In this document: piece after piece, positions 1 to 29,116 of the stretch
Layout: each line of letters starts with the position of its first letter
Numbering within the stretch: position 1 is the first letter of the stretch
Source: a virus
Virus record (IMG/VR): IMGVR_UViG_3300030333_004295
Coordinates: 20,890-50,005 of that record
DNA: 29,116 nucleotides
Reading direction: 5' to 3' (one strand)
The notes under the pieces: generated by a model
What the model was told of the DNA's origin: nothing
Seen by the model: only the letters and a program-made list of their open reading frames with translations
Database searches by the model: none
Translations under genes and position numbers: made by a program

Positions 1-1
1 G

Positions 2-139
2 TTTAAGACTAAGTTTCTTGGTTACGAAGAAGTTAAAGTACGTGCTAGAAATAAAAAAGGACATTTCGTTAAAGATGATCCTAAAACTAAAAAGAACGAA
101 GCTTACAAAACAACTATAAGAAAAAAGAAAAATGCCTAA
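2..139 (+). CDS. C-terminal fragment of a basic protein of unknown function (5' end outside window)
   Basis: An open frame runs in from the left edge and stops with TAA at 137-139, giving the last 45 residues of a protein. The fragment begins FKTKFLGYEEVKVRARNKK and ends in TTIRKKKNA. It is rich in Lys and Arg, like the two proteins that follow. Its last 8 bases overlap the start of the next gene (ATG at 132), which is typical of translational coupling in this genome. I do not recognise a family, and too little is present to assign a function. The frame and base composition match its neighbours, so it is probably a genuine gene truncated by the window edge. Confidence 0.55.
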   Translation, partial: FKTKFLGYEEVKVRARNKKGHFVKDDPKTKKNEAYKTTIRKKKNA

Positions 140-332
140 AAAGAAAACAACAACTAAAAAGAAAAAATCAACAGTAAACAAAGCAGGTAACTATACTAAA
201 CCTACTATGCGAAAAGCTTTGTTCAAACAAATCAAAGCAGGATCAAAAGGCGGTAAAGCTGGTCAATGGTCTGCACGTAAAGCACAGATGTTAGCTAAAA
301 TGTATAAAGCTAAAGGTGGAGGATACAAGTAA
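132..332 (+). CDS. Small lysine-rich phage protein with GSKGG-x2-GQWSARKAQ motif
   Basis: This is a 66-residue protein with a lysine cluster at residues 3-13 and a conserved-looking C-terminal half: KAGSKGGKAGQWSARKAQ followed by an Ala/Lys helix and a GGGYK end. From memory, this GQWSARKAQ block recurs in small proteins of marine phages and some large viruses, but its biochemical role is not established to my knowledge. The strong positive charge suggests nucleic-acid binding, which is inference. The ATG overlaps the previous stop by 8 bases, and its own stop shares an A with the next ATG (TAATG at 330-334), so it sits in a coupled run leading to the terminase genes. Confidence 0.8.
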   Translation: MPKKKTTTKKKKSTVNKAGNYTKPTMRKALFKQIKAGSKGGKAGQWSARKAQMLAKMYKAKGGGYK

Positions 333-595
333 TGGCGCTTAAAAAATCACAAAGGTCTTTAAAGAAATGGACTAAACAAAAATGGAGAACTCCTAGCGGT
401 AAAAAATCTTCTGAAACTGGAGAAGTGTATGCTCCTGCAGCAAAAATTAAAAAACTTAAATCAACTGCAGCAGGTCGTAAAAAATTAGCAGCAGCAAACA
501 GAAAAAAAAGAGCAGCCACTAAAAAAGGAAAGCAACACGCTAAACACGGACTACATAGTAAAAAAAAGAAAAGAACAACTAAGAAAAAGAAATGA
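332..595 (+). CDS. Small, extremely basic protein, possible DNA-binding/condensing
   Basis: This is an 87-residue protein, about one third Lys plus Arg. It starts MALKKSQRSLKKWTKQKWRT, has a middle segment (GEVYAPAAKIKKLKS) and ends in a long lysine tail (KKKKRTTKKKK). The LKKWTKQKWRT motif recurs, as far as I recall, in short phage proteins of unknown function. The charge pattern resembles histone-like or nucleic-acid-condensing peptides, so DNA binding near the packaging motor is a reasonable inference but unproven. It is coupled upstream by TAATG and downstream by ATGA (next ATG at 592, stop 593-595). A long minus-strand frame opposite it is only a consequence of the AAA/AAG-rich sequence. 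Confidence 0.8.
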   Translation: MALKKSQRSLKKWTKQKWRTPSGKKSSETGEVYAPAAKIKKLKSTAAGRKKLAAANRKKRAATKKGKQHAKHGLHSKKKKRTTKKKK

Positions 596-921
596 CAAAA
601 ATTTGGCGCAAAAACGAATGGGAACAGACAGGGCATAGTTTATTGAATAAAAATAATATCAACTTAAAACGTAGAACAAGCTCCACTGTTCCTTTCGGAT
701 ACAGTTTATCCGAAGACAAAGAACATTTAACTCCTATTCAAGAACAGCTTGAAGCATTAAAGGCCGTTGAAGAAATGGTTGTAAATGAAGGGCTGTCTTT
801 ACGAGATGGCTGTTATTTGTTAGAAAACAATACAGGAAGATCAATCAGTCCTGCAGGCCTTAAAAAAATCATAGATAAAAAATATGGAACAAGACAAGAA
901 AGATTGGGAATTATATCCTGA
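592..921 (+). CDS. Small DNA-binding protein with recombinase-domain-like fold; candidate small terminase subunit
   Basis: A 109-residue protein. Residues 27-96 (RRTSSTVPFGYSLSEDKEHL, then LEALKAVEEMVVNEGLSLRD and GRSISPAGLKKI) resemble the DNA-binding 'recombinase' domain that follows the catalytic domain in large serine recombinases: PFGY, a helix, (G)LSLR, then a helix-turn-helix. No catalytic serine domain is present and the protein is too short to be a recombinase. Lying directly before, and overlapping by 38 bases, the large terminase, it is in the usual place for a small terminase subunit, which recognises the phage DNA for packaging. The role is inferred from position and DNA-binding likeness. 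It starts at ATG 592, overlapping the previous stop (ATGA). Confidence 0.6.
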   Translation: MTKIWRKNEWEQTGHSLLNKNNINLKRRTSSTVPFGYSLSEDKEHLTPIQEQLEALKAVEEMVVNEGLSLRDGCYLLENNTGRSISPAGLKKIIDKKYGTRQERLGIIS

Positions 922-2587
922 AAACTATCAAACTGAAAAAGACGGTGTTACATTTAAATTAAAAAAAGACGGAACACCTAAAAAGAAAGCAGGTAGACCA
1001 AAAGGATCTAAAAGTAATTATCATTATCACTCTAAAACAAAAGCAAAAATAAATGCTAGAAGAGCAGTAAACAACAAGAAAAAAAGAATAAAAAAATTAC
1101 AAACTCAAATATCGAATCAAAAACAAAGTTTAAAAAAACAAACAAAAGTTTTAAATAAACTTGATAATAAAACAAATAATCAAGTTGTATTAGACACAGA
1201 AATAGAACAGCTTACTCCAAGCGTACAACAAGAAATAAAAGAAAACAAAGAGGAAAATGTAGTCTTTCATCCGAATGAAGGACCACAAACAGATTTCCTT
1301 GCAGCAGGTGAAAAAGATGTGCTATATGGTGGAGCAGCAGGAGGCGGTAAGTCTTATGCTATGTTAGTTGATCCTTTAAGATATGCACATAAAGCTGCTC
1401 ATCGTGCTTTAATATTAAGAAGGTCTATGCCTGAACTACGTGAGCTAATAGACAAGTCTCGTGAATTATATCCGCAAGCTTTTCCAGGATGTAAGTTTCG
1501 TGAAGTCGAGAAGTTATGGAACTTTCCAAGCGGTGCAAAAATAGAGTTTGGATTCTTAGAACGAGATGCAGATGTTTATCGTTATCAAGGCCAAGCATAT
1601 AGTTGGATAGGTTTTGATGAGATTACTCACCTTCCGACTGAGTTTGGTTGGAACTATCTGGCTTCAAGGTTAAGAACAACAGATCCTGAAATAGAACCTT
1701 ATTTAAGATGTACTGCCAATCCTGGTGGTGTAGGCGCAAATTGGGTTAAAAAGCGCTACATTGAACCATCAGAAACAAACGAAAGCTTTGTAGGTTCAGA
1801 TGGTTTGACAAGAAAGTTTATTCCTGCAAAGTTAGATGATAATCCTTATCTAGCTAAAGACGGAAGATACGAGCAAATGCTTAAAGCTCTTCCTCCCATA
1901 CAACGAAGACAACTGTTGGAAGGTAATTGGGATGTTGCTGAAGGTGCTGCCTTTGTTGAGTTTGATCCAACAGTCCATGTTATTGAGCCTTTCTTTCTTC
2001 CTGTTACTTGGGAAAGGGTAAAAGGTATTGATTATGGTTACTCTTCAGAAAGCTGTTGTCTATGGGGAGCAATAGATAGAAGTGATGGAACTTTAATAAT
2101 TTACAGAGAATTATACAAAAAAAACTTGACAGGACTCGATTTAGGTCGTATAATAACTGAAATGGAAGTAGAAGATCCGTTTTCAGTACAAGGAGTACTA
2201 GATACGGCAGCTTGGGCTAGAACAGGAACAACTGGTCCTACTGTTGGAGAAACACTTCAACAACTTGGTCACAAGCTAAGAAGAGCAGATAAAAATAGAA
2301 TACAAGGTAAAATTCAAATTCATGAATATTTGAAAGTTCAGAATAGTGGGAGCCGACCTAAATTACAAATTTTTAACACTTGTCCTAACTTGATTCGAGA
2401 ACTACAAAGTATTCCTTTGAGTAAGACTAAACCTGAAGACGTAGATACGAATGCATCAGATCATGCATACGATGCGCTACGTTATTTAATTATGAGCAGA
2501 CCAAGAATCAACGATCCTTTACAGCGCATAAGAGAACTAAAAAAAGAATCTATATACAATCCAATAGATCCAGATTTCGGATATTAA
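884..2587 (+). CDS. terL: Terminase large subunit (packaging ATPase/nuclease)
   Basis: This is the motor ATPase and nuclease that pumps DNA into the prohead and cuts it. The ATPase motifs are visible: Walker A GGAAGGGKS at residues 149-157 (Lys156), Walker B WIGFDE at 241-246 (Asp245, Glu246), and a TANPGG coupling motif at 277-282. The nuclease-domain acids are Asp383 in GIDYGY, Asp440 in VLDTAAW, and Asp527/Asp530 in SDHAYDALRY. The 567-residue length is slightly long because residues 1-130 form an unusual basic, Lys-rich extension. It contains AGRPKGSK (36-43), which resembles an AT-hook, and a predicted coiled segment at about 65-95. The start overlaps the previous gene by 38 bases and has no clear ribosome site, so coupling is likely; no later in-frame ATG precedes the ATPase core. 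Confidence 0.95.
   Translation: MEQDKKDWELYPENYQTEKDGVTFKLKKDGTPKKKAGRPKGSKSNYHYHSKTKAKINARRAVNNKKKRIKKLQTQISNQKQSLKKQTKVLNKLDNKTNNQVVLDTEIEQLTPSVQQEIKENKEENVVFHPNEGPQTDFLAAGEKDVLYGGAAGGGKSYAMLVDPLRYAHKAAHRALILRRSMPELRELIDKSRELYPQAFPGCKFREVEKLWNFPSGAKIEFGFLERDADVYRYQGQAYSWIGFDEITHLPTEFGWNYLASRLRTTDPEIEPYLRCTANPGGVGANWVKKRYIEPSETNESFVGSDGLTRKFIPAKLDDNPYLAKDGRYEQMLKALPPIQRRQLLEGNWDVAEGAAFVEFDPTVHVIEPFFLPVTWERVKGIDYGYSSESCCLWGAIDRSDGTLIIYRELYKKNLTGLDLGRIITEMEVEDPFSVQGVLDTAAWARTGTTGPTVGETLQQLGHKLRRADKNRIQGKIQIHEYLKVQNSGSRPKLQIFNTCPNLIRELQSIPLSKTKPEDVDTNASDHAYDALRYLIMSRPRINDPLQRIRELKKESIYNPIDPDFGY
2126..2154 (+). promoter_or_regulatory. Perfect consensus sigma-70 promoter inside terL
   Basis: TTGACA (2126-2131) is followed by a 17-base spacer and TATAAT (2149-2154), a 12/12 match at ideal spacing. 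Transcription would start at about 2161 and read the end of terL, then portal and the head genes. It lies within codons for NLTGLDLGRIIT of terminase, so it could be a coincidence. However, a full match is rare even in AT-rich DNA, and a second one occurs at 27826. Confidence 0.55.
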
Positions 2588-2590
2588 AAT

Positions 2591-4777
2591 ATGGCAGAAA
2601 ACGATAATACATTTATAGACAACGCAGATAATGTCTTTTTTGGAGATATTGAAGGCGAACAAGGTAAAGCTCTTTTACTTGAAGAAGATCAAAAATTAAA
2701 CTTAGTAGGAATTATACAAGATCGTTTTTCAGATGCAGAAACTGCAAGAATTTCTCATGAAAGCAGGTGGCTAACAGCTTATAGAAATTACAGAGGTTTA
2801 TACGATAAAAAAATAAGATTTAGAGAATCAGAAAAGTCTAAAGTATTTGTAAAGATTACAAAAACAAAAGTTTTAGCAGCTTTTGGACAGTTAGTTGAAG
2901 TAATTTTTGGAGCAAATAAATTTCCTATTGGAGTTAAAGAAACAAAAATGCCAGAAGGAATAGCAGAGTTTGCACATTTAGACACTCAAAATCCAACTCC
3001 AGGAATAGAAACAAGCATTGCACAAGAAGAAGATACGATTGAAAGTCCTTTTGATGTCGGATATGAAGGAGACGGAAAAACTTTAAAACCAGGAGCTACT
3101 TTTAACTCTGGTAAATTTTTAGAAGAAGAAGCAGCAGATGTTTTAGTTGAAGGAAGTAGTCCTCTTCCTGATCAAATAGAAATTAAACCTGCTCAAAGAG
3201 CTTCTAGAAGAATGGAAAAATTAATCCATGATCAGATAGAAGAGTCAAAAGGATCTTCAGAAATAAGAAATGCTTTATTAGAAGCTGCTCTATTAGGAAC
3301 AGGAATTGTTAAAGGACCATTTAATTTTAATAAAACTCTTAGTCGTTGGGATGAAGGAGAAGATGGAGAAAGGACTTACGCTCCTGTAGATGTTAGAGTA
3401 CCTAGAATAGAATTTGTAAGTGTTTGGGATTTCTTTCCTGATCCTTCAGCAACAAACATAGAAGAATGTGAATATGTTCTTCATAGACACAAATTAAACA
3501 AAAGTCAGCTTCGTGCTTTGCGCAAAATGCCTTATTTTGATAAAGACGCTATCAGAGAAGCACTTATGTTAGGCGCTAACTATGAAGACAAGTATTACGA
3601 TACTCAACTTCGTGATGATGAACAAGACAAATCATACGGATCAGATAAATATGAGGTTCTTGAGTATTGGGGAATAATGGATGCCGAGTATATGCGAGAA
3701 GCAGGTGTCGATGTTCCTGACAGCATAGATGATTTAGACGAAGTACAAATTAATGCTTGGGTTTGTAATGGTCAACTTCTTAGGGTTGTAATTAATCCTT
3801 TTACACCACACAGACTTCCGTATCATGCTTTTCCTTTTGAAAGAAATCCTTATAGTTTCTTTGGTATTGGTGTAGCAGAAAATATGGATGATGCTCAACA
3901 GATTATGAATGGCCATGCTCGTATGGCAATTGACAATCTAGCTTTAGCAGGATCTTTGGTGTTTGATGTAGACGAATCAGCACTTGTAGGCGGTCAGTCA
4001 ATGGAAATATATCCTGGAAAAATATTCCGCAGACAAGCAGGAATGCCAGGACAAGCAGTACACGGTTTAAAATTTCCTAATACATCAACAGAAAACATGA
4101 TGATGTTTGACAAATTTAGACAGTTGGCAGATGAGCAGACAGGTATTCCTAGTTATTCACACGGACAAACAGGAGTGCAAAGTATGACAAGAACTGCTTC
4201 TGGTATGTCAATGCTACTAGGTGCAGCTAGTCTAAACATTAAAACAGTTGTAAAGAATTTAGATGATTTCTTATTAAAACCTTTAGGTGAAGCATACTTT
4301 CAATGGAATATGCAATTTATGGAAGGTAAATTAGGAATCGAAGGAGATTTAGAAGTTAATGCTATGGGAACAAATAGCTTGATGCAAAAAGAAGTAAGAA
4401 GCCAAAGGTTGACAATGTTCTTACAAACTGCACAAAGCCCTGCTGTTGCACCATTTGTTAAGATTTCTAAATTAGTAAGTGAACTAGCCTATAGTTTGGA
4501 TCTTGATCCTGAAGAAATACTCAATGATCCAGAGGAAGCAGCTATTATGGCACAAATTATAGGAATGCAAAATGTTGGACAAAACACTGGCAACGAAACT
4601 GCTGCCGTTGGTGAACAACCGAATCCTATGGGAAGCCCTGCTGGAACACCTCAACAACCGCAAGACGTTGGAGTTACAGGCACTGGTGGTGGCAACATCG
4701 GAATTGGAAATGTACCGCAGTCAGGGGAAGATCAATTCTCTGGCACAATTAGAGCAGTTGAAGGAACAAGTGGCTGA
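2591..4777 (+). CDS. Portal protein (head-tail connector)
   Basis: This is the 728-residue portal subunit that forms the dodecameric ring at one capsid vertex, through which DNA enters and leaves. Recognisable stretches are WLTAYRNYRGLYDKKIRFRE near residue 60, the central FERNPYSFFGIGVAENMDDA, and QQIMNGHARMAIDNLALAG. These are typical of the long (about 700 residue) podovirus-type portals. The length is close to the P22 portal and much longer than T7 gp8. Residues 675-728 are a Gly/Pro/Asn-rich low-complexity tail. It begins 3 bases after the terL stop without a clear ribosome site. A second open frame (+1) overlaps the last 200 bases. Confidence 0.9.
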   Translation: MAENDNTFIDNADNVFFGDIEGEQGKALLLEEDQKLNLVGIIQDRFSDAETARISHESRWLTAYRNYRGLYDKKIRFRESEKSKVFVKITKTKVLAAFGQLVEVIFGANKFPIGVKETKMPEGIAEFAHLDTQNPTPGIETSIAQEEDTIESPFDVGYEGDGKTLKPGATFNSGKFLEEEAADVLVEGSSPLPDQIEIKPAQRASRRMEKLIHDQIEESKGSSEIRNALLEAALLGTGIVKGPFNFNKTLSRWDEGEDGERTYAPVDVRVPRIEFVSVWDFFPDPSATNIEECEYVLHRHKLNKSQLRALRKMPYFDKDAIREALMLGANYEDKYYDTQLRDDEQDKSYGSDKYEVLEYWGIMDAEYMREAGVDVPDSIDDLDEVQINAWVCNGQLLRVVINPFTPHRLPYHAFPFERNPYSFFGIGVAENMDDAQQIMNGHARMAIDNLALAGSLVFDVDESALVGGQSMEIYPGKIFRRQAGMPGQAVHGLKFPNTSTENMMMFDKFRQLADEQTGIPSYSHGQTGVQSMTRTASGMSMLLGAASLNIKTVVKNLDDFLLKPLGEAYFQWNMQFMEGKLGIEGDLEVNAMGTNSLMQKEVRSQRLTMFLQTAQSPAVAPFVKISKLVSELAYSLDLDPEEILNDPEEAAIMAQIIGMQNVGQNTGNETAAVGEQPNPMGSPAGTPQQPQDVGVTGTGGGNIGIGNVPQSGEDQFSGTIRAVEGTSG

Positions 4778-4808
4778 AGCTACAAGTAGAAAAGAAGAGG
4801 AGAAATAA
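4572..4808 (+). CDS. Possible small protein in the +1 frame overlapping the portal 3' end (uncertain)
   Basis: A frame shifted +1 from portal stays open from ATG 4572 to TAA 4806-4808, coding up to 78 residues. Its natural-looking part is the end: LAQLEQLKEQVAEATSRKEE, an acidic/basic amphipathic coiled coil. An internal ATG at 4710 would give 32 residues. The portal stop at 4775-4777 lies inside it, and its 3' end contains the AGAGGAG ribosome site (about 4795-4801) of the next gene. It could be a real small overlapping gene, an extension of portal reached by +1 frameshifting, or chance. The portal frame itself reads as ordinary Gly-rich tail, so I rate the overlapping gene as possible only. 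Confidence 0.25.
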   Translation: MLDKTLATKLLPLVNNRILWEALLEHLNNRKTLELQALVVATSELEMYRSQGKINSLAQLEQLKEQVAEATSRKEEEK

Positions 4809-5801
4809 ATGGCTACAGGAATAAAAAGCATTATAAGTAATATGCTTCCTAGCTTGTATAAAAACGTAGGTAAAACAGAAGCAAAAAATCCTTTAGATTT
4901 TGGATACGATCCTTCTTTTATGTATCAGCCTAGAATTAAAAAAGCAACAGGAAAAGAAGTTATTGAAGGACAATTACAACCTAGAACCGAAGACGGATAT
5001 ACACAATATGAGCTAGAACTAGGAGAAAACGTAGATAAAAGTTTAAAAAACTATATTGGCGCTCCACAAGACATGATAGACAATGCTATTACTCAGATTT
5101 ACAAAAACGCTTCAAGAACTGGTTCTTTTGCTGAACAGTTTACTGAAGAAGATGTTAGAAACAGATTTAATCAGTTAGCAGAAGAGGCACAAAGACAACA
5201 AAAACAAGAAGGCGGTGAAGTAGAAGATCAGATGGGCGATCTTATGATGATGGAAGAACAAGAAGAAATGCCAATGCAAGAAGAGCCTATGCCTGAAATG
5301 TTGCCTGATGAAGAAATGGAAGAAGATTATATGGACTTTGTGATAAATGAATCACTAAGTCAAGAAGAAGAAGATTATTTATTTGAAAAACTTAACGAAG
5401 ATGAGATGTTAAGTGTAATTTTTGATAAAGTAATTGAAACAGCTTCAGAATTTTCAGGTGCTGGCCCTGTTGAAGGACCAGGATCTGGAGTATCAGATTC
5501 GATACCTGCAAGGTTATCGGATGGAGAGTTCGTTATGACTTCTAAAGCAGCTAACCAAATTGGTCCTGAGAACCTACAAGGTTTGATGGAAGTAGCCGAA
5601 ATGGAAGCTGATGAAGAAATGAGACGAACAATGCAGGTTGGTGGATATGTAAACGTAGAGGAAGAAGAAGACGAAGAAATAGTTCGTTCTGTTCAGCCTA
5701 AAGAACGACAAGGTAGTTTAATGCCTAAGTCTTTAGCTGATAAAAAAGTGAGCGAATCTATGATTGCTTTGAATCCTCGTAATTCACTATTCGTCTCCTA
5801 A
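4809..5801 (+). CDS. Acidic virion-associated protein with DSIPARLSDGEFV motif
   Basis: A 330-residue protein of unknown precise function lying between portal and scaffold. Residues 140-180 are extremely acidic and Met-rich (repeated MEEQEEMP-type runs). Residues 223-241 read GPGSGVSDSIPARLSDGEF, followed by VMTSKAANQIG. This motif is shared, as I recall, by many marine phage virion or tail-associated proteins that carry it as a module. The C-terminus has another acidic run (about 285-292) and a basic end. The AGAGGAG ribosome site at 4795-4801 is strong. The neighbours suggest a minor head or assembly component; a protein that protects or assists scaffold assembly is an alternative. The function is not proven. 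Confidence 0.7.
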   Translation: MATGIKSIISNMLPSLYKNVGKTEAKNPLDFGYDPSFMYQPRIKKATGKEVIEGQLQPRTEDGYTQYELELGENVDKSLKNYIGAPQDMIDNAITQIYKNASRTGSFAEQFTEEDVRNRFNQLAEEAQRQQKQEGGEVEDQMGDLMMMEEQEEMPMQEEPMPEMLPDEEMEEDYMDFVINESLSQEEEDYLFEKLNEDEMLSVIFDKVIETASEFSGAGPVEGPGSGVSDSIPARLSDGEFVMTSKAANQIGPENLQGLMEVAEMEADEEMRRTMQVGGYVNVEEEEDEEIVRSVQPKERQGSLMPKSLADKKVSESMIALNPRNSLFVS

Positions 5802-5959
5802 TTAACCGTAGAGCCACCTGTCCTAGTCAGACAGCCCTCTACATTTTAAAAAAGTAAAATACCTTTTGATGCCACCTTACTTGGGAAAGCACTTATAAAG
5901 AAGACGTTCTTGGAATAAGCCACCTTCGGTAGAGTAAGCACAAAGGAAGGAGAGTAAAA
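5802..5959 (+). promoter_or_regulatory. Structured untranslated leader before the scaffold gene
   Basis: This is the longest non-coding gap between structural genes (158 bases) and is less AT-rich than its surroundings. It holds a two-part hairpin: GTAGAG (5808-5813) with CTCTAC (5837-5842), and inside it CTGTC (5818-5822) with GACAG (5830-5834). GCCACCT occurs three times (5813, 5871, 5919), and GTAGAG recurs at 5929. A small AAGAA/TTCTT hairpin lies at 5898-5911. It ends in a strong AAGGAAGGAG ribosome site. No T-run follows the main hairpin, so it is not a classic terminator. A promoter for a phage polymerase, an RNA processing site or a translation control element are all possible. Confidence 0.45.
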
Positions 5960-6856
5960 ATGACTGAAAATGAAAATGTAGCTTCTACAGAAGAAGCACA
6001 AAATGAACCAGTACCTAATCCGTACAACATGAGAAAATCATGGCATACGGAAGATGTTATGCCTAAAGCAGGTTTATCTGCTGACAGTTTATTTGTTGAA
6101 CCTAGAGAAACTAAAAAAGTTGAAGAAGGTGATCAACAAGTAGAAGAACAACCAGTAGAAAAAACTAAACCTTATTCACAGCCTAACTATAAAAAAAGGT
6201 ACGATGACTTGAAAAAGCATTACGATAGTAAGCTTAATGAGTTTAGAAGCAGAGAGCAAGAACTTATTCAAGAAGCAACCGCTTCACGACCTGAGTACAA
6301 AGCTCCAAAAACTGTCGAAGAACTTGAACAATTTAAAGCACAATATCCTGATGTTTATGATGTGGTTGAAACTGTTTCACACTTACAAAGTGAAGCCAAA
6401 GTTGAAGAATTAAATTCTAAGATTGCAGCTTTACAAGAAAGAGAAGCAGCAGCCCTAAGAAGAGAAGCAGAGTCAGAGCTTTATAATAAGCATCCTGATT
6501 TTTCAGAACTTCGAGATAGTGATGAATTTCACAATTGGGCCAAGACTCAACCAGAAGATATTCAAGCATGGGTTTATAATAATCCTAACAATGTTAGTTT
6601 AGCAAGTCGAGCAATTGATTTATTTAAACAGGACATGGGATTAGCTTCTAATGAGAAAACACAGACTCAAAAGAAGTCTAAGAGTTCAAGCTCAACGGCT
6701 GCGGACATGGTATCTACAAAGACTACAACGATAGATGCTACAGCAGAACCGAAAATTTGGACTCAAGAGGAGATCGCAGCACTACCTATGGATGAGTTTG
6801 ATCGGCTCGAAGCAGAGATCGATAAAGCTCTTGAAGAAGGTAGGGTTCGTGGTTAA
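5960..6856 (+). CDS. Capsid scaffolding protein
   Basis: This is a 298-residue, highly charged protein directly before the major capsid gene, the usual scaffold position. The length is close to the scaffolds of P22 (303) and T7 (307). The N-terminal 90 residues are acidic and Pro/Gln-rich (disordered). Residues 80-175 contain long helical coiled-coil stretches (KKRYDDLKKHYDSKLNEF; EELNSKIAALQEREAAALRR). Then comes a globular-looking HPDFSELRDSDEFHNWAK motif. A Ser/Thr/Lys linker and a charged C-terminal helix (FDRLEAEIDKALEEGRVRG) follow, as expected for a coat-binding end. A strong AAGGAAGGAG ribosome site precedes ATG 5960. No protease motif is visible. Confidence 0.85.
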   Translation: MTENENVASTEEAQNEPVPNPYNMRKSWHTEDVMPKAGLSADSLFVEPRETKKVEEGDQQVEEQPVEKTKPYSQPNYKKRYDDLKKHYDSKLNEFRSREQELIQEATASRPEYKAPKTVEELEQFKAQYPDVYDVVETVSHLQSEAKVEELNSKIAALQEREAAALRREAESELYNKHPDFSELRDSDEFHNWAKTQPEDIQAWVYNNPNNVSLASRAIDLFKQDMGLASNEKTQTQKKSKSSSSTAADMVSTKTTTIDATAEPKIWTQEEIAALPMDEFDRLEAEIDKALEEGRVRG

Positions 6857-6889
6857 AGTATAACTATTAACATTTAAAGGTGACTTAAA

Positions 6890-7888
6890 ATGGCTTATAA
6901 TCAATCGGACGCTTTATTTGAGCAATCGACTGATACTAATGGTAACTTTGGCAACTCCGTAACTGGACAAACTAATGCATTCTTCATGCCTAAGGTTTAT
7001 TCCAAGAAGGTACTTAACTTTTTTAGAAAAGCCTCAGTAGCAGAAGCAATCACTAACACTGATTATGCAGGTGAAATTACAGCTTACGGAGATACTGTAC
7101 GTATTATCAAAGAACCTGAGATTACTGTTTATCAGTATGAAAGAGGTGCAGATGTTACTCAGACCAAACTTACTGACATGGAAGAAACCCTTACTGTTGA
7201 TGTCGCTAACGCTTTTAAATTCAAAGTAGATGACATTGAGAAATCTATGTCTCACGTAAACTTCAAAGAGGTCGCATCCTCTTCTGCAGCTTACGCTCTT
7301 AAAGATGCTTTTGATGAAGGTGTTATTGCTGAATTGTTTAGTGGTGTCTCAACTTCTTCACCTGATCACGTATTAGGTGCAGACGCTTCTGCTGCTACTC
7401 AAACAATGGGGCAACATCAAGGCGGTTCTAACTCTATCGACCTTACTGGTTCTGATGGTACTGGAACTGATCCTCTTGATGTAATGGCATTTATGGCTAG
7501 ATTGTTAGACGAGCAAAACATTCCTGAAGAAGGAAGATGGTTTGTCGCTCCTCCTTCGTGGTATGAGCAACTGTCTCAGTCTGGTTCAAAATTAATGTCA
7601 GTCGACTTCAATGCAGGGCAAGGTTCTATCCGTAATGGACTAGTATCAAGTGGAAAGCTGCGTGGTTTTGATATGTACAAGTCTAATAACATTGCTGCTG
7701 CTTCTACAGCTAGTGGTAAATGTATAGCTGGACATATTTCTGCCTGCGCTACTGCACAAGCTATTACACAAACTGAGGTTCTTCGTGATCCTGACAGTTT
7801 TGGTGACATCGTTAGAGGTCTTCACGTCTATGGCGCTGATGTACTTCGTAGCGAAGCTTTAGTATCTGCTTTCTATGCAATTGACTAA
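6890..7888 (+). CDS. Major capsid protein
   Basis: The 332-residue shell subunit, expected to adopt the HK97 coat fold. Typical elements include an N-terminal arm (NAFFMPKVYSKKVLNFFRKA), the early beta strand with ITAYGDTVRIIKEPEI, and a segment resembling the long helix after LTVDVANAFKFKVDDIEKSM. A C-terminal part with GLHVYGADVLRSEALVSAFY follows. Its length is like the T7 coat and shorter than the P22 coat. It follows scaffold by 33 bases, with an AAAGGTGA ribosome site (about 6876-6883) suited to high expression. A strong GC-rich hairpin directly downstream may shape its mRNA level or stability. Coat identity is firm from scaffold-coat order and sequence character. Confidence 0.92.
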   Translation: MAYNQSDALFEQSTDTNGNFGNSVTGQTNAFFMPKVYSKKVLNFFRKASVAEAITNTDYAGEITAYGDTVRIIKEPEITVYQYERGADVTQTKLTDMEETLTVDVANAFKFKVDDIEKSMSHVNFKEVASSSAAYALKDAFDEGVIAELFSGVSTSSPDHVLGADASAATQTMGQHQGGSNSIDLTGSDGTGTDPLDVMAFMARLLDEQNIPEEGRWFVAPPSWYEQLSQSGSKLMSVDFNAGQGSIRNGLVSSGKLRGFDMYKSNNIAAASTASGKCIAGHISACATAQAITQTEVLRDPDSFGDIVRGLHVYGADVLRSEALVSAFYAID

Positions 7889-7911
7889 TCGTTAATTAAA
7901 GCAATAAAGGT

Positions 7912-7948
7912 GTGTGGGAAGGACATATTATAAGTTCCTTCCCCATAC
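7912..7948 (+). promoter_or_regulatory. GC-rich hairpin after the major capsid gene
   Basis: GTGTGGGAAGGA (7912-7923) pairs with TCCTTCCCCATAC (7936-7948): 12 pairs including one G-T, one bulged C, and a 12-base loop. It is much more stable than the surrounding AT-rich DNA. The bases after it are A-rich rather than T-rich on the coding strand, so it lacks the form of an intrinsic terminator. It may be an mRNA-stabilising or processing hairpin that sets coat transcript levels. Confidence 0.6.
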
Positions 7949-7967
7949 TCAAAAAAAAAGGAAAAAA

Positions 7968-8144
7968 ATGCCACAAATATCAACAGATGCAAGACCTATT
8001 ATTTTAAAGAATAAGAAAAAAGGCAATAGAAAATTAGTAAGTGCAGGCAATAGAATGACTGCTCAAGAAAGAAAAACATACAATAAGAATTTTGACAGGA
8101 TTTTTGGAAAAACCCAAAAGAATTATAACAGACAAAAAGGATAA
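7968..8144 (+). CDS. Small basic protein of unknown function
   Basis: A 58-residue Lys/Asn-rich protein starting MPQISTDARPIILKNKKKG and ending GKTQKNYNRQKG. I chose ATG 7968, which has an AGGA site (7959-7962) at proper spacing. The longer frame beginning with GTG at 7914 would run through the hairpin at 7912-7948, and its extra residues look artificial. It opens a group of three very small basic proteins between the coat and tail-adaptor genes. In other phages that place often holds head-decoration or hypothetical proteins; no family is recognised here. A role in the virion or in DNA binding is only suggested by charge and position. Confidence 0.65.
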   Translation: MPQISTDARPIILKNKKKGNRKLVSAGNRMTAQERKTYNKNFDRIFGKTQKNYNRQKG

Positions 8145-8146
8145 AC

Positions 8147-8302
8147 ATGTACTATAGTAAAGATAAAGATAAAAGAAAAAAAATGAATAAAGGCACTCCT
8201 AAAAGAATGGCTTATAGTGATGGTGGAGTTGTTCAATATGAAAACATAGAAGATAAAGTTGAAAAGTGTACTGCCAGAGTTGGTATGAACACAATGAAGT
8301 AA
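8147..8302 (+). CDS. Small basic protein of unknown function
   Basis: A 51-residue protein (MYYSKDKDKRKKMNKGTPKR, then MAYSDGGVV...), ending ARVGMNTMK. It starts 2 bases after the previous stop and stops 1 base before the next ATG, exactly fitting the coupled gene run. The basic N-terminus followed by a SDGGVVQYEN stretch resembles the 'GGVV/GGRV' segments seen near the N-termini of several marine phage virion proteins, including the MRQGGRVALA of the gene at 15897; that is my reading, not a proven homology. There is no membrane segment and no recognised domain. Confidence 0.55.
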   Translation: MYYSKDKDKRKKMNKGTPKRMAYSDGGVVQYENIEDKVEKCTARVGMNTMK

Positions 8303-8303
8303 T

Positions 8304-8450
8304 ATGAAAGTTAAAGCACCAAAAGGATACCACTGGATGAAATCTGGTAAGTCTTATAAATTAATGAAAGATCCAAAAGGAGGATATAAACCTCATAAAG
8401 GAGCGAGCAAACAAGCAAATTTTGCAATACAAAAGGTTCATAAAAAATAA
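8304..8450 (+). CDS. Small basic protein with KAPKGYHWMKSGKSYKLMK motif
   Basis: A 48-residue protein: MKVKAPKGYHWMKSGKSYKL, then MKDPKGGYKPHKGASKQANF, ending in AIQKVHKK. From memory, closely similar short proteins recur in many marine phages near structural genes, always without known function. The compact pattern of aromatic and basic residues looks like a small conserved fold rather than a random frame. Its stop overlaps the ATG of the tail-adaptor gene (TAATG at 8448-8452), so it should be co-translated with that gene. Confidence 0.65.
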   Translation: MKVKAPKGYHWMKSGKSYKLMKDPKGGYKPHKGASKQANFAIQKVHKK

Positions 8451-9211
8451 TGGCAACTACTTATTTACAATTAACGAATGAGTTACTAAGAGAATCAAAC
8501 GAAGTTGTTTTAACTTCTTCTAATTTTAGCAGTGCTTTAGGAATTCAGGCCCACGTTAAAGATTGTGTTAATAGGGCTTATAATGATATAGTAAGCGCTG
8601 AACCTAGATGGTCTTTTCTTGCTACAGGAGAAAGCGGAGATACAGATCCTTTTTATGGAAATGTGTATGTTGAAACAACAGCAGGAACAAGGTGGTACGA
8701 ATTAAAAGCAGCATCAAGTTCAGTTACAACTGATTATGGTGCAATAGATTGGAATGATTTTTATTTAACAACTATTGGAGTTAGTGGTGCATCAACACCT
8801 TATACAAGTAAGAATTTATCTTTTGTAACATTAGAAGAATGGAAAGACCATTATAGAGAATCTGAAAATATAGACGATGCAGATACTCAAACATATGGTG
8901 AACCTAAAGTTGTTATAAGAAGTAAAGACGGTAGAAAGTTTGGATTAAGTCCAATACCTGACAAAGTTTATAGAGTGTGGTTTTTTGCTTGGGATTTACC
9001 TACAGCACTAGATGCACACGGAGATACAATAGTATTTCCTGACATGTATAGTTCAGTATTATTAGCAAGAGCTAGATATTATATGCATCAATTTAAAGAC
9101 AATCCACAGGCAGCAGCTTTTGCATTAGACGATTATAAAAAAGGATTAAGAAAAATGAGATCTAATTTAATGAATCCTGCGCCTAAGTATATGTCAACGG
9201 ATCAAATATAA
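8450..9211 (+). CDS. Tail adaptor / tail tubular protein A-like
   Basis: A 253-residue protein with the character of the adaptor that binds below the portal and begins the short tail (T7 gp11 / P22 gp4 type). It has an N-terminal helical part (LTNELLRESNEVVLTSSNFS, then HVKDCVNRAYNDIV). A beta-rich middle with aromatic residues (WSFLATGESGDTDPFYG; GTRWYELKA) follows. The C-terminal helical part reads FPDMYSSVLLARARYYMHQF and ends in a basic helix. It follows the coat group and directly precedes the nozzle protein, sharing TAATG overlaps at both ends. The adaptor assignment is based on order, length and fold-like pattern; exact family membership was not checked. Confidence 0.7.
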   Translation: MATTYLQLTNELLRESNEVVLTSSNFSSALGIQAHVKDCVNRAYNDIVSAEPRWSFLATGESGDTDPFYGNVYVETTAGTRWYELKAASSSVTTDYGAIDWNDFYLTTIGVSGASTPYTSKNLSFVTLEEWKDHYRESENIDDADTQTYGEPKVVIRSKDGRKFGLSPIPDKVYRVWFFAWDLPTALDAHGDTIVFPDMYSSVLLARARYYMHQFKDNPQAAAFALDDYKKGLRKMRSNLMNPAPKYMSTDQI

Positions 9212-10848
9212 TGACTGCTTCTCAACCTTTTGCATTAGCTTGTAGTGGAGGATTAGATAAGTCTTCAAGTTCTTTTGAAATGTTAAGAACTCCTGGTTCT
9301 GCTACATTGTTAGAAAACTTTGAAGTTGATATTGCTGGAGGATATAGACGAGTAAATGGTTTTTCAGCTTTTGGAGGAGGAAGCGCAGCAAATCCAAGCA
9401 GTGAAGACGATATATTAGGTCTTCATGTTTACGCTGATGGAGTTATAGCTTGTTCAAGTACTAATATATATTTTAGTTTAGACGGAACAAGTTGGTTGCA
9501 AATAAATAGAGCAAGTGTTTCTGGTAGTGGAGATAACTATAGTACTTTTACAGGTCGTAGTGCTTCAGCTAGAACTTCACAAAGTCTTGCACATTTTGCA
9601 ACTTATGAAGGTGATACAACTTATGGAGAAGTTATAATTACCGATGAAGGATCAGGTGTAAAACCTTTTTACTTTAAAATGACAGGAACTGGTGCATTAA
9701 GTGATCGAACTTACTACGCAAAAGAAATAACAGTAAGCGGAACACACTATCCTAAGTTTTGTACGATACACGATAGGCACTTAGTTGTAGCAGGTGCAGC
9801 AACAGCACCAAACACTATATTTTATAGTGGAACAGATGATATAGATGATTTTACATCAAGTGGTTCAGGAAGTATAGTATTAGATGATCAAGTAGTTGGA
9901 TTAAGATCTTTTCGTGATGATCTAATTATATTTTGTAAAAATAGTATTTATAAATTAGTAAATATAAACATATCGGCAAGTATTGCGGTACAGCCAATTA
10001 CACAAAATATAGGTTGTTTAGACGGAAGAAGCATTCAAGAGATTGGTGGTGACTTAGTATTTTTAGCGCCTGACGGTATAAGAACACTAGCAGGTACAGC
10101 AAGAATTGGTGACGTAGAGTTAAGTACAGTTACTAGAGCAATACAACCTGTAATGAAAAACATTGCAGATAATATTGGAAGTTATAATGTAAGTAGTATT
10201 GTTATACGAGATAAGGCACAATATCGTTTATATTATGGAGATTCTACTTCTGGAAGTTCTGCAAGAGGAATAATAGGAACTTTGAAAACAACACAACAAG
10301 GAACACAATTTCAGTGGTCTGAAACAGTTGGGATAGATGCAAGCGCTGCAGCAGTTTCAGGTTTTAACTCAAGCGGTGTTGAAAAATATTATCATGGTGA
10401 TTACAATGGAAAAGTATATAATCACGACACAGGAGATAGTTTTTTAGATTCTGGTGGATCAGCAACAAATATTATAGCTAAATATCAGACACCAGACATT
10501 GATTATGGAGACTTAGGAACTTTAAAAACTTTAAAATACGTAAAAGTTTCTATAACTCCAGAAGGAGAAGTTGATACAAGTTTAAGAATAAGATATAATT
10601 TTGATGATCTGGATAGTCCACAGCCTACAGATTATTCATTATCAATACCAAAACCTTCGTTGTTTGGAACAGCAGTTTTTGGTTCTACAGCAGGTCATAA
10701 GTTTGGAGCAGCAACAGATCCAATAACTAGACAATCAGTAGAGGGCAGTGGAAAAAGTAATTATTTTAGAATATTTAGCGATAATCAAAATTCACCTTAT
10801 ACAGTAAATGGAATATATATAGATTACGTACCTTCAGGGAGAGATTAA
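9211..10848 (+). CDS. Tail nozzle / tail tubular protein B-like
   Basis: A 545-residue beta-rich protein resembling the tail nozzle or tail-stabilisation protein of podoviruses (T7 gp12 / P22 gp10 role). Its N-terminus has SFEMLRTPGSATLLENFEVD followed by GGYRRVNGFSAFGG. That pattern, with leading loop and RVNGF-type turn, is common to nozzle proteins. Blade-like repeats follow: LGLHVYADGVIACSS; CTIHDRHLVVAG; TIFYSGTDDIDDFTS; VVGLRSFRDDLIIFCKNSIY; LVFLAPDGIRTL. These suggest a beta-propeller-like body. It is coupled to the adaptor by TAATG and sits 3 bases before the fibre gene, as expected for the piece to which fibres attach. Confidence 0.75.
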   Translation: MTASQPFALACSGGLDKSSSSFEMLRTPGSATLLENFEVDIAGGYRRVNGFSAFGGGSAANPSSEDDILGLHVYADGVIACSSTNIYFSLDGTSWLQINRASVSGSGDNYSTFTGRSASARTSQSLAHFATYEGDTTYGEVIITDEGSGVKPFYFKMTGTGALSDRTYYAKEITVSGTHYPKFCTIHDRHLVVAGAATAPNTIFYSGTDDIDDFTSSGSGSIVLDDQVVGLRSFRDDLIIFCKNSIYKLVNINISASIAVQPITQNIGCLDGRSIQEIGGDLVFLAPDGIRTLAGTARIGDVELSTVTRAIQPVMKNIADNIGSYNVSSIVIRDKAQYRLYYGDSTSGSSARGIIGTLKTTQQGTQFQWSETVGIDASAAAVSGFNSSGVEKYYHGDYNGKVYNHDTGDSFLDSGGSATNIIAKYQTPDIDYGDLGTLKTLKYVKVSITPEGEVDTSLRIRYNFDDLDSPQPTDYSLSIPKPSLFGTAVFGSTAGHKFGAATDPITRQSVEGSGKSNYFRIFSDNQNSPYTVNGIYIDYVPSGRD

Positions 10849-10851
10849 AAC

Positions 10852-13800
10852 ATGGCACAAAGTTATACAAGACAAAGTACGTTTAGTGATGGAGATACCA
10901 TTACTGCTGCATTGTTTAACAATGAATACAATCAATTAGTAAATGCATTTACATACAGTTCTAGCAGTGCTTCAAGCACAGGCCACAGACACGATGGTAC
11001 AGCAGGACATGGTGGTAATATACATACTATTGGTGATTTAGATTTTCTTAATAAAATTGTTGTAGATAGCACAAATAATCGTTGGGGAGTATTTGTAGAA
11101 GTTTCTAGTGCTGCAGTTGAGCAGATTAGAATACAAGACGGAGCTATTGTTCCAGTTACAGATAACGATATTGATTTAGGAACAAGTTCTTTAGAATTTA
11201 AAGATGCTTATTTTGATGGTACAATTACCACAGATTTATTAACAGTTTCAGGAGCAACTAATCTTGATGGTGCTATTCAAGTAGATAATACTATAACTGT
11301 TGGTGTAGATGATACTGGTTACGATGTTAAATTCTTTGGTGATACAGCTAGTGCTTACATGTTATGGGATGCTTCTGCTGATGATTTAGTATTAGCAGGT
11401 GCTGCAGGTCTAGATGTTGCAGGAGATATAGATGTTGATGGAACTTCTAACTTAGACAATACAGACATAGACGGAACACTTGCAGTAGACGGAACAACTA
11501 TTTCACTAGATGCAACAACATCATTAAATATAGACAACTCTAATACTTCTAACGGTATCACTATTGGTACTGCAACTTCTGGTGTTCCAGTTTCAATAGG
11601 TCACACAACTTCTGAAGTAACAGTAAACGATAATCTTACAGTAACAGGAACACTTACATTAGGTTCAGGTGCAGAATTAACAGAAGCTGAACTAGAAATG
11701 CTTGACGGAATTACAGCAGGAACTGTTGCAGCTTCTAAAGCAGTAGTCGTAGATTCAAATAAAGATGCAGCTTCTTTTAGAAACATTACACTTACAGGCG
11801 AACTTGATGCAGGCTCATTGGATGTATCAGGTGATGCAGATATAGATGGTACATTAGAAACAGATGCTTTATCAATTAATGGAACTGCAGTTACAGCTAC
11901 AGCAGCAGAATTAAACATTCTTGATGGAGTAACTGCAAGTGCTACAGACATTAATCTTATAGATGGCATAACAAACGGCACAGTTATAGCCAGTAAAGCT
12001 ATTATAACAGACGCTAACAAAGACATTAGTGGTGGTAGAAATATAACCATTAGTGGCGAGCTTGATGCAGCTACACTTGATATTAGTGGAGATGCTGATA
12101 TTGACGGAACTTTAGAAGCCGATGCATATACAGTAGACGGAACTGCATTAAATGAATATATTGCAGATACTGTAGGTGCTATGGTATCTTCAAATACTGA
12201 GACTAATATCACTGTTACTTACGAAGATGGAGACAACACACTAGATTTTGTAATTGGCACACTTAATCAAGACACTACAGGAACTGCTGATAATATTACA
12301 GTCTCTGCAAATAACAGCACAGACGAAACTGTATATCCAATATTTGTAGATGGAGCTACAGGATCACAAGGAGCAGAGTCTGATACAGGACTTACTTATA
12401 ATCCTAGCACAGGAGTATTAACATCTACTTCATTTACAGGTAATTTAACAGGTAATGTAACAGGTAATACAAGTGGTACAGCAGCTACAGTAACAGGAGC
12501 AGCACAATCAAATATTACAAGTCTTGGAACGCTTACAACTCTTACAGTTGATAATGTAATAGTTAATGGTACAACTATAGGACATACATCAGATACAGAT
12601 TTAATGACTCTTGCTGATGGTGTATTAACAGTAGCAGGCGAAGTATCAATGACTACGCTTGATATAGGTGGTACAAATGTTACAAGTACTGCAGCAGAGT
12701 TAAACATCTTAGATGGTGTTACAAGTACTGCAGCAGAACTAAATATCCTGGACGGAGCAACAGTTGTTGTAGGTGAACTTAATTATCTTGACTTAGGTGC
12801 AACGGCTGTCGGTACAGCAATAGCCTCTAAAGCAGTTATACTTGATTCCAATAAAGATTACACAGGTATAAGAAACTTAACCATTACAGGTGAGTTAGAT
12901 GCAGCTACATTAGACATAAGCGGTGACGTAGATATTGATGGAACACTAGAAACAGACAACCTAACAGTTGGTGGCGCACAAGGTTCTGACGGACAAGTGC
13001 TGACTTCAACAGGAAGCGGAGTAAATTGGGAAACTCCTGCTAGTGGTGGGGCTAATTCAATAAACGATTTATCAGATGCTAAAACTTTTGGTACTTCTTC
13101 AATTATGATTGGAGATGCTACTACAGGAACAATTAGTGGAGCAAATTATAATACAGGTGTAGGTGTTAATGTTTTTGAAGCCTTGACAACTGGTGATGAA
13201 AACGTAGCTATGGGTTATGCTTCTTTAAACGATTTAACAACTGGAAGTAAAAATACTACTATAGGAGCTACAGCAGGAGCAAAGATAACAACAGGTACTG
13301 ACAATACGGCTATGGGAGCCGATGCTCTTAAAAATGTAACTACAACCAATAACAGTACAGCATTTGGTAAAGGAGCTTTGTTGGCAAGTACGGCAGAAGG
13401 AAACACTGCTGTAGGAAAAGATTCTCAACTTGCAACCACTACAGGATATAGAAATGTATCGATGGGTAAAGAATCTTTAATGACTAATACTACAGGGGAC
13501 CAAAATGTAGCCATAGGAAATAATGCACTTGAGTTAAGCACAACCGCAGATAACAACACAGCACTTGGTTATAATACTTTAAATGCAACTACCACAGGTG
13601 CTACTAATGTTGCTGTCGGTTCTCAAACTTTAGCAGCAAACACAACAGCTTCGGATAATACAGGTGTGGGATATGCTGTTTTATTAGTAAATACTACAGG
13701 CGCAAATAATACTGGTGTGGGTGTTAATTCGTTACAAGCGAATACTACTGCTTCTGAAAATGTTGCGGTGGGTAAAAATACTATGCTTGCAAATACAACA

Positions 13801-15315
13801 GGCGCACAGAACGTAGCGGTGGGTGCGAATGCTTTAGACGCTAACACAACGGCAGCTAATAACACTGCTATTGGCTACAATTCTATGACAGGAAATACCA
13901 CAGGAACAGCAAACGTAGCGGTAGGTACTGCAACTTTGGTAGCTAATACAACTTCTTCAAATAACACTGCAGTTGGGTATGCAGCTTTAAACGCAAATAC
14001 TACAGGTACTTCTTTAACAGCCGTAGGTAAAGATGCTTTAATTGCAAATACGACAGGTGACAATAACATTGCGATAGGTCGTGATGCAGGACAATCAATT
14101 ACAGAAGGCTCTAATAACATTGTAATTGGTGTTGAAGCATATGAAACAGCAACTACAGCTAATGGAAACATAGCAATCGGTAAAGGCTCATTAAAAGCAA
14201 ACACAACTGGAACTGAAAATGTTGCCATAGGTCACGAAGCTGGTAATGATGTAACCACTGGTGCTGGACACACACTTATTGGTTATTTAGCTGGAGACAA
14301 AATCACAACCGCTTCTCAAAACACGGCAGTAGGCTCTGAAGCATTGGGATCAAATACAGGTGGTGGTTTAAATACTGCTATTGGTTATAACGCAATGCTT
14401 GGAAACACAACTGGTGGTGATTGTACTGCGGTAGGCGCAAGAGCTTTAGATGCAGCAAATGCAGCCGATGGTAATACTGCGGTAGGTTCAGCAGCACTAG
14501 GAGCAAATACAACTGGTGCGCAGAATACAGCTTTAGGTACTTATGCTTTGGATGCAAATACAACAACACATTACAGTACAGGTTTAGGATATGATGCGCT
14601 AACTGCTTCTACTTCGGCAGCAAATACTGGTGTGGGTGCTTATGCTGGAACAGCAATTACAACTGGGGATGGAAATACTTGTGTTGGCTTTGAAGCAGGT
14701 GATGCGATCAGTACAGGCACAGATAATGTAATGATTGGTAAAAGAGCAGGTGATGACCAAACTACAGGAAACGGAAATACAGTAGTAGGCTCAAACGGAG
14801 ATACAGGAGCAAGTGGTGCTACTGGTCGTTTAGTTCTTGGATCAACAATTGATGGTACAAGTGATGCAAGAGCAACGCTTGGATATAACGGAAATGTTGT
14901 CGAAATCGATTTGAATGGTTCAGATGAATCTTGGGCAGCATCTTCGGATGAAAGGTTAAAAGAAAATGTACAAGATGCTACAGCAGGACTTCAATTTATT
15001 AACGAACTCAGACCAATTACATATCAATGGAAGAAAAAGAAAGATGTTCCAACGGATATGCCACAGTATGAAAAAGACTCTAATGAACCGAGTGTCGGTT
15101 TAGAGTATGGTGTAGAGTATCACGGCTTTATTGCACAAGAAGTTAAAGCAGTTATAGACAAACACGATGACATAAAAGACGGTCAAAATATTTGGAAAAC
15201 AGGTGATGACGAAGTGCAAAAAATTGCAAAAGGTGGTCTAATACCAATGCTTGTAAAAGCAATCCAAGAACTCTCGGCAGAAGTCGAGCAATTAAAATCT
15301 AAAATAGAGGAATAA
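10852..15315 (+). CDS. Giant tail fibre with tandem repeats and S74 intramolecular chaperone
   Basis: A 1487-residue receptor-binding fibre, probably a trimer. Residues 1-70 (MAQSYTRQSTFSDGDTITAA; GHRHDG) form the likely tail-attachment end. Residues 70-720 are beta-rich with three 44-residue repeats (295-338, 381-424, 659-702) and TAAELNILDGV turns. Residues 767-1308 hold 32 tandem copies of a 17-residue NTAVG-type repeat resembling trimeric adhesin head repeats. Residues 1365-1487 are a peptidase S74 chaperone domain: SDERLKEN with the expected catalytic pair Ser1365 and Lys1370, then ITYQWKKK, HGFIAQEV and a C-terminal coiled coil. In this family the domain guides trimer folding and then cleaves itself off, here predicted between Ser1364 and Ser1365. 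Minus-strand open frames across it are shadows of the repeats. Confidence 0.93.
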   Translation: MAQSYTRQSTFSDGDTITAALFNNEYNQLVNAFTYSSSSASSTGHRHDGTAGHGGNIHTIGDLDFLNKIVVDSTNNRWGVFVEVSSAAVEQIRIQDGAIVPVTDNDIDLGTSSLEFKDAYFDGTITTDLLTVSGATNLDGAIQVDNTITVGVDDTGYDVKFFGDTASAYMLWDASADDLVLAGAAGLDVAGDIDVDGTSNLDNTDIDGTLAVDGTTISLDATTSLNIDNSNTSNGITIGTATSGVPVSIGHTTSEVTVNDNLTVTGTLTLGSGAELTEAELEMLDGITAGTVAASKAVVVDSNKDAASFRNITLTGELDAGSLDVSGDADIDGTLETDALSINGTAVTATAAELNILDGVTASATDINLIDGITNGTVIASKAIITDANKDISGGRNITISGELDAATLDISGDADIDGTLEADAYTVDGTALNEYIADTVGAMVSSNTETNITVTYEDGDNTLDFVIGTLNQDTTGTADNITVSANNSTDETVYPIFVDGATGSQGAESDTGLTYNPSTGVLTSTSFTGNLTGNVTGNTSGTAATVTGAAQSNITSLGTLTTLTVDNVIVNGTTIGHTSDTDLMTLADGVLTVAGEVSMTTLDIGGTNVTSTAAELNILDGVTSTAAELNILDGATVVVGELNYLDLGATAVGTAIASKAVILDSNKDYTGIRNLTITGELDAATLDISGDVDIDGTLETDNLTVGGAQGSDGQVLTSTGSGVNWETPASGGANSINDLSDAKTFGTSSIMIGDATTGTISGANYNTGVGVNVFEALTTGDENVAMGYASLNDLTTGSKNTTIGATAGAKITTGTDNTAMGADALKNVTTTNNSTAFGKGALLASTAEGNTAVGKDSQLATTTGYRNVSMGKESLMTNTTGDQNVAIGNNALELSTTADNNTALGYNTLNATTTGATNVAVGSQTLAANTTASDNTGVGYAVLLVNTTGANNTGVGVNSLQANTTASENVAVGKNTMLANTTGAQNVAVGANALDANTTAANNTAIGYNSMTGNTTGTANVAVGTATLVANTTSSNNTAVGYAALNANTTGTSLTAVGKDALIANTTGDNNIAIGRDAGQSITEGSNNIVIGVEAYETATTANGNIAIGKGSLKANTTGTENVAIGHEAGNDVTTGAGHTLIGYLAGDKITTASQNTAVGSEALGSNTGGGLNTAIGYNAMLGNTTGGDCTAVGARALDAANAADGNTAVGSAALGANTTGAQNTALGTYALDANTTTHYSTGLGYDALTASTSAANTGVGAYAGTAITTGDGNTCVGFEAGDAISTGTDNVMIGKRAGDDQTTGNGNTVVGSNGDTGASGATGRLVLGSTIDGTSDARATLGYNGNVVEIDLNGSDESWAASSDERLKENVQDATAGLQFINELRPITYQWKKKKDVPTDMPQYEKDSNEPSVGLEYGVEYHGFIAQEVKAVIDKHDDIKDGQNIWKTGDDEVQKIAKGGLIPMLVKAIQELSAEVEQLKSKIEE
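11734..11865 (+). repeat. Fibre 44-residue repeat, copy 1
   Basis: Residues 295-338 begin SKAVVVDSNKDAASFRNITL and continue through a GELDAGSLDVSGDADIDGTL block. Copies 2 (11992-12123) and 3 (12826-12957) share SKA, DxNKD, RN(I/L)T, GELDA and DIDGTLE. It probably forms a beta-structured shaft unit. Confidence 0.8.
11992..12123 (+). repeat. Fibre 44-residue repeat, copy 2
   Basis: Residues 381-424 begin SKAIITDANKDISGGRNITI and align without gaps to copy 1. They are preceded by TAAELNILDGV and TDINLIDGITNGTV, the same linker type found before the other copies. Confidence 0.8.
12826..12957 (+). repeat. Fibre 44-residue repeat, copy 3
   Basis: Residues 659-702 begin SKAVILDSNKDYTGIRNLTI and align without gaps to copies 1 and 2. 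They follow a doubled TSTAAELNILDG linker. The wider distance from copy 2 shows the three units are not a simple tandem array. Confidence 0.8.
13150..14775 (+). repeat. Array of 32 tandem 17-residue (51-base) repeats in the fibre
   Basis: Residues 767-1308 divide into 32 units, 30 of 17 residues and two of 16. The consensus is approximately N-T/V-A-V/I-G-Y-x-A-L-x-x-N-T-T-G-x-N. The alternating small/hydrophobic residues plus Gly at position 5 fit a left-handed parallel beta-roll like the YadA/Hia head. DNA identity between units is modest, so the array is old or diversified rather than freshly duplicated. Confidence 0.92.
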
Positions 15316-15318
15316 AAA

Positions 15319-15639
15319 ATGGCAGTAACTAAAACGCTTGTAAAAGCAATCCCTCATGAAAAATCTGGTAAAGTAGAAGAATGGCATTTGTCTATGAAAT
15401 ATGAAAATGACAACGAAGGCGATTCTACTTATTATACTAGTACTTTTCTTACTGTAGCAGTTGCAGCAGACGGTGATTTTACCAAAGCAGCTAAAGACAC
15501 ATTTAACCTTGCAGCACTAACTGCAATGTTTAATACTACAAAATGGGATGCAGTCTTTACTAGTCAAGTAGATTCAGTAATTACGAATCCTGTAGTTTAT
15601 GCAGAGCCAGACAATGACTTTGCAGTACCTAGTTCGTAA
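15319..15639 (+). CDS. Small protein of unknown function following the fibre
   Basis: A 106-residue protein (MAVTKTLVKAIPHEKSGKVE, then WHLSMKYENDNEGDSTYYTS...), ending DNDFAVPSS. It appears soluble, with alternating strands in the first half and a FTKAAKDTFNLAALTAMF helix followed by WDAVFTSQVDSVITNP. It starts 3 bases after the fibre stop with an AGAGGAA ribosome site (about 15306-15312). I do not recognise a domain. Position suggests a fibre-associated or virion protein, or a fibre chaperone, but nothing in the sequence decides this. Confidence 0.65.
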   Translation: MAVTKTLVKAIPHEKSGKVEEWHLSMKYENDNEGDSTYYTSTFLTVAVAADGDFTKAAKDTFNLAALTAMFNTTKWDAVFTSQVDSVITNPVVYAEPDNDFAVPSS

Positions 15640-15648
15640 AGAACTTTA

Positions 15649-15894
15649 ATGGAGCTTTCAAGCTACATAGTTTGGAATGTGGTGTTGACTCTTATAGTCG
15701 CACCTGTGTTGTATGCTATACGCAGTAATGCTGCAGAACTTAAAAGACTTGACATCCTTATCAACAAAACAAGAGAAGAGATGGCTAAAGAATACATATC
15801 TAGAGATACTTTTGAGTATGACATGGGTAAACTTATGAAGGTCTTAGAAAAATTAGAACAAAAAATAGACAGGCTTTTTGAAGAGAGTAAATAA
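15649..15894 (+). CDS. Small membrane protein with coiled-coil tail (possible holin/spanin-like)
   Basis: An 81-residue protein with one N-terminal hydrophobic segment (residues 5-24, YIVWNVVLTLIVAPVLYAIR). A charged helical tail follows (AELKRLDILINKTREEM; MGKLMKVLEKLEQKIDRLF) and is likely a coiled coil facing the cytoplasm or periplasm. The layout (one membrane segment plus coiled coil) is shared by i-spanins, some holin partners and other small phage membrane proteins. It lies between fibre and internal virion genes, away from the membrane-protein group at 28015-29032. The call is therefore tentative, and a tail-associated role is an alternative. Confidence 0.6.
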   Translation: MELSSYIVWNVVLTLIVAPVLYAIRSNAAELKRLDILINKTREEMAKEYISRDTFEYDMGKLMKVLEKLEQKIDRLFEESK

Positions 15895-15896
15895 TA

Positions 15897-18176
15897 ATGG
15901 CAAGAAAAAGATATAATAAAGGTAATAGACTTGATATGAGACAAGGTGGTAGAGTTGCTTTGGCTAGAGGTAGTGGTCCTAAAAGAGGAAGAAATAATAA
16001 TTCTAAAGCAGAACAAGAAGTTCAAGCAGAAAGAGATCTTCAAAAAGAAGTTAAAGATAGAAATATAACAGCAGATCCTTCTCCTATGGTTTCTACACCT
16101 GCTAGGCAAGATAGGCCTGCTCCTATTAAAGATCCTGCTCAAGAAGAAATGACACCTGCTTTTGATCCGAATGTAGGTAGACCTATTCCTGATCAACCTA
16201 CTACTGAAAGTGAAACAAGAAACACAGGAGGAGGAAGACCAAGAGACAGAACTCCTAGAGGTAATGACGAAACAAAACCTCCAAAACCTCCAATTACTGT
16301 TAAAGATCCTAAAAAATATGCTGAACAAATAGCAGGAGGAAAAGGTCCGAGCGGAGAAGCAGTTATACCAGACGCTGAAAAAGTTGGTGGAATAGATCCT
16401 AAAACAGGACAACCTGTTGTTAGAGACATGAAAATAACAACCATGACGGATCTTACACCAGAACAAAAAGCACAAGCTTCTGTGGCAACTGCTCCAAGAG
16501 CAGAAACGGTTACTGCAGGAAAAGTAGCTCCTGATGTTCAAGCGCCTGCTGATGTAGAAACAGCCACTATGGAGGCTGCTCAAGTTACTGAAACACCTGT
16601 CATAGATGCACAAACTGGAGAAGTTAGTCCTCAAGCTATTGCACAAATGCAAGATGCTTCTCTTACATTATCTGCAGAAGGAATTAATGTTAATCAACAA
16701 AAAGCTGCAGATGCTTTAGTTCAAGCAGCTACAGGAACTTTAAGTCCTGAAGCAAAAGCAGAGGCTGCAAAAATAGCAGGAACTAATTTACCAAGAGTTC
16801 TTCGTGCTAAAAAACAATTAAGAAGAGCAGGTTTAAGTGAAGATCAAATTAATCTAATAGGAAACGATCCTGAAGTTTTAGAAGACGAACTTATGGATTA
16901 CAGCGAAGAAGAACGAGGAATGATCGCTGGTCTTCCTGAAGAAGCTTTAGTATCAACACAATTAAACTCTTTATTAGAAGGAATGGAATCAGGAGAAGTT
17001 CCTGTTTTTGCTAGACCTGCAGTTGCAGCAGTAAACGAAATGTTAGCACAGCGTGGATTAGATGCTTCTACAGTAGGTAGAGATGCATTGTTTAATGCAA
17101 TTATACAAAGTGCTATGCCTTTAGCACAGAGCAATGCACAGTCTATAAAAGAAAGTGTAATGTCTCAAAGAAATATTGAGGCACAAGCAGAGCAAATGAA
17201 TGCTCAAATGAGACAACAAACAGCACTTAGTAATGCTGATAAAGTCTTTAATATGGACATGACTAATCTTAATAATGAACAACAAGCAAGATTATCCAAT
17301 AGTAAGTTCTTACAAACAGTTGCTTTGACGGATGCAAGTCAAGAACAACAAGCAGTTTTACAAAATGCTGCAAATATGTCTAGATTAGATTTAGCGGAGC
17401 TTGATGCAAATACTAGGCTTTCTGCTCAGAATGCTCAAGCATTTTTAAATATGGATATGGCTAATTTAAACAATAAACAACAAACAGAAGTTTTAAAAGC
17501 TCAACAAGCTCAACAAAGAATGTTAAGCAACCAAGCTGCTAGTAATGCTGCTGCTCAGTTTAATGCAGCAAGTGAGAATCAAACAAATCAATTTATGGCT
17601 AACTTATCTTCTCAAATAGACATGAACAATGCTGCTCGTAATGATGCAATGTCACAATTTAATGCAACTCAGAACAATGCAGCAGAAGCAAGAAGAGTAG
17701 GTCTTGAAGCAGACATTTCTAAATTTAATTCACAGTTGGTTACTCAAGTAGATCAGTTTAATGCACAACAAGATTTTGCAAGAAATCAATGGAATGCTCA
17801 AAATGCAGCAGCAGTTGAAGCTTCTAATGTAGAGTGGAGAAGACAAGCAAATACTATAAATACTGCTGCACAAAATGCTATCAACGCACAGAATGCTCAG
17901 AACGCTTTTCAAATGAGTTCACAAGCTTTAGCTTTTCTTTGGCAAGAACTAAGAGATCAAGCTGATTTTGATTTTAGAGCAGCAGAAAACGAAGAAAACA
18001 GAAAAGCTCAAATTGTTGCTACAGCTTTAGCAAATGAAGGTAAAGCAGGTTCAACTTATAAAGACTATTTAACTAACATCGTTTCTAATTTTGCTGGATC
18101 TTTAACAACAGCTTATGCTACTTCTGGAGGAGGAGGAAGCTATACATCAAGACGAAGTAGTGGACCTAATCCATAA
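15897..18176 (+). CDS. Large Ala/Gln/Asn-rich internal virion protein candidate
   Basis: A 759-residue protein. The N-terminus is basic with a MRQGGRVALARGSG stretch. Residues 40-150 are Pro/charged and probably disordered, and residues 150-400 are Ala/Glu/Thr-rich. Residues 405-690 form a very long Ala/Gln/Asn-rich helical coiled coil with recurring QFNA/FNAQ steps. Two copies of an NMDM(T/A)NLNN(E/K)QQ block sit 66 residues apart (starts 452 and 518). The end (SGGGGSYTSRRSSGPNP) is flexible. Similar A/Q-rich proteins in podoviruses and marine phages are internal core or structural proteins, so a role in the internal core or ejectosome is likely (compare T7 gp14-gp16, by position). It begins 2 bases after the previous stop. 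Confidence 0.65.
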   Translation: MARKRYNKGNRLDMRQGGRVALARGSGPKRGRNNNSKAEQEVQAERDLQKEVKDRNITADPSPMVSTPARQDRPAPIKDPAQEEMTPAFDPNVGRPIPDQPTTESETRNTGGGRPRDRTPRGNDETKPPKPPITVKDPKKYAEQIAGGKGPSGEAVIPDAEKVGGIDPKTGQPVVRDMKITTMTDLTPEQKAQASVATAPRAETVTAGKVAPDVQAPADVETATMEAAQVTETPVIDAQTGEVSPQAIAQMQDASLTLSAEGINVNQQKAADALVQAATGTLSPEAKAEAAKIAGTNLPRVLRAKKQLRRAGLSEDQINLIGNDPEVLEDELMDYSEEERGMIAGLPEEALVSTQLNSLLEGMESGEVPVFARPAVAAVNEMLAQRGLDASTVGRDALFNAIIQSAMPLAQSNAQSIKESVMSQRNIEAQAEQMNAQMRQQTALSNADKVFNMDMTNLNNEQQARLSNSKFLQTVALTDASQEQQAVLQNAANMSRLDLAELDANTRLSAQNAQAFLNMDMANLNNKQQTEVLKAQQAQQRMLSNQAASNAAAQFNAASENQTNQFMANLSSQIDMNNAARNDAMSQFNATQNNAAEARRVGLEADISKFNSQLVTQVDQFNAQQDFARNQWNAQNAAAVEASNVEWRRQANTINTAAQNAINAQNAQNAFQMSSQALAFLWQELRDQADFDFRAAENEENRKAQIVATALANEGKAGSTYKDYLTNIVSNFAGSLTTAYATSGGGGSYTSRRSSGPNP
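17250..17288 (+). repeat. Coiled-coil block copy 1 (repeat at +198 bases)
   Basis: Residues 452-464 begin NMDMTNLNNEQQ. A near-copy beginning NMDMANLNNKQQ starts at 17448 (residue 518), exactly 66 residues later. The spacing is a multiple of 11 residues, as expected of a hendecad-type coiled coil or an old internal duplication. Confidence 0.6.
17448..17486 (+). repeat. Coiled-coil block copy 2
   Basis: Residues 518-530 begin NMDMANLNNKQQ and pair with the copy starting at 17250. DNA-level identity is partial, with silent differences, so the duplication is not recent. Confidence 0.6.
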
Positions 18177-18204
18177 TATTAAGTAAGAGGAAAATAAAAC
18201 AAAA

Positions 18205-19356
18205 ATGAAATTTTTAAGAAGACTAGGAAAAAAAATTAAAAAAGGCATTAAGAAATTAATGGGTTCTAAACTTGGTAGAATCGTAGGCATGATTGGTTTG
18301 TCTATGGCTATGGGTGCAGTTGCTAAAAACTTAATTGGTAAATTTGGTGCAAAAGCAGCAGGAGAAGCGACAGCAACGGCAGCAGCAGAGGCTACGGCAG
18401 CAGGTGCAACTGAGGCAGCAACAGCAGGTGCAACTGAGGCAGCAGGTGCAGCCATAGAAGAAATAGCTGTTACCGCAACAAAAAGAGGTGCAGGTGACGC
18501 AGTGAGTGCAGGTGCAGGACAACTAGCAACTACAGGAGAAACAGCAGGTGGAGTTGAACAAGTGATTGAAAATGTTGCAAACGCTGGTTCAAATTCAGAA
18601 GCTGCTACAACAGCTATAAACCACATAGAAGCACAAACTATGTCTTCTAACGGAATGATTAATCCTGATGCAGTAAATGTATCTAGTAGTATTACTGAAT
18701 CAGTTGATGCTGTAAACAATACGTTTTTTGATCCTAATTATCAGCCTAGTATGGCTTCTGATAATCTTTTTGCAAAACCTCCAACTGAAGGAACAATGGG
18801 ATATCAACCAGGAAGTTATGAAACTTTTTCTAGTACTGGAGGAGCAGCAACAACTACTACACCACAAACGACTTCTTTATTAGAGCCTCCACAAATGATA
18901 ACTCCAGATAAAACTTTAACTGAATCATTGGCAGAAGGAAATATTCCGTTGGCAGAAGGCGGTGGATATATTGAAAGAAGATCAGCAGGAGAAGTTTTAA
19001 GAGATTTTGGATCTAAGGTTTACGCAGAAATGGACAGCCCTGCTAAAATTGCAAGTGGAATAATACAAGGTGTTGGAACAGGAGTAGCTATGAACATGAT
19101 TATGGGCGAAGAAGAATATACAGGAGCAGGAGTTGTTATGCCTCAACCTATACAAGAAGCGCCAATAGCTTCTAATATTACACCACTCGCACCAAGCTAC
19201 CAACCAGAAGACGTACTGACTAAGATAAAAAATCTAAATGATCCAAGAAAAGGTCTTACTTTTGGAACAGGATCAACTGCGTTTATGACAGGTTTGGTGA
19301 ATCCTAATGCATTAGGTTTCCCAAGCACAACAATTGGTTTACCTAGAGTAGTATAA
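18205..19356 (+). CDS. Virion protein with cationic amphipathic and hydrophobic N-terminus (ejection/pilot candidate)
   Basis: A 383-residue protein. Residues 2-19 are a strongly cationic amphipathic helix (KFLRRLGKKIKKGIKKLM). A hydrophobic stretch follows at 25-44 (RIVGMIGLSMAMGAVAKNLI), then an Ala/Thr/Glu/Gly-rich low-complexity region (50-85) containing an 8-residue tandem repeat. A second hydrophobic segment lies at about 273-293 (SPAKIASGIIQGVGTGVAMN). The rest is Pro/Thr/Ser-rich and probably flexible. The N-terminus looks membrane-active, like ejected podovirus proteins that insert into the host membrane; this is inferred from character and position between large internal virion genes. 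An AAGAGGAAA ribosome site lies about 16 bases upstream. It is not a signal peptide in the usual sense because no cleavage site is clear. Confidence 0.6.
   Translation: MKFLRRLGKKIKKGIKKLMGSKLGRIVGMIGLSMAMGAVAKNLIGKFGAKAAGEATATAAAEATAAGATEAATAGATEAAGAAIEEIAVTATKRGAGDAVSAGAGQLATTGETAGGVEQVIENVANAGSNSEAATTAINHIEAQTMSSNGMINPDAVNVSSSITESVDAVNNTFFDPNYQPSMASDNLFAKPPTEGTMGYQPGSYETFSSTGGAATTTTPQTTSLLEPPQMITPDKTLTESLAEGNIPLAEGGGYIERRSAGEVLRDFGSKVYAEMDSPAKIASGIIQGVGTGVAMNMIMGEEEYTGAGVVMPQPIQEAPIASNITPLAPSYQPEDVLTKIKNLNDPRKGLTFGTGSTAFMTGLVNPNALGFPSTTIGLPRVV
18399..18444 (+). repeat. 22-base perfect direct repeat coding an 8-residue tandem unit
   Basis: The 22 bases at 18399-18420 recur identically at 18423-18444, offset by 24 bases. 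They code AGATEAAT-AGATEAAG within an Ala/Thr-rich linker. The perfect identity suggests a recent slippage duplication that keeps the frame. Confidence 0.85.
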
Positions 19357-19374
19357 CAAGGAGACATAGAAAAC

Positions 19375-19977
19375 ATGGAATTAACACAAGAAGGCATTCA
19401 ATATTTAGAAAACTCTATAGATCGTGGAAGACCTGTTCCTGGACAATCGTTAACAAACTCTAAAGAGCAACCTTACAATTGGGAAAGATCTCCAGAAATC
19501 ACAGATCCAAGAGAAGGAATGTATGTTATTTTTGATGCTTTAATTGAACCTGAAGCAGCATCTAATGTTTTACTTTCTGTTGGAGGTGGAGTAGGAGTTA
19601 TAGATATTGCAAGTGTTATTTTATATACTGGTTTTATTGAAGGAAAATGGAATCCAGATTTAATGCTTTTATTAATGGAGCCAACTATGTATATGATTAT
19701 GGCTTTAGCAGAAAAAGCAGAAATAGAATATGTACTAGAATCTGGAGATAAATTTTTAAGTGATGAACCTTTAAAAAACAGAAAAAATTCTGTTGAAAAA
19801 ATGGAAGAAGAAGTAACAACTTTAGAAGATTTAAAAAAGAAAGCAAGTTCTAGAGTAAATCCACAAGCAATTCCTACAGAAATAAAAGAAAAAATTGAAG
19901 AAATAGAGCTTTCTCCAAGTCTTTTAGAAAAAGTAGAAAAAGAAACACAAAACAGTTTATTAAGTAGAGGAGAATAA
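19375..19977 (+). CDS. Conserved-looking phage protein of unknown function
   Basis: A 200-residue protein starting MELTQEGIQYLENSIDRGRP (then VPGQSLTNS). It contains two hydrophobic helices, ASNVLLSVGGGVGVIDIASV and a segment with GFIEGKWNPDLMLLLMEPTM followed by MIMALAEKAEIEYVLE. The C-terminal 70 residues are Glu/Lys-rich helix. I recall similar proteins with the GRPVPGQSLTN and KWNPDL motifs in marine phage genomes among structural genes, with no experimental role known to me. An AAGGAGA ribosome site (19357-19363 region) precedes ATG 19375. It probably belongs to the virion or its assembly and could be a partner of the neighbouring cationic protein. Confidence 0.7.
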   Translation: MELTQEGIQYLENSIDRGRPVPGQSLTNSKEQPYNWERSPEITDPREGMYVIFDALIEPEAASNVLLSVGGGVGVIDIASVILYTGFIEGKWNPDLMLLLMEPTMYMIMALAEKAEIEYVLESGDKFLSDEPLKNRKNSVEKMEEEVTTLEDLKKKASSRVNPQAIPTEIKEKIEEIELSPSLLEKVEKETQNSLLSRGE

Positions 19978-19979
19978 AA

Positions 19980-21764
19980 ATGTCAAAAAATCCTTTAGAT
20001 ATGTTAAAAGAAAATAATACATGGGAAGATATTGCACAAGCTTATATGGGTAGGTATGGCTCTACAGGAAGAAAAGGACTTATTGGTGCTGCTATTTTAG
20101 GGTTTCTAGGTGCTAGAGAAAACAGAATGATAAGAGACTCTAATTTAAAATTAAGAGAGCTAGAGAAGCTAAAAATTTTAGAAAATGCAAAAATAACACA
20201 ACAACACGAAAGAACTCAAAAAGTTGTTGAAGAGTTTGAAAAGTATCAGAACACTCCAGATTATTTTGAACTAATGGCAGAAAGACAATTAGATGAAGCT
20301 GATCCTAATTTTTGGACTACTGCAGGTGGAGAACTTGGAAAAAATTCTGAATGGGCGCAAGCAAAAAGAAAAGAAGATATTAAAAATGTTTCTGACGAGC
20401 TTAGAGATAATCTATTTGCAAAAATGGGATATAGAACAAATGAAAAAGGAATATATGAAGTAGATCCTATAACAAAACTTCCTAAAATTTATGTGGAAGA
20501 TGATCCTGCTACAGAGGTTAACGAAAGAGAAATAAGAAAAGCTGAAATTCTTAGAAGACAAACACTAGAAGAAGCTGCTCTTCCTTTTGAAGATTACTAT
20601 TTTGCACAACAACAAGCTTATTTACAGCCAAAAAATAGAAGTTGGGCAGCAGCAGGCATTCAAGGAGTAAAAAATATTTTTGGTTTTTCTCCTAAAGATG
20701 ATCCTACTACGACTGATATAGATGAGTCATTAACTCTTATAGAAAGAGACGCTATAAAACTAGAAAAAATATATAAAAAACAATATATAGACAATAGTAA
20801 ACAGTTAGATCCGTTTATAGTTCCTACTACTTTTAAAGGAGAAAGTGCTTGGGATGTTAGAGGAAAAGACACAAGAACTGGTTTGCCTATTTATCGAACA
20901 GCCGATGAGTTGTTTGGACCAAAAGACGATTTAGATATAGGTTTTAGTCAAGAAGAAGCAAAACGTAGAATTAACGCTATGAATTTAGATACAAGACTAT
21001 TTCAAAATGTTTTAGAACGAATCAATTTAGATTCTTCTGAAAAAAAATATAAGCCTTCAGATCTTTCAAATATAATTTATCAAGAAAGAATTGATTTTAA
21101 TGCTATGAGAGAACAACTAGAAGACGGCTTACAAATATTCGATGACACTTATTTTCAAAGTATAGATAGAAGGATTTTACCTAAAAACATGTCAAAAGAA
21201 AGATTTTCTTTAATGATACAAGGACTAGACTACAAAACCCCTTCAAATCCTAATTCAAAGGAAATAGTTGATTTTAATTATCTGGGCTTATCCGCAAACG
21301 AAAAAAGAATGTGGGATCTTTATAAAGATGAAAGAGCTTCTAGAGCCGATAAACTTCAAGGTGTTACTAACGAAATGAGAAATAATTTTAACGCATTAAC
21401 TAAGATTACTTCTTACATAGAAGCAAACAACGAGGCTAAAGCTGCAGGAAAAGAGCCTGTTTTTAGCGAGTTAGAAATAAATGTACTGAGAGCAGAAGCA
21501 CAAAAAATGACACTATCTGGTATTACAACAATTGTTTATTCAGAAGCGAATAGAGACTTGTCAGACACTCAACAGTTACGTTATAGAGCCAGTGTTTTTG
21601 ACAGTGGCGGTTATTTTGATGTTTTAACAGTAGACGATAACGGAAATACTGTAATGAAAAAAGCATATAGCGAAGAACAATATGTGCAATTCGCATATGA
21701 AGCAGCCGCTTATAGAGCAAGAAAGTTAAATAAATCTTTTGATGCAATATTAGGCATAGACTAA
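19980..21764 (+). CDS. Large helical protein of unknown function, probable internal virion protein
   Basis: A 594-residue protein. The N-terminus (TWEDIAQAYMGRYGSTGRKG) precedes a short hydrophobic stretch (LIGAAILGFLGA, about residues 35-46). A long charged coiled coil follows to about residue 95 (LRELEKLKILENAKITQQHE). The remainder is mixed helical with many Tyr/Asp/Lys residues and no motif I recognise. It starts 2 bases after the previous stop, with the AGAGGAGA site at about 19968. Situated between the small 200-residue protein and the giant polyvalent protein, it is most simply an ejected or internal core protein, in the place held by T7 gp15 relative to gp16. That comparison is by position only. 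Confidence 0.6.
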   Translation: MSKNPLDMLKENNTWEDIAQAYMGRYGSTGRKGLIGAAILGFLGARENRMIRDSNLKLRELEKLKILENAKITQQHERTQKVVEEFEKYQNTPDYFELMAERQLDEADPNFWTTAGGELGKNSEWAQAKRKEDIKNVSDELRDNLFAKMGYRTNEKGIYEVDPITKLPKIYVEDDPATEVNEREIRKAEILRRQTLEEAALPFEDYYFAQQQAYLQPKNRSWAAAGIQGVKNIFGFSPKDDPTTTDIDESLTLIERDAIKLEKIYKKQYIDNSKQLDPFIVPTTFKGESAWDVRGKDTRTGLPIYRTADELFGPKDDLDIGFSQEEAKRRINAMNLDTRLFQNVLERINLDSSEKKYKPSDLSNIIYQERIDFNAMREQLEDGLQIFDDTYFQSIDRRILPKNMSKERFSLMIQGLDYKTPSNPNSKEIVDFNYLGLSANEKRMWDLYKDERASRADKLQGVTNEMRNNFNALTKITSYIEANNEAKAAGKEPVFSELEINVLRAEAQKMTLSGITTIVYSEANRDLSDTQQLRYRASVFDSGGYFDVLTVDDNGNTVMKKAYSEEQYVQFAYEAAAYRARKLNKSFDAILGID

Positions 21765-21771
21765 AAATAAA

Positions 21772-24700
21772 ATGACTAATTTATTTGAACTTTATCGAAT
21801 TTATGATTCAGCAAGCGAAGAGCAAAAAAATCAACTAAAAAGAACTTACGGTGGCGCTCTTTCAGAGCCTGTTGAAGCGATCTTTAATTTAGGAGCTTCT
21901 ACCCTTATCGATACCCCTTACGTACCTCCTACTTCAGGAGTTGCTTTCTTATCTGAAGAAAATCAAAAATACATGTCTGACTTTCAAAAAGAACCAGAAG
22001 GTCTAGAACAAGCCAGAAAACAAAAAAAACAAGCTTCTCAATATCTTCTACAAGATATATACGAAGCTGCTGTGGGCGAAGAAAATGTTGAAATGAGACA
22101 ACGAGGGGAATATATGTCTCCAACAATCACAAGGCCTGAAGGTTTAGGACCAAATGTTGTAAGAGAGCTTGGAAGTTTAGGCGCTGCAATCATAGGAGTC
22201 AATAAAGTAACTGCTCCAATTAAAACTTTTGACAAATTTAAAAAAACAGGTGCGCTTCTTAAAGCTGAAGCTGCAGGTCAACTTGCTCTAGATCCAATGC
22301 AAGATAATTTAGCTAACATTATTGGAGAATGGATTCCTGACGATTCTTGGTTTTCTTCTTTTGAAGAATACATTTTAGAACCTGTTAAATATGATAAAGA
22401 TGATACAGAATTAGAAGCTCGTATAAAAATGGGAGGAGAGTCTATTCTTGCTGTTTTAGGAATTACTGGAGTAGTTAAATTAGCTGGTGGAACATATAGG
22501 GCAGGTAAAGAACAAATAGGTAAAATTGATACGTCAGGAATAAAAGTTCCAGATGCTTTTATGGAAGTGCTTAAAGACTTAAAAGGCCAAAGTGCAGAAG
22601 TTAAAAAAGCTTTTGTTGATCAAATTAAAACAAGCTACAATAACTCTATTAAAAATAGAAAAAGCAATAAAATTAAAGAATCTTTGATTGAAAGAAGAAA
22701 AAGAGCAGAACAAAGAGGAGACGTACAAAAAGGAACGGCAGACACAGAAGCGTTAGAAGGAGGATGGTTTAATAGTTTAAATTCTAAATATTTTGAAAAT
22801 GAGTTAATGCGAACCGTAGGTGAAAGGTTAAGAGTAACTTTTTCTCCTAGACAAGGAGTGCCTATAAAAATGCATGAAAGGTACTTAAAAATGCAAGGAT
22901 TGCAAGAAAAACAATTTACTGAAATAGCTCATATTATAAGAAACATTGATACATCTTTTGGTTCAACAATTGAAAGACTGTTTGAAAAAATACCTACAGT
23001 AGGAAGGTCAGAAGAAAGAGATAAAATATTTAAACAAATCGATAATATTTTATACACTGATAGAAGGTTTCCAGCAATAAAAACAAGCAAAGGTTTTCAG
23101 CCTTCTGTAAAACAAACAGAAGAGTTTAATCGTCAATTAAAACTTCTTCCTGAAGAACTTAGAGAACCTGTTAAAACATTACGACAATATCAAGATAGCT
23201 TATCTCGTAGGCTTTCAATGCTTCCAGATATGGATCCTACGAAAGTAGAAGAAATTATAGATAATCTTGGTTTTTATGTAAGAAAATCTTATAAATTAAG
23301 AGAAGCAGGAAAATGGTATCCTTCTGGATCATTAGAAAAAGCAGCTAGAATTGATATTAAAAAACAATATTTAGAACAAACAACAAAAGGAAAAGAATTA
23401 AACAGAAGATTAACTGCTCCTCAACAAGAAGGAGAAACATTAGCGCAATATAAAATTCGAGTTTCTTCTGCACAAAAAGAACTAGACACAGCTATAGATA
23501 CAATTATAGAAGGACTGGCCAAAGCAGAAAAAGGAAAAGATTATTTTTCTTTAATGGGAGTAAAATCAAAATACTCAAATAAAGGACTAAATAATTTATT
23601 AAAAGAAAGACTTAAAATGCCTACAAGCGTACAAAAATTCTTAGGTCGTATTGATGATCCTTTAGACAAATTTGAAATTTCAGCAACGAAAACAGTAAGA
23701 AGATTAGAAGAACAAAAATTTTATAACGACATACATGAGCAAGGAAGAGGACTTTATATTTTTAAAGATCTTAATACAGCGCCTTCAGGATTTAAAGTAC
23801 AAATTCCAGAAGGTTATGGTAAGCTTAGCGGTATGTATACCAACGATGCTAATGCAAGATTTATTCAGAACGTAGACGAAATAAGTTTATTCATCGGTCA
23901 AGGAAACTTTGCAAAATGGGCAAGGGCAGGAGGATTTGTAAAAAGTATAATGCATGCCGTTAATACTATTTATTCTCACGGAACACAGTTTATTAACGTA
24001 GTTGGAGCTGGTATAGGCGCAATGGCAAACGGAAACAATCCGTTTAGTAAAGAATTTGCAAAAGGTTTAGAACTTCTTGTAAAAAGAGGAGCAAAAACAA
24101 CAGATAAACAAATACAAAAAGAACTTGCAGAGGCTGCAGAATATAATTTATTTGGTAAGAATATTTTAGCAAGCGAATACACACAAGGAATTAAAGAATT
24201 TACAAAAGGAAGAAAAGGCAAAACATGGCAAATGCTTGATACTTTGTATCGATTTACAGGTGCTAAATATCTAAACGAAGCATTTACAACTGCTTATAGG
24301 TCTGGAGATGAATTATTTAAGCTTGGAATGTGGAAACAAGAAACTAAATTTTTTAATAAAATTAATGATCTTTTACCTGAAGATCCTAAGTTTAACAAAT
24401 ACAGAATAGAAAACACCAAACAAGAAGCATCAGATGTTGTTAGTGGTGTTTTACAAAATTATGATTTTCTTCCTAGAGGAGTAAAAAAATTAAGAGGGAT
24501 TCCTTTAATATCTACCTTCTTTTCTTTTAGTGCTGAATCAATAAGAATGGCTGCTAATACAATGAGAAGAACATTTCAAGAAATAAAACTAGGTCGTGAA
24601 ATGATTAAAGATGGAGCAACAGAAGCAGGCCAGTTAATGATGAGAAGAGGAATACGAAGAGGCGCTGCATTTGGTGCTGTTGGTTACTTAGCAGAAGGAG

Positions 24701-27700
24701 GTTATGATAGGCTTACAAAAGACGAAAGAGAGATTGAAGCTAAAGAACATTATAATGTAGGAGTTGCTCCTGACTATCAAAAAGACACAAACTTTAGTAT
24801 TTATGTAGATGATGAAGGATATCCTCATGTTAATGCTACAACCAGATATAATCCATATAATTTTCCTATCTACTTTGTTAGAAGAATAGGTAAATATTTA
24901 ACAGATGATGATCCTTTAAAATTAAATCCAAGTCAAGACACTGTAAAAGTTGTTGAAGAGACTATTCTTGATGGCGCTGGTCCTTTTATAGATAGGTCTT
25001 TACTTGCAAATGCAATAAGCGGTCATTTTACATTTTCAGAAAGTGGACAAGGTTATCAAGTAAAAGAAGGATCTACTGAACCAACCTTAATAGAAAATCC
25101 ATTTGATCCAACACAAAAATTTGATACTCGTGGAAATTATATCAGTAATGCAATTTTAAACACTAACAATCTAACGATTCTATTGGCTAGATTAGCAGAA
25201 GCAACTATGCCAGGAACTATAAAAGCTGTAAAAAGATATAAAGACAGGACAGAAAGAAAAAGCGAAATAGACACTGATCCTGCTTCTCCTACATTTGGAA
25301 AAAGATTAACTCCTTATAAAGAAGAAATAAACTTAACAAATGAACAAATAAAATTTTGGACTGGTTGGAGTGATATAAAACTAACAACTGAATATTTAGA
25401 AGCACAATATGCAATGACAGCCAGAAAGTTTCAAAAAAGACAAAGGACTATAAAAGAAAAACTAGCTGCTTCTTTTTATGAAGGACAATCTCCAGAAGAT
25501 TTTGAAAGACTTGCAATTCAATTAAACGAAGAATATTATGGATATGCTAGAGAATTTGCACAGAAAACGGCAGCTATCACTTGGTTTACAAAAAACTACA
25601 AAACAATAAATGCAAGCCCTGTTAAAGTTTTAAGAGAAGAAGTAGGTTTATCGTTAGAAGAAGCTCTTGAATTAGCCCAAGTAGGAGATCAAGGATCGGT
25701 TACAGGAATTGAATTTTTTACTCCTCTTAAACTTACTCAAGGAGATTTACAGAAGTTTGTTGATTCTGAAAACAAGATGTACTCTGAAGAACAAAAAGAA
25801 TCTCCTTATAGAGCTTTTATAAATGTCAACGAAAAAGTATATAAAGAAATGTCCGCTATTCCTTTATTTGTACATGGAGACGAAGAAAGCAGAAACGATC
25901 CTAGAATATTAAATTTTGATCCAGATGTTTTTGATAAATTAAAAGAAAAATATAAAAGAGATCAAAACTTTGATGGAGGAGAAATATCTTTTCCTGTTCC
26001 CAATGTAGTTGAAGAACCCTCTGAAAGAATCAATCCTTTTACAGGAGAGCCTTACGAAGAACAAATGGAACGACTCGGTTTTGTTGGTGGAGGAGCTTTA
26101 AGAATTATACTTAAAGAAGCTTCAAAGAAAGCAAGTAAAGGCGCTGCAAAACTTGAAAAAGACGAAGAACAAATTATTAAAAATATACAAGGACCAAAAA
26201 CTAAAACAGTTCCTACAGATAAAACAGATACAGAACTAGACGAAATATTTGGTCCGTTAAATCTTGGTCCAGAAAAAAGAGCAGAAATTAAAAGTCAATT
26301 AAAAAAAACAAAAGGTGAACCGCTTCCGAAAGCATTAGAAACTGAGCTTGGCATAAGCGCTAAAAATTTAGCAGAAGGAAAAATAAGCTATGATGACTTT
26401 AGAAAAATTTCGCAAAAAGATATGCAACTATACAGTGGTCCTGTAACAAAAATTCCAGAACTTCCTAAATTAGAAGAAGTAGCTTCTGTTTTACCAGATA
26501 GTAAACTTAAATCTGGAATTTCTGAACTTAATAAAACTTTTAAATCAGGAGAAAAAGTTTCTTTACGTTTAGATATTCCTTCTTATAAAAATTATAATAC
26601 TTGGATTATGACTGTTCATAAACCTAAAGCAGATAAAGTTTTAGGCTATGGCAGAGCAGCAAAAATTAATAATGTTAAGTTTTTCAATAAAAATCCTGGT
26701 GCAGCTCTTTATACTGCTGTAGGAGGAGGTAAAACTCCTAGTGCTGCAATGGATGGTTCTTGGGTAAAACAATCAGAAAAAAGTGTTAGAGACGAAGCCG
26801 TACAAATAATTAAAGGCGGTAAAACTACAAAGTATACAGAAGAACAATTAAAAAACAATCAAGTTAAAGACTGGATTCAAATAAATTATAATCCTAGAAG
26901 AGCTTCTTTTTTCTACGATAAAAAATTTGGTTTACCTATCGAATCATCAGACGAAGTAATACAAGTTGGAAATGTTGTTCTTGCTAAAAATCCAAAAATT
27001 GGAAAGCCTACAGAAATAAGTTTAACGGCAGACGTAGCTAAAGCTTTAAATAAAAAATTTAAAACAGACCAATTTAAAAAGGGCCAAAGAATTACATTTG
27101 TAAAAGGAGGAACAGCTAGAAACTATCGTAAAGAGTACGACAATTATCACAGTTCTGAAAAACAAAAGAAAGACAGGGCGCACAGAAACAACGCTAACAG
27201 AAAGCTAAAAAGAGAAGGAAGGATTGTAAAAGGTGACGGAAAGGATGTTGATCATAAAGACGGAAATCCTAGAAACAACTCACCAAGTAATTTAACTGTT
27301 AAGAAAAAAGAAAGCAATCGATCTTTTAGTAGAAGACTCTCTGCAAGAAACGGTGGAGACGCTACAGAACTAAAAAACGATCAAAGACAATACGTAGAGT
27401 TTTATAATATGGCTGTAAAAGCTGGAATTGCTTATCCAGAAATAGTAGCTGCTCAAGCTAGTTTAGAGTCTTCTCATGGTACTTCTGATTTAACTACAAA
27501 GTACAATAATCCTTTTGGAATTAAAGTTTTAAGAAAAGCAGAAGTTGAAGCAAACCAACCTTCTGTACAAATGAACACAAAAGAAGTTATAGATGGCAAA
27601 GAAATAGTGTCTAAAGAAACTTTTAGAGTATATGACAGCATACAAGAATCTTTTGAAGGCTATAAAGAAAAAGTAGCTCATCCTAGATACGATGCAATAA

Positions 27701-27822
27701 GAGAAGCTAAAACTAAAGAAGAGTATGCAAGAGCTATACAAGATGGAGGATATGCTTCTGATCCAGACTATGCTGATAAACTTGTAAATATTGCAAACAG
27801 ATATCAGCCTTTTATAAAATAA
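21772..27822 (+). CDS. Giant polyvalent virion protein with HNH-like motif and C-terminal glucosaminidase
   Basis: This is a 2016-residue protein, probably ejected with the DNA. Residues 1-1550 are mostly charged helical segments with short hydrophobic patches (for example SILAVLGITGVVKLAGG and IPLISTFFSFSAESIRMAAN). Residues about 1590-1745 match the style of large polyvalent-protein domains (VSLRLDIPSYKNYNTW; RASFFYDKKFGLP; EVIQVGNVVLAKN). Residues 1825-1841 (DVDHKDGNPRNNSPSNL) resemble the DNA-binding core of HNH_3-type proteins. Residues 1880-2016 look like a glucosaminidase (GH73/FlgJ-type) domain with catalytic Glu1899 in AQASLESSHG, followed by NNPFGIK and VYDSIQESFEGY. In podoviruses the giant internal protein digests peptidoglycan during entry (T7 gp16 has an N-terminal transglycosylase). 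Here the hydrolase sits at the C-terminus and is of a different type. Confidence 0.85.
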   Translation: MTNLFELYRIYDSASEEQKNQLKRTYGGALSEPVEAIFNLGASTLIDTPYVPPTSGVAFLSEENQKYMSDFQKEPEGLEQARKQKKQASQYLLQDIYEAAVGEENVEMRQRGEYMSPTITRPEGLGPNVVRELGSLGAAIIGVNKVTAPIKTFDKFKKTGALLKAEAAGQLALDPMQDNLANIIGEWIPDDSWFSSFEEYILEPVKYDKDDTELEARIKMGGESILAVLGITGVVKLAGGTYRAGKEQIGKIDTSGIKVPDAFMEVLKDLKGQSAEVKKAFVDQIKTSYNNSIKNRKSNKIKESLIERRKRAEQRGDVQKGTADTEALEGGWFNSLNSKYFENELMRTVGERLRVTFSPRQGVPIKMHERYLKMQGLQEKQFTEIAHIIRNIDTSFGSTIERLFEKIPTVGRSEERDKIFKQIDNILYTDRRFPAIKTSKGFQPSVKQTEEFNRQLKLLPEELREPVKTLRQYQDSLSRRLSMLPDMDPTKVEEIIDNLGFYVRKSYKLREAGKWYPSGSLEKAARIDIKKQYLEQTTKGKELNRRLTAPQQEGETLAQYKIRVSSAQKELDTAIDTIIEGLAKAEKGKDYFSLMGVKSKYSNKGLNNLLKERLKMPTSVQKFLGRIDDPLDKFEISATKTVRRLEEQKFYNDIHEQGRGLYIFKDLNTAPSGFKVQIPEGYGKLSGMYTNDANARFIQNVDEISLFIGQGNFAKWARAGGFVKSIMHAVNTIYSHGTQFINVVGAGIGAMANGNNPFSKEFAKGLELLVKRGAKTTDKQIQKELAEAAEYNLFGKNILASEYTQGIKEFTKGRKGKTWQMLDTLYRFTGAKYLNEAFTTAYRSGDELFKLGMWKQETKFFNKINDLLPEDPKFNKYRIENTKQEASDVVSGVLQNYDFLPRGVKKLRGIPLISTFFSFSAESIRMAANTMRRTFQEIKLGREMIKDGATEAGQLMMRRGIRRGAAFGAVGYLAEGGYDRLTKDEREIEAKEHYNVGVAPDYQKDTNFSIYVDDEGYPHVNATTRYNPYNFPIYFVRRIGKYLTDDDPLKLNPSQDTVKVVEETILDGAGPFIDRSLLANAISGHFTFSESGQGYQVKEGSTEPTLIENPFDPTQKFDTRGNYISNAILNTNNLTILLARLAEATMPGTIKAVKRYKDRTERKSEIDTDPASPTFGKRLTPYKEEINLTNEQIKFWTGWSDIKLTTEYLEAQYAMTARKFQKRQRTIKEKLAASFYEGQSPEDFERLAIQLNEEYYGYAREFAQKTAAITWFTKNYKTINASPVKVLREEVGLSLEEALELAQVGDQGSVTGIEFFTPLKLTQGDLQKFVDSENKMYSEEQKESPYRAFINVNEKVYKEMSAIPLFVHGDEESRNDPRILNFDPDVFDKLKEKYKRDQNFDGGEISFPVPNVVEEPSERINPFTGEPYEEQMERLGFVGGGALRIILKEASKKASKGAAKLEKDEEQIIKNIQGPKTKTVPTDKTDTELDEIFGPLNLGPEKRAEIKSQLKKTKGEPLPKALETELGISAKNLAEGKISYDDFRKISQKDMQLYSGPVTKIPELPKLEEVASVLPDSKLKSGISELNKTFKSGEKVSLRLDIPSYKNYNTWIMTVHKPKADKVLGYGRAAKINNVKFFNKNPGAALYTAVGGGKTPSAAMDGSWVKQSEKSVRDEAVQIIKGGKTTKYTEEQLKNNQVKDWIQINYNPRRASFFYDKKFGLPIESSDEVIQVGNVVLAKNPKIGKPTEISLTADVAKALNKKFKTDQFKKGQRITFVKGGTARNYRKEYDNYHSSEKQKKDRAHRNNANRKLKREGRIVKGDGKDVDHKDGNPRNNSPSNLTVKKKESNRSFSRRLSARNGGDATELKNDQRQYVEFYNMAVKAGIAYPEIVAAQASLESSHGTSDLTTKYNNPFGIKVLRKAEVEANQPSVQMNTKEVIDGKEIVSKETFRVYDSIQESFEGYKEKVAHPRYDAIREAKTKEEYARAIQDGGYASDPDYADKLVNIANRYQPFIK

Positions 27823-27825
27823 CGC

Positions 27826-27854
27826 TTGACAAATTTTAAAATGGATACTATAAT
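27826..27854 (+). promoter_or_regulatory. Perfect consensus sigma-70 promoter before the lysis-type gene group
   Basis: TTGACA (27826-27831), a 17-base spacer, and TATAAT (27849-27854) form a 12/12 match 3 bases after the stop of the giant virion gene. Start of transcription is expected near 27861. It would drive the membrane-protein genes from 28015 on. The ATG of the small gene at 27855 touches the -10 box, so this promoter could not serve that ATG with a normal leader. Confidence 0.85.
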
Positions 27855-28031
27855 ATGTTATTGTACACCGAAGAACAATTAGAAAACGCTTACGAAATTT
27901 ATCGAACTCATCAAGCTAGACAAGATTTAAGCTTTATGAGTTTAGAACATTTTCGCTTATTCTATGAGCAACTGGCTGAAGAAGTATTAACAGGTGACAT
28001 AGAGGAGAGTTATAGTGGGTTTTCCATTTGA
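27855..28031 (+). CDS. Small acidic helical protein of unknown function
   Basis: A 58-residue protein, MLLYTEEQLENAYEIYRTHQ continuing ARQDLSFMSLEHFRLFYEQL and ending SYSGFSI. It reads as two or three amphipathic helices and looks like a genuine small phage protein (TEEQLExAYxIYRxHx and FRxxYEQ patterns). Its ATG lies directly after the -10 box at 27849-27854. It must therefore be translated from read-through transcripts out of the upstream gene, or from a later start such as TTG 27861 near the predicted +1. No ribosome site is evident. The last 17 bases overlap the next gene, whose AGAGGAGAG site (28001-28009) lies within it. Confidence 0.6.
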   Translation: MLLYTEEQLENAYEIYRTHQARQDLSFMSLEHFRLFYEQLAEEVLTGDIEESYSGFSI

Positions 28032-28455
28032 AATAATAACAATGCTTGGTTCTACTTTATTAAGTAGTTTGCTAAGTATATGGTCACAAAGCAGAAAAGC
28101 TAAAGAAGAACAACAAAAACTTCTTATAACGAGAGGTGAGTTTGAGATGAAAGCTAAACAGCAATCTCTTGATCATGGCCTACAAGATAAAGGCTTTGCT
28201 TGGACAAGAAGAATAATAGCATTAACTGCTATATTTGCTATTGTGTTATTACCTAAACTTGTAGCAGTTTTTGCACCAGATGTAGATGTAACTGTAGGAT
28301 TTACAAATTGGAATCCTGGTTTTTGGTTTTTTAGAGATGGAAGAGAGGTTTTTGAATGGATTACATTTCAAGGTTTGGTAATCACGCAGTTAGATACCAA
28401 TTTAGTATCGGCTATAATTGGTATGTACTTTGGTGGTAGTTTAGTTAAAAAGTAG
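28015..28455 (+). CDS. Phage membrane protein, probable holin-like
   Basis: A 146-residue protein starting at GTG 28015, supported by the strong AGAGGAGAG ribosome site at 28001-28009. Hydrophobic segments lie at residues 6-23 (EIITMLGSTLLSSLLSIW) and 67-88 (RIIALTAIFAIVLLPKLVAV). A weaker one is at 127-143 (TNLVSAIIGMYFGGSLV). A charged coiled-coil stretch (25-60) sits between the first two. I recall similar proteins in marine phages, sometimes annotated as holin or unknown membrane protein. Location after the end of the structural block and beside two more membrane proteins favours a lysis role, timing host membrane disruption. This is inference from topology and context. Confidence 0.65.
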   Translation: MGFPFEIITMLGSTLLSSLLSIWSQSRKAKEEQQKLLITRGEFEMKAKQQSLDHGLQDKGFAWTRRIIALTAIFAIVLLPKLVAVFAPDVDVTVGFTNWNPGFWFFRDGREVFEWITFQGLVITQLDTNLVSAIIGMYFGGSLVKK

Positions 28456-28465
28456 AGGAATGAAT

Positions 28466-28840
28466 ATGCAAAATCAAATGGGTGGCTTTCAAGGAGACAT
28501 GGATAGGAATGAGGTCGAAATTGATCTTAATAAATTTATGGCGCTCCTTCAAGAAAAGTCTGATCTTAAAGATCGTATAAGGGAACTTGAAGATGAGAAG
28601 AACGATAACCCTTATCAAAAATTTATATTTGTAGCAGAAGCAATAGACAGTTGGAGGATAATTCCAAGAGCTTTCTTATCTATCTATATGTATCTGTTAT
28701 ATTTTACAACATTCTGGTTCATGGATTTAGCTGAACCGACCTTTGAACAATCAGGATTGATCTCGATTGTTGTGGGTGCTGGCGCAGCTTGGTTTGGATT
28801 ATATACAAACAGCCATAAGCCAGATAGTAAAAAAGACTAG
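28466..28840 (+). CDS. Membrane protein with N-terminal coiled coil, possible holin
   Basis: A 124-residue protein. ATG 28466 is preferred over ATG 28460 because the GAGGA ribosome site (28455-28459) is 6 bases from the former and abuts the latter. The soluble N-terminal part has a coiled coil (EIDLNKFMALLQEKSDLKDR, then IRELEDEK). Two membrane segments follow, AFLSIYMYLLYFTTFWFMDL and LISIVVGAGAAWFGLYTN, with a charged tail ending DSKKD. Two closely spaced membrane helices with a cytoplasmic N-terminus and charged tail fit several holin classes. An AWFGLY(T/V)NS end recurs, as I recall, in phage membrane proteins. A holin or antiholin partner of the protein at 28015 is a reasonable guess. 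Confidence 0.65.
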   Translation: MQNQMGGFQGDMDRNEVEIDLNKFMALLQEKSDLKDRIRELEDEKNDNPYQKFIFVAEAIDSWRIIPRAFLSIYMYLLYFTTFWFMDLAEPTFEQSGLISIVVGAGAAWFGLYTNSHKPDSKKD

Positions 28841-28852
28841 AGGTAAAAACTA

Positions 28853-29032
28853 ATGAGTTTAATATTATTTTTAATAATTATCGTCATGGGTATTATGTGG
28901 CATTGTGAGCCAAACATGATGCGAGACATGGTTGCTAAATCTAAAATTGTTTTAGAAAAAGCAAAAGTTCTTGTAGTCAAATGTAAAAAATACTTAGTAG
29001 ATATAAAAGATTTGTTTAAGTATAAAGGGTAA
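28853..29032 (+). CDS. Small single-pass membrane protein
   Basis: A 59-residue protein starting MSLILFLIIIVMGIMWHCEP with a hydrophobic N-terminal segment (residues 2-16) and a basic helical tail (KIVLEKAKVLVVKCKKYLVD; end KDLFKYKG). An AGAGGTAAA ribosome site lies at about 28839-28847. Cys18 is followed by Glu and there is no classical lipobox. It could be a spanin-like or holin-accessory protein given its two membrane-protein neighbours. With one membrane segment and a positive tail, its topology is probably N-out/C-in by the positive-inside rule. No family is recognised. Confidence 0.6.
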   Translation: MSLILFLIIIVMGIMWHCEPNMMRDMVAKSKIVLEKAKVLVVKCKKYLVDIKDLFKYKG

Positions 29033-29052
29033 TCTTTATCTTAACAATAGGA

Positions 29053-29087
29053 GTCTCTTAGAACGCTCATATGGAGGTCTGAGAGGC
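29053..29087 (+). promoter_or_regulatory. Hairpin after the last gene
   Basis: GTCTCTTAGA (29053-29062) pairs with TCTGAGAGGC (29078-29087): ten pairs including two G-T pairs, with a 15-base loop containing CATATG. No T-run follows (ATTTATAAAC), so a rho-independent terminator is not supported. It may be an mRNA-stabilising element or part of a leader of the next gene outside the window. The remainder of 29033-29116 contains no gene. Confidence 0.45.
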
Positions 29088-29116
29088 ATTTATAAACAGC
29101 ATTCTTGCTTATAATA

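Follow-up and report, generated by a model that had tools for sequence, protein, structure and literature searches.

A mosaic array of 32 predicted β-roll units in the tail fibre of a probable marine phage

The tail fibre encoded by the viral DNA analysed here carries 32 β-roll-like units of almost constant length, followed by a short tip and an S74 intramolecular chaperone. Such arrays are mosaic and differ in copy number between relatives. We propose that the array is a rigid trimeric β-roll shaft bearing a small, fast-evolving tip, and that its constant coil length lets tips recombine in register; we give this reading a probability of about 0.7. The analysed stretch, hereafter the window, is 29,116 nucleotides long and corresponds to positions 20890-50005 of an IMG/VR record of 50,005 bases.

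The fibre gene and its genome

The fibre is recognized by its open reading frame, by matches to PHROG families 4636, 23837, and 6002 (tail spike or virion structural proteins), and by PF13884. Its N-terminus recurs with 82-99% identity in at least 80 viral loci, these being the best 80 of 599 confirmed matches.

10852-15315, plus strand: tail fibre gene ending in an S74 domain, 1487 residues
10852-11250, plus strand: conserved fibre N-terminus, residues 1-133

Other searches for related loci cover the best 80 of 423, 245, 338, and 144 confirmed matches, and one more covers all 26.

The gene content of the window includes terminase, portal, and major head protein. The top ranks for the capsid protein are HTVC115P, a Pelagibacter phage (57.9%), and the marine podophage HMO-2011 (46.6%), but 385 phage records, drawn from many groups, also match below 60%. 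The N-terminus of the fibre has a match of about 51% in HTVC033P. By comparison of the capsid and the fibre with named phages, the window probably derives from a marine phage, which may be HMO-2011-like. A SAR11 host is likely, because the capsid protein is closest to that of HTVC115P and the fibre N-terminus matches HTVC033P. Among named phages, HTVC033P is closest in the fibre N-terminus and HTVC115P in the capsid; no such array is found in the one gene tested of the former or the two of the latter. A DNA_pol_A_exo1 match in the window scores 22 bits, under the cut-off of 23.6.

Two other proteins of the window are large. The 2016-residue protein at 21772-27822 has a C-terminal endolysin or FlgJ-like muramidase domain and is perhaps an ejected internal virion protein. 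The 759-residue protein at 15897-18176 has no match in PHROG, Pfam, or NCBIfam at the thresholds applied, and its relatives are encoded in 245 viral contig stretches.

The repeat array

The array comprises 542 residues, or 36% of the fibre, and parses exactly into 30 units of 17 residues and two units of 16 residues. It is delimited by the unit parse, a profile chain, and structure prediction, and the two shorter units by the unit parse.

13150-14775, plus strand: array of 32 β-roll units, residues 767-1308
13354-13401, plus strand: 16-residue unit, copy 5
14575-14622, plus strand: 16-residue unit, copy 29, fourth from the end

The unit consensus is N-[TV]-A-[VI]-G-x-x-A-L-x-A-N-T-T-G-x-x. Glycine occupies position 5 in all 30 full-length units, and the glycine columns of the units are invariant (12/12) in 80 aligned sequences. 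Two alignments were made, each including the window, A1 with 43 of 47 candidate relatives and A2 with 79 of 92; the sequences removed, by hand, were mostly duplicates or near-duplicates. The array contains 27 instances of a strict N[TVI]x[VILMF]G-type motif, compared with no more than three in any of 2000 array shuffles. The profile chain scores 986, compared with 20.8 or less over 300 whole-protein shuffles. The exact parse, the 36% share, and the failure of shuffles to reproduce the pattern confirm the first-pass annotation of a 32-copy, 17-residue array occupying more than a third of the fibre. Degenerate units flank the array (residues 750-766 and 1309-1325) and are left out of the count of 32.

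The parse also recovers the 16-residue units at copies 5 and 29 that had been noted as breaking the register, but such units are nothing exceptional: a spacing of 16 accounts for 84 of the 2275 measured across the arrays examined. The unit fourth from the end lies in the same place in L230, L231, L232, and L235, all of which are relatives of the window. As a landmark the 16-residue unit is weak, occurring at many locations, most commonly three and two units from the C-terminal end (11 and 10 cases).

The repeat exists at the protein level only. Tandem Repeats Finder reports nothing over the array, and no 17-mer of DNA occurs twice in it, the longest exact repeat being 16 nt. Since DNA identity between units averages 53% (best pair, 76%), the array is by this measure an old, diverged repeat rather than a recent tandem amplification. 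A collapsed or false tandem repeat is unlikely because the repeat is absent from the DNA level. In addition, another IMG/VR contig, L002/L150, matches the window without a difference over 22,277 bases.

Upstream of the array, at about residues 150-740 (11300-13100), the fibre contains other repeats, DISGDADIDGTL-like and TAAELNILDG-like. This part has replaced or inserted stretches even between near-identical relatives.

Predicted structure of the array

By sequence, the array matches no solved structure at E ≤ 1 and nothing over cut-off in Pfam or NCBIfam; membership of the Pfam family YadA_head (PF05658) is rejected at 11.5 bits against 25. An AlphaFold2 monomer model of units 17-32, the tip, and the S74 domain, based on the 44-sequence alignment, has a mean pLDDT of 84.4, with the array mostly at 86-95. 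In the model, each 17 residues form one regular parallel β-roll coil. A separate 12-unit model has the same pattern (mean pLDDT 80.2).

Foldseek against the PDB gives no match for the array at E ≤ 0.001, and the adhesin matches come from a second look with VIA-align. There, the structure closest to the first model is the C-terminal head of BpaC (7o23; Z 22.1, rmsd 2.9, 267 aligned), followed by curli CsgA (Z 17.7) and by the further adhesins UspA1 (16.1), CbpF (15.4), and YadA (14.6). With the 12-unit model, the top adhesin reaches Z 17.2, only somewhat more than unrelated β-helices, e.g. GlmU (14.7). A search of BFVD yields 65 matches at E ≤ 0.001, several of them annotated as S74 or intramolecular chaperone, giant-virus proteins included. 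The models and the VIA-align matches support the earlier proposal of a repetitive β-roll like trimeric adhesin heads. The non-repetitive fold named beforehand as contrary evidence is not what the monomer models gave. The array is supported as a predicted β-roll of the adhesin-head type with a longer coil.

The heads of trimeric autotransporter adhesins (left-handed parallel β-rolls; YadA 1P9H, BpaC 7o23) share with the array one coil per repeat, one invariant glycine per coil, and an N/T-rich unit. The BpaC array is also long, with 42 coils according to the part of PMC9543794 consulted. However, the period is 17 residues in the fibre and 14 in the adhesin heads (mostly 15 in UspA1), and the fibre units are diverged in DNA whereas the BpaC repeats are described as near-identical. 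The fibre further differs from trimeric autotransporter adhesins in its S74 C-terminus and its score below the YadA_head cut-off. Autotransporter identity is rejected: no C-terminal outer-membrane anchor is found, PF13884 being the only domain match in the fibre at E ≤ 1. On the models, the array is a longer-period phage variant of the known adhesin fold.

The tip and the S74 chaperone

The tip is defined by alignment and the unit parse, and the chaperone by PF13884, a Ser-Lys dyad, and Foldseek.

14776-14946, plus strand: 57-residue tip (1309-1365), from the array to the predicted cut site, beginning with a degenerate unit of 17 residues
14947-15312, plus strand: S74 intramolecular chaperone (1366-1487), with a predicted cut after S1365

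PF13884 matches residues 1365-1438 with 50.7 bits against a cut-off of 22, confirming the S74 C-terminus read in the first pass. An alignment of 44 sequences shows no variation at S1365, D1366, R1368, or K1370. S1365 and K1370, five residues apart, are spaced like S911/K916, the endoNF dyad given in the part of PMC8326128 consulted. The top Foldseek match of the S74 part is the MyRF ICA domain (probability 1.00, E 2.8e-3). With cleavage like that of known members, the mature fibre would be expected to end in the 32 coils and the 57-residue tip.

A C-terminal PF13884 domain over cut-off and the Ser...Lys dyad spacing are shared with other S74 fibres and spikes (endoNF, the T5 L-shaped fibre, GA-1 gp12). 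In these, the upstream part is a sialidase or a triple β-helix, whereas here it is a predicted 32-coil β-roll.

Counterparts also occur in cultured phages. The fibres of HTVC111P, HTVC112P, and Venkman EXVC282S and gp298 of P-SSM2 have the same class of 17-residue unit and an S74-type motif past the array. Their arrays start at residues 123, 123, 47, and 283, respectively, compared with 767 here. Their annotations go no further than tail fibre, tail spike, or FhaB-like adhesion protein. Pelagiphage fibres in metaviromic islands are described as having a conserved N-terminus, phage-specific repeats, a variable C-terminus, and in one case a YadA domain (PMC3909814); the parts of that paper covered contain no analysis of unit-level mosaicism or copy number.

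Copy number among relatives

In a set of 28 complete fibres with related N-termini, one of them that of the window, arrays run from 6 to 43 units, with a median of 27. In a wider set of 125 complete ORFs with at least eight units, the range is 8-53 and the median 28. The cultured phages have 32 (HTVC111P), 29 (HTVC112P), 32 (Venkman EXVC282S), and 26 units (P-SSM2 gp298). The copy number of 32, initially thought large, is therefore ordinary. The accompanying suggestion that it varies between relatives is borne out, the 28 fibres being far from the identical counts that would speak against it. Array length shows no significant compensation for the length of the pre-array part (Spearman -0.28, p = 0.15, n = 28).

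Some loci have two array-bearing fibre ORFs. In L008, they lie at 3125-8062 and 8070-10340, about 8 bases apart; the others are L163, L211, L255, L256, L264, L267, L268, L289, and L307. These double ORFs possibly encode paired or branched fibres.

Mosaic arrays

Judged by unit comparison, the copy-number variation looks like whole-unit block exchange between different arrays rather than simple slippage. In a set of 198 distinct arrays (reduced from 211 by removing arrays contained in another), 117 of 19,503 pairs share runs of at least three units at 80% DNA identity or more, 16 of them on more than one diagonal. Shared triplet starts number 756, compared with 0, 2, and 0 after permuting unit order.

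The window takes part in this mosaicism through its distal units, as delimited by unit comparison.

13759-14775, plus strand: units 13-32, block common to the window and L230, with shorter distal parts common to L231, L232, and L235

The match begins at unit 13 for L230, at unit 18 for L231 and L235, and at about unit 21 for L232. The distal units are 71-100% identical and the proximal units unrelated; the switch point thus differs between relatives. The close match of L234 to the window is limited to the last three units, the tip, and S74.

In comparisons of L234 with the window, L230, L231, L232, and L235, the S74 DNA (window 14776-15312) is 91-95% identical where the last eight coils are only about 60% identical. 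Tip and chaperone therefore appear to move also without the adjacent coils.

The cleanest mosaic case is L013 and L014, which are 98.9% identical across 3.6 kb upstream and have the only junction that could be located sharply. Units 1-19 are near identical (17 of 19 at 98-100% nt), and beyond unit 19 the arrays continue with 14 and 23 unrelated units, respectively. The post-array parts share only 32 nt, tips and chaperones differ, and a stretch before the array is replaced too.

Written as unit barcodes, the arrays of L346, L345, L353, L384, and L389 display whole-unit deletion, insertion, reordering, and tip swap. Relative to L346 (0-51), L384 reads 9 10 [64 65] 21-24 [66] 18-20 [60-62] 26-51, and L345 has units 0-37 as in L346 and then another end. 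Copy number, which does vary, could also be altered inside one array by slippage or by the tandem duplication of single units; this is proposed for the near-identical BpaC repeats in the part of PMC9543794 consulted, and L353 has one exact duplicate unit (16 and 24). However, just one of 107 arrays (distinct proteins, at least eight units) has an intra-array pair with a DNA identity of 90% or more, the window has no DNA tandem repeat, arrays differ by blocks of non-homologous units, and no close relatives were found whose arrays differ mainly by near-identical neighbouring units. Slippage as the main source of copy number is highly improbable.

Nearly all contigs are metagenomic and conserved motifs can misjoin reads, so some of the junctions could be chimeric. 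It is very unlikely that assembly chimeras of co-occurring phages account for the mosaics as such. The longest exact repeat in the window array, as noted above, is only 16 nt, and shared blocks are often diverged (80-98%) rather than identical. Junctions 10-64, 24-66, 66-18, and 20-60 each occur in more than one contig, with the same junctions in contigs of different metagenomes.

Cultured phages argue against chimeras as well. HTVC111P and HTVC112P, from the same host strain, are 86-88% identical in the flanks, 90.7% before the array, and 75.9% after it, and have no unit pair at 80% DNA identity. Array turnover is thus seen without metagenome assembly, and in this pair the difference may reflect fast divergence in place.

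Block exchange is not confined to the array. Seven same-locus pairs share an upstream gene at 96% identity or more. Of these, two have the same array, one breaks inside the array, and four share no run of three units, so exchange also occurs before the array; several of the pairs already diverge there. A literature search, judged mostly by titles and the openings of abstracts, found no paper on in-register exchange of β-roll units in phage fibres.

Selection on the array and the tip

By dN/dS, the array is under purifying selection: the orthologous array of the window and L230, L231, L232, and L235 gives 0.16-0.27. The tip gives 0.43-0.99 in three of these pairs. Among 81 pairs listed by S74 identity of 75-98.5%, 12 have their last eight units at least 75% identical; pooled over these 12, the ratio is 0.22 for the last eight units, 0.55 for the tip, and 0.20 for S74. 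In all 14 pairs listed for the window's family, the tip ratio lies above those of the array and of S74, though these pairs are non-independent owing to shared sequences. By these ratios, the tip before the predicted S74 cut site evolves faster than the array in the window's family. Outside this family, the pair L217/L053 has 0.07 for the tip and 0.68 for the last eight units, and fast tip evolution is not universal.

Adhesin β-rolls bind collagen or CEACAM. The array itself could accordingly be a receptor-binding surface along the roll, with coil exchange altering specificity directly. CbpF, one of the top matches, has been solved bound to CEACAM1 and CEACAM5 (structure titles), the exposed-looking columns vary strongly between units, and the low dN/dS of orthologous units fits a conserved surface. 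Against this, the tip outpaces the array in the window's family. Moreover, HTVC111P and HTVC112P share no unit at 80%, and their common host therefore demands no single array sequence. We consider a binding role of the array unlikely.

Discussion

We favour a shaft with an exchangeable tip. Beyond the predicted fold, we infer the trimer, the cleavage, the rod length, the role of the tip, and the function in crossover. In a homotrimeric tail fibre, the array would form the distal shaft, with 17-residue units that each make one parallel β-roll coil. With one coil per unit, 32 units would give a rigid rod of about 15 nm (32 × 4.8 Å, the rise measured for BpaC). The S74 domain would trimerize and fold the fibre and then cut itself off after S1365, leaving the 57-residue tip at the end of the rod as the likeliest receptor-contact part in this family.

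Because all coils share a fold and a nearly equal length, different fibres could recombine at almost any coil with the rod unbroken. Such in-register crossovers would swap tip and chaperone between phages, and the coil number would shift by whole units as a by-product. More tentatively, and at somewhat less than even odds, the β-roll array may be a general crossover ladder for distantly related marine phages, the repeat being kept for interchangeable host-recognition parts and length change being a side effect.

Tail fibres decide which cells a phage infects. The repeat unit is a readable barcode by which each homologous coil can be traced from phage to phage; metagenomes therefore allow a direct count of fibre swaps, crossover points, and length changes. 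Should the shaft tolerate exchange in register at any coil, this would account for the movement of tips between phages of abundant marine bacteria, and fibre length and tip identity could be tested separately in cultured pelagiphages.

Follow-up and report, generated by a model that had tools for sequence, protein, structure and literature searches.

Open reading frame (ORF) calls on the window, a stretch of 29,116 nucleotides covering positions 20890-50005 of the 50-kb IMG/VR record IMGVR_UViG_3300030333_004295, delineate one uninterrupted giant gene followed by two conserved smaller genes (Table 1). The giant ORF is not an assembly accident, since the same full-length protein is present in two more IMG/VR records (L001, 100% identity; L002, 95%), and the single 2016-residue chain described in an earlier sequence-only reading is thus real. 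Judged by its sequence, the source phage is an HTVC103P-type marine podovirus: its large terminase subunit (TerL) is 64-65% identical to those of the pelagiphages HTVC115P, HTVC103P and HTVC104P, and the gene order also agrees. These three phages belong to the HTVC103P-type group, which carries HMO-2011-type morphogenesis genes (PMC8528129). Positional counterparts of the giant gene are HTVC115P gp40 (1893 aa), HTVC103P gp52 (1671 aa), HTVC033P gp52 (1393 aa, carrying LPD38) and CRP-9 gp36 (1141 aa), all of which, like the giant gene itself, close the structural operon. A lysozyme also forms the end of HTVC103P gp52, but the first three counterparts lack the particular C-terminal end described below. 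Elsewhere in the window, a gene in the portal-capsid interval (4809-5801) bears the motif SDSIPARLSDGEFVMTSKA and matches tape-measure PHROGs; the gene that CRP-9 and ctYwJ313 have at this place bears the polyvalent block described below for the giant protein. A tail fibre or spike of 1487 aa (10852-15315) is rich in short repeats (NTAVG..AL..NTTG) and has an end that resembles an intramolecular chaperone.

Table 1. Features of the giant gene and its downstream neighbours, in window coordinates. LPD, label used here for the unnamed polyvalent-associated domain.
Feature	Position	Strand	Remarks
Giant protein gene	21772..27822	+	2016 aa; near end of head/tail operon
Core, residues 1-1399	21772..25968	+	Predicted mostly helical; putative internal/ejected virion role
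Linker motif PVPNVVEEPSERINPFTGEPYEEQMERLGFVGGG, within residues 1400-1445	25969..26106	+	Core end; C-terminus itself in several relatives
Unnamed polyvalent-associated domain (LPD), residues 1516-1760	26317..27051	+	
HNH cassette, residues 1779-1862 (84 codons)	27106..27357	+	HNH_3 and phrog_4590
GH73 glucosaminidase, residues 1874-2016	27391..27819	+	PF01832; Glu1899 codon 27466-27468
Conserved gene, 146 aa	28015..28455	+	Downstream; 78-89% identity in L017 and L260
Conserved gene, 126 aa	28460..28840	+	Downstream; anchor for collecting the same locus elsewhere

Domain composition of the giant protein

The core is 28% identical to the same-locus relative L206 (residues 10-1313) and 33% identical to L260 (residues 4-1445), while BLAST detects no similarity to HTVC115P or HTVC103P. 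Its AlphaFold model is of low confidence (pLDDT 52), too low for a fold search. Residues 609-942 match gp123 of Cellulophaga phage phi18:3, a protein annotated from virion MS/MS proteomics. This match, together with the gene order, makes a location in the virion likely and an internal or ejected role of the giant protein, whose ejection had been supposed, plausible. The core closes with the linker ...EPSERINPFTGEPYEEQMERLGF..GG. A familiar point of comparison is T7 gp16, a very large internal core and ejection protein that is encoded in the virion gene cluster and carries a peptidoglycan hydrolase. The giant protein shares these traits of size, gene cluster and enzyme, but its hydrolase is C-terminal and of another family (GH73), and searches against Pfam and PHROG return no match that would indicate homology to gp16.

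Pfam recognizes only two domains in the giant protein, GH73 and HNH_3, both above their curated cut-offs, so that profile searches bear out the two families previously read from the letters. The glucosaminidase profile (PF01832) matches residues 1881-2012 over positions 8-122 of its 123 (E 7.5e-27, 94.9 bits, cut-off 30.2) and is the sole match of this family within the 50-kb record. The FlgJ structure 3vwo in the PDB also matches this end (E 1.8e-16). The earlier choice of Glu1899 as its active residue holds as well: in the stretch ASLESSHG it aligns with the catalytic Glu of FlgJ, which is Ala in PDB entry 3k3t, and this Glu is also kept in the relatives L181 and L182. HNH_3 (PF13392) matches residues 1819-1849 over profile positions 15-44 of 46 (E 3.9e-7, 30.0 bits, cut-off 24.8), around the motif DVDHKDGNP...SNL (about 1825-1841) that had first suggested this family, whereas phrog_4590 spans residues 1780-1862. 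Read from the sequence, the predicted catalytic set D1827, H1828, N1840 and N1849 is intact; the D-H-N-N spacing was compared with that of I-HmuI.

Upstream of the HNH cassette, residues 1516-1760 form a block with 486 relatives in IMG/VR and a confident predicted model (pLDDT 82, pTM 0.80). In CRP-9 and ctYwJ313, its counterpart lies in another gene, directly after the portal. Neither a fold search of the PDB with this model nor a comparison of the block's sequence profile with the PDB gave a significant match. In BFVD, it matches giant proteins annotated as ART-PolyVal, Zeta toxin, tail lysozyme, LT_GEWL and PcfJ-like (E about 1e-16 to 1e-17), and its relatives show a weak match to Phage_L5_gp82 (PF25735), just under the cut-off. 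In another giant ORF (L140, 995-6370), a relative of the block is fused with an anti-CRISPR ADP-ribosyltransferase of the AcrIF11 type (E 4.9e-21 in NCBIfam).

The order polyvalent-type region, HNH, hydrolase is as first described, and what had been called polyvalent-type domains corresponds to a conserved folded block shared with giants of that type, although not to any named Pfam LPD. The giant protein resembles the polyvalent proteins of Iyer et al. (2017, PMC5512222) in being a very large late-gene product in which several unrelated effector domains are joined in one polypeptide, in having same-locus relatives with ART-PolyVal, in sharing its block with ART-PolyVal and Zeta-toxin giants, and in carrying a wall hydrolase, a known component of such proteins. 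It differs in that no named polyvalent domain (LPDn, ART-PolyVal, zincin) is found in it by Pfam at E up to 10. We therefore call it polyvalent-type rather than file it as a polyvalent protein, the polyvalent link being a shared domain that has no name. Iyer et al. cite the phiRIO-1 paper for virion lysozyme domains; their main text does not mention glucosaminidase and names HNH only with GmrSD.

Exchange of parts at the C-terminal slot

The same locus was collected elsewhere through the 126-aa anchor gene, which has 255 relatives; the best 80 were kept, giving 80 loci. Most of these have an upstream ORF of at least 350 aa, which in some loci, where it is the longest, is a neighbouring gene and not the giant one. 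The region behind the linker is occupied very differently among relatives at this locus. The combination LPD-HNH-GH73 is found in the window, L177 and L183, and HNH-GH73 without LPD in L181 and L182. HNH precedes a GH24 lysozyme in L186 (= L017) and L262, and GH24 occurs without HNH in L178 and L332. Other occupants are Phage_lysozyme2 (L198, L206), a methyltransferase (L179) and ART-PolyVal (L187 and L232 above the cut-off, more weakly L243). In L260, HNH is followed by a domain without assigned identity, and several relatives stop at the linker and have an empty slot. A search for more GH24-bearing alleles yielded six relatives, one of which was informative (L332). Among the alleles sampled, in which intermediates are few and IMG/VR contigs often incomplete, each of the three C-terminal parts can be exchanged without the others, and LPD-HNH-GH73 is one state of a C-terminal slot. 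The combination had been suggested as a possible distinct entry module; the idea of a fixed module of this kind finds no support, as its parts swap independently and the HNH, inserted in frame, is dispensable in related alleles.

The exchange can be followed at the DNA level. Similarity between the window and L017 is confined to the linker, the HNH block, the 3' flank and 92 bases upstream. The HNH block itself is 83% identical to L260 (27106-27356) and 84% identical to L017 (27130-27353). L181 and L186 keep 94% identity up to the end of the HNH, beyond which they carry different hydrolases (GH73 versus GH24). The clearest case is the pair L178 and L186, in which a single site, between flanks that are otherwise similar, has the HNH in one allele and lacks it in the other: L186 has 252 nt extra, exactly in frame, position 379 of L178 matches position 631 of L186, the match of the left flanks extends to 383 in both, the flanks of the difference are 81% and 95.5% identical in DNA, and the lysozyme ends are 91% identical in protein.

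Probable mobility of the HNH cassette

Gly-Gly codons mark the left joints of the cassette; at the right joint, most copies have A-R-N-G or A-R-S-G. Its GC content at third codon positions (GC3) is 0.29, compared with 0.13-0.15 across the remaining gene. The dN/dS of 0.11-0.14 indicates strong purifying selection, which would also fit a domesticated function. Between the window and L260, dS of the HNH is 0.92, close to the value of other genes and near saturation, so that a recent exchange between these two is not indicated. The record holds no second HNH copy. Of the 80 best HNH relatives, 70 lie in ORFs shorter than 130 aa and are thus mostly free-standing; HTVC011P gp25, for instance, is a free-standing HNH_3 ORF with 64% identity to the cassette and the same motif. 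Such free-standing relatives adjoin scaffold and capsid genes (HTVC011P gp25, KM23-C739 cds32). Unlike them, the HNH of the window is fused in frame, without start or stop of its own, in a virion-type protein.

Being optional in frame, mostly free-standing among its relatives and placed at an exchange boundary, the HNH fits homing-type mobility. Phage homing endonucleases are known to lie at exchange boundaries (Barth et al. 2023, PMC10448857), and the cassette resembles them in its variable presence, its nearness to virion genes and its place at such a boundary. It differs in that it has neither intron nor intein and is translated within its host protein. The open frame, an Rfam search that gave no match, and the joints, at which no intein end residues were seen by eye, speak against an intron or intein. 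Overall, the HNH looks less like a nuclease dedicated to DNA entry than like a mobile in-frame endonuclease that would double as a recombination joint.

HNH blocks like that of the window are also seen at or near the C-terminus of other marine phage ORFs of about 900-1130 aa (L281 4965-8123, L283 4926-8216, L288, L294, L296, L267, L040), several of which begin with a nucleotidyltransferase-like stretch. The search for presence and absence of the HNH in these other ORFs yielded three loci only.

Roles of the nuclease and the hydrolase

Taken together, it is fairly probable that the product of the gene is a giant internal virion protein of polyvalent type, with a helical core some 1400 residues long, a conserved linker and a C-terminal payload slot that holds an unnamed domain, a mobile HNH and a FlgJ-like GH73. 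The protein would be packaged in the virion and then ejected, and its GH73 end is predicted to open the wall at entry, perhaps again at lysis. The HNH would act mainly at the level of DNA, as a homing-type endonuclease spreading into hinge sites, and may serve as a homology joint for the swapping of the payloads beside it; the protein would tolerate it as an additional domain.

That the fused hydrolase also, or instead, acts as the lysis enzyme, with the giant protein replacing a free-standing endolysin, is compatible with this explanation and a reasonable possibility. Five hydrolase families were surveyed in 20 related phage records (G000-G014, W01-W05; several contigs incomplete; the window's own record surveyed without PF18013). 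In nine of the 20, the giant gene includes a hydrolase and the tested families give no free-standing match; in seven, the giant gene lacks one and a GH24, GH73 or amidase occurs free-standing; and four have neither by the tested families, among them CRP-9, for which an endolysin is annotated. HTVC115P, for example, has a free-standing GH73 (gp20) and a free-standing GH24 (gp22). No record combines a fused and a free-standing hydrolase of these families; the chance of such zero overlap is about 0.004, rising to 0.01 once two near-duplicate records are left out, with shared ancestry ignored. Since both forms were never detected together, the fused GH73 may serve lysis besides entry. Against this, the surveyed records are related and partly incomplete and the five families limit the count, no signal peptide or release mechanism was identified in the giant protein, and virion hydrolases of the T7 gp16 type coexist with a separate endolysin.

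Joining both strands, we tentatively propose, as a more doubtful generalization, that a splicing-free, in-frame mobile HNH spreads through hinges rich in glycine within giant virion proteins, forming the joint at which hydrolase and anti-host payloads are exchanged in pelagic phages, and that the fused hydrolase replaces the free endolysin, one enzyme serving entry and lysis.

The HNH could instead be a dedicated payload within a fixed entry module, binding, nicking or cutting DNA at entry, be it that of the host or of a competitor. The intact D-H-N-N set, the dN/dS of 0.11, the position between a polyvalent-associated domain and a wall hydrolase, and the similar HNH ends of other large marine phage ORFs would all agree with such a role. 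We nonetheless consider it unlikely: the HNH is missing from the sister alleles L178 and L332, which have the same kind of hydrolase, it is mostly free-standing elsewhere, and the same block stands beside unrelated domains on either side. The related suggestion that the HNH nicks or protects the entering DNA found no specific support. Still less probable is that the HNH, comparable to HK97 gp74, has been domesticated as a nuclease for packaging or the head, acting with the terminase. HNH genes of homing endonuclease type that adjoin the terminase can indeed serve packaging (PMC10448857), and the free-standing relatives have scaffold and capsid genes as neighbours, but here the HNH is located inside a giant protein at the far end of the operon and is optional in sister alleles. 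An assembly chimera or chance motif matches are hardly credible even for a metagenome-derived record, as the same ORF occurs at 95-100% identity in independent metagenomes, HNH-GH73 recurs in L181 and L182 behind other upstream sequence, and the domain scores exceed curated cut-offs.

The locus offers a natural allelic series in ocean phages. With core, payload, HNH and hydrolase separable in it, the part that determines host range, evasion of defence, entry or lysis can be sought. The series suggests that a protein may tolerate nuclease mobility within it without splicing, and it raises the question whether one wall enzyme can serve both entry and exit. As a separate observation, the same phage carries a Mom-family DNA modification gene (L325 10729-11406, i.e., G000:C1:10729-11406; E 4.5e-39), possibly a defence against host restriction.
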